Shown here: positions 1 through 64,000 of the stretch, one piece after another
How the letters are laid out: each line of letters begins with the position of its first letter
Numbering within the stretch: position 1 is the stretch's first letter
Assembly: GCF_013337045.2 (NCBI RefSeq)
Contig: NZ_CP118261.1
Location: 186,001 to 250,000 of the forward strand
DNA from: Agrobacterium vitis
GTDB lineage: Bacteria > Pseudomonadota > Alphaproteobacteria > Rhizobiales > Rhizobiaceae
Direction: 5' to 3'
Length of the DNA: 64,000 nt
Position numbers and translations under genes: made by a program
The notes under the pieces: generated by a model
Seen by the model: the letters and a program-made list of their open reading frames with translations, nothing else
The model's database searches: none
Told to the model about the DNA's origin: nothing

Positions 1-101
1 TGCAGTCTCGCGAACGGGTTGTCCTGATCCCCGGCGGAACCGGTATTCATCACGATCGTCTGGCAGGCCCTCCGAACTCGGTGACGCTGGTGCGTCGGTT
101 T

Positions 102-1130
102 CTATGCGATGGCGTTTGTGTATACCGTCTGCCGAGTCATCACGGCCCATGCGATCCGCGCCATCTTGTTCGCCAGCGCCACGGTCGTCAGGCGCGGGGG
201 CTTCGTTAACAACAATTTCCTGACCCACTCGATGAGCGGCCCGTGCATCTTATGCCTGACATGCCTGAGGACGGCTGTCGCGCCGACGATCAGCAGCGTT
301 CGCAGATATCGGTTCCCGGCCTTCGTGATCCTGCCGAGGCGCTCTTTTCCTCCAGACGAATTCGATCGTGGCGTCAGCCCGAGCCATGCGGCAAATTCTC
401 GCCCCGACCTGAAGACTGACGCATCAGGCACCGTCGCCGCCAGTGCTGTGGCAGTGATGACGCCGACGCCCGGGATCGTCGCAAGCCTGCGGCCTGCTTC
501 GCTCGTTCGTTGCCATTCGCGTATCTTGGCTTCAAGTGTCCTGACCTCGGCGGTCAGGGAGTCGATTTGCCTGGCCAAGGATACGACAATGTCAGTCACG
601 AGCGGCGGAACGTCCAGCTCTGTCGGCTCGTGTGCGAGCACCCGCTCGACGAGCTCTGCCGTTCTTTCGATCCCGACCGGCGCCACGATGCCGATCTCGG
701 TGAGATGGCCTCGTAAGGCGTTCACCAGCATGGTCCTCTGCCGGATGAGGAGAGCACGCGACTTGTGCACCATCAGGATCGACTGCTGCGACGCGGTTTT
801 GATTGGAACGAACCGCATGGTCGGCCGGGTCACAGCCTCGCAGATCGCCTCGGCATCCACCATGTCGTTCTTCCCCCGCTTCACGTACGGCTTCACATAA
901 GCCGGCGCCATCAGCTTGACCTCATGGCCCATGCCTGTCAGTTCGCGAGCCCAGTGATGCGCGGAGCCGCACGCCTCCATGCCGATCAGACTCGGCTCCA
1001 GCTTGGCAAAGAATGCAAGAAGGTGTGTGCGCCGGAGTTTCTGAGCGATCACGACACGACTGCTGTCATCAATGCCGTGAACCTGGAAGACATTCTTTGC
1101 AAGGTCGATTCCGATTGTCAGCCTGGACAT
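102..1130 (-). CDS. IS110-family transposase
   Basis: A 342-residue IS110-type DEDD transposase/recombinase. The N-terminal RuvC-like half shows GIDLAKNVFQ (first acidic residue near position 9), an MEACGSAHHW block and DMVDAEA. The C-terminal half carries the family's IPGVG helix-turn segment near residue 220 and a late Ser-containing FAAWLGLTPR-type region. The ATG at 1130 follows a purine-rich AGGAAACGGG stretch on the minus strand. Length matches full IS110 enzymes and there is no internal stop, so it may be active. IS110 elements usually lack clear terminal inverted repeats, and I could not define the element's ends. Confidence 0.93.
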   Translation of the reverse strand: MSRLTIGIDLAKNVFQVHGIDDSSRVVIAQKLRRTHLLAFFAKLEPSLIGMEACGSAHHWARELTGMGHEVKLMAPAYVKPYVKRGKNDMVDAEAICEAVTRPTMRFVPIKTASQQSILMVHKSRALLIRQRTMLVNALRGHLTEIGIVAPVGIERTAELVERVLAHEPTELDVPPLVTDIVVSLARQIDSLTAEVRTLEAKIREWQRTSEAGRRLATIPGVGVITATALAATVPDASVFRSGREFAAWLGLTPRSNSSGGKERLGRITKAGNRYLRTLLIVGATAVLRHVRHKMHGPLIEWVRKLLLTKPPRLTTVALANKMARIAWAVMTRQTVYTNAIA

Positions 1131-1335
1131 CCCGTTTCCTTTCCAACGTTTGATTGGTCCCTGCCGATATTCTCGGCGGTAGTGGTGGGGGTGTCCACAT
1201 CATCAAGAAAGCCTCTCCCTGGCCGTCCTCCACTGCGTTTCGGCCTTTCAGGTGCAGGCCGATCGTCCCCGGTCCTATCGACTGCCATCGAGGCCGCGAT
1301 GGATGCGGCCCGAACAACCGAAAAGGATTACGACA

Positions 1336-1647
1336 ATGGCAACCATCGGCTCTTTCACCGCTTCCGGCAACGGCTTCTCCGGCACCATCAAGACCCTTAA
1401 CCTCAACGTCAAGGCAACCATCCGCGCCGTCGAGCGCACTTCCGAAAAGGGCCCGGACTACCGCATCCTCGCCGGGGCTACGGTCGAATTTGGCGCAGCC
1501 TGGAAGAAGACCTCGAACGAAGGCCGCGACTACCTCTCGGTCAAACTCGACGACCCGAGCTTCCCGGCCCCCATCTACGCAACGCTGATCGAGGTCGAGG
1601 GCGAGGAAGGCCTCTCCCTCATCTGGTCCCGGTCGAACCGGGACTGA
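1336..1647 (+). CDS. DUF736 family protein
   Basis: A 103-residue protein that opens [16 protein letters not shown] and contains the family's [14 protein letters not shown] and [10 protein letters not shown] blocks, as in the DUF736 proteins common on rhizobial plasmids and symbiotic islands. The longer open frame from 1252 is not used here because the conserved start is the ATG at 1336, preceded by AAAAGGATT. The biochemical role is unknown. It converges on the HU gene, with a strong hairpin between the two stop codons. Confidence 0.85.
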
Positions 1648-1655
1648 TACTGGAT

Positions 1656-1677
1656 GCCCCGCCCGACAAGGCGGGGC
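1656..1677. terminator. Bidirectional hairpin terminator
   Basis: Perfect 8-bp arms GCCCCGCC and GGCGGGGC around a 6-nt loop lie between the convergent DUF736 and HU genes. The following bases are only moderately T-rich (TCTCC), so termination strength is inferred from stem stability and position. Confidence 0.65.
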
Positions 1678-1692
1678 TCTCCACGTCAAGGA

Positions 1693-1971
1693 TCACTTGT
1701 TCAGTGCATCCTTGAGCGCCTTAGCAGGCGCGAAAGTCAGCTTCTTCGAAGCGGCAACAGTCATCTTTTCTCCGGTCGCGGGATTACGACCCTCGCGCTC
1801 AGGCGATGCCTTGACCTTAAACTTGCCGAAGCCGGGGATTGAGGTTTCAGCGTCGGAGCCTGCGGCATCGGCGATTGCCTGGAAGACAGCCTCGACAATG
1901 CCCTTGGCCTGAACCTTCGTCAGGCCGTTATCGGCTGCAATCTTGTCGGCGATTTCATTGGTGGTGGTCAT
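1693..1971 (-). CDS. HU/IHF-family DNA-binding protein
   Basis: A 92-residue histone-like protein. It starts MTTTNEIADKIAAD and has the HU beta-arm hallmarks GFGKFKV near residue 46 and GRNPATGEK near residue 61, ending in the ALKDALNK helix. These bend and compact DNA as dimers. A chromosomal HU usually exists too, so this is probably a plasmid or accessory copy. Start is the ATG at 1971; the gene converges on DUF736 and is separated from it by a hairpin. Confidence 0.92.
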   Translation of the reverse strand: MTTTNEIADKIAADNGLTKVQAKGIVEAVFQAIADAAGSDAETSIPGFGKFKVKASPEREGRNPATGEKMTVAASKKLTFAPAKALKDALNK

Positions 1972-2054
1972 GGAATTCCTCGCATCTTGTTGTCAAAGAT
2001 AAAATCCGTGTCAGCTTATGGCCGGATTGTCATCGGCGACGATGGGGACGAGGG

Positions 2055-2327
2055 TCAGATCCGCTGGATGTCCACAGGTGGTTTCGGCCGGTAGCCCCGT
2101 TTACGCTTCTCGCGAAGCACGTCGAGCAACAGGATGATGGCCTGACTCTCATTGTCGAACAGACGCACCATCTGCTGTCCGCGCGTTCCGATCCGGCCCC
2201 AGGCGCGCGCAAGCGACACCTCTCCGAACAATGTCGGCTGAACAGCAAGCGCATAGAACCGCGCCATGTTCTGTTCCGGCGCGATACGCTCGACATAGAT
2301 GTGGTAGGGCGTTGGGGCAGGGATCAA
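2055..2327 (-). CDS. WGR-domain small protein
   Basis: A 90-residue protein made almost entirely of one WGR domain: NMARFYALAVQPTLFGE, then AWGRIGTRGQ, and a C-terminal KRKRGYRP. WGR domains bind nucleic acid and occur in PARP and helicase-associated proteins; single-domain versions are frequent on rhizobial plasmids. The only upstream start is a TTG at 2327, with an in-frame stop two codons before it and no clear ribosome site, so the N-terminus may be damaged or the true start may be the internal ATG at 2267. It is homologous to the WGR gene at 11221. Confidence 0.75.
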   Translation of the reverse strand: MIPAPTPYHIYVERIAPEQNMARFYALAVQPTLFGEVSLARAWGRIGTRGQQMVRLFDNESQAIILLLDVLREKRKRGYRPKPPVDIQRI

Positions 2328-2894
2328 ATTTCAATGTTCTGCGTCTATACGGCCGGATCAAAAACAGGTTGATTGATCCCGGATGCCACACAAACATAAC
2401 GCCGCCCGCCGCCATGAGATCGGTAAGATGAAGTTCAAAGTGACGAACCGGGCGGAGTATGAAGCGGGCTTTGCCGCCGTGGCAGTTTAACCCTTTGGAT
2501 AACGCCGGAAGCAATCCGTTCGTCGCCAAGCCTTGACGGGAGAAACCGAATAAGCAGGGCCATCAAAGACCAAGTTCTGCACGTTTACCGATCCCTGCAC
2601 CAGCGCCACGTGCAATAAATGGTGATTTCGGTGCAAATTATTTGAGACAGAAGCGATCAAGCGACGCACATTCGTTGAGAGAAAGTTTACAATCTCGGAG
2701 ACAGACGCAAAATCGTGATACTTCGGCGCAAATTGTCGGTGTCTTTAAACTCGCCAGAAAAGACCAAAGGGTGGATGTACCCTTGCGCTGATTTCCGCAA
2801 CGGGTCTTCTCGTGATTTTCTAACGCCAATATCGGTCTATTCACTACTACCAAAAAACGGGCCGTTTTTCTGGTGGCGCTGATAACAATGCCTT
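2328..2894. other. Intergenic stretch, no gene recognised
   Basis: No convincing coding region. Two similar motifs of the form GTGAT-TTCGG(T/C)GCAAATT occur at about 2622-2639 and 2715-2734, roughly 95 bp apart; their meaning is unknown. A 71-codon minus-strand frame at 2638-2853 has no family features and is not called. Confidence 0.4.
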
Positions 2895-3482
2895 CTAATC
2901 GTTGTTGTCGTCTTGGGTAAGCTTCTCATGAAGTTTCAAAGCTTGCGGGCTGCGTAAAGCCGGATCTTCGCCATTTTCGACAGCCAGGACCATGCGAATG
3001 CGTTCTTCTTCCGCCATGCGGCGGGCGGTCTCATAGCCGAATTTGCTGACGTTGAAGGTGCGCGTGAACTGTCGGCGGCGGCGCTTTCCTGCAGGGACCG
3101 GCGTGTTATCATCGAGGGCGATCTCAATACGAGCCATCCAGATACCGCTTTTATGCGCCCCGGTAGGTCCGATAAAATAGACGCCCGGCACGCTGCTGCC
3201 TTCTGAGCGATTTTTGCGCACCAACATGCGCATGTCATTGTTTGTCAATGGGGGGACGACCCTGAGAACGGCATCGCGATAGGCTTGCGCTATTTCCAGC
3301 GCCTGTTCCTTGCCGCCATAGGTGCTGTCACTGAAGGTCATGTGGATCGATTTTCCGCCACGGGAAAGATTGACCATCCAGGCATCTTGTCTGTGCTTGT
3401 CGATGTCCAGTCGATGAATCGCGTACATGGATTCGTCGTGAAAGCGCTCCTCTGGAGCATGTTTAGGTCGCGATCTGATCAT
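2895..3482 (-). CDS. AP2/ERF-like DNA-binding protein
   Basis: A 195-residue protein with what look like two AP2-type units. Residues 35-75 read as strand-rich WMVNLSRGGKSIHMTF followed by the helix KEQALEIAQAYRDAV. Residues 118-165 read WMARIEIA, then RRQFTRTFNVSKFGYETA and RRMAEEER. AP2 domains bind DNA; bacterial ones are usually fused to HNH homing endonucleases, but this one stands alone with no nuclease motif. It is the last gene of the minus-strand T6SS cargo cluster, 42 nt beyond the preceding stop, so it may be cotranscribed. A role as a regulator is an inference. Confidence 0.55.
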   Translation of the reverse strand: MIRSRPKHAPEERFHDESMYAIHRLDIDKHRQDAWMVNLSRGGKSIHMTFSDSTYGGKEQALEIAQAYRDAVLRVVPPLTNNDMRMLVRKNRSEGSSVPGVYFIGPTGAHKSGIWMARIEIALDDNTPVPAGKRRRRQFTRTFNVSKFGYETARRMAEEERIRMVLAVENGEDPALRSPQALKLHEKLTQDDNND

Positions 3483-3524
3483 TGTTATTGCCGTCCGATT
3501 TCGAGCATTTGACCAATAAAAGTC

Positions 3525-3998
3525 TCAGGCTGGCTGCCATTCTTGCGGCACCCCAAGGCGGGCCATAATGATCCGATCAAAACCAATCATGCCCTCATTA
3601 AACCGCAGCTCGATAAGGCGTCCCCCTTCCATGAAGAATGAAATCCGGCGCTCATCGGCATCGCCGCTCACATCGCCTGGTCCGGCTATATTACCGGACA
3701 GTTTCATGGTGGCGCTGGCCGGCGTCTCGTTTATCGGATCCAGGCCAAAGGGCATTGGCGAGGTGCTATCGCCTTCGGCGCTGACCAAGATGATTTCGTC
3801 TTGCCAGTTATCCAGCGATGTCCCAACTCGGCCGAATGTCAGGATGAGACCCCAGGATCGATCAGCCCTGGAAAATGCTCCGGGTTGCAAAGCAGGGTTC
3901 GGCATAGGCCGCCCAAGCTTCAGCATCGTCTCTTGAAGCCAATCGGCCATGTGATAGCAATTAATGCGTTCGAAAAATGCGTCCGCCAAACCCGCCAT
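3525..3998 (-). CDS. Hypothetical protein, possible T6SS immunity protein
   Basis: A 157-residue soluble protein of unrecognised family with no signal peptide or membrane segment. It opens MAGLADAFFERINCYHMADW, has an acidic, strand-rich middle (WQDEIILVSAEG) and a C-terminal RISFFMEGGRLIELRF. Its start lies 4 nt after the stop of the upstream propeller-like gene, so translation is probably coupled. Small, acidic, cytosolic genes directly behind a T6SS effector are often immunity proteins; that is inferred from position only. Confidence 0.6.
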   Translation of the reverse strand: MAGLADAFFERINCYHMADWLQETMLKLGRPMPNPALQPGAFSRADRSWGLILTFGRVGTSLDNWQDEIILVSAEGDSTSPMPFGLDPINETPASATMKLSGNIAGPGDVSGDADERRISFFMEGGRLIELRFNEGMIGFDRIIMARLGVPQEWQPA

Positions 3999-4002
3999 CG
4001 TC

Positions 4003-5055
4003 TCACCTCAACAGATCATTGCCAGGGAAATCGATGCGCTCCCAGTGCGTGCCGTCATAGCGCAGCAAGTCCTTGCGGCCCATGACCCATAGCACGCCGT
4101 CAACTGCCTCGACGGCGGAGACATCTTCGATGTCGGGCGTGAGGCCACAGCGCACTTGTTCGACATGGTGGCCGTCGAACACGAACAGCCCGCGAGGATC
4201 GGCATAGCTGGAGAGATAGAGACGTCCGTTGAACATGGTCATGCCATTGAAATCAGGCCAGCCATCAATTCCCCGCAGCGCGTCGAGATCCCGAAAGCCC
4301 GTCTTGTGATTGCCGACCAAGAAGTTTCCATCACGGCCAGCGACCCAGACGCGGTCCTCATTTTCCACCAGGATGGAGAGGAGGCCACGATCCGCCTCGG
4401 TCGGGATTTCGGTGATTTTCTCTCCGTCAAACCAGTAGACGGTTTTCTTTTCCCCGGCAAAGTAGATGCTGTCTTCGGAGAGGCCGAAAACGTCCCAGAG
4501 ACTTTTTGATTCATTCTGTAATCTTAATTTTTCTTCTTTATCGTAATTTTCTTGCGTGCGATTCTCTTTAATTCTTAAGAAGGCACCCATCAATCTAAGC
4601 TCTGACTTAGGGTCCATAATTGCATCCGGTCCATCAAAGAAATCCAAGTCCAAGGCTTGCCATTGTCCTTCGGATGATCTCCGGTAGGTTTGCCCACCGT
4701 CGCCACAAACATAAAGGTGATCGCCGATCTGCCTGATCTTGACCAGATAACCAAGCCTATGTTTTGTGCAAGGAGCCTTGGGAAGATCCAAGATTGTCTC
4801 GCGGTCCTTCGTGTGGAAATTGACCACTGTGCCAGTCTCACCCAACACATAGAGGACGCGGTGAGGACTGCCCGGCTCGCGGTACAGCGTCAAACTCGCC
4901 AGCGCGAAATCGAATGTCTCATAAGACCACTCCCCCGCATTATACTGGCAGATAGCCGTGAACGGCGTAGCCAGTTCCTGATCGTCGGGCATGGTGCCGA
5001 GATAGACGATATCGCTGTTGACAGCACAAAGACGAGTGAAGCTGGCCTTTTTCAT
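4003..5055 (-). CDS. Propeller-like protein, tandem paralogue B
   Basis: A 350-residue protein with repeated short strands ending in aromatic or Gly-Asp turns (DRVWVAGRDGNFLVG, GRLYLSSYADPRGLFVFD, GVLWVMGRKDLLRYDG), typical of a beta-propeller. No signal peptide or enzyme motif is seen. It lies 4 nt after its upstream paralogue at 5060, in the same operon as the nuclease effector. From about residue 210 to the end it is almost identical to that paralogue, and the first 60 residues are also close, while the middle differs. Likely roles are immunity or effector-associated scaffold; neither is proven. Confidence 0.65.
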   Translation of the reverse strand: MKKASFTRLCAVNSDIVYLGTMPDDQELATPFTAICQYNAGEWSYETFDFALASLTLYREPGSPHRVLYVLGETGTVVNFHTKDRETILDLPKAPCTKHRLGYLVKIRQIGDHLYVCGDGGQTYRRSSEGQWQALDLDFFDGPDAIMDPKSELRLMGAFLRIKENRTQENYDKEEKLRLQNESKSLWDVFGLSEDSIYFAGEKKTVYWFDGEKITEIPTEADRGLLSILVENEDRVWVAGRDGNFLVGNHKTGFRDLDALRGIDGWPDFNGMTMFNGRLYLSSYADPRGLFVFDGHHVEQVRCGLTPDIEDVSAVEAVDGVLWVMGRKDLLRYDGTHWERIDFPGNDLLR

Positions 5056-5059
5056 CAGC

Positions 5060-6121
5060 TCACCTTAGCGGATCATTGCCAGGAAAATCGATGCGCTCCC
5101 AGTGCGTGCCGTCATAGCGCAGCAAGTCCTTGCGGCCCATGACCCACAGTACGCCGTCAACTGCCTCGACGGCGGAGACATCCTCGATGTCGGGCGTAAG
5201 GCCAGAGCGCACCTGTTCAACATGGTGGCCATCGAACACGAACAGCCCGCGCGGATCGGCATAACTGGAGAGATAGAGGCGCCCGTTGAACATGGTCATA
5301 CCGTTGAAGCTTGGCCAACCATCGATTCCCCGCAGCGCGTCGAGATCACGGAACCCTGTCTTGTGATTGCCGACCAGGAAGTTTCCGTCGCGGCCTGCGA
5401 CCCAAACGCGGTCCTCATTTTCCACCAGGATGGAGAGGAGCCCACGATCCGCCTCGGTCGGGATTTCGGTGAACCGATGGCCGTCATACCAGTAAATATT
5501 TTTTTTCTCGCAACAGACATAAATACTTTCCTCTGAAAGGCCATATATGTCCCAGAAGAGCTTTGATGCATTTTCAGTACGTAATTTTTCAAATTTATCT
5601 AAGTTCTCTTGCGTTAATCCTTCCGCTGTTTTCAATAGGTTCATCATTGTCTTGATTTCAGATTTTTTATCTGAGATAGAATCGGGACCATCAAGTAAAG
5701 TCTTGTCCAAAATATTCCATTTACCCGATGGTGCTCGGGTATGTACTTGGCCTCCGTTGCCACAGGCATATAGCTTTTCACCAATTTGCCTAATTTTATG
5801 CAAATACCCAAGTCGATAATCTTCCTGTAAAGCGAACCTATTGGGCAGAATTTCTTCTCGCGTCTTCGTCGCAAAATTCAGCACAATGCCAGTTTCCGAT
5901 AGCAGATAGAGAACACGATATTCAGCATCTGGAGCCTTATAAAGCGTCATATCCGCCAACGCGAAATCGAAAGTTTCGTATGACCAATCACCCGCATTGA
6001 ATTGACAAACTGCTGTAAAGGGTGCGCCAAGTTCTTGATCGTCCGGCATGGTGCCCAAATAGACGATATCTCGATTGACCGCTCTTAACCGTGTAAAGCT
6101 GACTTGGCTCTTAGTTTCCAT
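5060..6121 (-). CDS. Propeller-like protein, tandem paralogue A
   Basis: A 353-residue protein built like its neighbour at 4003: conserved N-terminus SFTRLRAVNRDIVYLGT, a divergent central part (about residues 75-205) and a near-identical C-terminal half. The central DNA is noticeably more A/T-rich than the flanks, suggesting a different origin for that segment. It starts 11 nt after the effector stop codon. Position directly behind a toxin suggests immunity, but the size is large for an immunity protein and a propeller could equally bind cell-wall or effector components. Confidence 0.65.
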   Translation of the reverse strand: METKSQVSFTRLRAVNRDIVYLGTMPDDQELGAPFTAVCQFNAGDWSYETFDFALADMTLYKAPDAEYRVLYLLSETGIVLNFATKTREEILPNRFALQEDYRLGYLHKIRQIGEKLYACGNGGQVHTRAPSGKWNILDKTLLDGPDSISDKKSEIKTMMNLLKTAEGLTQENLDKFEKLRTENASKLFWDIYGLSEESIYVCCEKKNIYWYDGHRFTEIPTEADRGLLSILVENEDRVWVAGRDGNFLVGNHKTGFRDLDALRGIDGWPSFNGMTMFNGRLYLSSYADPRGLFVFDGHHVEQVRSGLTPDIEDVSAVEAVDGVLWVMGRKDLLRYDGTHWERIDFPGNDPLR

Positions 6122-6132
6122 TTAAAAATCTC

Positions 6133-7527
6133 TTAGTGGTGTGTAGCACGGGTACCATTTGACAGAATGTTGTAGGTTTCAGTACCCTCAACTGGTGGCA
6201 TTATCGTTGTCCTCCCTAATATGTCCGAAAACAACGACGGCTGTTTTCTTAGAGCCTGAAATATCTCCAAGGTGCATTCACCCTGTGTAGCACTAATAGC
6301 TGTGAGAGCGGAGATGTCCGTTATGCTGTCTATATCCAAAGTCCCCTGCGGCGTGCTGCCTCCTGAACCTCTCAGAGCTATCTCGTCATCCGCCTGATGC
6401 GCCAGTCCATGTTCACTCCCCGCGTCTGCCTTATATCCCTTCAAACAAATCGACGGTCCCTGTCCGAACGTTGGCAATCCAGGAATTCGTTTCTGCCCTT
6501 TCTCGGCCTCTGCACGATTACCGTAACGCAGTGTGTAATCCGGCACGATATGGTGCGCCTGATAATCAGAACCACATTCGACACCGCAGACATTCTTGAT
6601 ATCATCATAGGCGCCTGTAACGCATCGGCACTCCCTTTTGCGCTTCTGTTGCCCCGTGATCTTGGTGTTTCCGTCCGTCCGCCCATTGGCCGGCGCCGTC
6701 GTTTGCTTTTCCTCAAGTTCCTGCTTCTTTCCAGGTTCGGTCGGGGCCGTGTCGGTTGGGACACCATTATCGATAGGAGTATTCGTGTGAGTCGGTTGTG
6801 TCTTTAGAAAGCCATGACTCAACCAGTCCGTCGGCTCATTGACGTTCTGCTTCAGATAATAGTCAGCCGCCCCCATCAGCTCCATAGCGCCTGCACCGCT
6901 CGGATTGATCGCTCGGATGTTTTTAAGCCCGTTGATGATGGTCCACCATCGCGATCCATCCGACGCTGTCTGCTTCGTATCGGTCGGCTGGGTTTGGGCG
7001 GGTTTTGTAAATTGTCCGGTCGTATCGTTGAAGGCGTATTCCTTGCCAGGTTCGAAGGTCATGGGCGTCGCATCGCTCATGACCAGACCTTCCTGGCTCC
7101 GGCTAGCGGACGGTTGTTCTAAAGGAGGCGTTGGCTTAAAATCCTTCGACCCCGTGTACCAAACAAGTTTACCGACGGTATTCTTGTTGTTCATATACCA
7201 TTCGTCGGTGTCGCGGGTGGCCCATTGGCCTTCGATACGGACATTGCGCGAATGAGTTTTGCGATGGCACACAGAGCCAACAGTGTTCGATTTGACGCCA
7301 AGACCCACGCCCGGCTCGTCGCCGAAGCATTTCGTGACAACCGAATTTTGCTTGTGGGCGCGCTGCCCAGTCATATGCACTGTTGCGGCCGTGCCGGCTG
7401 CGTCGGATTGGTAGGCTATAATATTGTATGGCACGCAGGCATGCGGCGAGCGGCAAACATCAGGATATTTCGAGATGATCAGACCCAATCGCGTCTCGCG
7501 GCTTGCCTCTTGCGATGGATAGCTCAT
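6133..7527 (-). CDS. T6SS effector: PAAR-like (DUF4150) domain with C-terminal HNH-type nuclease
   Basis: 464 residues from the ATG at 7527, which overlaps the adaptor stop by 4 nt (ATGA). Residues about 10-130 form a DUF4150/PAAR-like tip (KYPDVCRSPHACVPYNIIAYQ, then GDEPGVGLGVKSNTVG and WYMNNKNTVGK). A proline/threonine-rich linker follows. The C-terminal toxin (about 295-464) has Cys pairs (ECRCV, VCGVECG) and YQAHHIVPDYTLRYG near residue 322, resembling the AHH/HNH-EndoVII superfamily, with a later EHGLAHQADDE that may supply metal-binding His residues. A DNase delivered on the VgrG spike is the natural reading. The longer upstream frame lacks homology and is not used. Confidence 0.85.
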   Translation of the reverse strand: MSYPSQEASRETRLGLIISKYPDVCRSPHACVPYNIIAYQSDAAGTAATVHMTGQRAHKQNSVVTKCFGDEPGVGLGVKSNTVGSVCHRKTHSRNVRIEGQWATRDTDEWYMNNKNTVGKLVWYTGSKDFKPTPPLEQPSASRSQEGLVMSDATPMTFEPGKEYAFNDTTGQFTKPAQTQPTDTKQTASDGSRWWTIINGLKNIRAINPSGAGAMELMGAADYYLKQNVNEPTDWLSHGFLKTQPTHTNTPIDNGVPTDTAPTEPGKKQELEEKQTTAPANGRTDGNTKITGQQKRKRECRCVTGAYDDIKNVCGVECGSDYQAHHIVPDYTLRYGNRAEAEKGQKRIPGLPTFGQGPSICLKGYKADAGSEHGLAHQADDEIALRGSGGSTPQGTLDIDSITDISALTAISATQGECTLEIFQALRKQPSLFSDILGRTTIMPPVEGTETYNILSNGTRATHH

Positions 7528-8594
7528 GCCGCAGCCTCCGTCAGTCCATGCAGGCTGGCGCGTGGCAGGCTGGCCGCTTCCTGATCCGCAAACGGCCTGT
7601 CTGACAGGTTGATACATAGAAAATTCGGGCAGATCGGCAGCCAGGCGCGCCAGGTCAAATCGACGTTCCGGGCGCCATTGCGAAAGTCGATATGCACGCC
7701 GTCGAGGTTGAGCTGCACCACAACCTGGCGGCCGTCGCGCCACCGATAGCTCGCAACAGGGCGCAGCGCAGGGAGCGCGAACTTGAACGTCCCGCCGCCA
7801 GGCGTCAGTCTCGCCATCTCCACCATCTCGTCGCCCGCCAGAAAACCTGGATAGATCATCGACGGATGGGCCGAATGATAAAACCGATAGTCGAAATCGA
7901 CGGGAAGCTGCGGATGTCGATGCGCCTGCCAAGCGTCGTCATAAGTGCCCGCATATCTCTGGCGAAAATACCAGAATGGCGCCACCGGTCCGAGGCCTAG
8001 CGGCTTGCGTGCAAAAAATGGATCTGAATAGTCTTCTTCGGCGTCATCGATGCGTGGTGCTGGCACTGATGCGGATGACAACGCCTGTTCGGGCGTCGGC
8101 CTCGATACGCCTATCGGATTGCCGGGAACGCTGGGTGAACCCAGTCCTTCGATGTGGCCATCGCCGGCTGCCAATCGGTAATCAATCGGAACCTCGGTCG
8201 CCTCCTGTGGATCTGACAAGCGCCATTTGCCTGCGGTGCAGACCCAGGACCGTGTTCCTGTCACCCGAATGGCATGAGAAAGCTGTCCAACCTTAACGGC
8301 AACGAGCCAGTCCTGTTTGGCGCGCCCGTCCGGCGCATAGGCTGCACCGAGAAACGTGATGTCGCTTGCCGGTTTGAATGGAATGAGATCAGCAGCTTTG
8401 ATCAGAGGCGAGGTATGGGGATTGCCGTCATACTCATCCACCAGCACGATATCCTGCCGGTCACTGAGCTGAAGAGAGCCGTCCGCGTTGACCTGATAAC
8501 GTCCTCGCACCGCGATCACGCCCATATCCTCGCCATCGCGATGGGCTTGCTCGAAACCGATGGCAGCAAGGCGCGTGAGATTTTTTCCCAGCAT
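7524..8594 (-). CDS. DUF2169 T6SS effector adaptor
   Basis: A 356-residue DUF2169 protein (GVIAVRGRYQV near residue 27, IPFKPASDITFLGAAY near residue 73, PVAPFWYFRQRYAGTYDDAWQ near residue 205, and a C-terminal PICPNFLCIN). DUF2169 proteins are adaptors or chaperones that load PAAR/DUF4150 effectors onto VgrG. The order vgrG, DUF2169, DUF4150-toxin fits this exactly: 10 nt after vgrG and a 4-nt overlap with the effector. No signal peptide, so it acts in the cytoplasm before firing. Confidence 0.88.
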   Translation of the reverse strand: MLGKNLTRLAAIGFEQAHRDGEDMGVIAVRGRYQVNADGSLQLSDRQDIVLVDEYDGNPHTSPLIKAADLIPFKPASDITFLGAAYAPDGRAKQDWLVAVKVGQLSHAIRVTGTRSWVCTAGKWRLSDPQEATEVPIDYRLAAGDGHIEGLGSPSVPGNPIGVSRPTPEQALSSASVPAPRIDDAEEDYSDPFFARKPLGLGPVAPFWYFRQRYAGTYDDAWQAHRHPQLPVDFDYRFYHSAHPSMIYPGFLAGDEMVEMARLTPGGGTFKFALPALRPVASYRWRDGRQVVVQLNLDGVHIDFRNGARNVDLTWRAWLPICPNFLCINLSDRPFADQEAASLPRASLHGLTEAAA

Positions 8595-8604
8595 GCACGC
8601 GCCC

Positions 8605-10830
8605 TCAGTTCAGATCGATGACTTCGCCGTTGATCTGGACATGTCCCGATGCGGCGAAGTTAAACTTGGTGCCGACGATCGTGACATTGCCAGCCTTGTC
8701 CATCATCAGCTTGGATTCGCCACATTTGATGATGAATTCCTCGCCAGCGTTGATGGTCATGGTGTGACCGACGGTGGTGTTCTTGTAGAGACCGATTTGT
8801 TCGGTTCGGGCAATGCCAATGGTGTCGGAGCGAAATTTTTCGATCACCGTGTTCACGATGCCGCTGATCGGCAGAATTTTGCCCAACAGTCCGCCAAGGG
8901 TCGATCCCGTCGATGCCTGCTCCGTGCCGGCTGCCGTTCTGAAGTTGCCGGCGTTGGTGACATCCGCATTCGCCGATAGAGATGCAACCTCCGCCGTTAC
9001 TCCCGTCGAAGCCATGGCCCCGGCGAATTCCTGCAACAGACCGTGACCGATAGCGGACGAACCATTCTTACTGTCTATGCCACCAGCCGCCGCGATACTG
9101 GCAAGAGAGGCGAACAGAGAAGAGCTTGCACCTCCGCCAACGGTGACATTTTTAGACCCGCCGATTTTTTCCTGATGATTCTGGCCGACGTCAATTGATT
9201 TATTCTGCCCGATACTCTCGACCTGATGAGCGTCGACCCGTTTGACGCGATTATTCAACACTTTGATCGTCTGATCCTTCTGAGCATGGAAGAACATATT
9301 CTCCTGGCCGTTCTCATCTTCGAAGGTCATTTCGTTGAAGCCGCTACCTTTATGGGTGTTGGAGCGCAGCACCATGCGGGTCTTGTTGGCGGGCAGGTCG
9401 TAGGGCACCGGGTTCTTTGGGTTCGGCACCACGCCAATAACCAGCGGCCGGTCCGGATCGCCATCCACGAAGGACACCATCACTTCCATGCCAATGCGGG
9501 GAATGACCTGCGCACCCCAGCTGCCACCGCCCCAAGCCTGGGCGACGCGCACCCAGCAGGTATCACTGCCGTCCTTCTGTGCTTTCCGATCCCAGGGGAA
9601 CCATAATTTTAATCGCCCGTATTGATCCGTGTGGATCTCCTCGCCCGATGGTCCGGCGACAATCGCCACCTGTGTCCCCTCGATGCGCGGACGTTTGGTC
9701 TCTCGGTGCGGCGTTAGTGGAACGCGTGAGGGAATGGCCTCAAATGCGTTGGCATATTCCATCTCATTGCTGGCCGTCTCATAGGATCGGTCCACCACCC
9801 GATGCACAATGCGGGTAATCACATGCTCTTCGTATTTGTGTTCCGGATGCGGTTCCTCATAGGGCGTGAACCGGCGTCCTGCTTCCAGAAAGCGCACATT
9901 GGACTGGCCCGTCACCCTCTCATGATCAGCCTCCACGGCCTGCATCCGAAAGGTTTCGGCCACTTCGGCTTCTTTGACATCGCTGATGCGGGCCGGATAT
10001 TCGTAAAGCTCGCGCTGCTTGGCGCCCGGCATCTGAATCAATGACGGCGTGACATTCAGCGGCACAGTGCTGGGCGTCTCGAAATTCCAATCCGCACCGG
10101 CGCGCTGGCCAGGGACATAGGAGAATTGCCGCATCCATTCGTTGATATGGTTGCGATCCGAGGAGCCTTGGGCAAGACGCACATTCTGCTCGCCTTCTGC
10201 CGCAGCCGATGGCGAGCCCCAGGCTACCTTGCTGTCGCTGACCTTCAGGCGGTGAACGCCTGTCTCGTGTTCAAACCAGTAGAATAACCCTTCTTGTTCG
10301 AACCGGCGCAGAAGATAATCAAGATCGGTCTCGTTCCATTGCGTTGAATATTCCCGCAACGGCGGCGTTCTATGCAGAGGAGCATATGCGGGGGCCGGAA
10401 TGCCATGCTCGGAAAACAGGGTTTCCATCACCTGGATGGCCGTCATATTCTGCCAAATCCGGCAATCTGAGCGGCGCGACAGCAGCCACAGTTGCGGGCG
10501 GATGGTCAGCGTGTAGGAGCGCAACCCCCGAGTGACTGGCGGGCCTTCGGAAAGGTTCGTCACCAAGCCGTTGAAAGGCCGCCGCACGCCCTCGCCATCC
10601 AGTTCGCCCTGACGGATTTCCAGGGAGACATCGACCAGCTTGCCGATCAGCTCTTCAGGCTTCACCGCCTCGCGCTTAGCCCGCACCGACACAGTAATCT
10701 CGAACAGACGATTGACGCCTTCATCCACCGTCATCCGCTCAGGCAGCAACTGGTCTTCGCCCAAGGGCGACGAGACCTTCAGCACACGGCTCGCTTGAAT
10801 GAAATCGGTGGGTGACAGAACGTCGTCCAT
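8605..10830 (-). CDS. vgrG: Type VI secretion spike protein VgrG
   Basis: 741 residues from the ATG at 10830. The N-terminal gp27-like part includes LLRRFEQEGLFYWFEHE near residue 180; the gp5 OB-fold has AQAWGGGSWGAQVIPRIGMEV and FVDGDPDRPLVIG near residues 425-460. A C-terminal extension with repeated IGxN/VGxN motifs (NKSIDVGQNHQEKIGGSKN) forms the needle, followed by an unusual Ala/Ser/Gly-rich insert and a terminal strand VQINGEVIDLN. It heads the minus-strand cargo operon. No sheath, baseplate or ClpV genes are in the window, so this is an orphan island relying on a T6SS elsewhere. A TTG at 10842 is an alternative start. Confidence 0.95.
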   Translation of the reverse strand: MDDVLSPTDFIQASRVLKVSSPLGEDQLLPERMTVDEGVNRLFEITVSVRAKREAVKPEELIGKLVDVSLEIRQGELDGEGVRRPFNGLVTNLSEGPPVTRGLRSYTLTIRPQLWLLSRRSDCRIWQNMTAIQVMETLFSEHGIPAPAYAPLHRTPPLREYSTQWNETDLDYLLRRFEQEGLFYWFEHETGVHRLKVSDSKVAWGSPSAAAEGEQNVRLAQGSSDRNHINEWMRQFSYVPGQRAGADWNFETPSTVPLNVTPSLIQMPGAKQRELYEYPARISDVKEAEVAETFRMQAVEADHERVTGQSNVRFLEAGRRFTPYEEPHPEHKYEEHVITRIVHRVVDRSYETASNEMEYANAFEAIPSRVPLTPHRETKRPRIEGTQVAIVAGPSGEEIHTDQYGRLKLWFPWDRKAQKDGSDTCWVRVAQAWGGGSWGAQVIPRIGMEVMVSFVDGDPDRPLVIGVVPNPKNPVPYDLPANKTRMVLRSNTHKGSGFNEMTFEDENGQENMFFHAQKDQTIKVLNNRVKRVDAHQVESIGQNKSIDVGQNHQEKIGGSKNVTVGGGASSSLFASLASIAAAGGIDSKNGSSAIGHGLLQEFAGAMASTGVTAEVASLSANADVTNAGNFRTAAGTEQASTGSTLGGLLGKILPISGIVNTVIEKFRSDTIGIARTEQIGLYKNTTVGHTMTINAGEEFIIKCGESKLMMDKAGNVTIVGTKFNFAASGHVQINGEVIDLN

Positions 10831-11220
10831 GGAAGCCCCCAAATGTCGTTTTCAAAATCAACAGATCGTATTGCTGGCCACGCAATGGCTATTCTAATAT
10901 TCTCTCATCAAGTGTCGCAATCACGACATCAAATCTGGAACCTAGATCACCCTACCAAAAGGTCAAGGTCTCGGTTGTAGATTTTTGTCTGGTTGTGCTT
11001 TCGCAGCAATTCGCTTTAAACAGTCGCTTTTTGTTGAGCAACAGGCCAAAATCCAAGCATCCTGAGCCATCAGTGCCATCAGTGCCATCAAAAGCTGCAC
11101 ACCCCTGCCGGAGTAAGTTCGAGGATCAATCAGCATGATCTTCGAAATCAATCATGTGCGTTCATCGCAACGAATATGATTTCATTCTCATTTATTGCGC
11201 GCCACGACAATAAGGGGCAG
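10831..11220. other. Intergenic stretch upstream of vgrG
   Basis: No gene recognised. It should hold the vgrG operon promoter on the minus strand. A tandem duplication of the 9-mer CAGTGCCAT lies near 11070-11090. A 62-codon minus-strand frame at 10963-11151 shows no family features. Confidence 0.4.
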
Positions 11221-11478
11221 CTATTCAGGGCGATTGACCTCGCAATAACCCCGTCGTTTCTTTGTGCGCTCGAGGTGGGAAACGGCCCAATCCGCGTCTT
11301 CCTGGCGATCGAAGGTTTCAATCATCGTCTGGCCGCCTGAGCCGATCCGGCCCCAGTTGCGAATGACTGATGCGCCACCAAACAACGTTGGCTGGATTGC
11401 AAGCAAGTAGAAGCGTCGCATGTTCTGCGTCGTGTCAATGCGGTGAAGATGAACCAGGTCTTTCGCGTCTTTTTCCAT
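11221..11478 (-). CDS. WGR-domain small protein (second copy)
   Basis: 85 residues from the ATG at 11478. The WGR domain runs NMRRFYLLAIQPTLFGGA, then RNWGRIGSGGQ, ending in KRRGYCEV. It is a more typical WGR protein than the copy at 2055, with an N-terminal LHRIDTTQ that the first copy has only in altered form. A longer upstream open frame adds residues with no WGR similarity and is not used. Nucleic-acid binding is the family expectation; no partner is evident nearby. Confidence 0.85.
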   Translation of the reverse strand: MEKDAKDLVHLHRIDTTQNMRRFYLLAIQPTLFGGASVIRNWGRIGSGGQTMIETFDRQEDADWAVSHLERTKKRRGYCEVNRPE

Positions 11479-11835
11479 GACCGCATTGTTGTTTCCTCTT
11501 GGAGCTGCGTCCAACGACTTTTCTGAATCGATACGGCTTGATTGATTCAAAGCCTTTATGAACCGCCGCTGTTGGACAATACCGAAATGGGCCAGGTGAT
11601 TTTGTCCCATTCGGGTTGCAGCGCGATCCCGCTGACAAATTCGCAATGACGGCCAATGTGCTCTTTTGCGGGCGCAAGATCATCCGTCGAAGATGGCACC
11701 AAACGCGCGGTGTCCCGGAATCTCTTGATAAGATGCACGTCGAACATGCAATGGGGATCTTCGATATGTCGTGTTGAGGCTTGACGTTTTCTATCGATAA
11801 TGAGAACATAAAGTGAACATTGATCGGAGGCCACC
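11479..11835. other. Intergenic stretch with a doubtful short frame
   Basis: A 63-codon minus-strand frame from the ATG at 11747 to 11556 (MFDVHLIKRFRDTARLV, then EHIGRHCEFVSGIALQPEW) reads like ordinary protein but matches no family I recognise, so it is noted rather than called. The plus-strand end holds the GGAGG ribosome site of the next gene. Confidence 0.35.
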
Positions 11836-12045
11836 ATGAACACAGCCGACATTGCAATTCAAAACGCCAGGCAGGAAATATCCAAGATACGAGCCGCCCG
11901 TGAGGTACACATGGCTCAACGCTTGGAAATGCAACGCAAGGCAGAGGCCATGATACGTCGTCCTCCGACATATATGGTAAGGAAATACGGCGGCCAGCAA
12001 CTCACTCTCAACATCGGGGCGGGCCATGCAAACAAAGCCAATTGA
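11836..12045 (+). CDS. Small hypothetical protein
   Basis: 69 residues, rich in Ala, Arg and Gln, with a predicted helical N-terminal half (ARQEISKIRAAREVHMAQRL) and a short C-terminal strand region (GGQQLTLNIGAG). The start is well supported by GGAGG 6 nt before the ATG. It overlaps the next frame by 20 nt, suggesting translational coupling. Function unknown; its place beside traG suggests a plasmid housekeeping role but nothing more. Confidence 0.6.
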   Translation: MNTADIAIQNARQEISKIRAAREVHMAQRLEMQRKAEAMIRRPPTYMVRKYGGQQLTLNIGAGHANKAN

Positions 12046-12265
12046 ACCCCAGGTTCATGATGAGGCGGCTCATCTCATCGCTTGGCACGATGGAGACGCG
12101 ACGGCTGCCATCCGGACTTTGCTCAAAGATTGTCGCCATCTTCATGAACAGTTGCGGCTGGCGGCGGTTGCAATGGGCTGCGGATATACACGAGGCTGGA
12201 TGCCGACAGCCGAGCCGAAACACCTCGACGTCGAAGCGGCCTCGACTGGTTGCAAAGAAACGTAG
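12026..12265 (+). CDS. Small hypothetical protein
   Basis: 79 residues with the helical segment HDEAAHLIAWHDGDATAAIRT and RHLHEQLRLAAVAMGCGYTRGW. It overlaps the preceding gene by 20 nt. The composition (conserved-looking His, Trp, Cys and Gly) is that of a real small protein, and I associate this type with rhizobial plasmids near traG, but I do not recognise a function. The gene converges on traG. Confidence 0.55.
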   Translation: MQTKPIEPQVHDEAAHLIAWHDGDATAAIRTLLKDCRHLHEQLRLAAVAMGCGYTRGWMPTAEPKHLDVEAASTGCKET

Positions 12266-12347
12266 CCGCGCCCAATGTGAACAAAACGTATAGGTATGGA
12301 TCGCCCTGTTGACAGGAGCGTACCACGTCAGTCTTCATCCGACTTCG

Positions 12348-14294
12348 TCACTTTGGGTGTGGCAATGGACGTTGTTGTCGTATGGGGGGGTGGAACCTAT
12401 TCTCTCCAACGCAGGCTTTCATGTCTTCGCGTCGAAACCAGATGGCGCGCCCGCAGCGTAGCGGTGCATTGCCAGCAGTAAAGACGATTTGCTCGTCGCT
12501 GCGCATGCGCAGAACCTCATGCGGCAGGATCAACGGCCGGCGGCTGAGCTGCTTTGATCGCGACCGTGACGATCCCTTCATTCCGGAAGTGCGATTGGTT
12601 TGGTCGATCTCAACCGTGGTGTCACCACATCGCTTCGAGATGTAGTCTGCGGTGTCAGGATCGTTGATCGCCGCAAATGATATCCAGGATGCAGACTCGA
12701 ACCATTTCGATGTTGCGTCCCGACCCCCATAAGCCTCGCGCATCTGGCCTAACGACTGGAAGATCAGCGTCAGCGTGATGCCATATTTGCGACCTGCATC
12801 GCGGGCGGTTTCAAGGATGCGCAGGTATCCGAGACGGGCGACCTCATCAAGCAGGAAGAGGGTTCGTCCCCTCACATCGCCATTGCGATTATAGATGGCG
12901 TTGAGCAGCGAGCCAATCACGACGCGCGCCAAGCCGGGATGCGCTTCCAGCACCTTGAGATCAAGTGCGATGAAGATGTCCGTTCCGCCCTCGGCGAGAT
13001 CGTCGGTGGAGAAACTTTCGCCCGACACAAGACCAGCATAGTTCGGATAGGACAGCCAATGTGTTTCCTTCACGGCGTTTGCATAGACACCGGAAAACGT
13101 TTCCGGCGTCATATTGACGAAGACAGCGACGTTCTCCTTGACGAAGTCGGATTCCGACTGCTCATAGATATCGGTCAACCGTCCACGCAGCTTGGGCTCT
13201 GGTTCGGAGAGATTGGCCCGGACACGGCGCAGCGTCTGCTCCTTTTCGTCGGTATGGCCGGACAGACAAACGTCGGCGATAAGTGCGGTCAGAAGCTGCA
13301 TGGCCGAGGCTCGAAAGAAATCGTCGCGGGCGGACGCTGTGCGTGCATTGTCGGTCATGATCCAGGTGGCGACGGCGACAATATCCTCTTCCTTCGTATT
13401 GCCGTGACGGCCGATCCAGTCGAGCGCGTTGAAACCCACTCCCTGAAGGGTGGGATCCAGCACAATCACCCTCCGGCCAGCCTTGCGTCTGTGCTCAATG
13501 ACCATCGGCGCGACCTCGCTGGACGGATCAAGCACCACCAGCCCGCCGCCCCATTTGAGCGCTGTCGGGATCGTCACCGACGTCGTCTTGAAGCCACCGG
13601 AGCCGGCAAAAACGATACCGTGCGAGGAGCCAAACGACCCATCGAAGCAGAGCAGCGGCGACTTGCCTCCGGCACCCCAGCTCTGCAGATCATCGGCACG
13701 AAAAGGCATGGTGGCCACGCTGTCCTTGTCGACCCGATACCGCTCGCCAATAACAATGCCGCCGGGTTCGGGAAAGAGCTTTGCCGCCTCCTGCAACTTC
13801 ATCCAGTCGGCTTCGCCATGCACCGCTCGCTTTCCGCCGACCCGCTTAGGTCCGGTTTGAGCAAAAGCGGCGTTGCCCTTGATCGCGACGCGCAGCGCAA
13901 ACATTGCACTGACGAAGGCGACGCCTGCACCGACCATCGTCACTGGATCGGCATAGGTGAGAACCGATTGTCCTGCCGGTAAGTTGCCCGCGATGCCGGT
14001 CAGACGGATCGTCTCGCGTATGATCGCGATAATGATCGCCGTACTGTTTGCGGCTAGGACGCTCACACCTGCCGTCTTGATGTTGGCTGATCCATTTGCC
14101 GCGAACAACGCAACGACACCAGTTGCGGCGACCGCGATGTAGGGGAGGGCAAGGCCTGTTCGTCCCAGCATCAGCTTCGCCTGGGCGGATGAGCCGAGCT
14201 CCGCAAGCCGATGTTCCATTCCGGATGTCATGACCACCGCGGCAAGCATGATTGCCGCTGGCAAGACGAACAGCAAAAGCCTATTCACCGTCAT
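12348..14294 (-). CDS. traG: Conjugal transfer coupling protein TraG (VirD4/T4CP family)
   Basis: 648 residues from the ATG at 14294. The N-terminus has membrane helices ([16 protein letters not shown] and further hydrophobic stretches to about residue 135). The cytosolic ATPase has Walker [10 protein letters not shown] near residue 232 and Walker [12 protein letters not shown] near residue 468. TraG links the TraA-oriT relaxosome to the type IV secretion channel and is the energy-coupling factor of transfer. It overlaps traD by 14 nt and is last in traC-traD-traG, as on Ti plasmids. An upstream TTG at 14300 is possible but less likely. Confidence 0.95.
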
Positions 14295-14496
14295 TGCCAA
14301 ACGCCTCCACGCCGATGGACGTCAGGCGCGATCGCTCCGCCTCATTGCCCTTGATCCTTTTGCTCGCATCGATCAGAACACCGAGCAGCAGCGCCCGTTT
14401 CTCGTATCGCAAGCCTGCTTTGACGATCAGGCCGCCGAGCTCGATCTTTTCGCGCGTGTCCTTTTTGCGCGCCTCTGTCGTCATTCCCTTTGCCAT
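14281..14496 (-). CDS. traD: Conjugal transfer protein TraD
   Basis: 71 residues from the ATG at 14496: [20 protein letters not shown], then [19 protein letters not shown]. Both sequence style and length agree with Ti-plasmid TraD, a small accessory protein of the DNA-processing set. GGTGAGG lies about 9 nt before this ATG. Longer starts at 14526 or 14583 would overlap traC heavily. It lies 4 nt after the traC stop and overlaps the traG start. Confidence 0.9.
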
Positions 14497-14500
14497 CCGA

Positions 14501-14797
14501 TCAAGCCTCACCAGGCCCGCCCGCATCCGCGCCAGACGCGAGCGACGGGCGGGTGTCGCGATCTGGCTTTTCACCACGCCCATTCTCTTTTCCGGTCGTC
14601 GGTCCTTTGCCTCCGTGAAACCGCCCGGCAATTTCCTCGAAGGCAGCTTGAAGCTCTGCCTCGTCAATCTCGATCTCACCAATCCCGGCCTTCAGCGCGA
14701 TCCGGCCGATGCGTTCGGCCTCGCGTGTTTCAGCCGCTCTCAGCTGGTCCTGTAATCTGGCGATTTCTTCCCTGATCTTCGATGACGGCTTCTTCAT
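14501..14797 (-). CDS. traC: Conjugal transfer relaxosome accessory protein TraC
   Basis: 98 residues from the ATG at 14797, with a clear AAGGAG ribosome site. The protein is helical ([27 protein letters not shown] in part) followed by the acidic [20 protein letters not shown]. This matches TraC of Ti-type plasmids, thought to help TraA at oriT. It is first in the leftward traCDG operon, 74 nt from the tra box, consistent with TraR control. Confidence 0.9.
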
Positions 14798-14870
14798 TCC
14801 GGTTGCTCTCCTTGGCGTCGTGGCGTTGCACTTGCGACGCCAAGTCTCCCCCGGATGCTCGAAAAATGGA

Positions 14871-14888
14871 ATCTGCAGATCTGCAGAT
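14871..14888. promoter_or_regulatory. tra box (TraR operator)
   Basis: The perfect 18-bp palindrome ATCTGCAGATCTGCAGAT differs from the known TraR tra box ATGTGCAGATCTGCACAT only at the symmetric third positions. It sits between the divergent traC and traA operons, where Ti plasmids carry their tra box, and a traR gene with intact ligand residues is in this window. TraR regulation of both operons is therefore strongly inferred. Confidence 0.88.
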
Positions 14889-14941
14889 CGCCAAGGGCGA
14901 TGCTTTCGTGAATGATCCCGCCGTTCCGAAGGAATGGCTCC

Positions 14942-14973
14942 AAGGGCGCAATTATACGTCGCTGATGCGACGT
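14942..14973. other. oriT: Origin of conjugal transfer (oriT), RSF1010-like nic region
   Basis: AAGGGCGCAATTATA at 14942-14956 (complement TATAATTGCGCCCTT) matches the RSF1010/Ti-type nic core. It is followed by a perfect inverted repeat ACGTCGC-TGAT-GCGACGT at 14956-14973. Position between traC and traA is the same as in Ti plasmids. The TraA relaxase is expected to nick here. Confidence 0.9.
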
Positions 14974-15052
14974 GCTTGCTCACGGCCCTGGTGGGCCGTC
15001 GTGGGGTCGTCGACCCCAACGAACGAGATTCGAACCGGGAGTGCTTTTAGCT

Positions 15053-18000
15053 GTGGCCATAGCCCATTTCTCAGCCAGCATCATCAGCCGCGGCGACGGC
15101 CGCAGTGCCGTGCTGTCTGCGGCCTACCGGCATTGTGCGAAAATGGACTATGAGCGCGAGGCCCGCACCATTGATTATACCCGTAAACATGGCCTCGTGC
15201 ATGAGGAGTTCGTCCTCCCCGTAGATGCCCCGAAATGGGTCCGCTCCCTTATTGCTGATCGCTCTGTATCGGGTGCAGTGGAAGCTTTCTGGAACAAGGT
15301 CGAGGCCTTCGAGAAGCGCTCCGATGCCCAGCTCGCGCGGGACCTGACCATCGCACTTCCGCTGGAGCTGACGGCCCAGCAGAACATCGCACTGGTACGC
15401 GACTTCGTGGAAAAGCACATCCTTGCCAAGGGCATGGTGGCCGATTGGGTCTACCACGACAATCCCGGCAATCCGCACATCCATCTGATGACCACATTGC
15501 GCCCGCTCACCGAAGATGGGTTTGGAGCAAAGAAGGTCGCGGTCATAGGTGAGGATGGCCAGCAGGTCCGCACCAAGTCCGGCAAGATCCTTTACGAACT
15601 CTGGGCCGGCTCCACCGAAGATTTCAATGTCCTGCGCGATGGATGGTTCGAACGCCAGAACCATCACTTGGCGCTCAGTGGTATAGATCTTCGTGTCGAT
15701 GGCCGCTCCTACGAGAAGCAGGGCATAGACCTGGAGCCGACCATCCATCTCGGCGTCGGCGCAAAAGCGGTCGAGCGCAAGGCCGAAAGCCATGGCGTGC
15801 GTCCGCAGCTCGAGCGGATCGAGCTGAATGAGCAGCGTCGAAGCGAGAACACCCGTCGAATTCTGCGACGCCCAGAGATCGTCCTCGACCTGATCACTCG
15901 GGAGAAGAGCGTCTTTGATGAGCGAGATGTCGCCAAGGTGCTGCATCGCTATATCGACGATCCCGGCATGTTTCAGCAGTTGATGGCGCGCATCATCCAG
16001 AGCCCGGATGTGCTCCGGTTGCAGCGCGATACGATCGACTTCACTACTGGCGACAACGTGACGGCCCGCTACACCACCCGGGGGATGATCACGCTGGAGG
16101 CAACGATGGCGCGGCAGGCCATTTGGTTGTCAAACCGAGAGGGTCGTGCCGTCTCTGGCACTGTGCTGGATGCGACGTTTAGGCGGCATGAGCGTCTGTC
16201 GGACGAGCAACGCACTGCAATTGAACACATTGCCGGTCCGGCCCGGATCGCTGCCGTGGTTGGCCGTGCGGGCGCTGGCAAGACCACGATGATGAAGGCA
16301 GCGCGGGAGGCTGGGGAACTGGCCGGATATCGTGTGGTCGGCGGGGCACTGGCTGGCAAAGCGGCTGAGGGTCTGGAGAAGGAGGCTGGCATTCAGAGCC
16401 GCACGCTTGCGTCCTGGGAGCTGCGTTGGGGCCGAGGCCGTGATGTACTTGACGACAGATGCGTGTTCGTGATGGATGAGGCTGGCATGGTCGCCTCAAG
16501 GCAGATGGCGGGCTTTGTCGATGCCGTGGTCAAGGCAGGGGCAAAGATCGTGCTGGTCGGCGATCCAGAGCAGCTTCAGCCGATCGAGGCGGGGGCCGCC
16601 TTTCGGGCCATCGTCGACCGCGTCGGATACGCCGAGCTGGAGACGATCTATCGCCAGCGCGAAGACTGGATGCGGCATGCCTCGCTTGATTTCGCGCGTG
16701 GCAATGTCGCTCGGGCGCTGTCTGCCTACCAGAGCGAAGGCAAGGTGCTTGGGTCGACGCTGAAAGCCGAAGCCGCCGACCATCTGATTTCCGACTGGTA
16801 CCGTGATTACGACCCTGCGAAGTCCACGTTAATCCTCGCTCACCTGCGCCGTGACGTGGGCATGTTAAACGGCATGGCGCGTGACAAGCTGGTCGAAAGC
16901 GGCTTCATCGGTGAAGGCCATGCCTTTAGAACTGCCGACGGCATCCGCCATTTTGACGTAGGTGATCAGATCGTCTTTCTGAAGAACGAAGGATCGCTCG
17001 GCGTCAAGAATGGCATGATCGGTCATGTCATCGAAGCGGCGCCGAACCGGATCGTCGCTGTCGTTGGAGAAGGCGATCAGCGCCGCCAGGTGACGGTCGA
17101 ACAGCGCTTCTACAGCAATATCGATCATGGCTACGCGACAACGATCCACAAAAGCCAGGGAGCGACCGTCGACCGGGTGAAGGTGCTGGCTTCGCTGTCG
17201 CTCGATCGTCATCTGACCTATGTGGCGATGACCCGCCACCGCGAGGATTTGCAGCTTTATTACGGGACGCGATCCTTTGCCTTCAATGGTGGTCTCGCCA
17301 AGGTTCTTTCTCGCAAAAACGCCAAGGAAACCACACTCGATTACGAGCGTGGAAACCTCTATCGCGAGGCACTGCGGTATGCAGAAAACCGTGGTCTCAA
17401 CATCGTCCAGGTAGCGCGTACGCTGCTGCGCGACCAACTCGACTGGACACTACGCCAAAAAACCAGACTTGCCGATCTTGCTCAGAGGCTTCGTGCAATC
17501 GGTGAGCGCTTTGGCCTCCAACAATCCCCGAAAACCCAAGCGATGAAGGAGACAGCACCTATGGTCGCAGGCATCAAGACATTTTCCAGTTCCGTCGCCG
17601 ATACGGCGGAGCAAAAGCTCGACACTGATCCAGCGCTCAAGAAACAATGGGAAGAGGTCTCGACCCGCTTTGTTTACGTCTATGCCGATCCCGAGACTGC
17701 CTTCCGGGCGATGAACTTCGATGCAGCGCTGGCCGATAAAGATAGCGCCCGCCAAGTGCTTCAAAAGCTTGAAGCAGAGCCGGCATTCATCGGACCATTG
17801 AAGGGTAAGACCGGCATTGTCGCCAGTAAGGCCGACCGCGAGGACCGTCGCGTCGCAGAACTGAACGTCCCCGCCCTGAAGCGCGATCTTGAGCACTATC
17901 TGATGATGCGCGAGACTGCCGTGCAGCGGCTACAGGCTGACGAGCAGGTATTGCGCCAGCGCATATCGATCGACATTCCAGCGTTGTCGCAGGCGGCACA

Positions 18001-18355
18001 TGTGGTGCTGGAGCGCGTGCGCGATGCGATTGACCGTAACGATCTGCCAGCGGCCATGGCGTATGCGCTCAGCAATCATGAAACCAAGCTGGAAATCGAC
18101 GGGTTCAACCAGGCCGTCACCCAGCGATTTGGGGAACGCACGCTGCTGACAAATGCCGCGCGCGAACCGTCCGGCAAGATTTTCGACACGCTCTCAAACG
18201 GAATGGAGCCAGAGCAGAAAGAGCGTCTGAAGGAAGCCTGGCCGGTGATGCGCACAGCCCAACAGCTTAGCGCTCATGAGCGTACCGTGCAGTCGTTGAA
18301 GCAATCCGAAGACCTGCGTCTCATCCAGCGCCAGAACCCGGTGCTGAAGCAATGA
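15053..18355 (+). CDS. traA: Conjugative relaxase/helicase TraA
   Basis: 1100 residues from the GTG at 15053, chosen because the family begins (M)[17 protein letters not shown]. The N-terminal MobA/MobL-type relaxase has the His motif NPHIHLMTT near residue 140. A RecD/TraI-like helicase follows, with Walker [12 protein letters not shown] near residue 403, VFVMDEAGM near residue 470 and a later [14 protein letters not shown] motif. The enzyme nicks oriT and unwinds the transferred strand. Length is typical of Ti-type TraA. The stop overlaps traF (ATGA). A 118-bp piece of another traA lies at 47020. Confidence 0.95.
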
Positions 18356-18882
18356 GGCGGCGGCAGCTACTCTTGTCTCTGGCGGGTGTCGGCGTGGTCA
18401 TCTCCAGTCTTGTCGCGACCGGGTGGATTGGCGGCTATCGACTGAACCTGACGCCAAGCGAGCCACTCGGGCTGTGGCGCATCCAGGCGCTTTACCGCGA
18501 CGTCGCGGTCGGAGATCTCGTGTTCGTCTGCCCGCCGGCTACAGCCACATTCGAAGAGGCATGGCAGCGCGGCTATCTCCGGCGCGGACTGTGTGCCAGC
18601 GGCTTTGCACCGCTCATCAAGACTGTTGCAGCACTCCCCGGCCAGCACGTCGTCATTGGCGAAACGATCGAAGTCGATGGCGTGCCGCTCGGCGCATCCC
18701 GCCTCCGAAAAAGTGATGGGCAACGGCGGGCGATCGTCCCGTATTCCGGTGGTGTCGTGCCGCGGGGGTACCTGTTTCTCCACTCATCCCTTGAGAGCTC
18801 CTATGACTCACGATATTTTGGACCGATCCCCGATAGCGGGCTCCTCGGGCTTGCCAAGCCGATCCTCACGTTTGATCCCTGA
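18352..18882 (+). CDS. traF: Conjugal transfer signal-peptidase-like protein TraF
   Basis: 176 residues of the S26 signal peptidase family. An N-terminal membrane helix ([20 protein letters not shown]) precedes [13 protein letters not shown], which holds the catalytic Ser (near residue 37); the general-base Lys lies in [14 protein letters not shown] near residue 88. A terminal [10 protein letters not shown] follows. TraF proteases mature and cyclise the pilin in related plasmids. The start overlaps the traA stop by 4 nt and its end overlaps traB by 80 nt, as in Ti traAFB. Confidence 0.93.
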
Positions 18883-20038
18883 CAGCTGGCGCGGACCGGT
18901 CCTGGTCGGGCTGTCGATCATGGTGGGGACGGTCGGCTGGAGCGGAAACATCATGACCTTGCCGGTCGGGATGCTGTTCCCGCTACTCTGGGGGCAATCG
19001 CCGTCACGTTTGGTCGCTGCTGCCGTCTCAGCTGGTTACTTCCTCGCCGCTTCCCGCGGCTTGCCCCAGGGCGTCGCCAATTTCTACGCCGCTGATCTTT
19101 GGCCCGGCCTGCTACTTTGGGCGGTTGCCTCGCTTGCTTTCGTCGTCGTGCATGCCGTCCTATGGGCAAGGCAAACGGAAAGGGTACGGGCGGTACGTTA
19201 TGTGGTGGCCATGGTGCTGATGGCTCTGCCGCCATTTGGGATCATTGGCTGGGCGCATCCATTGACCGCGGCCGGCATCCTGTTTCCAGGATGGGGATGG
19301 TTTGGTCTCTGCGCAACCGCGATCCTGTTGGTCGTCATGACCGGTCGAAGGTGGAAAATCGGGGTCGCTGCCCTGGTGGGACTGTACGCCTGGTCCGCCA
19401 CGAACTGGACGCAGCTCAAGGTACCAGACAGATGGAAAGGGGTCGATCTCGCGCTCGGGCAAAAACTCGGTCGTGACAACTCGCTCACCTACCAACGCAG
19501 TCTGATCGTAACCGCACGTGCGATGGCGGGCGAGAAGGCTCGTTTCGTCGTTTTGCCGGAGAGTGCGCTCGGCTTTTGGACGCCGACCGTAGCACGTCTC
19601 TGGCAGGATGGCTTGCAGGAATCCGGCGTCACCGTGATCGCCGGTGCAGCGGTCATCGATGCGACCGGTTATGACAACGTCATGGTGGCTATCTCTGCCA
19701 GCGACGCCCGTGTTCTCTATCGAGAGCGGATGCCGGTCCCGGTCTCCATGTGGCAGCCGTGGCTCGATTGGACAGGGCAGGGTGGAGGCGCACGCGCTGA
19801 CCTTTTACGAAATCCGACCGTCGATATCGACGGCCAGAAGATCGCTCCGCTGATCTGTTACGAACAACTCATCCTCTGGCCGGTTCTGCAATCGATGCTG
19901 CATTCGCCTGATATCATCGTCGCCACAGGCAACGGATGGTGGACTGACGGCACCTCGATCGTTGCCATCCAGAAAGCAGGCGTGACTGCCTGGGGCAGGC
20001 TGTTCGGCGTGCCCGTCATCATGGCATTCAACACATAG
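18803..20038 (+). CDS. traB: Conjugal transfer protein TraB (nitrilase-fold, membrane)
   Basis: 411 residues from the ATG at 18803. The first half has several hydrophobic helices. The second half is a carbon-nitrogen-hydrolase domain with Glu in [12 protein letters not shown] and Cys in [11 protein letters not shown], ending [14 protein letters not shown]. Overall it resembles apolipoprotein N-acyltransferase. TraB raises transfer efficiency in Ti plasmids; substrate unknown. The alternative upstream frame from 18593 reads through traF out of frame and lacks family features. Confidence 0.92.
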
Positions 20039-20049
20039 GAGATTTCCCG

Positions 20050-20682
20050 ATGGTCGATGCTGCCCTTATCCAGCAATGCGCCGATCCTGCTCTAAAACCC
20101 GCAATCGTCGAGCAGTTCATCGAACGGGCAGGGTCCCAGGATCCACTCTTTATTACGGTTCGCTCTGGGAGCCGAGCCATTCTGGCACCTAAGCCCGCGA
20201 CACCGGATGATGCCCTGACGCTGATCCGTAACAACCTCGGCCGCAACACCGTGCGCGTTGGGCTAACTCAATATCCCGCCGGCCTCGGCATCCTGGAGGC
20301 CGGGCAACTGAAGCCCGACCTCGTCGATGCATGTACGAACATCAGCATGGGCACGGCGCTGTTTGCCAAGGTCTACCGGATCGTCACCAAATGGTATGGC
20401 AATCCAACCAACAACGATGTGCTGCCGCAGGTACTCGACGATGCCATCATGGCTTGGGAGACGGGGTATTTCGAGGGGGTGGCGGTGTTTCGGGCACCCG
20501 ATCCCAAAGACATAAAATTGCTAGAGCCAATCCAAAATTGGCCGCCGGAGCAGGCGACGGATGATGTCAATCATCAACGCCAGGGTCATGAACAATCGCA
20601 AATGTCAGACGCCGATGCCGAAAACGACCCCAATAGAGCAGAAATCCGCGTCGACCTTTCCGGAATTGGTCGTTCCAGATGA
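20050..20682 (+). CDS. traH: Conjugal transfer protein TraH
   Basis: 210 residues. The N-terminal domain ALIQQCADPALKPAIVEQFI is lytic-transglycosylase-like, followed by a VRVGLTQYPAGLGILEAGQL block and a Gln/Asp-rich tail. It closes the traAFBH operon, 11 nt after traB. Ti-plasmid TraH is comparable in length and position and is dispensable or weakly stimulatory for transfer. The next gene, luxR, begins only 39 nt downstream with its own GGAGG, so read-through expression is plausible. Confidence 0.9.
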   Translation: MVDAALIQQCADPALKPAIVEQFIERAGSQDPLFITVRSGSRAILAPKPATPDDALTLIRNNLGRNTVRVGLTQYPAGLGILEAGQLKPDLVDACTNISMGTALFAKVYRIVTKWYGNPTNNDVLPQVLDDAIMAWETGYFEGVAVFRAPDPKDIKLLEPIQNWPPEQATDDVNHQRQGHEQSQMSDADAENDPNRAEIRVDLSGIGRSR

Positions 20683-20721
20683 TCCAGCATCTGTGCTGAT
20701 TTCAATCAGAGGAGGAAATCA

Positions 20722-21462
20722 ATGGAACTTAAGCAACAGATGCTTTTGCTTTCTTCGTTGAAGACTGTGCGAAGGGCTGGCAGCGTCAATGACTTGAACG
20801 CAGCTATTTCTGAGGTGCGTGATCGGTACGGTTTCGCCCATTTGGTGTTTTTGCTGGTGAAGCCCGCAAACCACCCAAACATCGAGCCTCTGTTTTGTGC
20901 AACATATCCAGAGGAATGGACTTCTCTTTATCTTCGGAACAATTACCTGGAGAGTGACCCCGTCATTCAATTCTCACAGAAAGGCTTCCTTCCCTACGAT
21001 TGGTCCGGCATCGAACGGACCTCTGAAACAGCGCGTGCGTTTTTCAAGGAGGCGAACGCGTTCGGTGTTGGTGTCAATGGATTGACAGTCCCCATCAGAG
21101 GTCCCGGTGGTGAGCGCAGTCTTTTTTCAGCGACTTCGAATCTTCTGGGAAGAGAATGGCGCGCATTACGGACATCGAGCAAAAACGATCTTCTGGTCCT
21201 TTCCCATTTCTTTCACGAGAAAGTTCTCACGGTGTCGAGGTTACGAAAAACGAACGCATACCGCACGCTGTCCAAACGTGAGCAACAGTGCCTCCAACTG
21301 CTGGCCAGCGGCATCGTGCCCAAGCGCATTGCATCGCAGTTGCAGCTCTCGGAGAGTGCTGTCCGCCTTTATCTCAGATCAGGTCGAGGCAAACTCAATG
21401 CTCGGACAATGTATCAGGCGATCGCCAGAGCAAGCTTTCTGGAAATAATCCAGACGCGATAG
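20722..21462 (+). CDS. Solo LuxR-family quorum-sensing regulator
   Basis: 246 residues with both domains of an acyl-HSL receptor. The ligand pocket residues are kept: Tyr62, Trp66, Tyr70, Asp79-Pro80 and Trp94 (YPEEWTSLYL, ESDP, PYDWSG), and a GVNGLTVPI strand follows. The C-terminal LuxR HTH is KREQQCLQLLASGIVPKRIA with SESAVRLYLRSG. It is clearly not TraR. GGAGG stands 9 nt before the ATG. No luxI is nearby. It could be a CinR/BisR-like receptor; its targets are probably the next three genes. Confidence 0.9.
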   Translation: MELKQQMLLLSSLKTVRRAGSVNDLNAAISEVRDRYGFAHLVFLLVKPANHPNIEPLFCATYPEEWTSLYLRNNYLESDPVIQFSQKGFLPYDWSGIERTSETARAFFKEANAFGVGVNGLTVPIRGPGGERSLFSATSNLLGREWRALRTSSKNDLLVLSHFFHEKVLTVSRLRKTNAYRTLSKREQQCLQLLASGIVPKRIASQLQLSESAVRLYLRSGRGKLNARTMYQAIARASFLEIIQTR

Positions 21463-21522
21463 TCTGAGCAGACTTTTCACTGTCGTTCAATTTCGTCGTC
21501 CCGGAAATGCTGCGTTGTCCGT

Positions 21523-21546
21523 CAATCTATCGAAATCGATAGATTG
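21523..21546. promoter_or_regulatory. Candidate operator: perfect inverted repeat
   Basis: Two perfect 11-bp arms, CAATCTATCGA and TCGATAGATTG, flank a 2-bp centre, 61 nt after the luxR stop and 140 nt before the next ATG. There is no T-run, so it is not a terminator. The size and symmetry suit a dimeric regulator, most simply the adjacent LuxR protein; this is inferred. Confidence 0.6.
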
Positions 21547-21686
21547 CGCTGAGCCCTATTGTTGCGGACCTTGATCGCTCTGAATTGCCCCCTAGAGCCA
21601 CGCAATTGGCGAGGTGGTCATGCATCGAATTCGGCAACCGAATTGCTGTTGGCCCCTGCATTTGGCTCAGTATCAAGGAGCATGCA

Positions 21687-22766
21687 ATGGCTGACAGCCT
21701 GACCATAGAGGCGTGGAAAAAAGCGCCGCGTCTCAACGCATTTGCGTCCTTTTTCGAAAGAACGGCGAGTGGCAAGGGAGGGTCACCCGGTCTGGGTGTA
21801 CCAGAGCCTGCGATGAATCTGCTGTGTTACGATCTGGATTGTATGACATTCTGGGACACTCATCGGCGGTTATGGGGTCATTTCGACAGTCATTATTTTG
21901 CGAGCATCCCGTATAGATTGGAGGAAGAGTGCCGCCTTGCCGTTGCGATTCTGTCGTTTGGCCACAAGGCATGGGCGCGCAGTGGGCGTGCTGCGACAGT
22001 TTACACATTGGGTGCTGGTGCTGGCACCCTTGCCAGAGCGCTGGCAAGGCTTGGGGACGGACGCCTGAAAACGCTCAATTGCAGCCCGACGAACGGTAAT
22101 CGTGTTTGCTTTTTTGCCAAGCGAGGAAGCGATGATGCCAGCTTCTATCATGGTCCATTCTTTGAGCTGGATGATGAGCGCTATGCGTCGGATGAGGCTC
22201 TTCGTCCCTTCCGGGATGGATATGATATCCTGCTCGAGGACACGACGTTTCAGATGTATGGGCGCGACAGAGAAAATCAAACCGCCTTTATCGCACCAAG
22301 GCTTCGCGAAGGCGGGGTGTTGGTACAGGTGCAGAAGCTTAAGAACCCAAAACCAGACGTCTATCTTGCGCGTGAGATTCAAAAGGATGAGATCTTCAAA
22401 TCGAAGTTTTTTTCTACCGCGCAGATTATCGAAAAGCAGCGCGATGTGCTTGAGACGATGGTAGATTTTCAGGTCGATCTCGAAACCTCGGGATCTGCTC
22501 TCCAATCATACTTTCGGTACAGCGTTGTCACCTGGAACAGTGGGAATTTCTACACGATTGTCTCATCCAATTCCTTGGGCTCGATCCGCGATTTTTGCGC
22601 GTCGATGCTAAGGCCGGCGATACCAGAAGAGTTTTGCTATGAGCCGCTACCACGCATCATCATCAATGATGAAAAAGATCCCATCCGGGCAGACTGGACC
22701 TGGCGCACACCGCATTCAATTCGTGGCGAGGCCACAACGGGAACGTCCTCAGGTGTAAGTGAATGA
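21687..22766 (+). CDS. Methyltransferase-like protein (class I SAM fold)
   Basis: 359 residues from the ATG at 21687, with AAGGAG 7 nt upstream. A Rossmann SAM-binding loop is suggested by VYTLGAGAGTLARALA near residue 113, then the acidic YDILLEDTTFQMY near residue 182 and REGGVLVQVQKL near residue 212, as in class I methyltransferases. The C-terminal third is unrecognised. It overlaps the next gene by 4 nt (ATGA), so the two are a translationally coupled pair. Substrate unknown; the neighbours suggest small-molecule modification. Confidence 0.65.
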   Translation: MADSLTIEAWKKAPRLNAFASFFERTASGKGGSPGLGVPEPAMNLLCYDLDCMTFWDTHRRLWGHFDSHYFASIPYRLEEECRLAVAILSFGHKAWARSGRAATVYTLGAGAGTLARALARLGDGRLKTLNCSPTNGNRVCFFAKRGSDDASFYHGPFFELDDERYASDEALRPFRDGYDILLEDTTFQMYGRDRENQTAFIAPRLREGGVLVQVQKLKNPKPDVYLAREIQKDEIFKSKFFSTAQIIEKQRDVLETMVDFQVDLETSGSALQSYFRYSVVTWNSGNFYTIVSSNSLGSIRDFCASMLRPAIPEEFCYEPLPRIIINDEKDPIRADWTWRTPHSIRGEATTGTSSGVSE

Positions 22767-24175
22767 CACAGGAAGAAAAGCCATCCCACGTCAATTGCGA
22801 TCACGCGACGCTGGATGAGGTCATGCGGGCATTAACGTTTCTGATGCCCGATCTTACGCGATTCTGGGCGCTTCCGCTTAAACACTACGCATACACTGTT
22901 TATGATACAGTCATCAGAGGCGACGGTTCCGTGCGCAAGGATGCCATGGTGCGGCTACAAAGATGTATTGTGCGGGCTGCGTTGAGGTCTGGAGCAAGCG
23001 ATGAGGATGTAGAGCGTGTCAGCCACCAAATAGCACAATCGCCCATTATACAAACCGGACCTCACTGTCATTTGCTGGTCGAGCCTGATGCATTCTACAC
23101 ACATCTGTTCAGCGCGCTTGGCCTCGCAGCCCATGGTCTCCGATGGCACATATGGTACAGCGCCTCGACGGTGAAGTTTATTGAGCGCGCGAAAAAAGGT
23201 CCCGGATGGCTTTCGCTCAATGGAAATGCGGTGAATGTCTTCGGGTTGCCCCGCAGGCGTATGGATTCTTACAGCATTTGCGGACAAAATGGACCGTATC
23301 GGTTCGAATTGGCAGCACAGAAAGGCGATGAAGCCACCAATGCTCTGGCTTCGCAATTGAAGGCAATCTTGCCTGATCGCGCATTTCCATCTGCCGCAGA
23401 GGCAATCAAGACCGCCAATCAGATCCTCTGGCGGAGCTCATTTCCTCCGTCAATACGACTGTTGCAAGTTGATGATCTCGACGTTGCCGATCTGGTCGCC
23501 GACCATCTCGAAGACAGCGGATCATGGCTTTCGGCTCGTTTGAATGAGCATGACCCTTTCGCAAATAATATAATGCGGACGATGGATCATCTGAATGCGG
23601 GGGCATGGGCAGGATGGGTCCGCCCAACGACTGATTTCTTCTGGGGGCTACAGGATGGGCGGATATTCCCTCTGCATCTGGAACGAGGTGTCTGTTCAGG
23701 TGGGCCTTCGTCCACGTTTAAGGTCCGTTTTGAGCCTGAACACCTTGCGGCCGCGCTGCGCGAGCGCAAACTGGTGCCGAATCTTCTGACAACCTTTTTG
23801 ATCACCTCAATCCTCCCCGGCACCCGTGTGCTCGGCGGCTGTCGTCAGACTGTATATTACCCTCTTATGCGGTATCTGGTCGCGACGGCACTCCAATTCT
23901 CAGGTGATTGGCAACTCCTCGACACAATGCGTGCCGACAAGTGCTTGGGCGTATGGGGGCACCGCGTTTTGCGCCCAACCGTAGGCGATCCCTTGCTTGA
24001 AATCGAAAAACATGGATCAGTGATGCAGATTGCGGCCCAATACAGTGCTCGCACGCTTAAGGATTGCGCTGGAGACATGGCGAGTTTCACCAAGGATCCG
24101 ATTTGGGCGCAGATGTCAGCGCATATCCGGGATCAGGCCGTCAACCTGCAGTCTGCGGAGTGGCAATGGGTATAG
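22763..24175 (+). CDS. Unrecognised 470-residue protein
   Basis: 470 residues, soluble, no signal peptide. Distinctive segments are GPHCHLLVEPDAFYTHLFSA near residue 95, HIWYSASTVKFIERAKKGPGW near residue 130, VNVFGLPRRRMDSYSICGQNGPY near residue 155, WVRPTTDFFWGLQDGR near residue 290 and SILPGTRVLGGCRQTVYYPL near residue 350. The His/Cys/Trp pattern is enzyme-like, but I recognise no family. It is coupled to the methyltransferase-like gene by a 4-nt overlap and followed by a GNAT gene, so it is most likely part of a biosynthetic step under LuxR control. Confidence 0.7.
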   Translation: MTQEEKPSHVNCDHATLDEVMRALTFLMPDLTRFWALPLKHYAYTVYDTVIRGDGSVRKDAMVRLQRCIVRAALRSGASDEDVERVSHQIAQSPIIQTGPHCHLLVEPDAFYTHLFSALGLAAHGLRWHIWYSASTVKFIERAKKGPGWLSLNGNAVNVFGLPRRRMDSYSICGQNGPYRFELAAQKGDEATNALASQLKAILPDRAFPSAAEAIKTANQILWRSSFPPSIRLLQVDDLDVADLVADHLEDSGSWLSARLNEHDPFANNIMRTMDHLNAGAWAGWVRPTTDFFWGLQDGRIFPLHLERGVCSGGPSSTFKVRFEPEHLAAALRERKLVPNLLTTFLITSILPGTRVLGGCRQTVYYPLMRYLVATALQFSGDWQLLDTMRADKCLGVWGHRVLRPTVGDPLLEIEKHGSVMQIAAQYSARTLKDCAGDMASFTKDPIWAQMSAHIRDQAVNLQSAEWQWV

Positions 24176-24296
24176 GTTGCGCGCAAAGGCGAATTGTTGC
24201 CGATTGAGAAGGTTACGAAAATGTCTCCGACGGGTGGGTATCCCAATGGCCGGAAATGTCTTCGGGAGAGGCTCATTGAATATTAGGAGGCCGGTC

Positions 24297-24839
24297 ATGG
24301 AAGCCAAAACGCTGCTAATCCGATGCATTTCCCACGAAGACATTGCCGTTTTTCGACGTATTCGTCTGGAAGCTCTTGCATGCGAGCCTGCATCTTTTGC
24401 CAGCCGGTTTGAAGATTGGGAAAAGCTCTCAGATGACGATTGGCACCAAAGATTACAGGATCACATCTTTATCGCATTCAGCGATGATGAACCGGTTGGC
24501 ATTATGGGGCTGTCGCGACTTCGTCCAAAAAAGATGGCGCATCGCGCTACCCTTGTGATGGTATATATTCGAAAGCGCTTTCGTGGCACTGGTCTTTCCA
24601 GAAAACTCCTTGGTGCAGTTATCGATTTTGCCAAAGCCAAGGGAATTTTACAGATTGAGCTCGGCGCAAGTGCTGACAACCTGGAGGCGTTGCGCTTTTA
24701 CCGGCGCAATGGATTCACAGACATCGGCCTCAATCCGCGTGGGTTTCTCGATGAGGGCAGGGCTGTCGATGAAGTGCGCATGGCGCGTCTGTTCAATGAA
24801 TATCCCAGTCATTGCCAGAGCGGTTCCTTGAGCAGGTGA
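24297..24839 (+). CDS. GNAT-family N-acetyltransferase
   Basis: 180 residues from the ATG at 24297, set by GGAGG 7 nt upstream. The GNAT core is clear: FIAFSDDEPVGIMGLSRL (strand pair), MVYIRKRFRGTGLSRKLL (acetyl-CoA loop, Arg-x-x-Gly-x-Gly type), then IELGASADNLEALRFYRRNGF. Acts on an unknown amine or acyl acceptor. A 121-nt gap separates it from the preceding gene, so it may share the operon or have a weak promoter of its own. Confidence 0.88.
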   Translation: MEAKTLLIRCISHEDIAVFRRIRLEALACEPASFASRFEDWEKLSDDDWHQRLQDHIFIAFSDDEPVGIMGLSRLRPKKMAHRATLVMVYIRKRFRGTGLSRKLLGAVIDFAKAKGILQIELGASADNLEALRFYRRNGFTDIGLNPRGFLDEGRAVDEVRMARLFNEYPSHCQSGSLSR

Positions 24840-24849
24840 TGCGATGGTG

Positions 24850-24897
24850 CGACATGTGGCATCGTAGATGTCGATAAAGCGGAATTTTATCGACATG
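24850..24897. repeat. Dyad repeat downstream of fic
   Basis: CGACATGTGGCATCGTAGATGTCG (24850-24873, written in parts: CGACATGTGGCATCG then TAGATGTCG) is a 22/24 match to 26042-26065 upstream of fic. It overlaps a second hairpin with perfect 11-bp arms ATGTCGATAAA (24868-24878) and TTTATCGACAT (24886-24896). The same hairpin type recurs twice on the other side of fic. Confidence 0.7.
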
Positions 24898-24919
24898 TTG
24901 TAGGGGCCAAGAGGTTCTA

Positions 24920-26047
24920 CTATTCGGACCGAGCCGATGTCCGGTCGCGCAGAAGGGCGAGCAATGCCGGATTGATGTAAAGGTTCTCTCGTCCCGCCTT
25001 CACTTCTTTGAGCAGGCCGTTGTCAGCGAGCGCTTTCAGGTAGACGGATGCCGCCTGACGCTTGGCAATGCCAGCATCTACGACGTCGCTGATCCGGCAA
25101 TAAGGATTGACAAAGATCACTTCAGCCAGTTCACGCGTGTAGATTTTCGGGAGATCACGACGGATGCGTTCAGCTGTTTGGTCAAGCAAATCGCGAATGG
25201 CTCGAATCCGTGATGTTGACCAATCGGCTGTGTCACGGACAGCTTCTAGCATGTAGAGGATCCAGTCTTCCCAGGCCCCCTTGGTGGTGACTGCCAGAAG
25301 TCGCTCATAGTAGTCGCGCTTGTTGCCTATGATGTATCGACTTAGGTAGAGCACAGGGATATCCAGCAGGCCTTTATCAACGAGGTAGAGAAGGTTTAGC
25401 ACGCGCCCAGTACGGCCGTTGCCGTCTATGAAAGGATGTATGGCCTCAAATTGGTAGTGCATCACGGCAAGTCGGATCAACGGATCTATATCTTCTGCTT
25501 CGTGAATGTATCGCTCCCAGTTGGCCAGCTTGTTTCGTAGCAGGTCCTGTCCTTCCGGCGGGGTGTAGATCACCGTACCTGTCGCCTCATTCATCAGTGC
25601 CGTGCCGGGTGTCGAGCGGATATCCAGATCAACGCCCTTGATCCTGCGGCAGACAGCGACCGCAGTGGACGTCGATACCGGGCGCTCTTTGAGCGATTGA
25701 AATCCTTCATTGAGGGCTGTCCGATACCGCAGTGCCTCCTTCGTTGCAGGATCGGCCTGGTCTCCAGTTTCGTTGGCGAAGCGGAACAGTCGATCAGTCG
25801 TGGTGACGATATTCTCTATTTCCGAACTCGCCTGAGCCTCAAGCAACGGGATCGAGTTGATAAGGACGGACTGATTGGGGATGAGTTGTCCTGATATGCG
25901 GAGTTCGGCAAGTGACGCCCTCGCCGCAATGCAGGCTTTGAGGACTGCCTTCGTTTCGACGTCGTCTTTCGGGGGCAGCGCAGGGAGATCATTATAGGGG
26001 AACTCCGGGCGAAATATCATGTCGATCAATCCTGGTTTTATCGACAT
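24920..26047 (-). CDS. Fic-family AMP-transferase
   Basis: 375 residues from the ATG at 26047. The catalytic Fic motif HPFIDGNGRTGR sits near residue 205. The N-terminal helix ASSEIENIVTT (about 74-80) fits the class II inhibitory motif (S/T)xxxE(G/N), so the enzyme should hold itself inactive. A C-terminal winged-helix domain follows (YCRISDVVDAGIAKRQAASVYLKAL in part). Fic enzymes transfer AMP from ATP to target proteins. An ATG at 26020 (MIFRPEF) is an alternative start, and a dyad repeat lies exactly between the two starts. No separate antitoxin gene is seen. Confidence 0.9.
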   Translation of the reverse strand: MSIKPGLIDMIFRPEFPYNDLPALPPKDDVETKAVLKACIAARASLAELRISGQLIPNQSVLINSIPLLEAQASSEIENIVTTTDRLFRFANETGDQADPATKEALRYRTALNEGFQSLKERPVSTSTAVAVCRRIKGVDLDIRSTPGTALMNEATGTVIYTPPEGQDLLRNKLANWERYIHEAEDIDPLIRLAVMHYQFEAIHPFIDGNGRTGRVLNLLYLVDKGLLDIPVLYLSRYIIGNKRDYYERLLAVTTKGAWEDWILYMLEAVRDTADWSTSRIRAIRDLLDQTAERIRRDLPKIYTRELAEVIFVNPYCRISDVVDAGIAKRQAASVYLKALADNGLLKEVKAGRENLYINPALLALLRDRTSARSE

Positions 26048-26118
26048 GTGGCATCGCACATGTCGTCAGCATCGACATATCAGAAAATCGTGTCGATCAA
26101 ATTGGTTTTTAACGACAT
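26019..26118. repeat. Cluster of ATGTCG/CGACAT dyads at the fic start
   Basis: Imperfect hairpin ATGTCGATCAA...TTTTATCGACAT at 26019-26047, a perfect dyad CGACATGTG-6nt-CACATGTCG at 26042-26065, ATGTCG-7nt-CGACAT at 26060-26078, and TGTCGATCAA...TTTTTAACGACA at 26091-26117. The motif is thus repeated in head-to-head pairs across 100 bp covering the fic start. Likely operator sites for an unknown repressor, or short mobile palindromes. Confidence 0.65.
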
Positions 26119-26473
26119 ATTGTGGCGGGTACAAGGGGTGCCACAAATGTAGAAGATGCGGATAAACGGACTAAGCGTACCGCTGCGAAGTCAGGATCCG
26201 TGGTTGAGCCTCTGGTTCAGGCGGCTTGAATGCAAGCGATTATACTCACAATAATCACTGAGACGTGACGCCTGGGGTTGCAATTACCACGATTTTCGGC
26301 GGCCCACATGCCCAATCAACCCCCCAAAAAATCGGAATAGACGTAAGCCTACGGCGAAGGCAGCAGGCATGGGCGTTGTTATTCAACCGGAATCCGATCG
26401 ATTCAACAACGCCATTTTGAGGGCGGTGCGTTGGTGTTGCCGCTACGGTATCAGCGACCCTGCTATGCAAACG
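26119..26473 (+). ncRNA. Possible structured RNA between fic and the nucleotidyltransferase
   Basis: No protein gene is convincing here. On the plus strand, complementary arms GGGGTTG (26274-26280) with CAACCCC (26317-26323) interlock with CGATTTT (26290-26296) and AAAATCG (26328-26334), a pseudoknot-like order. GGCGTTGTT (26372-26380) pairs perfectly with AACAACGCC (26405-26413). A factor-independent terminator follows at 26474. No known RNA family was recognised, so this remains a candidate. Confidence 0.3.
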
Positions 26474-26499
26474 AGGCCCGCCGGATCAGCGGGCCTTTT
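26474..26499 (+). terminator. Plus-strand intrinsic terminator
   Basis: Perfect arms AGGCCCGC and GCGGGCCT, 7-nt loop, then TTTC. The T-run follows the hairpin only on the plus strand, yet no plus-strand gene lies upstream, which points to an unannotated transcript. It overlaps the end of the minus-strand gene at 26486. Confidence 0.65.
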
Positions 26500-27565
26500 C
26501 TATTTCATCGGTGGGTAGAATGCCGAAGGCTTGATGGACTGACGGTTGATATTGCTTGGCGACCGCATCAACGCCAGCCATGATCGAGCTGCGCCATGAC
26601 GGACCTTGATCCCACGCCTCGCGAAGAGCTTCAGCCAGGCTTGTCCCTTCGCCCGTTTCCTGCAATGCCTCGAACAGCATTCCAGCTTGCCGCAAATCCT
26701 TATCCTTCTTTGCTTTACCCCCGGCATCATTCTGGCGACGACCGGCGACGATCAGCTTGTGGACGGCATACCGGCATGGATCGGGCACCACGACCGAAAC
26801 TCCGGCACCATGCAGCAGGATCGTCCGAACGGGATCACGCAGCAGGAAATCCATGAACCGCAGGGGTTCGGCCGCGGCCCCACCAAGAGCGGGCATCTGA
26901 GCCGGTTGATCCGAATATTCTTCAGCTCCCCGATTTGTCGTCAGGAACTTGACCCGATAACCAGACGAATTGCGGAAAGCATTAGAGTTGGGGGAACCGG
27001 AAATTTTGGGTAGTGCTCGGAAGGACGGATCGACGCCCTGAAGGAGATCAAGGATTGGCGGAATCGAATCTTCGACCTCGCTTGAGATCGCATAATCTTG
27101 AGCGAGGTCCGCATCACCTGTGAGGATCGCTGCCATTGGCAATCTGATACCGAGATGAGCGGCGTAGCACTGGAATGCGACCGTGCCGACAAGGACACCT
27201 CGAAGCCGGAAGAGCCCGGCCGCAGCAAGGGTTTCAACGACCGCGCCAGTGAGGCGATCAGGAGCAACCAAACCAGCCTCACGAGTGAGAGCCGCCACCA
27301 TCTTTCGGCGGTTTTGGTAATCGTCCTTTTCGCCTCGGAAGGTCTCGACCCGCGCTGTGATTTCCTCATCATCGACCGGCCCGACATATCGGCGTTTCTG
27401 ACCGCCTTCTCCGTTCGGTTGATCAAAATACCAGTATGCGTGATTGTCGACCGTCACCTTGACGAAACGTCCTGTTGGCGGGAAGTCGGCCGACCATTGC
27501 GCATCGAAAGTCCGCTGCTGCAACTCCGCAACCATCGTCCTGAACATGAGATCGATTTGCTTCAT
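26486..27565 (-). CDS. Nucleotidyltransferase-fold protein (GSU2403/PF12281-like)
   Basis: 359 residues from the ATG at 27565 (AGGA upstream). The central region has LRGVLVGTVAFQCYAAHLG near residue 125 and the acidic pair TGDADLAQDYAIS near residue 145, the hallmarks of a polymerase-beta-type nucleotidyltransferase fold as in the GSU2403 group. The C-terminal half is helical with DPVRTILLHGAG and KLIVAGRRQ. The group's substrates are unknown; some relatives act as toxins or RNA modifiers. A longer start at 27646 adds residues with no similarity. Confidence 0.7.
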   Translation of the reverse strand: MKQIDLMFRTMVAELQQRTFDAQWSADFPPTGRFVKVTVDNHAYWYFDQPNGEGGQKRRYVGPVDDEEITARVETFRGEKDDYQNRRKMVAALTREAGLVAPDRLTGAVVETLAAAGLFRLRGVLVGTVAFQCYAAHLGIRLPMAAILTGDADLAQDYAISSEVEDSIPPILDLLQGVDPSFRALPKISGSPNSNAFRNSSGYRVKFLTTNRGAEEYSDQPAQMPALGGAAAEPLRFMDFLLRDPVRTILLHGAGVSVVVPDPCRYAVHKLIVAGRRQNDAGGKAKKDKDLRQAGMLFEALQETGEGTSLAEALREAWDQGPSWRSSIMAGVDAVAKQYQPSVHQAFGILPTDEIEKAR

Positions 27566-27687
27566 GTGAGGCGTCCTATAACATTTCCTCAAATCTAGTA
27601 TAGTTCGTTGATTTTGGCAAATCGGATGAAATGTTATCGGTCTCAATTTTAAAACGAGGCACGGGGATGTTCTCTATTCAGGTCGGC

Positions 27688-27945
27688 TCATCTACCTTCC
27701 GCCATTTTTTGATATTTGGTGGTCAACCGTTTGCCGATGTCATGGATTGGCTTGCTCCGGCCAGCATCGGCATCTGCAACGCCTCGCGCAATTGCAATAT
27801 CGAGCGCCGCAAGCCGTTTTTCCCGTTCCTCAATCATACGAATTCCCTTGCGCGGAAATTCACTGCATGATTTGTAACAACCCGCTTTTATGAGGTTGGA
27901 CACATATGCTTAAAGGTGTTGTCCGAGATTTGCGCTGCATGCCAT
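27688..27945 (-). pseudogene. parD: parD antitoxin gene broken by one stop codon
   Basis: From the ATG at 27945 the frame reads M-A-C-S-A-N-L-G-Q-H-L, then TAA at 27910-27912, then AYVSNLIKAGCYKSCSEF, RMIEEREKRLAALD and DAGRSKPIHDIGKRL. That is a complete ParD (85 codons) in which codon 12, normally Glu, has become TAA. Several other positions also deviate (Arg to Cys, VLR to FPR), so it has probably been drifting. No parE toxin gene follows, so the module is dead. Confidence 0.8.
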
Positions 27946-28090
27946 GCCAATACCTCTCTATGGCTTTTTATCGCCTGGGTTGAGGGTAGTTAGCGACTAT
28001 CGCTTATACGCGGCGGTAATTTGGCGAGGGAGCACCCAATTTCTGCATTTTTTGGAGCGGCAGCGCGATGTCTTCGAGCATTCTCAACCC

Positions 28091-28333
28091 TCACGATTTT
28101 GACTTCTTGAAATAAATTCCAACTCCCTCGTCATTGAAGAATTCAATCCCCACTGTTTGAAAAGCCGAAATTATGCTCGTCAGATTGTTGCTTATGGGCA
28201 TGTGCGCCCCACGTTCGAAGTCAGCAATTGTCTGACGAGACACGTTAGCTGCCTTAGCAAGCTCCGCTTGACTCCAGCCCAGCATGGCCCGTGCACCACG
28301 GCATTGCTCAATTGTAATATTCTTGCTAGCCAA
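28091..28333 (-). CDS. XRE-family HTH regulator
   Basis: 80 residues. The HTH is RAMLGWSQAELAKAANVSRQTIADFERGAHMP (residues about 14-45, given here in part), followed by the common tail AFQTVGIEFFNDEGVGIYF. Such small regulators act as dimeric repressors in plasmid, phage or toxin-antitoxin loci. It faces away from the ABC transporter operon at 28864 and may regulate itself or nearby genes. Start is the ATG at 28333. Confidence 0.88.
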   Translation of the reverse strand: MASKNITIEQCRGARAMLGWSQAELAKAANVSRQTIADFERGAHMPISNNLTSIISAFQTVGIEFFNDEGVGIYFKKSKS

Positions 28334-28863
28334 GACAAACTTTCTGATTGACTTCTATCATTATGTAGGGAACATTGCACTCATCGACCGAGTAAGTGCG
28401 GCAACACTTACTCGGCCTAACCACGCCCTAGCTGTATGGAGCTCGGATCATGGCTGATTCCGATAATAGCAGAACTTTGCCTTCGGTCACGCGGCAGCAT
28501 TTTCAATCCTTGCATGGAACAACGTTTCCCACAGAACGCGTCGCCAAGGTGGCGATCATTGCGTCGTCAAATGATGAATGCCGGTTAATCCCCACGGTGT
28601 TTAAACAGTCTGTAGCGGTGCGACAGATTTGGCACCGGCCTGGAGGGCAGCAGACTTCTCAGGATCCCGCAGCAGTGGGCTGATTTCCCCACACACGATA
28701 CAGCCGAGGTCAGTGCAGTGCGCAATCGCGCGGGACATTGCCTTTGACCATTCCTTGTATCGCGCCTCGAGTTTTGCTGGACATTGTCCAGAGCATTGAA
28801 ACGTCGCCGGTAGTTTTCCAGCGCGATGCTGTCGGCTGCGTCAAAACCAAAAAAGGGAACATA
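28334..28863. other. Promoter region of peptide transporter, with a doubtful remnant
   Basis: It should hold divergent promoters for the XRE gene and the transporter. ACTCGG...CCGAGT-like dyads occur near 28387-28417. A frame from 28450 begins MADSDNSRTLPSVTRQHF, like the start of a class of rhizobial hypothetical proteins, but loses that character after about 40 codons; I read it as a remnant. Confidence 0.35.
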
Positions 28864-30462
28864 ATGATGAAATTGCAAAATCCGCTTCGCCGGGTTGTTC
28901 TAAAAGCTTCGTTGATCTCAGTTGCATCTTCGTGCTTGCCATGGCGACCCGCATGGGCACAGCAGCCTCTTCGGATCGCAACGTCCTATAAGCTGATGAC
29001 GCTCGATCCGCATTACGCAAACCTCAACGAAAATACTGCATTGCTTTCCCATATCTATGACCGGCTGGTCTATCAGGACGAGCGTTTGGATTTGAAGCCA
29101 GGTCTTGCGGTCTCCTGGCGTGCCCCGACTGAGACGCAATGGGAATTCACGCTAAGGCCGAATGTCCGTTTTCATGATCACTCGCCCTTCACCGCAGATG
29201 ATGTCGTCTATACGATTGAGCGGATAAGGGATTTTGTAAAATCACCCAGTGGAGGTTTTCGTTCCTATGTGAGCTGGATCAAGGCAGTTTCAGCATCTGA
29301 CCCTCTCACTGTCGTCATTGATACGAATGGCAATATTCCCAATTTACCACTGTTGTTGTCTTCGATTTTTATAATGCATCGGGCGGGGCAGGGGTTCCAG
29401 ACAACGGATGAACTCAACACAGCGCGCGCTTCAGTCGGGACGGGGCCTTACAGGTTTCAGAACTGGAGTTCCGGCGAGGCATTGCACCTTGCCAGAAATG
29501 ACGATTACTGGGGTGACAAGCCAGTTTGGGCGGCTGTTTCCTTCCGGATCATTGAAAGCCCTGCCGCACGTGTTGCCGCTCTCTCGACGGGTGAGGTTGA
29601 TGTGGCGGATGCGATCCCTGCGCGTGATGTCGCCTCCCTGAAACAGCGTGGTGCCAAAATTGCCAACATTGGTGCCGCCCGCGTCAATTTTTTGCAATTT
29701 GACGTGGCCCGCGAGACCTTACCCGGCGTCACGAGCAAATCAGGCGGGACAATCGCTAATCCTTTTCAAAATCCGTTGATACGGCGTGCTCTAGCATTGG
29801 CAACAGATCGCGGCATTCTGGTTGAGAAGATTCTCGCAGGCTACGGCACACCCGCATCGCAGATTTTCCCCAATGGTCTGCCCGGCACGTCGGCACATCT
29901 GCAACCAGAAGCGCCAAATTATGTTGAAGCCAAAGCGCTGCTCGCCAAGGCGGGCTTTCCAGATGGCTTTAATCTCGTTCTTGCAGGACCCGCTGGTCGC
30001 TATCCGGGAGATAGCGAGAGTCTGCAGGCAATTGCTCAAAGCTGGGCACGTATCGGCGTGTCGGCTCAGCCAGCGGTGTCGCCGTTCTCGGTCTTCAACA
30101 CCAAGCGATCTGCAGGTGAATATGCCGTCTGGTATGGCGGAGCCTCTGGCGAGGCGGTCGACATCATTCTCGATGCGCTGCTTGCATCACCCGATCCTGA
30201 GCGGGGTACCGGAGCGTTGAACTTTGGACATTATCGGAACAAGACTTTTGATGAGATGCTTTTGAAGGCAGAGGGTCTACAGGAAGGCCCTGAGCGCAAC
30301 AAAGCTCTGGCGGAGGCGACCGACTTTGTCATGGCTGACCAGCCGATCATTCCCCTCTATCACTTCCATCACATCATCGGTTACGGTCCGCGCGTCGCGT
30401 CTTATGTGGCCCATCCTCGCGGCTGGACCACCGCAATGCAAACACTTGCGGCGACGGAGTAG
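28864..30462 (+). CDS. Peptide/opine ABC transporter substrate-binding protein (SBP_bac_5)
   Basis: 532 residues. The N-terminus RRVVLKASLISVASSCLPW-x-PAWAQQ is an export signal with an Arg pair that could be Tat-type. The mature part has family blocks KLMTLDPHYANLNENTALL, WEFTLRPNVRFHDHSPFTADDVVY near residue 100 and SVGTGPYRFQNW near residue 190. It binds oligopeptides or opine-like compounds in the periplasm and heads a four-gene transporter operon, ending 5 nt before the first permease. ATG at 28864 chosen over the adjacent ATG at 28867. Confidence 0.93.
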   Translation: MMKLQNPLRRVVLKASLISVASSCLPWRPAWAQQPLRIATSYKLMTLDPHYANLNENTALLSHIYDRLVYQDERLDLKPGLAVSWRAPTETQWEFTLRPNVRFHDHSPFTADDVVYTIERIRDFVKSPSGGFRSYVSWIKAVSASDPLTVVIDTNGNIPNLPLLLSSIFIMHRAGQGFQTTDELNTARASVGTGPYRFQNWSSGEALHLARNDDYWGDKPVWAAVSFRIIESPAARVAALSTGEVDVADAIPARDVASLKQRGAKIANIGAARVNFLQFDVARETLPGVTSKSGGTIANPFQNPLIRRALALATDRGILVEKILAGYGTPASQIFPNGLPGTSAHLQPEAPNYVEAKALLAKAGFPDGFNLVLAGPAGRYPGDSESLQAIAQSWARIGVSAQPAVSPFSVFNTKRSAGEYAVWYGGASGEAVDIILDALLASPDPERGTGALNFGHYRNKTFDEMLLKAEGLQEGPERNKALAEATDFVMADQPIIPLYHFHHIIGYGPRVASYVAHPRGWTTAMQTLAATE

Positions 30463-30467
30463 GGACC

Positions 30468-31445
30468 ATGGCTTTGCTTTCCGTTGCATCCGCCAGGCTC
30501 TCTCAAGCCTGCCTTCTTCTGTTTGTCATGTCGTTGATTGGTTTCATTGGCGTTCATAGCATTGGCAATCCGGTCTTCAACATTGTCAACATCGAAACCG
30601 CCACGCCAGAGGATATCCGGCGTGCGACAATCGCACTGGGATTGGATCAACCTATCTGGCACCAGTATCTTGTCTTTATGAGCAACGTTCTGCGCGGAAA
30701 TTACGGAACGTCGTATATTTATCATCTTCCCGCTTTTGATCTGGTCATGAGCAAGTTGCCGGCGACGCTGGAGCTGGCGTGCATGGCAATGTTTATCGCA
30801 GCCCCCGTCGGGATTGGCCTCGGACTGCTGGCTGGACGGCAAAAAGGCACAACTTTTGATCGGACAGTTTTGAAAGCCTGCATCTTTGCTCTCAGCCTCC
30901 CATCCTTCTGGCTGAGCATGATGTTGATCTTGGGCGGAGCCATCCTGACAGGTTGGTTTCCTGCCGGAGGACGCGGTGCGACGGTGAGTGCTTTGGGGAG
31001 TGATTGGAGTGTCCTGAGTTTTGACGGCCTTCGACATATGGTTCTGCCCGTACTTGCACTTGCAATCCCGAACATTGCCTTGATCGCGCGGCTTTCCCGA
31101 TCCGGCACCATCGAAGTCGAGAACCAGGATTTTACGCGATTTTGCCGCGCCAAAGGGCTCTCGCCACAACGGGTCCTGATGCGGCACACGCTTCCAAACA
31201 TCAGTGTTCCGATCGTCACGATCATTGGCCTGCAATTTGGTGGCATGCTGGCTTTTGCCGTGGTGGTTGAAACGATTTTCGCATGGCCGGGAGTTGGCAA
31301 GTTGTTGATCGACTCTATCCAGCTTCTCGACCGGCCTGTGGTTATGGCGACCCTGTCCTTCATCTCCGTGGCGTTCGTCGGACTGAATGCCATGGTCGAT
31401 CTCTACCAAGCCGTGCTCGATCCGCGCGTGCGCCTCGCCTCTTAA
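30468..31445 (+). CDS. Peptide ABC transporter permease (DppB-like)
   Basis: 325 residues, six membrane segments. The signature DLDQP-type motif appears as ALGLDQPIWHQYLVF, then YGTSYIYHLPAFDLVMSKLPATLELA and the permease loop FTRFCRAKGLSPQRVLMRHTLPN. Forms the inner-membrane channel with the next gene product. Confidence 0.93.
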   Translation: MALLSVASARLSQACLLLFVMSLIGFIGVHSIGNPVFNIVNIETATPEDIRRATIALGLDQPIWHQYLVFMSNVLRGNYGTSYIYHLPAFDLVMSKLPATLELACMAMFIAAPVGIGLGLLAGRQKGTTFDRTVLKACIFALSLPSFWLSMMLILGGAILTGWFPAGGRGATVSALGSDWSVLSFDGLRHMVLPVLALAIPNIALIARLSRSGTIEVENQDFTRFCRAKGLSPQRVLMRHTLPNISVPIVTIIGLQFGGMLAFAVVVETIFAWPGVGKLLIDSIQLLDRPVVMATLSFISVAFVGLNAMVDLYQAVLDPRVRLAS

Positions 31446-31457
31446 AGGAAATCCGCC

Positions 31458-32345
31458 ATGAAAACTGATATTCTCAGGGCACTCAAAAGGCCAATTAGCG
31501 GGCTTCCGTGGCGGCAGGTGATGACTGCATCCAAAATCCTGCTTGCAATTTATGTGCTGCTTGCGCTTGCCGCACCGCTGATCGCTCCGCAAAACCCCTA
31601 TGATCCATTGCAGATTTTTGGATGGGAGGCTTCTTCTTCTCCCGGCACGCGGGGGAGTGGCGGTTATCTCTACATGCTTGGAACGGACGGGCTCGGGCGT
31701 GATATCGCCAGCACGATCCTATATGGCTTGCGCATCAGCTTGGTGGTGTCCGTCACAAGCGCTGCCATTGCTGCTGTGATCGGGCTGACGGCCGGTGTCA
31801 GTGCTGCCTATTTTGGCCGTTGGGTGGACGTGACCATCATGCGTCTCGTCGATCTTCAACTCAGCCTTCCTACAATCCTTGTTGCTCTCATCGCCATCGT
31901 CACGCTCGGACCTGGTGTGGACCGCATCATTCTGGCGTTGGTCATTGTGCAATGGGCGACGTATGCAAGGTTGGCGCGCGGCGTCGCACTCAGTGAGACA
32001 CGCAAGCCTTATATGGATGCAGCCAGATTGATGCGCCTGCCAACGTTCCGGATTATCTTCCGCCATCTTCTGCCCAACAGCATAGCGCCTGCGGTGACAT
32101 TGTTCCCCATTGAAGTAGGGCATGCCATCGCACTGGAAGCAACCTTATCCTTTTTGGGTTTGGGTGTTCCAATCGACAAACCCTCTCTCGGGTCCGCCGT
32201 CGCCAATGGCTTTCAATACCTCTTGACCGGCCAATACTGGATCAGCGTGTTTCCAGGTCTTGCCCTCTTTGGTCTGATCGCCAGCATTAATTTTGTCGGT
32301 GAAGATATTCGTCACCGTCTCGATCCAAGGAGCCTTTCCGTATGA
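31458..32345 (+). CDS. Peptide ABC transporter permease (DppC-like)
   Basis: 295 residues. It has an N-terminal membrane helix, then LGTDGLGRDIASTILYGLRISL (family motif) and the EAA-type loop YMDAARLMRLPTFRIIFRHLLPN. AAGGAAAT precedes the ATG. The stop overlaps the ATPase start by 4 nt (ATGA). Confidence 0.93.
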   Translation: MKTDILRALKRPISGLPWRQVMTASKILLAIYVLLALAAPLIAPQNPYDPLQIFGWEASSSPGTRGSGGYLYMLGTDGLGRDIASTILYGLRISLVVSVTSAAIAAVIGLTAGVSAAYFGRWVDVTIMRLVDLQLSLPTILVALIAIVTLGPGVDRIILALVIVQWATYARLARGVALSETRKPYMDAARLMRLPTFRIIFRHLLPNSIAPAVTLFPIEVGHAIALEATLSFLGLGVPIDKPSLGSAVANGFQYLLTGQYWISVFPGLALFGLIASINFVGEDIRHRLDPRSLSV

Positions 32346-34006
32346 TACGTGATCTGGAAAAGCCACCTCTTCTTAAGGTGGAGAACCTGACTCTGTGCCG
32401 AGACTCTCATGCCAACTCCGCGACGATTCTCAGTGGTGTGAGTTTCGAGCTTGGTCGCGGTGAAATCCTCGGTATCATTGGGGAGTCAGGTGCCGGTAAG
32501 TCGACATTGGGATATGCTGTCCTTGGACTGCTGCCACCAGAATTGCGGCAGGTCTCAGGCAAAATCGAATTGGATGGCATATCGCTCTCATCAGTTGATG
32601 GGCAATGGAAGACCATTCGAGGACGGCGGATATCTGCGGTTTTCCAAGATCACACTGCATCACTCGACCCCCTTATGTCCGTTGGTACGCAGATCGAAGA
32701 AACGGTCATGGCCAACGACAGTTCAGCGACGAGATGGCAGGCGCGTGCCCGTGCTATCGAGCTTCTGGACCGCGTCGGGATTACAGATCCACGGCAGCGT
32801 TTTGGAAATTATCCGCATCAATTTTCGGGTGGGCAAAGACAACGTGTGGTTGTCGCCATCGCCCTTGCCGGATCGCCAGATATCATCGTGGCCGATGAAC
32901 CAACCTCTGCTTTGGATGCGAGTGTCCAAAAGCAAATCCTCAAACTCCTTCGAACTCTTGTCGATGAGACGGGCGTGTCCATCCTCCTCGTTACCCATGA
33001 TATGGGGGTCGTTTCCGAAATAACCGACAGGGTTCTGGTCATGAGAGCAGGGCAGGTGGTGGAACAGGGTCTGACGGCAGTCATTCTCGATGCGCCCCGA
33101 AAAGACTATACGCGCAGCCTGCTTGCTGCGGTTCCGCGGCTGCGGGTTTCCGCGCCTTCGCCAAATGTCGATGGGAATGGAGCAATATCCAGCGCTGAAG
33201 GGCATGGGGGCGACACGTCTCTCACGGTGCAGGGTGTCTCCAAATCATTCTCGCGGCACGGTTTCTCTCTTCGCCTTGGTCAACAGACGGCAAGGTTTGC
33301 CTTAAGCGACGTCAGCATACAACTTCCGTATGGCGTTATCACCGGCATTGTCGGCGAAAGCGGGAGCGGCAAGACCACTCTGGGCCGGATTGTCGCCGGG
33401 CTAGACATCGCGACAACAGGAACGGTGACAATCGGAAACAACAATTTCGACGTCTCAAAAAGTGGCTATCGAACCGGGCTCCTCGGGCGTGTGCAGATGG
33501 TCTTTCAGGACCCTGCCATGTCGCTAAACCCGAGAATGACCATCAATGAGATATTGCATGAGAGTCTTGGTTTTGGTGCGCAAATGCGTGCTGATCAGAC
33601 TTCTGCCAATGTCCAAGGAATGATGGATCGGCTTGGTCTCGCGAGGAGCCTTCTCAGCCGCTATCCGCATCAACTGTCGGGCGGTCAGAAGCAGCGTATT
33701 TGTATCGCCCGGGCACTTTTGGCGCGACCGCAAGTCATCGTTGCCGATGAGCCGACGTCGGCGCTCGACGTATCCGTACAGGCGGAAATCATCAAGCTTC
33801 TTAAAGAGAGCATCACCGAGCATGAAATTACGATGCTCTTCATTTCTCATGACCTTGCGGTGGTGCAGCAGCTTTGCCGTGACGTCTACATCTTGAAAAA
33901 CGGTCGAGTTGAAGATTACGGCGCTTGTGATTTTGTCTTCTCGAACTCGAGCAATCTTTACACACGCACTCTTATTGATGCCCGGCCGCGCCTGTTCGCG
34001 CACTGA
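32342..34006 (+). CDS. Peptide ABC transporter ATPase, DppD-DppF fusion
   Basis: 554 residues containing two complete ABC ATPase domains in one chain. Domain 1: Walker A GESGAGKST near residue 49, signature FSGGQRQR, Walker B IIVADEPTSALD. Domain 2: GESGSGKTT near residue 339, LSGGQKQR, VIVADEPTSALD. Each ends with the oligopeptide-type C-terminal strand (e.g. DYTRSLLAAVPRL). Energises the peptide permease; the fused form is common in rhizobial transporters. Confidence 0.95.
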   Translation: MIRDLEKPPLLKVENLTLCRDSHANSATILSGVSFELGRGEILGIIGESGAGKSTLGYAVLGLLPPELRQVSGKIELDGISLSSVDGQWKTIRGRRISAVFQDHTASLDPLMSVGTQIEETVMANDSSATRWQARARAIELLDRVGITDPRQRFGNYPHQFSGGQRQRVVVAIALAGSPDIIVADEPTSALDASVQKQILKLLRTLVDETGVSILLVTHDMGVVSEITDRVLVMRAGQVVEQGLTAVILDAPRKDYTRSLLAAVPRLRVSAPSPNVDGNGAISSAEGHGGDTSLTVQGVSKSFSRHGFSLRLGQQTARFALSDVSIQLPYGVITGIVGESGSGKTTLGRIVAGLDIATTGTVTIGNNNFDVSKSGYRTGLLGRVQMVFQDPAMSLNPRMTINEILHESLGFGAQMRADQTSANVQGMMDRLGLARSLLSRYPHQLSGGQKQRICIARALLARPQVIVADEPTSALDVSVQAEIIKLLKESITEHEITMLFISHDLAVVQQLCRDVYILKNGRVEDYGACDFVFSNSSNLYTRTLIDARPRLFAH

Positions 34007-34095
34007 GGGGCGTTTGACCACTCCAGGTCCGCCAGCCTGCCTACCATAACCACGTTCCAGAGATCAGCGGCGACTGCTGCTTCGATAGGTGACAT

Positions 34096-35328
34096 ATGAC
34101 CGAAAGTTTCACATTGGCGATGACAGGCCAATCCCTCATAAAACACGATATCCGTAGCATTCGAAGCCAAGGATTTCAGCAGGTCTGCAATCTACTCATG
34201 AAAGCAGATTTGGCGTTTACCAATTTCGAGGGAACGATCCGAGGAGCTCATGGCGGGTGGCCTCTCAAAGGATCTTTTTTTGGCTGCAGTGAACCGATTG
34301 TTCTCGATGCACTCAAGGCCATCGGTTTCGGGGCCTTGTCTCTTTCCAACAACCACGCTTTCGATCTTGGTCCTTCTGGCGTTTTGTCGACGTTGGAAGA
34401 GGTCGAAAAGCGGAGCTTTCTTCACGCAGGCCTTGGACGTAACCATGCAGAGGCTTCGCTTGCCACAAAACGACTAATCGGTCAGAAACGCGTTGCACTC
34501 GTTGCGATGGACGGTGGCCCTGGTCCGGATTTTATGTACGCTTCAAACGCTGGCCAAGATCGTCCTGCTCGGCCCGGCGTGAACAGACTTCGATTGTCTC
34601 AGGTCATCGAAGTCGACGATACGGCATTCGAGCAGCTTTGCTCCCTCCGCCAGCAGGTAGGCTACACAGCTATCGATCTTACTAATGACAGTCAGCCGGA
34701 TGATCCGCCCTCCGGTGATCCGAATGAAGTGAATCTGGCACGTGCGGCTTTCAGGCGATCCCACCGGTTCGGGAAGAGCGTGAAAATCGACGAAAAAGAT
34801 ATGACATGCAATCTAAATGCGATTGCATCTGCCGCAGCAGACGGTTGCCTTGTCATTGCGTATTTGCACCATCATCATTGGGCAACGAATTGGTATGAGG
34901 TACCTGATTGGGTTGGTGGGGTTGCAAGACGGTGCATTGATGCGGGTGCAGCTATGTTTGTCAGCCACGGAGCGCCCGTGCTTCAGCCGGTGGAGATCTA
35001 TCGTCGCCGTCCGATCTTTTACAGTCTTGGTAATTTCATCTTCCATGTGAAGTCGGAAGCCTCGTCATGGCGTGCTCCAGAAGTTTGGGAAAGTGTTGTA
35101 GCTCTCTGCGATTTTGGACAAGATAATTGCCTTAACGACATTACTTTTCATCCGGTTATAATTGGCGGTGAGGATGCGTTGGGGCATAAAGTCCTCGAAG
35201 GCAGACTGGTTCCGCATCGCGCAAGTGGTGTAAGCGCTGAGAGGATTTTGGGGCGATTCAAGGCGCAGTCGGCAAAACTGGGCGCGCAAATTACTCTGGT
35301 TGATAATGCCGGTATCTTACGTGTGTAG
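34096..35328 (+). CDS. CapA-family metallophosphatase-like protein
   Basis: 410 residues with the CapA/PgsA fold: AMTGQSLI near the start, DLAFTNFEGT near residue 37, LSLSNNHAFDLG near residue 82, AYLHHHHWATN near residue 255, MFVSHGAPVLQ near residue 292 and FYSLGNFIF near residue 311. The His/Asp/Asn sites are those of calcineurin-like metalloenzymes. Classical CapA assembles poly-gamma-glutamate, but no capsule synthase is here and there is no signal peptide. With a peptide transporter and peptidase T on either side, a catabolic role on gamma-glutamyl or unusual peptides is a reasonable guess. Confidence 0.85.
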   Translation: MTESFTLAMTGQSLIKHDIRSIRSQGFQQVCNLLMKADLAFTNFEGTIRGAHGGWPLKGSFFGCSEPIVLDALKAIGFGALSLSNNHAFDLGPSGVLSTLEEVEKRSFLHAGLGRNHAEASLATKRLIGQKRVALVAMDGGPGPDFMYASNAGQDRPARPGVNRLRLSQVIEVDDTAFEQLCSLRQQVGYTAIDLTNDSQPDDPPSGDPNEVNLARAAFRRSHRFGKSVKIDEKDMTCNLNAIASAAADGCLVIAYLHHHHWATNWYEVPDWVGGVARRCIDAGAAMFVSHGAPVLQPVEIYRRRPIFYSLGNFIFHVKSEASSWRAPEVWESVVALCDFGQDNCLNDITFHPVIIGGEDALGHKVLEGRLVPHRASGVSAERILGRFKAQSAKLGAQITLVDNAGILRV

Positions 35329-35421
35329 ATCTCATTTTGAGCCGTGAGATTAAGCATTGACACAATTGTAAAAGAAAATATTCCTACAATGCGCCACTCC
35401 CACAGGCATCGAGGTTTTTGA

Positions 35422-36690
35422 ATGTATATTCCTGAATATGAGGAGATAGGCCTTCGAAGTGAACTTGTTGAACGGTTTTTCCGGTATGTTGGCATAGAAA
35501 GCCAGAGTGACGCTGCTTCAACGCAGTTGCCGTCTTCAAAGGGTCAGCGAGCACTCGCAGAGTTGCTGGCACAGGAGATGAGAGGCCTTGGTCTTGATAA
35601 CGTTGTTATCGATAAAAATGCTATCGTCACGGGCGTCAAACGGGGCAGCGTTGTGGATGTACCGAGGATAGGATTCATCGCACATCTCGATACTGTAGAT
35701 GTCGGTTTGTCATCGAGTATTCGGCCCCAGATCAAGTTTTTCGATGGCCATGATGTGTGCCTTAATACCCAAAGAGACATCTGGTTGCGGCTCAAAGAGC
35801 ATCCCGAGATCCTTCCGTGGCAAGGAGAGGACATTATCTTTGGTGATGGAACCAGCGTGCTCGGAGCGGATAATAAAGCAGCGATATCGGTCATTATGAC
35901 ACTGCTTGCACGGATCGGCCGAGTACAGGCTCATGGCGATATTGTTGTCGCTTTCGTTCCAGATGAAGAGATCGGTTTGCGAGGCGCAAAGGCGCTCGAC
36001 CTCAGCCGGTTTCCTTGTGACTTCGCTTACACTATCGATTGTTGCGAACTTGGCGAAGTCGTGATTGAGAATTTTAACGCAGCGTCGGCTGAAGTCATCT
36101 TTACTGGCGTCAGCGCACATCCGATGTCTGCAAAGGGCGTGCTGGTTAATCCCTTACGAATGGCGTTTGATTTCATCTCCCATTTTGATCGTAATGACTC
36201 GCCTGAAGGTAGCTGTGGTCGGGAAGGATATTTCTGGTTCAAGGAGCTGTCAGCCAACGAAAGCGAAGCGCACCTCAAAATTATGGTCCGCGATTTTGAC
36301 AAGGCTCGATTTGACCAACGGAAACGGGATGTCCAAGAGGTTGCTGCCCATATCAGGTCACAATATCTCACGGGATCCCTCATATGCGACCTATCTGATA
36401 CCTATCATAATATTGCTGACTATTTTTCCAAAGATAACCGATCAGTGGAATTGCTGTTTGGCGCTCTCGGAAAACTTGGCATCGAAAAAAAACTCATTGC
36501 TATGCGTGGGGGAACAGACGGATCAGTCCTGTCGGCTCGTGGTTTACCCACTCCGAATTTTTTCACAGGCGCGTACAATTTCCATTCGCGGTTTGAGTTC
36601 CTGCCGGTTGCAGCATTCGAAAAGTCTTACGAAACGGCCCTTACAATCTGCATTCTTGCGGCAGAGCAGGGCTGGACGACGCATCCGTGA
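35422..36690 (+). CDS. pepT: Peptidase T-like M20 metallopeptidase
   Basis: 422 residues. Metal-binding motifs are in order: GFIAHLDTVDV near residue 74, LGADNKAAISV near residue 150, FVPDEEIGLRGA near residue 178, AYTIDCCELGEV near residue 200 and a C-terminal AMRGGTDGSVLS near residue 358. All residues expected for a di-zinc M20 tripeptidase are present. It removes N-terminal residues from tripeptides in the cytoplasm, which fits peptides brought in by the upstream ABC system. It lies 93 nt after the CapA-like gene. Confidence 0.92.
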   Translation: MYIPEYEEIGLRSELVERFFRYVGIESQSDAASTQLPSSKGQRALAELLAQEMRGLGLDNVVIDKNAIVTGVKRGSVVDVPRIGFIAHLDTVDVGLSSSIRPQIKFFDGHDVCLNTQRDIWLRLKEHPEILPWQGEDIIFGDGTSVLGADNKAAISVIMTLLARIGRVQAHGDIVVAFVPDEEIGLRGAKALDLSRFPCDFAYTIDCCELGEVVIENFNAASAEVIFTGVSAHPMSAKGVLVNPLRMAFDFISHFDRNDSPEGSCGREGYFWFKELSANESEAHLKIMVRDFDKARFDQRKRDVQEVAAHIRSQYLTGSLICDLSDTYHNIADYFSKDNRSVELLFGALGKLGIEKKLIAMRGGTDGSVLSARGLPTPNFFTGAYNFHSRFEFLPVAAFEKSYETALTICILAAEQGWTTHP

Positions 36691-37138
36691 ATGAGTCACG
36701 CTGTAATCGGTACTGGCCCATGTGGCAAAACTGTTGCGAGCATGGTCTTTCGCTAGATACAGGAAATTCATGAAATGGAGAGCTGACTTGAATATGCTCA
36801 CTATCCATCTACCTGACTGAGAAGGACGGCGCGTGTTCAGATGCTCTAGGTATGATTTATGGTGTACAACGTTCATTTGGGAGCTGGCACGGTCAGCCAT
36901 CGAATAACTATTTCATCAACGCGACCTGTCGAAAAGGCTTCCTCGCTTTTCCGAACCCACTGGTGTCGCATTCGAATGTTTCACATAAGGAACACTTAAT
37001 GGTATGACGGCATTTGAGAGCTAATGCTTTAGCTCATGGACCAACATCGGCTCGAATTGCATCGGTTTGTTATGATGCCGTGGAATAAATCTTTCCTACG
37101 GACAAAGCAAACACTTATATAGGTAAAGTGGAAACCTG
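36691..37138. other. Intergenic region upstream of traM
   Basis: No gene recognised. An 18-bp dyad GAGCTAATGCTTTAGCTC (7-bp arms) lies at 37018-37035, about 100 nt before the traM ATG. It has tra-box length but not the tra-box core, so its role is uncertain. An imperfect dyad CCGTGGAA/TTCCTACGG lies at about 37079-37102. Confidence 0.4.
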
Positions 37139-37447
37139 ATGGAACCGAAACAATTTAAATCGATTGAAGGCGTGGAGATTCGGTCTTTGCTAGGGCTGAC
37201 ACGGGGGTTATCCGACGCAGATTTAGAAGCCCTTACAGTCAAGGCCATTTTCAATCATCGGCGCTTGGTTGAAGATGCCGACAGACTGTACCACGATCTG
37301 CCTGAGGAATATAAAATTGGTAAGATCGCGGGTGGAGCACAGCATCTCAACTACATTGAAGCCAGCATTGAAATGCATGCCCAAATGAGCGTCGTGAACA
37401 CGCTAATCAGTATTTTGGGGTACATACCTAAGGTCAATGCCAATTAA
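37139..37447 (+). CDS. traM: TraR antiactivator TraM
   Basis: 102 residues, the length of Ti-plasmid TraM. Recognised from VEIRSLLGLTRGLSDADLE, the HRRLVEDAD helix, LPEEYKIGK and the C-terminal HLNYIEASIEMHAQMSVVN and LISILGYIPKV. TraM dimers bind TraR and strip it from DNA, setting the quorum threshold for transfer. The stop codon is 3 nt from that of the convergent traR gene, so transcription of each may interfere with the other. Confidence 0.95.
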   Translation: MEPKQFKSIEGVEIRSLLGLTRGLSDADLEALTVKAIFNHRRLVEDADRLYHDLPEEYKIGKIAGGAQHLNYIEASIEMHAQMSVVNTLISILGYIPKVNAN

Positions 37448-37450
37448 AAG

Positions 37451-38155
37451 TCAGATTAGATTTTTTCGAACCGCGATTGCGGTCAAGTGGGCTACGGTAT
37501 GCACGTCGAAACGTTTCATAGCTTCGGCAATTTTAACGCGTACTGTATTATATTTAACGCCTTCAATGACCGCCACTTCCTCCATTGTTTTACCGACCGC
37601 TATCCATCGCAGATATGTTGCTTCTTTCGGATCCAGATAGGCAGGATCTTCGATTTGAGGTCTTGCGCGCAGAAAAGTAAATCGGGTGTGGAGCTGCCCG
37701 ACTGCAGATGCAGCGGAAACAGCATCAATCTCGCGACGAAGATTGATTTCGCGCTTTTCCGAAGCGACGGTAAACATGGAAATCGAGCCGTTCGCTGTTT
37801 TTACAGGAATGGTAATGCCAGAACGGATTCCAAATTCGGCCGCGTGGGCATAGAATTTACGTTCGTCCTTTGAAATGCGCGTTCGTTCCAATTCTCCCGC
37901 CCATACGAAGACCCGTTTAATTGCTTTCGCACGCTTAACGACAGGATCAAGCGACGGATAATTTAGCTGAAAATATATGGATCGCCATTCTCGATTGTAG
38001 TTCGTGATTGCTAGCGTACGTCCAGGCTGAAGGTTAAGGTACGCATAGCTGTGAAAGCCCATCTGATTGGTAAGGTCGGCCAGCGCATCCTCAATCTTGT
38101 TTTGAGTACCTTCAATTGCGCTAATATCAATGAGTTTATCCAACCAGCGCTGCAT
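37451..38155 (-). CDS. traR: Quorum-sensing transcriptional activator TraR
   Basis: 234 residues, the exact length of Ti TraR. Ligand residues of TraR (3-oxo-octanoyl-HSL pocket) are kept at the same numbers: Tyr53, Trp57, Asp70, Trp85 and Thr129. The C-terminal HTH reads [19 protein letters not shown] and [17 protein letters not shown]. TraR with AHL binds the tra box at 14871. It begins [16 protein letters not shown], close to Ti TraR. It is not embedded in an opine operon on the same strand, unlike classical Ti plasmids, so what turns it on is not obvious. Confidence 0.96.
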
Positions 38156-38820
38156 TCGCTTGCTCCGTGTACTTATGAGTTTCCTTTGTCGCTCGACACT
38201 TGGAGAAAAATCTACACGCCAGAGTATAATCGCCGTTGAAGTTCGTCAAATCCATTGTGCGGCGCACCTTCGATGGCAGCATTTGTGAGATGAAATTTGC
38301 CCTTTTTTTCAGCCGCCTACTATCCGCTTTGCTGAAGAAGACGATGATAACGACTGCGGTCGTCGACAGTTTAAGGCTGCTGCTACCGGCGAAAGCTGGC
38401 CTTGGATCCAACTCGGCTGTGCGCCAATTTCAATCCATTGAAACGATGCCCACGTTTTGCTTGAAGACATTCTGGAAGCTAATGCGGTCTTGACCAAAGC
38501 TGATTAGCTCATCTCGATTGTGGTCCGTATGCCGATGACAAGCACATCGACATGGGCCGGATGCTGTGGGAGACGGCGACGTCAACCGTAACTGCGGGCG
38601 ATTTAACAAGGCAGTCACTACGTGTGAGCCGAATTCGTCGGATCTTGCCGCTTCAAAGTTCATCAGAAAACCGTCCGTACCAGTTAAGATCAGGATTTTG
38701 CAGAACGGCTAGAAGTTTTTTATGTAAAAAGTTCCATAATTATGCTTATTAAATTTTTAACCGTCAGAGGGGTACATTCCATTTTCAAATGCAACGAAGA
38801 CAATAATGGCCATAATTTTA
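38156..38820. other. Intergenic region upstream of traR
   Basis: Should contain the traR promoter near its left end. I recognise no gene; short frames at 38236 and 38552 on the plus strand have no family features and look like degraded sequence. The right end becomes A/T-rich just before the IS30 remnant. Confidence 0.35.
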
Positions 38821-38830
38821 GGAGGATGGA

Positions 38831-39784
38831 ATGGCCCGTTCCTTTGCGCAGTTGAGTTTGGATGAACGGCGCATCATTGCGCAAATGAATGAGAGGAAGA
38901 TCAGCCAGGCCGAGATTGCGCGCAGGCTTGGACGTGATCGCTCGACGATCTGCCGGGAATTGTGACGCAATTTCTGGCATGACCAAGAGGTCCCGATTGC
39001 TGAAGGCTACTGGCATGTGACGGCGCACCGCTTGGCTGCGGCTCGCCGTCGTCAGTATCGCAAGCTGATGCGTGATCCACTTCTGTGCGCGGCGGTCATC
39101 GAGCGTCTGCAGGAGGGTTGGTCGCCGGAGCGGATTTCGGGACGGATCAGGCTGTCGAGTGGCGCGCAGACAAGGCTTAGCCATGAGACGATCTATCAGT
39201 ATGTCTATTCCAAAGAAGGTCAGGATCAGCAGCTGGCTCGCTATTTGCCGGAAAGACGCAGAAAGCGCCGTCCTCGATATGCCCGCAAACCAAGAAGTCT
39301 TGTCTTTCCAACGGAATGCGCCATACGAAATAGACCCGAAGGCATTAACTCTCGCCATGAATTCGGCCATTGGGAAGCGGATTTGATGATCTTCAGAAAG
39401 GAGCACGGCTCCGCCAACATAGCGACCGTTGTTGAACGAAAAAGCCGTTATACAGTGCTGTTTCGCAACAATGACCGGCGTTCGAAGCCAATCATGAATC
39501 AACTGATCAATCATCTGGCTCCCCTGCCCGTCAACGCTCGGTAAAGCCTGACATTCGACAGAGGACTGGAGTTCACGTCATGGCGCGAACTCCAGACTGG
39601 CATGGGAACAGCGGCATGGTTCTGCGACCCCCAGGCACCCTGGCAAAAAGGCACAGTCGAGAACACCAACAAACGTGTCCGGCGCTATCTGCCCTCGGAA
39701 ACCATTGTGCTGAATGTCACCGACCAGGATATCCGCGCCCCGTGCGAACGTCTCAACGACACGCCGAGTGTGAAACAGCACTGA
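38831..39784 (+). pseudogene. IS30-family transposase, broken
   Basis: Starts at the ATG at 38831 with a GGAGG site. MARSFAQLSLDERRIIAQMN and the HTH QAEIARRLGRDRSTICREL match IS30. Codon 45 is TGA (38963) where Arg is usual. The frame resumes through WSPERISGRIRL, HETIYQYVY, HEFGHWEADLM and VVERKSRYTVL, meets TAA at 39542, then continues TFDRGLEFTSW and APWQKGTVENTNKRVRRYLP before losing frame at the expected NDTPRK end. Two nonsense changes plus a 3' frameshift make it inactive. Confidence 0.88.
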
Positions 39785-39942
39785 AGGCTGACCTTGTTCA
39801 AAAAGGTGGCAAGTGCCTGACTTTACATGCAAAATTGCAACGAGAGCGGGGCATCATCGGCGTATATCTCGACTCCATCTAGTTTCAATTTCATCTCAGT
39901 AAATCAATACCTTGCTGGACCTATCACAGGGGTCAACCTTCC

Positions 39943-40056
39943 GTGCTGATTCACAACGTCAAAGGCGAGTTCAGCCTGACGGCGCTGGCCTACAATATCA
40001 AAAGGGCCATCACCCTTGTCGGCGTTGCGGGTCTGATCGCTGCTGTCAGGGCATGA
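39943..40056 (+). pseudogene. C-terminal remnant of an IS1182/IS5-type transposase
   Basis: A 37-residue tail, EFSLTALAYNIKRAITLVGV followed by an AVRA end and TGA, has the shape of the C-terminus of IS1182/IS5-like transposases. Nothing of the catalytic domain remains. It lies just beyond the IS30 remnant. Confidence 0.6.
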
Positions 40057-40279
40057 CATCCCCACTGTGCGCACCTTTTGAACCAAATGTGGATGCCAAA
40101 GTGCTCAACAGTGCCTTAACGGGCTCGTTGGACATCGAAATCAGGAAAATCTCGATGCCTGCAGAGTTCCGGCACTGAACAGCGCAGGCCATCATTCATC
40201 CAAAGAGTTTTCGGACGGTATGCCGAAAATTTGCGACAAGCCTCTTTATAACCTTCAGTTTACTTAAGGGTCTTCTCTG

Positions 40280-40963
40280 TCACGCTCCAGCCCGCTGACC
40301 GACTGGAAGAACAACGACCTTTGCGCCATCAGGAACGCGTCCGTAGAGATCGATGACGTCCTGGTTCATCATGCGAATACAGCCTGACGACATAGCTTTG
40401 CCGATCGACTGCGGCTCGGTCGTCCCATGGATCCGATAGAGCGTATCCTTGCCGCCTTCGAACAGGTAGAGGGCGCGGGCGCCGAGAGGATTTCGGGCGC
40501 CGCCATCCATGCCATTCGCCCATTTCTGATATTTGTCCGGCTCGCGTGCAATCATGTCCTGGGTCGGCGTCCATCGCGGCCATTGCCGTTTGTAAGCCAC
40601 ATTGGCGGTTCCGGACCAGGCCATTCCTTCACGACCAACGCCGACGCCGTACCGCAATGCCTTGCCGCCAGACTGAACGAGATAGAGATAGCGATTTTGT
40701 GGATCGACGACGATCGTTCCCGGCGACTGCCCGGTAGGATCGTCTACCAGTTGGCGCCTGTATTGTGCCTTTATCTGCGAAGAGGGAATGGCTGCGACCG
40801 GGAACGGCTCGTCCGCCAGCGCCGCATATCGGTTGCGATCAGGCTGAATCGGGGCCGCAGTCGGAGTGACTGCAGCAGTTTCCGCAGTTGTTGCGCAAGC
40901 GGCCAAAAGGGTTGGAATCGCGATTACAATGCAGAGCAGTTTGATCCCGGACTTCGTGCTCAT
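40280..40963 (-). CDS. L,D-transpeptidase (YkuD/ErfK) lipoprotein
   Basis: 227 residues. A lipoprotein signal ends in LLAAC (lipobox near residues 18-22). The YkuD domain has TIVVDPQNRYLYLV near residue 84 and the catalytic block YRIHGTTEPQSIGKAMSSG-C-IRM near residues 177-198, with the active Cys and His in place. It cross-links or attaches proteins to peptidoglycan using its active-site Cys. The start overlaps the DsbA-like stop (ATGA), so it is co-translated with the redox genes, whose products may keep its Cys reduced. Confidence 0.92.
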   Translation of the reverse strand: MSTKSGIKLLCIVIAIPTLLAACATTAETAAVTPTAAPIQPDRNRYAALADEPFPVAAIPSSQIKAQYRRQLVDDPTGQSPGTIVVDPQNRYLYLVQSGGKALRYGVGVGREGMAWSGTANVAYKRQWPRWTPTQDMIAREPDKYQKWANGMDGGARNPLGARALYLFEGGKDTLYRIHGTTEPQSIGKAMSSGCIRMMNQDVIDLYGRVPDGAKVVVLPVGQRAGA

Positions 40964-41604
40964 TCCGCGATCCCTTGGCCTGCAGCCTGGCGGCGGCGTG
41001 CTTCTGCCAAAGCCTGTTTGAACCCGTCATAATCGAGTGTTGACGTGCGAAACGGCCCGATCAGGTAAGTCGGCGTACCTTGCATTCCGAGGGCTTCTGC
41101 TTGATCCATATTGCGCTTCAGGATCGCTGCAATGTCATTGCCGTGGGTTTTCAGGTCGGCATTCAGGCGGTTCATATCGACACCAGATCGCTTCACGGCG
41201 TCCAGCATTTCGCCTTCGGGGATCTGCTTTCCCGGAATGGTCATCAGAGCATCATGCACCAGTTCGTATTTACCCTGATATTTGGCGGCCAGCGCCAGTT
41301 TGGCACCGTAAACGGATGCCTTGGTCAGGATAGGCCAGTCCTTGTAAACGAGCCTCACCTTGCCGTCTTCGGCAACGATCCGCTTGAGGTCGGGGGCGGA
41401 TGCCTTGCAAAAGGGGCAGTTGTAATCGGTGAAAGCGACAATGGTGACATCACCCTTCGGGTTTCCGCTTTCCGGCGTGTCGGGATCGTGGAGTACCATC
41501 TTCACGTCGATAGTCTGCGCCATCACCGGCGTTGAAAAAAGCGGACTGAGCAACGTCATCGATGATGTTGCAGCCATCAGTCCGAGCAAGCTTCTTCGGT
41601 TCAT
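40960..41604 (-). CDS. DsbA/ScsC-like thiol-disulfide oxidoreductase
   Basis: 214 residues with a signal peptide (LLGLMAATSSMTLLSPLFSTPVMAQ in part) and a thioredoxin-fold DsbA domain with active site YNCPFCKAS near residue 70, cis-Pro loop GTPTYLIG near residue 180. A periplasmic oxidoreductase or isomerase kept reduced by the DsbD protein encoded 24 nt upstream. The gene set resembles the Scs (suppressor of copper sensitivity) arrangement more than general Dsb. Confidence 0.9.
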   Translation of the reverse strand: MNRRSLLGLMAATSSMTLLSPLFSTPVMAQTIDVKMVLHDPDTPESGNPKGDVTIVAFTDYNCPFCKASAPDLKRIVAEDGKVRLVYKDWPILTKASVYGAKLALAAKYQGKYELVHDALMTIPGKQIPEGEMLDAVKRSGVDMNRLNADLKTHGNDIAAILKRNMDQAEALGMQGTPTYLIGPFRTSTLDYDGFKQALAEARRRQAAGQGIAE

Positions 41605-41628
41605 GAAGTGTCTCCGGTCAGGTGTCGT

Positions 41629-43392
41629 TCAAGCGCCGGCATTCGCCAGACGTTTCGAAATTTCTTCTGGGGTGATCGGCCCGACGAGCCTCGAGCCGGG
41701 CTGCTCGGCGCCATTGCCGTCTACGATGAACATCGTTGGCGGACCGACGATACCAAAGCGTGTCATCAGCGTGCGTTCCGGATTGCCCTGATCCGTGACG
41801 TCAGCGACAATCATCGGGATATCAGCCATGAGCTTGCGGATGCCTGGGCTGGCAAAGACCACTTCGTTGGACTTGCAGACAGTGCACCAATCGGCAGTGA
41901 ACGACACGAGGATCGGTTTTCCCGTCTGACCAAGAAGTGCCACCGCGCGATCGAACGCATCCGATGATGTGATGCGATGGTCCGGGTTCGATGCCGGCAG
42001 TTCCACGGATGGCGATGACCCCAGAAAAGCAAGAGGCCTCAACGGATCGGTTCCGCCTCCGGCGAACCCGACAATGAGGATCGCGCCATAGAATGCGGCG
42101 ACAAGGCCGACCATTTTTTTCAAACGGCTGGTCAAAGGGTTGGCGGAATCCATTCTATCAAAAGCGCCGACAAACACTCCGAGCCCTATGGCAACTATGC
42201 CCCATAGGGCGATCGAAGCAGTCTCCGACACCAGGCGCGTCACGAGCATTACCGCGACGCCGAGGAACACGAACCCGAAAGCGCTTCTGACCTGTTCGAG
42301 CCAGACACCGGACTTGGGAAGGAAGCGCGGGCCAAACGTCCCGAACGCAATCAGAGGCAAGCCCATCCCAAGCCCCAGGAAGAAAAGAGCGACGGCCCCT
42401 TTCCATGCGTCGCCGCTCTGCATGCTGTAGAGAACAGCCGCTGCAAGCGGAGGCGTCACACAGGGGCTGACAATCAGGGCCGAGCCAAACCCCAGCGCCG
42501 CCGCGCCGACGACCGAACCTCCTGAACGCTGCCCCTGGAGCTTTGCTGCCAGAGCAGACGGCAATGCGAGATTGAAGACCCCGAACATCGAGAGTGCCAG
42601 GATCGCGAACAAGGCGGCAGATATGGCGAGCGCCCATGGTGTCTGGAGTATAGCCTGAAGGTTTGCCCCGGACATCCCGGCAACCAAGCCGACAAGCCCG
42701 TAGGCGGCTGCCATTGCTGCAACATAAGCCGCTGACAAGATGAAGCCGCGCGCTGCAGAAAGGCGCGCTCCTGTGCCCGCAAGCATGGCGGAGAGAATGG
42801 GGATCATCGGAAAGACACAAGGCGTGAAGGCCAGAAGCATGCCCAAGCTGAGGAACGTTGCTGCCATTGTCAGCGCGCTGCCATTGAGGGCAGAAGCGGC
42901 TTCGTTGTCGGTTGAAGCCGCCGTCGACACGACCGCTGCGTCTTCGCTGGCCGTGGGCGGCATGGGAGTGACGGACAAGGTTGCAAGATCAATGCTTTTG
43001 GAGATGGGAGGATAGCAGATGCCGGCTTGCGCGCATCCCCGATAGGTGACCGTGAGGGTTCCGGTAAAAGGCGCTTTGACAACCACATCAAGGCTTTTGT
43101 GATAGACCTCCACGGTCCCAAAGTTCGGATCGTCCTTTCGATCACCCGCCGGGGTCTGCAAAGGAAGTGGCTTGTCGTCTAGCTTTGCTTCGATGCTGTC
43201 ACGATAAAGATAGTTGCCGTCGCTGATCGCCCAGTGAAGCTTCAGGGCTTCTCCTGCCTCACGAACAACAGTGATCCTGAAAACCTCGTCGGCATCTGGC
43301 GGTTCCTCACCGAATATCGACTGACCGAGAGCCGACACAGGCAGCAGTATGATGATGACAAGATACTGCAACTGGCGCAGAAAAGACCGCAT
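41629..43392 (-). CDS. dsbD: DsbD/ScsB-type thiol reductant transporter
   Basis: 587 residues. Signal peptide, then a periplasmic DsbD-alpha domain with the Cys pair CAQAGICYPP near residue 117; a CcdA-like membrane core with AFTPCVFPMIP near residue 188 and SPCVTPPLAAAVL near residue 308; and a C-terminal thioredoxin domain with ADWCTVCKSNE near residue 500. It passes electrons from cytosolic thioredoxin to periplasmic thiol proteins. First gene of the leftward operon and divergent from the two-component genes. Confidence 0.93.
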   Translation of the reverse strand: MRSFLRQLQYLVIIILLPVSALGQSIFGEEPPDADEVFRITVVREAGEALKLHWAISDGNYLYRDSIEAKLDDKPLPLQTPAGDRKDDPNFGTVEVYHKSLDVVVKAPFTGTLTVTYRGCAQAGICYPPISKSIDLATLSVTPMPPTASEDAAVVSTAASTDNEAASALNGSALTMAATFLSLGMLLAFTPCVFPMIPILSAMLAGTGARLSAARGFILSAAYVAAMAAAYGLVGLVAGMSGANLQAILQTPWALAISAALFAILALSMFGVFNLALPSALAAKLQGQRSGGSVVGAAALGFGSALIVSPCVTPPLAAAVLYSMQSGDAWKGAVALFFLGLGMGLPLIAFGTFGPRFLPKSGVWLEQVRSAFGFVFLGVAVMLVTRLVSETASIALWGIVAIGLGVFVGAFDRMDSANPLTSRLKKMVGLVAAFYGAILIVGFAGGGTDPLRPLAFLGSSPSVELPASNPDHRITSSDAFDRAVALLGQTGKPILVSFTADWCTVCKSNEVVFASPGIRKLMADIPMIVADVTDQGNPERTLMTRFGIVGPPTMFIVDGNGAEQPGSRLVGPITPEEISKRLANAGA

Positions 43393-43434
43393 TGCGTAGA
43401 GGCTCCTGATTCAATTCATAAGGGCCAATCTCGA

Positions 43435-43465
43435 CGCCCACCTTAAGGCAGGCTTAAGGTGGGCG
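43435..43465. promoter_or_regulatory. Perfect dyad operator between redox operon and two-component genes
   Basis: 13-bp perfect arms CGCCCACCTTAAG and CTTAAGGTGGGCG with a 5-nt centre. It also contains the direct repeat CTTAAGG spaced about 11 bp apart, the spacing used by OmpR/CopR-type regulators. It lies 41 nt before the response regulator ATG and 43 nt before the dsbD ATG, so it can control both directions. Confidence 0.72.
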
Positions 43466-43505
43466 TTGCACTGAACCACATGGCGAAAACGGCGGGCGGT
43501 AAAAA

Positions 43506-44168
43506 ATGCGGATCTTGATCGTTGAAGACGACCCGATCCTGTCGGATGGATTGATCGCCGGCCTTGGCCTTTGCGGCTGGGCGGTGGACGACGTATCGAC
43601 CTGCAGTGACGCCGAGGCCGCACTTGCCACCGCTGTCTTCGATGCCGTGGTTCTTGATGTCATGCTGCCGGACGGTTCCGGGATCGAACTGCTTGAAAGG
43701 CTTCGTGGCAAAGGACTTCAGACGCCCGTCATTCTGCTGACGGCGCTTGACGAAACCCATGACCGTATCAGAGGGTTGGATTCCGGGGCAGACGATTACC
43801 TGGGCAAACCTTTTGACCTGGATGAACTGAGCGCGCGCCTGCGGGCGCTCGCCAGGCGCCGCAATGGCAATGCCAGCGCTTCTTACCACGCCGGAGGCAT
43901 CAGCGCGGACCCGAAGACAGCTACGGTCACGTCCAATGGACGAACCATTTCTCTGTCTCGACGCGAGCTCAGCATTCTGATTGCCCTTATGGAAAGGCCA
44001 GGTGTGATCCGCTCCCGCGGTGAACTGGAAGATCGCCTTTACGGTTGGCAGGAGGAGATCGAAAGCAACGCCGTTGAAGTCCATGTCCATCATTTGAGGA
44101 ACAAGCTGGGGCGTGACATCATCGAGACGGTTCGCGGCCTTGGCTATCGATTGAAAGAGACGGGATGA
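43506..44168 (+). CDS. OmpR-family response regulator
   Basis: 220 residues. Receiver domain: acidic pair VEDDP near residue 7, phosphoacceptor Asp in VVLDVMLPDGSG near residue 51, Lys in LGKPFDLDEL near residue 101. The winged-helix domain ends HLRNKLGRDIIETVRGLGYRL. It resembles QseB/PmrA/CopR types. Overlaps the kinase start by 4 nt. The dyad at 43435 is its likely binding site. Confidence 0.94.
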   Translation: MRILIVEDDPILSDGLIAGLGLCGWAVDDVSTCSDAEAALATAVFDAVVLDVMLPDGSGIELLERLRGKGLQTPVILLTALDETHDRIRGLDSGADDYLGKPFDLDELSARLRALARRRNGNASASYHAGGISADPKTATVTSNGRTISLSRRELSILIALMERPGVIRSRGELEDRLYGWQEEIESNAVEVHVHHLRNKLGRDIIETVRGLGYRLKETG

Positions 44169-45490
44169 GATCACTGCGCGGCAGACTGTTCTTACTGCTC
44201 ATCGGAGCGACGGGCGTCATATGGATTTGTGCTGTCGCATGGATCGGACTTGGCAGCCGGTCAGAGCTGGAGCATGTCCTCGACACCCGGCTTCAGGAGG
44301 CTGCACGCATGGTTCATTCCATGGTTGAAAGCGGTAACGTCAAGGCCACCCCTACCCTACCCACCCTGGAACCCGATGCCTACGAGCGGCAGCTCTCCTG
44401 CCAAATCTGGTCGCTCGACGGTCATCTCGTGGCGCGCTCCAGTGGCGCGCCGGATCAAAGCCTCGCGGAAGATCAGGAAGGCTATGCTGACCGGACTTTG
44501 CAGGGAGAAGTCTGGCGCGTCTACACGATTGTCGATCACATCAAGGGTGTACGGGTTGCCGTCGGCGATCGCATAGGTTTGCGCGATCGCTTGGTGCGCG
44601 ACATTCTTGCTGGTCTGATAGCACCCGCTTTGCTGATCGCCCCGATTCTCGGGCTTCTGATCTGGCTGGCGCTGACACGTGGGCTGGCCCCTCTGAAGAC
44701 GGTAACCACCGAGATTGCCGGGCGCGATGGCGAAGATATGCGCCCGATTTCCCCTCACGATGCACCGGAAGAAATCCGGCCCCTGACGACGGCGCTGAAT
44801 GCGCTCTTCTCGAAGGTCGAAGCCGCTCGACGACATGAACGGGAGATCACCGCCTTCGCAGCCCATGAATTGCGCACCCCCCTGGCGGGCCTGAAGACAC
44901 AGGCCCAGGTGGCCCTGGCGACGCCCGACGGCCCCGGTCGGGAGCGGGCGCTTCGCCATATTGTCACCTCGGTCGACCGCACCAGCCGGATCGTTCGTCA
45001 ACTCCTCGCCTTGGCCACGCTTGAAGCCGCGCCACCGGCATCCACAGTGGCCAGGTTCAATGTCGGTGAGGTGCTCCAGGACATTGTCGGGTCAACTCCA
45101 AAACCAGACCTCGTTTGCGTTGTAATCGATGAGACGATCGCTCATCTGACGATCCGAGGTGACCCTGATGACCTGAAACTTGTCCTGCGCAACCTTCATG
45201 AAAACGCCATCGAGCATATGCCTGAAGGGGGACGAATTACCTGGAATGCGATGCCCGGCGGCCATGGCATCGTTGTTGCAGATCAGGGATCTGGCGTCGA
45301 CGAAGATGACTTGCCACGCATCACGGAGAGGTTTTTCCGGGGACGAAATAAGAGCACTTCCGGCACAGGCCTCGGGCTCACGATCGCGGCAATGGCAGCC
45401 CAGAGACTGGGTGCCGCCATCACGTTCCAGAACCAGCCGGACGGCTCAGGTCTGATCGCGGAGCTACGGTGGCGGGCAGAGATCTCCTGA
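44165..45490 (+). CDS. Sensor histidine kinase
   Basis: 441 residues. Two membrane helices (LFLLLIGATGVIWICAVAWIG and the LIAPALLIAPILGLLIWLAL region near residue 155) bracket a periplasmic sensor of about 120 residues. A HAMP-like linker, the HisKA site FAAHELRTPLAGL near residue 236, the N box LHENAIEHMPEGG and the G box GTGLGLTI follow. Partner of the preceding response regulator. A copper, thiol or envelope signal is suggested only by the divergent Dsb/transpeptidase operon. Confidence 0.93.
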   Translation: MRSLRGRLFLLLIGATGVIWICAVAWIGLGSRSELEHVLDTRLQEAARMVHSMVESGNVKATPTLPTLEPDAYERQLSCQIWSLDGHLVARSSGAPDQSLAEDQEGYADRTLQGEVWRVYTIVDHIKGVRVAVGDRIGLRDRLVRDILAGLIAPALLIAPILGLLIWLALTRGLAPLKTVTTEIAGRDGEDMRPISPHDAPEEIRPLTTALNALFSKVEAARRHEREITAFAAHELRTPLAGLKTQAQVALATPDGPGRERALRHIVTSVDRTSRIVRQLLALATLEAAPPASTVARFNVGEVLQDIVGSTPKPDLVCVVIDETIAHLTIRGDPDDLKLVLRNLHENAIEHMPEGGRITWNAMPGGHGIVVADQGSGVDEDDLPRITERFFRGRNKSTSGTGLGLTIAAMAAQRLGAAITFQNQPDGSGLIAELRWRAEIS

Positions 45491-45621
45491 AACCATACGC
45501 CCACCCAGCCGGTCGAAGATCAGCCAGTCTTTTCGAGACGCGCCCAGTGCGCCATTTCGTCTGGAAAGCTCGCGTCGGCACGCCGGGTTGATGGAAGCGC
45601 AGTCACTTTCGACGGGATGGG

Positions 45622-45863
45622 CTAGACGACGACTGTGGAGAGTGTTCCACAGAACATCTGCATGAGCATTGTCATAACGACGGCGACGCAATCATCGGCG
45701 ATGGAATAGTAAATCTGCGGGGATTCACGGCGGGTCTGAACGACGCCGGCCTGCCGCAGTTCCGACAGTTGCTGCGAAAGCGCTGGCTGCTTGAAGCCGA
45801 GATCTTCCTGGATTTCTCCGACCGACCGCTCTTGCTGCGCGATGTGGCAAGAAGCATGAGACG
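45622..45863 (-). pseudogene. ArsR-family regulator truncated by an IS6 element
   Basis: The remaining frame carries the HTH and C-terminal part of an ArsR/BigR-type repressor: QQERSVGEIQEDLGFKQPALSQQLSEL, then AGVVQTRRESPQIYYSIADD and MLMQMFCGTL (given in pieces). Everything before SHASCHIAQQ belongs to the adjacent IS6 end at 45864, so roughly the first 25 residues of the gene, and its promoter, are gone. The missing start is not found on the other side of the IS. Confidence 0.82.
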
Positions 45864-46515
45864 GGCACTGTAACGTTAACCGAGAAACGATGAAAATGTA
45901 GGATCTGGCGGCATGACCAGATCTGCACGTGATCCTCTCTATCGTCGCCACCGTTTTCCAGCGGAAGCGATTGCCCATGCCGTATGGCTCTATTTCCGGT
46001 TTCCGCTCAGCCTACGCATGGTCGAGGATATTCTGGCAACTCGAGGTATCATCGTCTCTCACCAGACCGTGAGACTGTGGGCGGAGAAATTCGGCAGGCA
46101 GTTCGCCAATGATATTCGGAGGCGATCAGCCGGTAGGCTTGGTGACAAATGGTACCTCGACGAGGTCGTCATCACCATTGGCGGGAAGAAACACTGGTTG
46201 TGGCGCGCCGTCGATCATCATGGCTTCGTCCTCGACATTCTGCTCAAAAGCCGCCGCGATGCCTGGGCTGCCAAGCGGTTGATGCGCAAGCTTCTGAAAG
46301 CGTTCAAGTCAACCCGACAACTTCAGCGCTTCGTTCCAATCCACGACCCGATCGCCAACCTCTTCCAAATTCCCCGCCACGACATCCCATCTCACCATTA
46401 TCGCGAGCTGCGAAGGGCCGCGATGAAGATGTGGAGCGAGATCACCCATCTTCAAGTAGCCTGATCGCAGACCTCGTGCCTTACCTTGACCCGAGGCCGA
46501 TAAGTTTACAGTGCC
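45864..46515 (+). mobile_element. IS6-family element with internal deletion
   Basis: Bounded by GGCACTGTAACGTTAACCGA at the left and the complement GGCACTGTAAACTTATCGGC at the right. About 650 bp, versus about 820 bp for the related copy at 60912. No matching 8-bp target duplication is evident. Confidence 0.8.
45913..46464 (+). pseudogene. IS6-family transposase lacking 55 internal residues
   Basis: 183 residues: MTRSARDPLYRRHRFPAEAI, then the zinc-ribbon/HTH part, DKWYLDEVVITIGGKKHW (first Asp of DDE) and a normal C-terminus. Compared with the copy at 60961, the 55 residues between LLKA and FKS are missing in frame, removing the second Asp and the Glu of the DDE triad. The breakpoint shows AAGCG on both sides in the intact copy, so deletion by short-repeat recombination is likely. 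The protein cannot be active. Confidence 0.88.
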
Positions 46516-46539
46516 ATGCTGTGCTCGTATCAGTCACCA

Positions 46540-46964
46540 GGTCCAATACCTCGCGCCATTGATAAGCACGGCAAACCCTTGATTTCATGCTGTCTGAGCA
46601 TCGCAACGAGGCTGCCGCTACCGATTTTTTCGCCCACACCATCGAGAACAATGGCTGGCCGGACAAAGTCGTGATCGACAAGAGCGGGGCGAATTTGGCA
46701 GCAATGCAGAACATTAACCTCCTGCTGCTGTTGCGCGGTTGGTTCTGGCTGATTGAGATTTGCCAAGACAAACATCTCAACAACATGATTGAGCAAGATC
46801 ATCGTTTCATCAAGAAGCTGACTCGGCTCATGAAGGGGCTTCAAACCTTTTGGTCCGCATCAGCTACACTGGACGGCATCGAAGTCGCCCATATGATCCG
46901 CAAACAGCAGTTTTCCACCAGTGGCCAATCGGCATTCAAACAGTTCTCCGCACTCGCCGCATAA
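46540..46964 (+). pseudogene. Second IS6-type transposase fragment, frameshifted
   Basis: Reads AIDKHGKPL, then one base is missing near 46582, then FMLSEHRNEAAATDFFAHTI, NNGWPDKVVIDKSGANLAAM, NNMIEQDHRFIKKLTRLMKG and a normal C-terminal FSALAA. It is a different IS6 subgroup from the neighbouring copy. The N-terminal third is absent. Confidence 0.85.
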
Positions 46965-47019
46965 CTGTGTCCTGGGATAGCCCTCTTTGCGACCATGCCA
47001 AAAGTTTGCGACAAAACCC

Positions 47020-47137
47020 AAGATCCTCTACGAACTCTGGGCCGGTTCCACCGAAGATTTCAATGTGCTGCGTGATGGATGGTTCGAACGTCAGAACCAT
47101 CATCTGGCGATGGGCGGTATCGATCTTCGTGTCGATG
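47020..47137 (+). pseudogene. Fragment of a traA relaxase gene
   Basis: 118 bp encoding [20 protein letters not shown] and [20 protein letters not shown]. It corresponds to about 15584-15701 of the intact traA, with roughly nine in ten bases identical. The differences are mostly silent, so it comes from a diverged relative and not a recent copy. It is flanked by IS debris on both sides. Confidence 0.85.
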
Positions 47138-47407
47138 CCCCCTGCGATCGGTCTCGTAAGCCCCTAATTTATTAAGATGAAATGGAGATCGTATGGGATC
47201 ACGATCGACACCGACGTTGACGCCGCTCTCGTTGTAATTTTGCATTTAAAATCAGCTACTTACTGCATTTTCGAATGAGATCTACCTTTGGTGCTGTTTC
47301 AGGGGGTGAATCCGTGAACGTGCAACGGACGCATTGAACTGCCCCCCATTTCGACCGGACAGTCGGCATAAGCAGAAAGGCTCAAGCACAGGCTTGAGGA
47401 CAGGCTT

Positions 47408-47795
47408 ATGTCTAACGAGTATCGACACGTTGAATTGCTGACGGGTGATGTTCGCCGCAGGCGGTGGACAACCGAGCAGAAGCTGACAATCATTGAGCAG
47501 AGTTTCGAACCAGGCGAGACGGTATCGTCCACCGCTCGCCGCATGGCGTTGCGCCCAATCTGCTTTACCGGTGGCGCAGGCTGTTGAGCGAGGAGGTGCT
47601 GCAGCCGTGGATTCAGACGAGCCGGTTGTCGGCAATTCGGAAGTGAAGAAGCTGGAGGATCGCGTTCGCGAGCTGGAGCGCATGCTCGGCCGCAAGACGA
47701 TGGAGGTCGAAATCCTCCGCGAAGCCCTTTCCAAAGCGGACTCAAAAAAACGGATATCGCGGCCGATCTTGTTGCCGAAGGACGGTTCCCGATGA
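47408..47795 (+). pseudogene. IS3 orfA (HTH protein) with two frameshifts
   Basis: Begins MSNEYRHVELLTGDVRRRRW and continues TTEQKLTIIEQSFEPGETVS in frame. It then shifts at about 47541 (a C is missing before ATGGCG) into PNLLYRWRRLLSEE, and again at about 47600 (a G is missing) into the leucine-zipper region KKLEDRVRELERMLGRKTME and the end. Both losses are single bases, so orfA is broken although orfB is intact. Confidence 0.8.
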
Positions 47796-48619
47796 AGACC
47801 GTCGCCGACACGCTGGGCGTTTCCCGTTCCAACCTCGTCGAGCGGCTGAAAGGCAGATCGAAGCCGCGCGGCTCCTATCACAAGGCCGAGGATACAGAGC
47901 TTTTGCCCATCATCCGCAGGCTGGTAGATCAAAGGCCAACCTATGGCTATCGGCGGATCGCCGCGCTCCTCAATCGCGAGAGGCGAGCCGCCGATAAGCC
48001 TGTCGTCAACGCCAAGCGGGTTCATCGCATCATGGGCAACCACGCCATGCTGCTGGAGAAACATACGGCCGTTCGCAAAGGCCGCATCCATGATGGCAAG
48101 GTCATGGTCATGCGCTCGAACCTGCGCTGGTGCTCCGACGGTCTGGAGTTCACCTGCTGGAATGGCGAGGTCATCCGTCTCGCCTTCATCATCGACGCCT
48201 TCGACCGGGAGATCATCGCTTGGACGGCGGTCGCCAACGCGGGCATCTCCGGCTCTGACGTGCGCGACATGATGCTGGAGGCGGTCGAGAAGCGGTTCGC
48301 AGCAACGAGAGCCCCGCACGCAATCGAGCATCTCTCGGACAAGGGCTCGGCTTACACCGCGAGGGACACGAGGCTATTTGCCCAGGCGCTCAATCTGACG
48401 CCTTGCTTCACGCCGGTGGCCAGTCCGCAGTGGAACGGCATGTCGGAAGCCTTCGTCAAAACCCTGAAGCGGGACTATATCCGCATCGCAGCACTACCGG
48501 ACGCCGAAACAGCGCTCCGGCTCATCCACGGATGGATCGAGGACTATAACGAAATCCATCCCCATTCCGCGCTCAAGATGGATTCCCCTCGGCAGTTCAT
48601 CAGGGCTAAATCAACCTAG
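47792..48619 (+). CDS. IS3-family transposase orfB
   Basis: 275 residues, intact. HTH_21 start MKTVADTLGVSRSNLVER, PTYGYRRIAALLNRE near residue 49, then the rve integrase core with Asp in RWCSDGLEFTCW, Asp in LSDKGSAYTA and Glu in NGMSEAFVKTLKRDY. It overlaps the end of orfA; IS3 enzymes normally need an orfA-orfB fusion made by frameshifting, which is not possible here because orfA is damaged. Confidence 0.9.
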   Translation: MKTVADTLGVSRSNLVERLKGRSKPRGSYHKAEDTELLPIIRRLVDQRPTYGYRRIAALLNRERRAADKPVVNAKRVHRIMGNHAMLLEKHTAVRKGRIHDGKVMVMRSNLRWCSDGLEFTCWNGEVIRLAFIIDAFDREIIAWTAVANAGISGSDVRDMMLEAVEKRFAATRAPHAIEHLSDKGSAYTARDTRLFAQALNLTPCFTPVASPQWNGMSEAFVKTLKRDYIRIAALPDAETALRLIHGWIEDYNEIHPHSALKMDSPRQFIRAKST

Positions 48620-48872
48620 CCGACCTGTCCGGTGAAACGGGGTGCACTCCACGCATATTAATTTCAACGGACTGCAGGTGCTGCCGTTTGATCACCCCGA
48701 CCACTCTTCAAAATCAGAATTTGACAAAACAAAAGAGTAAACCTGAATATGAAAAATTAGAGGTATAAAATTATATGTACTTCTTAGGTTGTTTTTTACG
48801 ATTATAAATTGAAAATAACTTCCAATAAGAGCGATTCGATAGCGTGTGCAATTTTTTGATTTGGAGTGACGA

Positions 48873-49367
48873 ATGCCCAGAAGCAGCCTATTCTACGTGC
48901 TCAGTAGCTTACTGATTTTTGCGCCACAGTCAGTATTTGCACAGACAGCGACGTCTCCTTTCACCGTGCAGATGACGATAACTGCGGACTGTCAAATCAC
49001 TTCGGCTGGCAATCTGAGCTTTGGCAGCGCCGGGCTAATCAGCAGTAACCGTGATGCGACCAGCACCCTCACCGTGCAATGTACAAATGGCACCGCGTAT
49101 AATCTCGGGCTAAATGAAGGTGCAGGGACGGGAGCAACTGTAACAAGCCGACTGATGACGGGCCCAGCTTCAGCAACCATCGGTTATGCACTCTATAGAG
49201 ATACGGCCCGCAGCACGGTCTGGGGCAATACCGTGGGCACCAACACCGTCAGTGCAAGCGGCACCGGCTCAACCCAGACCTATACGGTATATGGGCGTGT
49301 GGCATCTCAAACAACACCCGCTGCGGGTGCTTACACGGATACGGTCACCGTCACAGTCACATATTAA
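48873..49367 (+). CDS. Csu-type pilus subunit (spore coat U domain)
   Basis: 164 residues. Signal peptide ending SVFAQ near residue 24, then a single SCPU domain: ITADCQITSAGNLSFGSAG, LTVQCTNGTAYNLGLNEG, IGYALYRDTARSTVWGNT, and the terminal strand AYTDTVTVTVTY. Cys pairs are conserved. It is the likely major pilin (CsuA/B-like) of an archaic chaperone-usher pilus. The 226-bp A/T-rich region upstream, after the IS3 element, should hold the promoter. Confidence 0.88.
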   Translation: MPRSSLFYVLSSLLIFAPQSVFAQTATSPFTVQMTITADCQITSAGNLSFGSAGLISSNRDATSTLTVQCTNGTAYNLGLNEGAGTGATVTSRLMTGPASATIGYALYRDTARSTVWGNTVGTNTVSASGTGSTQTYTVYGRVASQTTPAAGAYTDTVTVTVTY

Positions 49368-49381
49368 GGAAAGGATACGCT

Positions 49382-50092
49382 GTGCGTATTCGCATTTTTG
49401 TCACCCTATTGGCGACGGCTCTCGGATTCTGCAATGAAGGCATGGCCGCTTCTCTGCGCGTTACGCCCGTGATTATCGAACTTCCTGCTCCGATGGCCAC
49501 ATCAAGCCTCAGGCTCTGGAATGAAGCGAGCAAACCGATCAACGTTCAGGTGCGCATTTTTCGCTGGGTACAAAAAGATGGTACGGATGCCCTTCTGCCG
49601 GCTGAAGGTGTGGTCATCAGCCCTCCCATTGCAGCTTTGGCACCCAACGGGCAAAATCTTGTGCGCATCGTGCGTACCTCAAAGCAACCTGTTATCGGCG
49701 AAGAAAGCTATCGCCTCCTTGTCGATGAATTGCCGCCACCGAACCGGCAGGCGGCAACGGTCGCCATGGTGGTACGCCATTCAATTCCACTGTTTTTTCA
49801 TGGCCAACAAGCTACGCCAGCATCCGTAACCTGGTCTGTGAATACCGCACCGGGTGGTTATCGAATCACTGCAATCAACAAGGGACATAAACGCATGAAG
49901 GTCTTCAATCTGACCATGACGGGCGACGGTAAACAGATCGCCCGGCGGGACGGGTTGCTCGGCTATGTGCTTGGTGGCTCAACAGCAAGCTGGATCTTAC
50001 CTTCCTCTCAAGGGGCAAAGAGCAGCATCATGATTTATGGCGAGAGCGAGGCCGGGAAGTTCAATGCCAAGGCCGAATTCAAACCGGGGTAG
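49382..50092 (+). CDS. Periplasmic pilus chaperone (CsuC-like)
   Basis: 236 residues from the GTG at 49382. Signal peptide VTLLATALGFCNEGMAAS, then the PapD-like fold: SLRVTPVIIELPAPMATSSL, conserved Arg in QNLVRIVRTSKQP and YRLLVDELPPPN. The donor-strand region and Ig-like domains are complete. It stabilises subunits in the periplasm. It overlaps the usher gene by 29 nt if the usher starts at 50064. Confidence 0.9.
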   Translation: MRIRIFVTLLATALGFCNEGMAASLRVTPVIIELPAPMATSSLRLWNEASKPINVQVRIFRWVQKDGTDALLPAEGVVISPPIAALAPNGQNLVRIVRTSKQPVIGEESYRLLVDELPPPNRQAATVAMVVRHSIPLFFHGQQATPASVTWSVNTAPGGYRITAINKGHKRMKVFNLTMTGDGKQIARRDGLLGYVLGGSTASWILPSSQGAKSSIMIYGESEAGKFNAKAEFKPG

Positions 50093-52499
50093 CGTCCACC
50101 TAATCGTTATGATTGGCCTTCTGATCTATGCTGGCGGCAATAATCAGACTTTTGCGCTTGCACAACAGTCTTCGACAGACAACCAGGCTGGTCATGAAAC
50201 GGACTATGACCTTCAGCTGGAGGTCATCATGAACGGTACTCCAAGCGGTTGGATTGCCGCTTTTTACCAGAGGCCAGATGGAATGCTGGCGATTGATCCC
50301 GAGCAATTGCGCAATATCGGCCTTATACCTCAAAAAGAAGCTATTCTCGCGGACGGCAAAGTGGATATCGCCCGCCTTCGGGATGTTTCTTTTCAATATG
50401 ACAAAGAAGAACAGACTATCTCGTTTAGGGCCAAACAACACGCATTGGCCCCACGAAAGCTGGATGGCGGCGGGCGTAAGACCAAACAGAACAATGAGCG
50501 TAAACCTGAAAGTCATTTAGGCGCGCTGGTTAATTACACTCTCTATAGCTCTTATGACACGACAAAGTTCGGTTCGCCGTGGATATTCAACGGCATATCG
50601 GGATCATTTGAAAATCGTGTCTTTGGTCCGCTCGGAACACTCACATCCTCGCAACTCGTGACGTTCTCGCCGAATGATCAATATTCTACAACGCGCCTTG
50701 ACACGACATGGTCGTATTGGGATCCGGATAGAATTATCTCCTATCACATGGGCGACGTTATAACTGGTGGACTCTCATGGACGCGGCCAGTGCGATTGGG
50801 CGGCCTGCAAATCCAGCGAAACTTCAGTTTACGGCCAGATCTCGTTACCATGCCGCTACCGGAATTATCAGGCAGTGCAGCGGTCCCGTCGACGGTGGAT
50901 GTCTACATCAATAACACCAAACGGGTGAGCGAAAACATTCCAGCTGGTCCTTTTCAGATTTCTGACGTTCCAGTGGTGACGGGTGATGCGACTGCAAGGA
51001 TGGTTGTACGCGACGCGCTGGGTCGCGAGACCGTTACTGAGACGCCGCTTTATGCATCGGCTTCTCTCTTGGCCACCGGAATGATTGACTACTCCGTCGA
51101 GGTAGGGTTCGCCCGTCGCTCATATGGCACGGAATCATTTTCCTATGACGCACTTTTGGTCGGCTCCGGAACGCTGCGTTATGGTGTAACCGATCGTGTA
51201 ACGTTCGAAGGCCACGTCGAAGGGGGTGAGACATTCGTAAATGGTGGAATGGCCTTGGTGGCAGGCCTTGGACAGTACGGCGTTGGTACATTTGCAGGGG
51301 CGTGGAGTGGCCACCAACGCGGCGGCGGCTATCTTTCGTCTGCCAGCGTGGAGACCACGATATGGGGGGTAAACCTGCGCGCCAGCACCCAGCGAACCTT
51401 CGGCAATTATCAGGACATTGCTTCGATATCTTCTGAAAAAACCATAAAATACCAGGGTACGGCGGCTGCAAGCTCAGGGCCGGCAAAAGCTCTCGATCAA
51501 GTCACCGTATCTGTTCCGCTCGACTACCAGTCGACCAATCTCAATTTTACCTTCACCAATGTTGAAACGACAAAAAATGATCGGTCGCGGATCTTCAGTG
51601 TTAGCGCAAACAGGCCCGTCGGCGAAAAAGGAAATCTATTCGTCAATGTCTATGCAGATATTGAGGATAGTAAGTCCTTTGGCATATATGCCGGGTTAAG
51701 CTGGTCTTTTGGAAATAACACGACCGCCTCCACAGCCATGGTAAGCGATGCCGATGGCACTAGTGTCGTTTCGGAAATCTTCACACGAAAACAAAACAAA
51801 AACAGCACTATCGACTGGCGTTTTCGCGATTCCGAAGGACACCAAACCTCCCGGGCGGTGGCAGCCACCTATTCTGACGCCACAACAAGGAGCAGCGCTC
51901 GCATCGAACAGTCGGGTAATTCGCTTTCCGTCAATGGCGAAGCCGAAGGGGCGCTGGTTTTCATCGGTGGGGAGGCTTTTGCAACTCGCCAGATCGACGA
52001 TGCATTTGCCGTCATAGACACCGGCAATCCGGGAGTTGAAGTGGAATTCGAAAATCGACCGATTGGCAAGACGGGCCGTCGAGGAACGCTGCTAATTCCC
52101 GATCTGCGCGCCTATGAAGGCAATACCATTCGCATCAACCCTGAAAGCCTCCCGATCCACGCTTCCATTGGTAAAACATCTGAAAAGATCGTTCCACATA
52201 AACACAGCGGCGTCCGGGTGGATTTTGGTGTCAAAACAGACGTTCATTCGGTCGTGGTTATCTTGAAACGCAAGGATGGAAACTACGTCGAAGCTGGTTC
52301 AGTCGTTAGCCTGGAAGACGGCTCCGACAACTATATCGTGGGATATGACGGTCAGGCCTATCTGACGGATGTCAGTGGCCGCGCTCGCCTTGTTGTGTCT
52401 CAAACTGGATTTCCGTCCTGCCGAGTCGAGGTGGATTTTGGGCAACGAAGTGCAGGTCGCACTGAGTTTGGGTCCCTAGTATGTGAGGATATTCAATGA
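50064..52499 (+). CDS. Outer-membrane usher (CsuD/FimD-like)
   Basis: 811 residues from the ATG at 50064; 50109 is an alternative start giving a shorter signal peptide. After the hydrophobic leader (LIVMIGLLIYAG) comes the N-terminal chaperone-binding domain, then the 24-strand barrel (SSYDTTKFGSPWIFNGISG, LSWTRPVRLGGLQIQRNFS), the plug (PSTVDVYINNTKRV, AGPFQISDVPVVTG) and C-terminal domains (RGTLLIPDLRAYEGNTI). It secretes and assembles the pilus. Its stop overlaps the next start by 4 nt. Confidence 0.93.
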   Translation: MPRPNSNRGSVHLIVMIGLLIYAGGNNQTFALAQQSSTDNQAGHETDYDLQLEVIMNGTPSGWIAAFYQRPDGMLAIDPEQLRNIGLIPQKEAILADGKVDIARLRDVSFQYDKEEQTISFRAKQHALAPRKLDGGGRKTKQNNERKPESHLGALVNYTLYSSYDTTKFGSPWIFNGISGSFENRVFGPLGTLTSSQLVTFSPNDQYSTTRLDTTWSYWDPDRIISYHMGDVITGGLSWTRPVRLGGLQIQRNFSLRPDLVTMPLPELSGSAAVPSTVDVYINNTKRVSENIPAGPFQISDVPVVTGDATARMVVRDALGRETVTETPLYASASLLATGMIDYSVEVGFARRSYGTESFSYDALLVGSGTLRYGVTDRVTFEGHVEGGETFVNGGMALVAGLGQYGVGTFAGAWSGHQRGGGYLSSASVETTIWGVNLRASTQRTFGNYQDIASISSEKTIKYQGTAAASSGPAKALDQVTVSVPLDYQSTNLNFTFTNVETTKNDRSRIFSVSANRPVGEKGNLFVNVYADIEDSKSFGIYAGLSWSFGNNTTASTAMVSDADGTSVVSEIFTRKQNKNSTIDWRFRDSEGHQTSRAVAATYSDATTRSSARIEQSGNSLSVNGEAEGALVFIGGEAFATRQIDDAFAVIDTGNPGVEVEFENRPIGKTGRRGTLLIPDLRAYEGNTIRINPESLPIHASIGKTSEKIVPHKHSGVRVDFGVKTDVHSVVVILKRKDGNYVEAGSVVSLEDGSDNYIVGYDGQAYLTDVSGRARLVVSQTGFPSCRVEVDFGQRSAGRTEFGSLVCEDIQ

Positions 52500-53455
52500 T
52501 CAAGTCTCTTGCCCAGACCATTTCTTTTTTAGTCGGGATCATTGCGTTTGCCCTGCCAGCATTTAGCCAGACGTGCACGGCTTCAATTTCAAATCTGAAT
52601 TTCGGTACCGTAAATCTTTTGAGTGGTGGCGTTTATGACAGTACCGCGACCCTCAGCATGAGTTGTACAAACACTTTAAATCTGAGCCTCGCCGCAAGAG
52701 CCTGTGTCAGTTTAGGAGGTGGCAGTGGCGGTACTTCGGGGAGTGCTCGGACAATGGCGAGCGGGGCGCGGTTGCTGAACTATCAGCTTTATCAGGATTC
52801 TGCCCGCTCCGTTCCGTGGGGGGCAGCCTCCGCTTCTGGCTTGGGAACGACTTGGTCGCATGACTTTCTTTTGCTTCCTCTGACCACGTACACAACAAGC
52901 AGAACCATCTACGGAAGAATACTGGCCAATCAAAGCACGACACTGGCCGGAACATACATCTCGGCTTTTTCTGGCACCCAAGCCACACTGAATTGGACAG
53001 CCTATGATCTCACTGCACCAACCTGCAACACGATCACACAAAATCCGGTCCACCCCAGTTTCACTGTTCAAGCGCTTGTTGACAGGACCTGTAGTGTCAC
53101 GACCGAGAACATTAATTTCGGAGGCCGTGGGCTACTGAAAACCCAGGTTGATGCTGCCGGCAGACTTTTTGTCAGCTGTACATCAGGCTTACCGTTCACC
53201 GTGGGTTTGAATGGCGGTCTTACCAATGCTTTGCCAACACAGCGAAAGATGAGTTATAACGGGCAATCGATCACATATGGCCTTTATAGCGATACATCTC
53301 GACAAAGTCCTTGGGGCAATACGGCTGGCGCTATTTTGAGTGGAGTTGGAAACGGCCTGTCGCAGATTTTAAACGTCTATGGCCGTGTCCCGCCGCAAAC
53401 CACGCCCTCACCCGGGATCTATACCGATACTGTTGTGGTGACAGTGACGTTCTGA
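52496..53455 (+). CDS. Two-domain SCPU tip adhesin (CsuE-like)
   Basis: 319 residues with signal peptide (ISFLVGIIAFALPAFSQ) and two SCPU domains. Domain 1 is about 22-170 (CTASISNLNFGTVNLLSG... YQLYQDSARSVPWG). Domain 2 is about 185-319 (CSVTTENINFGGRGLLKTQ, YGLYSDTSRQSPWGNT, terminal YTDTVVVTVTF). The two-domain architecture matches the CsuE tip subunit that mediates surface attachment. Last gene of the operon. Confidence 0.9.
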   Translation: MIKSLAQTISFLVGIIAFALPAFSQTCTASISNLNFGTVNLLSGGVYDSTATLSMSCTNTLNLSLAARACVSLGGGSGGTSGSARTMASGARLLNYQLYQDSARSVPWGAASASGLGTTWSHDFLLLPLTTYTTSRTIYGRILANQSTTLAGTYISAFSGTQATLNWTAYDLTAPTCNTITQNPVHPSFTVQALVDRTCSVTTENINFGGRGLLKTQVDAAGRLFVSCTSGLPFTVGLNGGLTNALPTQRKMSYNGQSITYGLYSDTSRQSPWGNTAGAILSGVGNGLSQILNVYGRVPPQTTPSPGIYTDTVVVTVTF

Positions 53456-54056
53456 GTTGCTTCCACTGGGAGCTCACCCGTGGTGTGAAACCCTCGGGTT
53501 GAACCACGAGACGCGAAAAACTGATACGGCTTATCGGTGGGTCGTGAGGTGGTTCGGCGGCATCGAAAAAGCCGCAGAGCTAACTTTACACGGTCGAACA
53601 AAACATAAGGCGGCATTTCGGAAAAACGTTATCATGAGCCGTATGCAACTAGATTATTGTATGATGCGATATTTTTATAGTGAAAATATTTATTCTACAA
53701 TTTGAAGTTGTTTTTGGAGTTATATTGATGAGACAATCCAAAATATCTAAAATTTAATATAAAAAACAATTTTCGCGCCTGGGTAGAATAAAAAATCTCA
53801 TAATATTTCTTCAATATTGAAATATTATGCTTCATGAGGCGATGACTGTCATTATATTATTATGAATTTTTTAAGGCATATACGATACAAATGTAAATCG
53901 AGCGTCGAGTTGCAATCAAGGACGACAGGTCCACAAGATTGTGTTTATCCCGGCATGATGCTGGATTGTCGCCAATTTAATCATGTTTTGAGATAGCAAC
54001 GGCTCGCCTCTTGAAAGAATTCATCTCTTCAAGTTCGCGAATTAGGGAACTGGACG
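53456..54056. other. A/T-rich intergenic region between pilus operon and chemoreceptor
   Basis: A hairpin at 53479-53508 (CGTGGT...ACCACG with inner AACCC-TC-GGGTT) is a possible terminator for the pilus operon, although no T-run follows. The rest is strongly A/T-rich, suiting a promoter for the chemoreceptor. An 82-codon frame at 53457 shows no family features. Confidence 0.45.
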
Positions 54057-55868
54057 ATGAAAATTCTGGATAATATACGGATCGTAGCAAAAATTGGTCT
54101 GACCTTTGCAATCCTTCTTGCTGTCAGCCTTGTTGTAAATATTGTTAGCTGGCGTTCGCTCACAAATCAGGAGCAATCGTCGGGTTGGACCGTGCATACC
54201 TATCAAGTTTTGCAGAAAATGGATGCAATCGTCGCAGCCATGGTCAATCAGGAAACCGGTGTTCGCGCCTATCTTCTGTCGGAAGCCGATGAGAAATTTC
54301 TCGATCCACAGAAGGCTGGTTTGAAGGGCTATGCCGATGCTTATGCAGCTGTTCGCAGCCTGACATCCGACAATCAGGTCCAGCAGAAGCGTCTCGCTGA
54401 TCTTGATGCGATCGTTCAGGATTGGCAGACGAAAGTCGTTGCCAAGGAAATTTCCCTTGCGAAAGACCCGGCCACCCGGGATCAGGGCCGCCAGCTGGAA
54501 ATCTCCGGCGCGGGCAAGACCTATATGGATGGCATTCGCGCCAAGGCCAAGGAAATTGCCGACGAGGAAAACGCACTTCTGACCGTGCGCCAGAAAGTTG
54601 CCGCGGAAGCCGCCTATGATGCGCGCCGCAATATCCTGATCGGCAGCGGGTTGCTTGTCGTACTGATCGGTTTCTCGCTTCTGCTTCTCAACAAGGGCAT
54701 GATTGCGCCGCTGACCCGGATCACGGCGTCGATGCGAGCATTGGCGACCGGCGAAACGGCCATCGACATCCCCGGCATTGGCCGCCGCGACGAAGTCGGT
54801 CATATGGCTGATGCGGTTGAAGTGTTCCGCAAGAATGCCATTGCCAATCGCCAGCTGGAAGAGCAGGCCGCGGCCAATCGCCAGGAAACGGCGCAGACCC
54901 AGGCTGCCCATCAACAGCGCGCAGAACAGGAAGCGGCCAATCTACGATTTGCAACGCAGACCCTTGGCGAGGGCTTGAAGCGCCTGGCGCAGGGCGACGT
55001 ATCCTTCCAGCTCAACGATGCTTTTGCGGCTGAATATGAATCGCTGCGCCAGGATTTCAACGCCTCGCTTGAGCAGCTTGGAACGACACTCGGCTCCGTC
55101 CTCCAGACCGTTGAAGGCATGGAAAACGGCACCCGTGAAATTGCCGATGGCACCAATGATCTGTCCAAGCGGACCGAGCAGCAGGCCGCGGCCCTGGAAG
55201 AAACAGCGGCGGCCCTCGACCAGATCACCGTCAATGTGACCAATTCCTCGCAGCGCACGGAAGAAGCCCGCTCTGTGGCGATTACAGCCAACCAGAACGC
55301 CGTGCGGTCGTCGGAAGTCGTCAATCAGGCCGAAAACGCCATGAAGCGGATCGAGGAAAGCTCGCAGCAGATTTCCAACATCATCGGCGTGATCGATGAA
55401 ATCGCCTTCCAGACCAATCTTCTGGCACTGAATGCCGGTGTCGAAGCAGCGCGCGCCGGTGAAGCCGGTAAGGGCTTTGCGGTGGTTGCCCAGGAAGTGC
55501 GTGAATTGGCGCAACGGTCTGCCCAGGCTGCCAAGGAAATCAAGGGTCTGATCCAGAACTCCTCTTCGGAAGTCGATAGCGGCGTTAAGCTGGTGCGGGA
55601 AACCGGTGTTGCCCTGAAATCGATCGGCGATCATGTGGTCCAGATCAACCAGCTGATGGAAGCAATCGCTACATCGGCACGGGAACAGTCCACCGGTCTT
55701 GCCGAAGTCAATTCGGCGGTCAACCAGATGGACCAGACGACGCAGCAAAATGCCGCCATGGTCGAGCAATCGACCGCTGCCGCTGCCGCTCTTGCCTCCA
55801 AGATCGGCAAGGCCTTCGGTGGAGGTGCATCGTCCGCCGCCGTGAAACAGGAATGGGCGGAATTCTGA
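54057..55868 (+). CDS. Methyl-accepting chemotaxis protein with CHASE3 sensor
   Basis: 603 residues. TM1 at about 12-30, a periplasmic CHASE3 domain (about 35-185, VNQETGVRAYLLSEADEKFLD), TM2 at about 200-218 (LIGSGLLVVLIGFSLLLL), HAMP to about 270, then a signalling coiled coil with the hairpin tip IDEIAFQTNLLALNAGVEAARAGEAGKGF (in part) near residue 445. The chain ends -EWAEF, the type of C-terminal pentapeptide that recruits CheR/CheB. A strong terminator follows at 55906. Confidence 0.95.
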   Translation: MKILDNIRIVAKIGLTFAILLAVSLVVNIVSWRSLTNQEQSSGWTVHTYQVLQKMDAIVAAMVNQETGVRAYLLSEADEKFLDPQKAGLKGYADAYAAVRSLTSDNQVQQKRLADLDAIVQDWQTKVVAKEISLAKDPATRDQGRQLEISGAGKTYMDGIRAKAKEIADEENALLTVRQKVAAEAAYDARRNILIGSGLLVVLIGFSLLLLNKGMIAPLTRITASMRALATGETAIDIPGIGRRDEVGHMADAVEVFRKNAIANRQLEEQAAANRQETAQTQAAHQQRAEQEAANLRFATQTLGEGLKRLAQGDVSFQLNDAFAAEYESLRQDFNASLEQLGTTLGSVLQTVEGMENGTREIADGTNDLSKRTEQQAAALEETAAALDQITVNVTNSSQRTEEARSVAITANQNAVRSSEVVNQAENAMKRIEESSQQISNIIGVIDEIAFQTNLLALNAGVEAARAGEAGKGFAVVAQEVRELAQRSAQAAKEIKGLIQNSSSEVDSGVKLVRETGVALKSIGDHVVQINQLMEAIATSAREQSTGLAEVNSAVNQMDQTTQQNAAMVEQSTAAAAALASKIGKAFGGGASSAAVKQEWAEF

Positions 55869-55905
55869 TCGAACTGTCCACCATCATCGGTGGGTGTACG
55901 TCAAC

Positions 55906-55939
55906 AAAACCCCGCTTGCTTCATAGCCAGCGGGGTTTT
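55906..55939 (+). terminator. Intrinsic terminator of the chemoreceptor gene
   Basis: Perfect arms AAAACCCCGC and GCGGGGTTTT, 14-nt loop. The stem closes with the T-run on both strands, so it could stop transcription from either side. Confidence 0.85.
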
Positions 55940-56074
55940 GGTATGTCCACCTTTGAACCAACCTCGAAGGTTGGCCCTATTCGATCTCCATTTAATTTGA
56001 GCAAATCAATATTTTAAGCGACTGATTATAGGGATCAACCTAATGGTTCGACTCATATTTGGTGACGGTTTCTT

Positions 56075-56597
56075 TTATATTGCGCTGATCAATCGTGTCC
56101 GAAGAAGATCCGGTTTAGCACGCCCATACATTTGTCTTTTAATGAGCTTCAACCTGTTGATGTGTCCTTCGATATGGCCATTCGAGCAGGGTTCTGTGAT
56201 TGCTGCAGACACTGCTGCCTTGTCTTTTCCGAGCCCGTTGGCAAAGGGAGCGAACAAGTTTTTTAGTACGTCGGCTAACCATGGGTCGAATTCTGTCCTG
56301 GCCTTCCTTCGGATCATTGCCCGGAAACAATCAATCAGATTGCGGGCTTCGACCAAGGCAGGAACACCAACTTCTATGGCCGCGATGGTAATTGTGTCGG
56401 CTTTGCTCAGTTGATCGCGAGCAGTTGTCATCAATCAGCGGTCGTTCTGGCGGGCGGCACTTTTTGAAGTTGCTGATCGTAGCCCGCTCGGCTCTCCGTC
56501 GCCTTGCCGCCCACTCTCCAACTACTCGAAAACAACCAAGAAAGCCTCTGCATTTGAATTGCCGCCAGAGTTCAGTACCGTTATGCTGCCCAGACAT
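56075..56597 (-). pseudogene. ISL3-family transposase, C-terminal remnant with frameshift
   Basis: The 5' piece (56597 to about 56430) has ELWRQFKCRGFLGCFRVVGEWAARRRRAERA (in part). The frame then shifts and continues EVGVPALVEARNLIDCFRAM and the ISL3 C-terminal hallmark GHINRLKLIKRQMYGRAKPDLL. Only about the last third of a normal transposase remains. Confidence 0.82.
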
Positions 56598-56608
56598 CTA
56601 AAGTTGAT

Positions 56609-57330
56609 CTAGGTGTTTGGTCCCAACATGTCATGGCTTGGGTTTCGAATGAAGATTTCCGGCTTTTTCTTGCTGAGTTGGCGGATGGCTTCGTAGGGTG
56701 TTTTGAATCGTAACGCTTTGAGCTGTTTGGCGTAGTTGTAGGCGAGTAGCCAGTCCCGGATATGTCGCCGCAGGTCAGTGATCGAGGCGTAATGGAATGA
56801 CTTAACAGTCGCGTCCTTGACCGTTCTGACCATGCGTTCAGCCTGCCCATTGGTCCATGGATGATAGGGCTTGGTCTGACGGTGCTCGATATCATTTGCT
56901 GCGCATACCGCGCCGAAGATGTGATCGACGAACCCACGTTCTGTCCGTCTGTCATGCTGCACGAATTGGACGCCGTTATCCGTGAGCACTGTGTGGATTT
57001 TGTAGGGTACCGTTTTAACCACGGCCTTGAGGAAGCCGGCTGCGACAAGCTTTGTCGCCTTGCGATAGGTCCTGGCGACGACGATCTTCGAAATCCGATC
57101 GACTGCGACAAAGAGGAAGGCCTTGCTGCCCTCATATCGCAACTCTCAATATCGATATGGAAATAGCCGATTTCGTAGGATTTGAAGCGCTTAGGCTTTT
57201 CACGATCCGACTTTGGCAAGCGGGAGATACCGTGGCGCTGCAAGCAGCGATGAAGGCTTGAACGGGACAGATGCGGGATCACACCGACAACAAAAAAAGC
57301 CGCGGCGAAATCGCACCCGACCTTCCTCAT
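56609..57330 (-). pseudogene. IS481-family transposase, frameshifted
   Basis: Starts in PHLSRSSLHRCLQRHGISRL and continues RFKSYEIGYFHIDI. A shift at about 57145 interrupts the first Asp region, then RYEGSKAFLFVAVDRISK, LTDNGVQFVQHDRRTER (second Asp) and YHPWTNGQAERMVRTVKDAT (Glu) follow in the frame at 57142-56609. The N-terminal HTH part is missing or replaced. Inactive. Confidence 0.85.
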
Positions 57331-57443
57331 CTTCGTCCATTCGTCAGGTCAGGACATCCGTGGAGAGGTTGTCCTGACGTCGCTCGCACGACAGCGAGTA
57401 GCCGCTTCATCTCGAATGCGAGCTACTGTACCCCTGAAACTTG

Positions 57444-57875
57444 TTAGGCCACCTTCCGCCGTCGGTTCTGCCCTAGGCCATTTTCCTTTGCCAAACGCGA
57501 ACGCGCTTCCGCGTATGCAGGAGCGACCATGGGGTAGTCGCTCGATAGATCCCATTTTTCTCGATACTGGTCAGGGGAAAGCGAATGATGGGTCATCAGA
57601 TGACGCTTCAAGGACTTAAAGCCATTCCCGCATTCCAGACACGTCATCTGATCTTCCTGGAAAGACTTGCGGACCGAAACAGCTGGCTTCTGCTTCTCGA
57701 CAATGACTTCAGCTACGGCAGGTATCGACGTCGACGTCAATGCTGCGTGGACATCTGCTATCAGCAAACGTAGTTCACTCACGGGGATGACATGGTTGCT
57801 GACGTAGGCTGATACGATATCGGACGTCAGTTCAACCAGCAGGCTTTCACTGTGGGTCTTCGGTAATTTGTCCAT
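57444..57875 (-). CDS. MucR/Ros-family zinc-finger regulator
   Basis: 143 residues from the ATG at 57875, the normal MucR length. The N-terminus [20 protein letters not shown] is the oligomerisation part. The zinc finger [19 protein letters not shown] lies near residues 79-97, followed by [21 protein letters not shown] and a basic tail. Ros/MucR proteins silence A/T-rich promoters of virulence, exopolysaccharide and plasmid genes in Rhizobiales. It stands alone between IS remnants; targets may include the A/T-rich accessory genes here. Confidence 0.93.
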
Positions 57876-58120
57876 GGATATAATCTTCTTCCAATGACGC
57901 ATTCAGCGGTCAGGCAAGCCAAAAAGTATTTCTGCTGTTTCCCATATAAATCCCAGGCGGGCAACCGCCTCCCGTATCCCCGGGCTTTGGCGTCTTTGAG
58001 GCCGTCACGAAATCTTTTTGATGGCGCGATTGTCACGCAGGCAAGCTTATTACGGCAGATTTTCCTATGCGATTGACTCTAACGTGCCGCTCGCTGCTGA
58101 CCCAACAGCGGTTGGTTTCC

Positions 58121-58246
58121 AACCACGGCCCGATCAGCAACCTCTTCCACATTCCCCGCCACGACATTCCATCCAACCACCATTGTGAAATGCGGGGAGC
58201 CGTCTTGGATACTTGGTTTGACGCCACTCGCCTTCAAACTGCCTGA
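58121..58246 (+). pseudogene. C-terminal fragment of an IS6-family transposase
   Basis: 42 codons encoding GPISNLFHIPRHDIPSNHH, then DATRLQTA and TGA. It matches the tail of the IS6 copies at 45913 and 60961. The IS right end, similar to theirs, follows at about 58280-58302 (complement ATCATAAACTTAACATGCC). Confidence 0.85.
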
Positions 58247-58337
58247 TCCCAACAAATATGGCACCTCCCTCGCCATGGCATGTTAAGTTTATGATGTCAC
58301 AGGAATAGAATTGACCAACGGGCCGGATCATCCAAAG

Positions 58338-59876
58338 TTAACGGCTGTCCGTGCGCTTGGCGACCGGAAGGAGATCAGGAGCTGTCTGGATACAGTCCCT
58401 TCCCGCAGCCTTGGCTGCATAGAGCGCCGCGTCAGCCTGCAGAAGGAGGTCCGTCTTGCGCAGGCCCGGCATCGATTTCAGATTAGCGGCCCCGACACTC
58501 ACTGTGACGATGCGCTTTTCGCTTCCAACATGCTCGATGGCCAGAGTACGCACGGCTGCACAAACGAGCCTGGCAACTGCCTCGGTTTCGGATATCGATG
58601 CATTCGGCAACACGACGGTCAATTCTTCCCCACCATATCGCGCCACAATGCTTCCCGTAAATGACCTGGATGTCGCATGAACCGTGTTGGCGACAAGCTG
58701 TAGACATTTATCCCCGGCGGGGTGCCCATAGGTGTCGTTATAAGCCTTGAACCAATCGACATCGATAAGAAGAAGGCCGATATTGGCGCCCTGATCCTTA
58801 GCTCTGTCAAAAGCTTGGTCCATGGACGCTTCCAAACCACGGCGGTTCATCAAACCAGTCAATTCGTCCGTATCGGCCAACGCCGACAAGCGATCGTTCA
58901 ACTCATGCAACCGCGCTTCTCGTTGGCAATGAAGAGTGATATCCGCGTAAACGATCATCGCCTCCCCCTCGCCCGTGACACGCGTTCTTGCCTCGATTGA
59001 ACGTCCGTCGGCCAGTTGGATCAGACGATCGCTGGGCCGGAACAGGCCTTCCGCAACACGATCGATGATAGGATCGACATCCGATTCAACAGAGGCTTCT
59101 TCATTGCGTTCGAAGGATGTCCGCAAGATTTCTCGGATGTTTTTCCCGGGCACCCTGACATCTGCCGTTTCCTTGAAGAGATCGAGGTATCTCTGATTTG
59201 TGAAAACCAGCACGCCGTCGCGGTCGAAAAGAGCCAATCCATCCGCCATGGTCGCGAGCGCATCGGCTAGACGGATCTGTGCCGCGGCCAGATCCCTCTC
59301 AAGCGCCGTCTGCTTCATCTCCTGTGCGATGGCAAGAGCTGATAACAGGGTTGCTCCAAACAATACCAGCATGAATGGGCCGACTGTTTCGGCGATCAGG
59401 TTTCCCCAGGCATCAAAGGGACGCACGACAAAGAAGCCGGCTACGCCGCTGACTGCGACGAACAGAGCAAGTGCTGCGATCTGCGGGAAAGTCGGGATCT
59501 TGCCGCGAAGCAATCGGCTTGCAATGACACCAATCAATGCCGCCGCGATGATTTGCCGGATGCCAATCGTGATACCCATGCCTCCGATCATTAGTCGCCT
59601 GACAATTGCCGCGACAAGCGGCGGGATGGCGGCAATGGGGCCGCCGAAGAAAGCCGAAATAGCGAGAAACGTATAGCGGGTGTCCAGGAAAACACCTTGG
59701 GAGAAGCGAAACGGCAAGGCCATGGTCGCAACGAGCCCAACGGCCATGAAGCAGCCAAAAATCAATGAAAAGGCGCGAGGACCTCGGAAGACGCAGTTTG
59801 GCCGGACAAATGTCCAGGTCAATGTCGTGATGGCAACGATTGCCAGGTTCGCAAGGAGTTCAGGCCAAGGATACAT
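58338..59876 (-). CDS. Membrane diguanylate cyclase with PAS domain
   Basis: 512 residues. Six or so membrane helices in the first 190 residues (5TM-5TMR-like, FGGPIAAIPPLVAAIVRRL), a PAS domain at about 200-320 (LADALATMADGLALFDRDGV), then GGDEF at about 335-500 with ELTGLMNRRGLEA and the active-site loop RYGGEELTVVLPNA. The loop is GGEEL instead of the usual GGEEF. No RxxD inhibitory site is present at the normal position before the loop. It makes c-di-GMP, which would favour attachment. Confidence 0.93.
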   Translation of the reverse strand: MYPWPELLANLAIVAITTLTWTFVRPNCVFRGPRAFSLIFGCFMAVGLVATMALPFRFSQGVFLDTRYTFLAISAFFGGPIAAIPPLVAAIVRRLMIGGMGITIGIRQIIAAALIGVIASRLLRGKIPTFPQIAALALFVAVSGVAGFFVVRPFDAWGNLIAETVGPFMLVLFGATLLSALAIAQEMKQTALERDLAAAQIRLADALATMADGLALFDRDGVLVFTNQRYLDLFKETADVRVPGKNIREILRTSFERNEEASVESDVDPIIDRVAEGLFRPSDRLIQLADGRSIEARTRVTGEGEAMIVYADITLHCQREARLHELNDRLSALADTDELTGLMNRRGLEASMDQAFDRAKDQGANIGLLLIDVDWFKAYNDTYGHPAGDKCLQLVANTVHATSRSFTGSIVARYGGEELTVVLPNASISETEAVARLVCAAVRTLAIEHVGSEKRIVTVSVGAANLKSMPGLRKTDLLLQADAALYAAKAAGRDCIQTAPDLLPVAKRTDSR

Positions 59877-60374
59877 TCAGTGCTCGCAAGGTGATGCGAT
59901 ATTTATATCGGCCCGGCCTAAATAAAGCGATAGCGTGAATGGTTAAGAAGCGATCTACCAAGGAGAGGTGCAACGCTTCGCAAGAACTGCCCATATTATT
60001 GTGAGGTAAGATTGACCCAGCTTATCGTTTCGTCAAGGCTCGTTTTCAATTCCAAAGGCTTTTTGCCCGCAATTCGTTACGCTTGCTAGGTGGGACGAGG
60101 CCAGATGAAAAATGCGTCAAAATCTGCTGAAACTCAACGAGCAGTAGATTAAATCGCGCCAAAATCCAGGCGCACAAATTTTTAATGAGTAATATTTAAA
60201 ATTAATCAATAATTTTATGCAAAATTTGCATTGCATGCGGATGGGAATTTATCCAACGCAATCTCGGCAGGCATGACGCCCGGCTTTCTCCCAAGCACAA
60301 TGATTTTGCTCTCGGGGATATTTTTCGCTCACGCGCGTGACCGCTTGGAATAACGGCCATCGGAAAGGTTTGTC
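59877..60374. other. Intergenic region upstream of the diguanylate cyclase
   Basis: No gene recognised. It should contain the leftward promoter of the cyclase and the rightward promoter of the chemoreceptor stub at 60375. The central part is A/T-rich (60180-60240). Confidence 0.4.
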
Positions 60375-60482
60375 ATGCAGAACATCTCAATCATCGGGAA
60401 ATTTCTGCCTATCTTCACCGTTTTTGGTATTTTTGCGCTGGCCGTCGCTAGCTATTCTGCGGTGCAGATGGAAAGGTTTTGA
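60375..60482 (+). pseudogene. N-terminal stub of a chemoreceptor gene
   Basis: 35 codons encoding MQNISIIGKFLPIFTVFGIF and ALAVASYSAVQMERF, the first membrane helix typical of Agrobacterium/Rhizobium chemoreceptors, with a good AAAGG site. The frame is cut by the palindrome that begins at 60475. The rest of the receptor is not in the window. Confidence 0.75.
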
Positions 60483-60574
60483 TTGAGTGGACGGTCTCCT
60501 CCCCCGGCATCTGAGATGCCATAGTGCGGCTGTTGGAAGCCTCAGAAAGGAGAGCCGTCCACTCAATCAAAACC
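60475..60574. repeat. 100-bp palindromic element with 20-bp perfect arms
   Basis: The left arm GGTTTTGATTGAGTGGACGG (60475-60494) and its exact complement (60555-60574) enclose 60 bp that contain no gene. A further TCTCCT/AGGAGA pairing extends the stem with one bulge. It looks like a miniature inverted-repeat element or the collapsed ends of an IS. Confidence 0.75.
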
Positions 60575-60800
60575 CGTTGTGGTCAGCTCTACCACGTTCA
60601 CGCCGTCAACTGTCGGAATCACTCAACTGGAACGCTAGGTCTTGGAGGTGTGAGCCTAGCATGAAGCGGTAGTGCCAACGGGGCGGCGCCGGGCCCCTTG
60701 CGCGTCATATCGAGACGAAATTCAACAGATCCGCGTCTTTCAAACTGCTTATAGGCATTAGGGGATGAGGACGAAAACTTGGACTACCAGGGGGTAGTTC

Positions 60801-60911
60801 ATGTATTCCTATGAAGACAGGATCCGAGCGCTCGAGCTCTACATCAAGCTGGGCAAACGTGTCAGGGCAACCATTCGTCAGATGGGTTACCCAACCAAGA
60901 ATGCCCTGAAG
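60801..60911 (+). pseudogene. IS3-type orfA fragment interrupted by IS6
   Basis: 37 codons, MYSYEDRIRALELYIKLGKR and VRATIRQMGYPTKNALK, the N-terminal HTH of an IS3/IS150-like orfA. The frame ends at the IS6 left terminus at 60912. No downstream half is found after the IS6 copy. Confidence 0.75.
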
Positions 60912-61729
60912 GGCATCGTAACGTTAACCGAACATCGAGCAAAATGTGGGATCTGGCTGGATGACCAGATTTACCCGTGATCCTCTTTATCGCCGACATC
61001 GATTTCCAGCGGAAGTTATCGCCCATGCCGTTTGGCTGTATTTCCGGTTTCCGCTCAGCCTGCGGATGGTTGAGGATCTGCTAGCAGCGCGTGGCATCAT
61101 CGTCTTTCATCAGACCGTTTGACTTTGGGCCGAGAAGTTCGGCAGACACTTCGCCAAGGACATCCGCAAGCGATCTGCGGGCAAGCTCGGGGACAAATGG
61201 CACCTTGATGACGTAGTTATCACCATCGGTGGAAAGAAGCACTGGCTTTGGCGCGCCGTTGATCAGGACGGCTTTGTTCTCGACGTGCTGGTGCAAAGCC
61301 GTCGCAACGCCAAGGCGGCAAAGCGTTTGATGCGCAAGCTCCTCAAAGCGCAAGGCCGCGCGCCGCGTGTAATGATCACTGACAAGCTACGCTCCTATGG
61401 CGCGGCAAAACGGGAGATCATGCCCGGCATCGAACACCGTTCTCATAAGGGACTGAACAATCGAGCGGAGAACTCCCATCAGCCCGTCCGACGAAGGGAG
61501 AGGATCATGAAGCGCTTCAAGTCGGCGCGACATCTTCAGCGTTTCGCGTCCATCCACGACCCGATCGCAAACCTCTTCAACCTTCCCCGCCACGATCTTC
61601 CATCCAACCATCATCGCGAACTGCGAACAGCAGCCTTGGATATTTGGCGAGACGTCGCTCGCCTTCAAGCTATCTGATCGAAGCAAATATCGAGCTTCCT
61701 TGGAATTGGCACGTTAACTTTACGATGCC
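60912..61729 (+). mobile_element. IS6-family element
   Basis: Ends GGCATCGTAACGTTAACC (left) and complement GGCATCGTAAAGTTAACG (right), about 820 bp, the normal size. The flanking 8-mers differ, so no target duplication remains. It is inserted in an IS3 orfA. Confidence 0.85.
60961..61677 (+). pseudogene. IS6-family transposase with one stop codon
   Basis: 238-codon frame with a single TGA at 61120-61122 (codon 54) where HQTV-R-LW has Arg (CGA to TGA). The rest is complete: DKWHLDDVVITIGGKKHW, MITDKLRSYGAAKREIMP, HKGLNNRAENSHQPVRRRER, so all three DDE residues survive. It would be functional again if the stop were read through. Confidence 0.88.
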
Positions 61730-61811
61730 GGACAATCAAGCTCGTGTCCCAGGTGTGCGAATGATGACGGCCTCCCTTAAGAATTCGAAAATGCTTGTTC
61801 AAACTTCCCAA

Positions 61812-62219
61812 CTAGAAAGCTCGACCCATCTTCTCATCATTTTCAATTCGTGTGACACAGCCGGTGATCTTGGCAAGCAGGATGTCGAAATCAATCGGCT
61901 TGGTTAGGTAGTCAGCGGCTCCACTCTGAAGGCCGGCAATCATATTGTCCCTGTCGGCGAGCGCAGTCAGGAAAATGAACGGAACATTGGAAAACTCGGG
62001 ATGGTTGATCTGGATCTCCGCCATCACCTGATGCCCATCCATTTCTGGCATCGTAATATCGCAAATAACGATGTCGGGCCATTTTGTCAGGATCACTTCC
62101 AGGCCCTCCCTTCCGTTGCTGGCCTGCAACGTCTTAAAGCCGGCATCCTCCAGTTCTTCCACCACCAGAGTGCGGATCGCTTCCTCGTCTTCGATGCATA
62201 GAATAGTAATCTTGCTCAT
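61812..62219 (-). CDS. Single-domain response regulator (CheY-like)
   Basis: 135 residues, receiver only: acidic residues IEDEEA near residue 10, phosphoacceptor Asp in IVICDITMPEMDG near residue 54, Thr in FLTALADRDN near residue 83 and Lys in YLTKPIDFDILL near residue 107. With no output domain it probably acts by protein contact. It starts 15 nt after the sensor kinase stop, so the two form an operon. Confidence 0.93.
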   Translation of the reverse strand: MSKITILCIEDEEAIRTLVVEELEDAGFKTLQASNGREGLEVILTKWPDIVICDITMPEMDGHQVMAEIQINHPEFSNVPFIFLTALADRDNMIAGLQSGAADYLTKPIDFDILLAKITGCVTRIENDEKMGRAF

Positions 62220-62233
62220 GCTGAATTCCCGCC

Positions 62234-63967
62234 TCAGGCGGCCTCTGTTTTGTGGATGTCTGATGTGATTTTTTCGGTTGCGGCAAATGGGAGGCTGATG
62301 GTGAAGATCGATCCCTGGCCTTTTTCACTTGTGACCGAAAGCGTACCCCGGTGAAGTTCGACGATCTGCTGCACCAGGCTGAGCCCGATACCCGTCCCGG
62401 CTATGCCGGTAGACGTGCGTGCCCGAAAGTAGCGCTGGAACATTTTCGGCAGGTCGTCGGCGTCGATCCCGATGCCCCGGTCCCTGACAGATACATGAAC
62501 GCTGCCGTTCTCCTGCCATCCCCGAACGTCGATCTCGGGTGAATTGGGTGCGTATTTGACTGCGTTGGAGAGAAGGTTCGTAACGACCTGCTGCAGCGCA
62601 GACCGATCAGCCGAGATCATCGCCGGTAAATGCTCGAGATCCAGATTGAAGCGATGGCTGGGGGTGATATCGCGTTGGCTTGCGGCGCAAAGGCGGATCA
62701 GGTCGGCAATGGCGCAAGGTTCCGGCCGGATGTCGATCATGCCATGGTCGAGCCGGCCGACAGCAAGGATGCTTTCCATCAGGTCAACCATGCGCGATAC
62801 CGAGCCACGGATCTGGCCGACCTTTTCGCCAACAAATTCTGGCGTGACCTCGCTCTTGCGCCGCATCAGGCGCTGCGCCGCCCCGTCTATGATGGCCAGC
62901 GGCGTGCGGAACTCATGTGACGCCATGGCCACGAACTGGCGCTGCTGTTCGTTGACGTGGCGTTCATGGTTCAGCAGTCGCTCCAGCTTTTTTGCCTGCA
63001 GCTCAATTTCGGCCGTGCGTTCCGTCACGATCTCCTCCAGCCGGTCACGGTGGTGCAGCAGTTCGCGCTCTGCCATCTTGCGGGCGGTGACATCGACATA
63101 GGTCAGGACACATCCCCCGCCGGGCGATGGGGTGGAGCGAACCTCAAGCACAAGCCCCGAAGCAGTGTCGCGATCGAATGCATGGTCGACAAACAGTTTG
63201 GCGTGGCGAATGCGCTCTTGGGCCAATTGCTCGACATCGCCCTGGCCATATTCTCCACGAGCCGCATTGAACCGCAAAATGTCGCCGAAATTGCTGCCAG
63301 CGGGAAACAGCGCCTCGGGCAGGGTCAGAATCTCATAGAAGCGCTTGTTGGTCATGGCGACCGTCAGATCACTAGACAGGACACATATGCCACCGGGAAA
63401 ATTGTCGATTGTCGCCCGCAGGAGGTCGAGGACATTGTCTCCCGGCTTTCCTCCAGCAGTTTCATCGCCAAGCCGGCGGCTCGCCGCGGGCGCTGGCCCC
63501 GATTTCTTGTCAGCCCGCTGCTGCTTGCCGAGGATGACCGTCGAAATGTCCTGCGCCAACATGTCGAGGGCACCTGCGTGTTGGTAGTCCCCGCCGTTGT
63601 CGGTATAGACTGCCAGTGCGCCGACAGGCTCTGTGGCGGGGCCTCTGATCGGAACCAGTATCCGCGTCAGGTCTCCATGGGGATCGGCCCCTATCTGGAC
63701 CGTGCCGCATATGGCAATAGAGTTTTCGAGCTGGGACCAATGGATGTTATAATAGCCCGCCAACATCGCCGTCTGCATGGTGTCGCCATTGAGATAAACG
63801 GCGGCTCTCGGCTTCAATTGCAATTGGCTGGTTTCAACGATGACCCGCAAAATATCGGGAATGATCTGTCCGATGATGCGATCCGAATAGCCGATCCGCA
63901 GGATTTCGCGCCCGGCGGCTGCGGCCCAGGATGCAATCTCCAAACTGTTTGCGCGCCGTCTGCTCAT
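62234..63967 (-). CDS. Soluble sensor histidine kinase (GAF-like and PAS domains)
   Basis: 577 residues without membrane helices. The N-terminal GAF-like region (about 1-160) holds LVPIRGPATEPVGALAVYTD (in part), then a PAS domain (about 185-305, DNFPGGICVLSSDLTVAMTNK), a coiled coil (ERLLNHERHVNEQQRQ) and the HisKA site FVAMASHEFRTPLAI near residue 350. ATPase boxes are NLLSNAVKYAPNSP and GTGIGLSLVQQIV. Its partner is the receiver at 61812. Signal unknown; a redox or light cue is possible from the GAF/PAS pair but unproven. Confidence 0.93.
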   Translation of the reverse strand: MSRRRANSLEIASWAAAAGREILRIGYSDRIIGQIIPDILRVIVETSQLQLKPRAAVYLNGDTMQTAMLAGYYNIHWSQLENSIAICGTVQIGADPHGDLTRILVPIRGPATEPVGALAVYTDNGGDYQHAGALDMLAQDISTVILGKQQRADKKSGPAPAASRRLGDETAGGKPGDNVLDLLRATIDNFPGGICVLSSDLTVAMTNKRFYEILTLPEALFPAGSNFGDILRFNAARGEYGQGDVEQLAQERIRHAKLFVDHAFDRDTASGLVLEVRSTPSPGGGCVLTYVDVTARKMAERELLHHRDRLEEIVTERTAEIELQAKKLERLLNHERHVNEQQRQFVAMASHEFRTPLAIIDGAAQRLMRRKSEVTPEFVGEKVGQIRGSVSRMVDLMESILAVGRLDHGMIDIRPEPCAIADLIRLCAASQRDITPSHRFNLDLEHLPAMISADRSALQQVVTNLLSNAVKYAPNSPEIDVRGWQENGSVHVSVRDRGIGIDADDLPKMFQRYFRARTSTGIAGTGIGLSLVQQIVELHRGTLSVTSEKGQGSIFTISLPFAATEKITSDIHKTEAA

Positions 63968-64000
63968 GGCCAGCCCTAACCCAAGGTTGAGAAACCGCTA

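Follow-up and report, generated by a model that had tools for sequence, protein, structure and literature searches.

A plasmid gene cluster of Agrobacterium vitis comprising a predicted LuxR-regulated biosynthetic operon and a co-occurring peptide-type importer

Genes and features of the locus

The window, i.e. the whole stretch of 64,000 nucleotides analysed here (Agrobacterium vitis, contig NZ_CP118261.1), contains the following features.

20050–20682, plus strand: traH, last gene of the tra run (TraH_2, 316 bits)
20722–21462, plus strand: LuxR-type receptor of 246 residues (Autoind_bind and GerE over cut-off)
21523–21546, no strand assigned: 24-bp dyad CAATCTNNCGAAWTCGNNAGATTG, predicted LuxR operator of the methyltransferase–470-residue operon
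21687–22766, plus strand: methyltransferase-like gene, 359 residues, CmoA/CysG/BelI-type fold
22763–24175, plus strand: gene for a 470-residue protein with BshC/class-I aminoacyl-tRNA-synthetase fold, putative amino-acid ligase
24297–24839, plus strand: GNAT N-acetyltransferase, 180 residues from the ATG at 24297 (Acetyltransf_1, 66 bits)
28867–30462, plus strand: importer substrate-binding protein, family 5, peptide/opine type (SBP_bac_5, 256.6 bits)
30468–31445, plus strand: importer permease 1 (open reading frame; relatives of 71–82% identity beside other importer genes at many loci)
31458–32345, plus strand: importer permease 2 (open reading frame; comparison with related loci)
32342–34006, plus strand: importer double ATPase, Dpp/Opp/Gsi type
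34096–35328, plus strand: CapA (PGA_cap) protein, MslH-like (PF09587, 158.8 bits)
35422–36690, plus strand: peptidase T, PepT (TIGR01882, 331.4 bits, above the cut-off of 285.75)
37451–38155, minus strand: TraR of the plasmid, a separate receptor (NF010444, 397.1 bits, cut-off 250)

An initial annotation of this DNA had described a cassette of four genes, namely luxR and the methyltransferase-like, 470-residue and GNAT genes. All four lie where it had placed them. Also, luxR (start 20722) follows traH (end 20682) after 39 nt, and the stop of the methyltransferase-like gene overlaps the start of the 470-residue gene in an ATGA, both as claimed. The order of the four genes proved to be conserved, but the conserved unit does not end at 24839, since the four genes co-occur with those for the importer, CapA and PepT (28867–36690).

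Distribution and conservation of gene order

A tblastn search of 72,556 plasmid records with the 470-residue protein gave matches in 150, and in 138 these covered 80% or more of the query. Of the 150 plasmids, 120 are predicted to be conjugative. The gene set is carried by many plasmids of bacteria associated with roots. The nearest plasmid found, NZ_CP081842 of A. vitis F2/5, shows the same gene order, and its four proteins are 85–94% identical to those of the window. Among 394 Rhizobiaceae genomes, 38 contained a match at E 0.001, and in 29 the match was full-length at 39% identity or more. The protein search reported 296 proteins, with 120 listed; alignment A1 drew on 52 of the 120 listed proteins and alignment A4 on 43 of 120. 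The search of genome contigs with a single sequence returned no match, and the alignment-based search returned matches.

A methyltransferase of the same family accompanies the 470-residue gene at all 48 named Rhizobiales loci (L092–L139), a set from which three Legionella loci were left out. It is of the window type at 41 loci and divergent at seven. At the 41 window-type loci, a LuxR gene was present within 7 kb in 31 cases and absent in 10, and a GNAT gene was present within 4 kb in 25 and absent in 16. The conservation of gene order is beyond chance. The initial annotation had named a lack of this order elsewhere as grounds for abandoning the proposal; the methyltransferase–470-residue pair in fact recurs at 48 of 48 loci. 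On the symbiotic plasmid p42d of R. etli, relatives of about 44% identity lie in the vicinity of AraC, MFS and CapA genes and of a gene for a related methyltransferase.

More distant relatives of the 470-residue protein occur in Legionella (23–24% identity) and Streptomyces (21%), and hhalign backs the kinship of both (99.9% and 98.3%, respectively). The Legionella gene at L140 is accompanied by genes for an Asp/Glu racemase, an ATP-grasp protein bearing an L-amino-acid ligase domain, a flavin reductase and two MFS proteins, and by a gene that weakly matches TauD. Neighbours of the Streptomyces gene encode ATP-grasp, amidinotransferase, decarboxylase, methyltransferase, MFS and FemAB-like proteins. 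These neighbours fit a pathway for a peptide-like small molecule.

LuxR receptor and predicted operator

Both domains of the LuxR receptor scored over the Pfam cut-offs (Autoind_bind, 101.7 bits; GerE, 44.5 bits). The acyl-HSL pocket, described in the initial annotation as intact, is invariant: all 21 rows of the alignment, the window row counted, have Tyr62, Trp66, Asp79 and Trp94. Weak CARF matches of this protein (E 8.6e-6) fall on its DNA-binding end. Against the NCBIfam TraR equivalog, the receptor scored 61.1 bits (cut-off 250).

No luxI adjoins luxR at the window locus, and a canonical LuxI–LuxR pair is thus lacking there. The earlier statement that luxI is missing holds for this neighbourhood but not for the genome, which has four Autoind_synth genes over cut-off; one of these, at C3:272611 on the window's contig, adjoins trb genes. 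luxI-like genes were present inside the fetched flanks of five of the 48 related loci. In L106 and L136 the luxI genes carry Autoind_synth over cut-off, and that of L153 is a luxI-like tblastn match. A relative of the window LuxR adjoins luxI in L106 (48% identity) and L153 (40%), whereas L136 gave no such match. The Agrobacterium locus L102 lacks the dyad and has a luxI, 58% identical to that of the window plasmid, immediately upstream of the methyltransferase gene.

The dyad lies in the luxR–methyltransferase intergenic region. In a shuffle test of 26 loci with 200 shuffles each, the best dyad match exceeded every shuffle at 23 loci; that of L046 was matched by one of 200 shuffles, and L067 and L084 were at chance. 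With the four N positions counted as matches, a dyad of at least 20/24 was detected at 37 of the 41 window-type methyltransferase genes of the named set, which overlaps the 26 shuffle-test loci, several being the same contigs, so that the two are not independent samples. The four window-type loci lacking a good dyad are L100, L102, L118 and L121. In the genome of 6,084,750 bases, the dyad occurs once at three mismatches or fewer, and the reversed control gave no match. Across 43 fetched loci (834,992 bases), all matches of 20 or better are located at the methyltransferase gene, with the single exception of one in L072, which precedes luxI. Within L092–L142, the dyad also precedes luxI in L106 (by 55 nt; the same contig as L072) and in L136 (by 56 nt), and in a third genome a 21/24 match lies about 95 nt before the luxI-like match of L153. 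Further 20/24 matches were one in L122, at 207, and one in L128, inside the methyltransferase gene, neither of them at a methyltransferase start or before luxI. The best match upstream of the importer in the window was 18/24. The scores given for the 43 fetched loci, for L092–L142 and L153 and for the importer likewise treat the four N positions as matching.

Since the dyad is common to luxI and the biosynthetic operon, it looks like a LuxR box. These sequence comparisons make it highly probable that LuxR controls the operon through the dyad. The idea of a quorum-controlled small-molecule pathway, put forward in the initial annotation, is retained: the best reading remains a LuxR-regulated pathway to a small molecule, and the gene order recurs at other loci.

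Relation to the tra genes

traH stands directly before luxR in nine of the 48 named loci (gap of 77–139 nt) and 3.2–4.9 kb away in four. In a quick tree of 48 rows without bootstrap, built from the window, L002 and all named loci except L127 and L135 with their broken frames (46 of 48), the 11 directly linked rows, including the window and F2/5, all fall in one group of 13 rows (99% SH-aLRT, two changes). The other two rows of this group are L102 and L105. No plus-strand terminator-like site was listed in 20400–22000. A tra-box-like palindrome at 14871–14888, before traA, agrees at 16 of 18 positions with the tra-box consensus and may be where TraR acts on the traA-F-B-H run; by the same consensus, the next best match in the window is 15/18 at 45913, a small margin. 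TraR may increase LuxR expression through read-through in the directly linked branch. The cassette had been described as hitched to the tra operon, a link that these counts support for the window and one branch but not as a general feature of the related loci.

Methyltransferase-like and 470-residue proteins

The methyltransferase-like protein is modelled with the CmoA fold. Its sequence matched none of the NCBIfam families and did not reach the CmoA model, which was matched by five of 44 relatives (best E 0.004). CysG and BelI, the O-methyltransferases of cystargolide and belactosin, possess a His-His-Asp metal motif that needs a His-His pair (PMC11408123). This pair, and with it the motif, is absent from the window protein. 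The reading frame L058:11385–12296, considered as a hidden methyltransferase partner of a 27% subfamily, displayed no similarity and was rejected.

The 470-residue gene had been called unrecognised, and its product indeed matched no Pfam or NCBIfam family. Sequence profiles of the family gave only weak, unrelated matches in the PDB (best E 0.12 and 0.52). The model places the protein in the BshC/class-I-synthetase fold, as a putative enzyme of the amino-acid-ligase type. The idea of BshC arose from sequence motifs and is not an independent blind prediction beside the fold result. PF10079 had no matches at E 0.001 in the window's own genome and 299 Pseudomonadota, with controls positive in three of 14. 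That the cassette makes or alters a signal, as had also been suggested, is not indicated by the modelled fold, which is of the amino-acid-ligase type.

No PADLOC model matched the methyltransferase-like, 470-residue, GNAT or CapA protein at E 0.01, and an anti-phage role was rejected.

Importer, CapA and PepT

The importer block begins about 4 kb downstream of the cassette, the importer itself spanning 28867–34006. Among solved structures, the closest to its substrate-binding protein was HbpA, followed by AgaA and AccA among others. The CapA protein matched PDB 8gq9 at E 1.5e-29. Within 12 kb at the 48 named loci, the substrate-binding protein was found in at least 24, CapA in at least 18 and PepT in at least four, numbers which are lower bounds (flanks of 10 kb). 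The distance between cassette and importer block varies from less than 1 kb to tens of kb.

CapA of the window type is present in 36 of 394 genomes, including 28 of the 29 with a full 470-residue gene (Fisher p 1.5e-34; by genus 15/15 versus 20/109, p 1.5e-14; kinship ignored). These classes rest on cut-offs of our choice, namely a full-length 470-residue match at 39% or more and CapA at 47% or more, with a two-piece match in G283 counted. The one genome of these 29 without CapA, G344, has the substrate-binding protein (76%) near a contig end; its contig (L099) breaks off within the ATPase gene. Conversely, eight genomes contain CapA without a full 470-residue gene. A close importer block was matched in three of them (G100, G108 and G176) and not in the other five; G176 has a 28% relative of the 470-residue gene, and G108 has a fragment. 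In L106, L136 and L153, luxI, with or without luxR, is located directly behind the importer/CapA genes. No exporter was recognised among those ORFs of the unit that were scanned in the window; two of the 48 loci have a related MFS gene nearby.

Proposed function and alternatives

We somewhat favour, at slightly better than even chances, a plasmid system of two modules: a LuxR-switched operon for an amino-acid conjugate or peptide-like metabolite, and an importer module that takes up and processes the compound. AHL produced elsewhere in the same cell, or by neighbouring cells, would be bound by the LuxR receptor, which would then bind its dedicated 24-bp dyad and switch the operon. Going by the modelled folds, the 470-residue protein may act as an ATP-dependent amino-acid ligase, and the CmoA/CysG-like protein may methylate or otherwise alkylate the acid partner; the GNAT, where present, would acylate the amine. 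We infer that the product is exported and re-imported. The peptide/opine-type ABC importer would bring in this compound, or something derived from its breakdown, for processing by the CapA/MslH-like protein and peptidase T. A small-molecule pathway with amide-bond formation is probable. That the same compound is taken up and processed by the importer, CapA and PepT is about an even bet.

An independent nutrient-uptake function of the importer–CapA–PepT block, which would then merely reside on the same plasmids as the LuxR operon, is unlikely. It would agree with the varying distances between block and operon, with the blocks lacking a full 470-residue gene in G100, G108 and G176, and with the lack of a good dyad before the importer block in the window. 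However, co-occurrence is one-sided, 28 of 29 genomes with the 470-residue gene having CapA and the 29th the substrate-binding protein, and luxI genes directly follow importer/CapA genes at three loci. Somewhat less likely still is that the product of the operon is an intracellular thiol of low molecular weight or a similar cofactor, the importer being a frequent neighbour only. Such a pathway would resemble the synthesis of bacillithiol, with BshC, or of mycothiol, with the ligase MshC and the GNAT MshD. Yet no glycosyltransferase or deacetylase was found in the unit, the GNAT is absent from 16 of 41 loci, LuxR control and a peptide importer with CapA and PepT are unexpected for a housekeeping thiol, and the distant relatives sit in natural-product-like clusters.

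Both remaining alternatives are improbable, the second even more so. The cassette could serve conjugation as a late part of the tra run that tunes transfer. The 39-nt gap behind traH without a listed terminator-like site, the tra-box-like site before traA and the 120 predicted conjugative plasmids among 150 speak for this. Plasmid location by itself, however, predicts a high conjugative share, and many flanks hold the cassette without any matched tra gene. Also in favour of such a role, rcgA and rcgR, hypothetical genes between the Dtr and Mpf regions, affect transfer (PMC9601222). As a general role, service to conjugation was rejected because the direct link of traH to luxR is limited to a single branch. 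Finally, the CmoA-like and class-I-synthetase-like proteins might act on tRNA or in translation and not on a free metabolite.

The two-module reading can be extended, tentatively and at less than even chances, to a quorum-gated private-good system, in which a new class of amino-acid conjugates would be made at high density and retaken by the dedicated importer, CapA and peptidase encoded on the same plasmids or in the same genomes. Producers almost never lack the importer, and importer blocks without a full producer exist; by analogy, this pattern resembles that of siderophores and opines. If true, the private-good system would amount to a form of the opine idea in which bacteria make the compound, found across the Rhizobiaceae and with a related version on R. 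etli p42d.

An enzyme family without Pfam or NCBIfam entry, present on 150 sequenced plasmids, can now be assigned a fold and linked to a likely regulator, a predicted operator and an importer as its partner, and an unannotated stretch becomes a testable chemical question. The unit may also reveal what is regulated by some of the numerous LuxR solos found in Rhizobium; PMC13133039 defers solos to a second paper.

Comparison with known systems

Our literature search, in whose accessible sources most subscription journals were outside the scope, found no earlier description of the unit; to that extent, the cassette is undescribed, as the initial annotation had it. Its genes resemble rcgA and rcgR in being hypothetical and in lying close to tra genes on rhizobial plasmids. 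In the published descriptions, RcgA is a six-helix protein of the membrane, and an alpha/beta-hydrolase domain is present in RcgR (PMC9601222, PMC13055273). Neither feature was detected by Pfam in the four proteins, which contain no hydrolase domain, and identity with RcgA/RcgR was rejected.

The window LuxR shares the LuxR domains and AHL-pocket residues of LuxR solos and TraR, but it is only 22% identical to the window's TraR, falls below the NCBIfam TraR cut-off and has a different predicted operator. MslH is a peptide epimerase (PMC9266682). About 314 residues of the window CapA align to the MslH model, but the protein reaches only 124.6 bits against NF038314 (cut-off 700), and no lasso-peptide gene was recognised. 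The methyltransferase-like protein is similar in fold to the carboxy-SAM synthase CmoA, but without an NCBIfam match, and in fold type to CysG/BelI, but without their His-His-Asp motif. The 470-residue protein has the fold of the bacillithiol synthase BshC (PF10079; PDB 4wbd), but shares 8% identity with it in the alignment and has other partner genes. We regard the unit as a probable LuxR-controlled biosynthetic operon, a known kind of system, in which the enzyme pair is undescribed and an importer accompanies the operon.

Genomic neighbourhood of the cassette

The following features flank the cassette or lie elsewhere in the window:

24920–26059, minus strand: Fic protein, SoFic type (Pfam; PADLOC SoFic, 399.5 bits)
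28091–28333, minus strand: small HTH ORF, XRE-like
45913–45930: tra-box-like match at an ORF start, 15/18 against the tra-box consensus

The Fic gene directly follows the GNAT gene. It is retained next to cassette genes in A. vitis F2/5 (L002) and VAR03-1 (L086), while no Fic match adjoining the cassette was detected in the remaining loci compared. The XRE-like ORF is located between the cassette and the block of peptide/opine-type ABC importer, CapA, and peptidase T genes. This importer block is flanked by small HTH genes elsewhere too (L084, L133, L137, and L146), and the XRE-like ORF is possibly the importer's own regulator. The second tra-box-like match of the window falls where an ORF begins.

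Variants of the cassette

Altered versions of the cassette were present in the following loci:

L086 (NZ_AP023270, A. vitis VAR03-1), 9001–10941: cassette remnant
L102 (Agrobacterium arsenijevicii KFB 330), 8178–8957: luxI

In A. vitis VAR03-1, the match to the gene encoding the 470-residue putative amino-acid ligase is limited to the final 31 residues (93.5% identity). This gene end is followed by GNAT and then Fic, with an IS21 gene close by. The cassette in this locus looks as if it had been cut by insertion or deletion. In A. arsenijevicii KFB 330, luxI is located immediately 5' of the methyltransferase gene, at the position held by luxR in other loci, and the dyad (the predicted LuxR operator) is absent at this methyltransferase gene.

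Relatives of the 470-residue protein

Some Rhizobiaceae (L056–L061) encode a subfamily sharing 26–29% identity with the 470-residue protein. No methyltransferase partner was matched for this subfamily in these loci; a GNAT gene adjoins the subfamily member in L058 and L061. In Legionella (L140–L142), a relative at 23–24% occurs within a compact gene set alongside racemase, ATP-grasp ligase, and MFS genes; this set has the appearance of a small pathway of the peptide type. Another distant relative is encoded near the end of a linear plasmid of Streptomyces sp. NBC_01423 (L083), where the cluster partners are amidinotransferase, ATP-grasp, decarboxylase, and FemAB-like genes.
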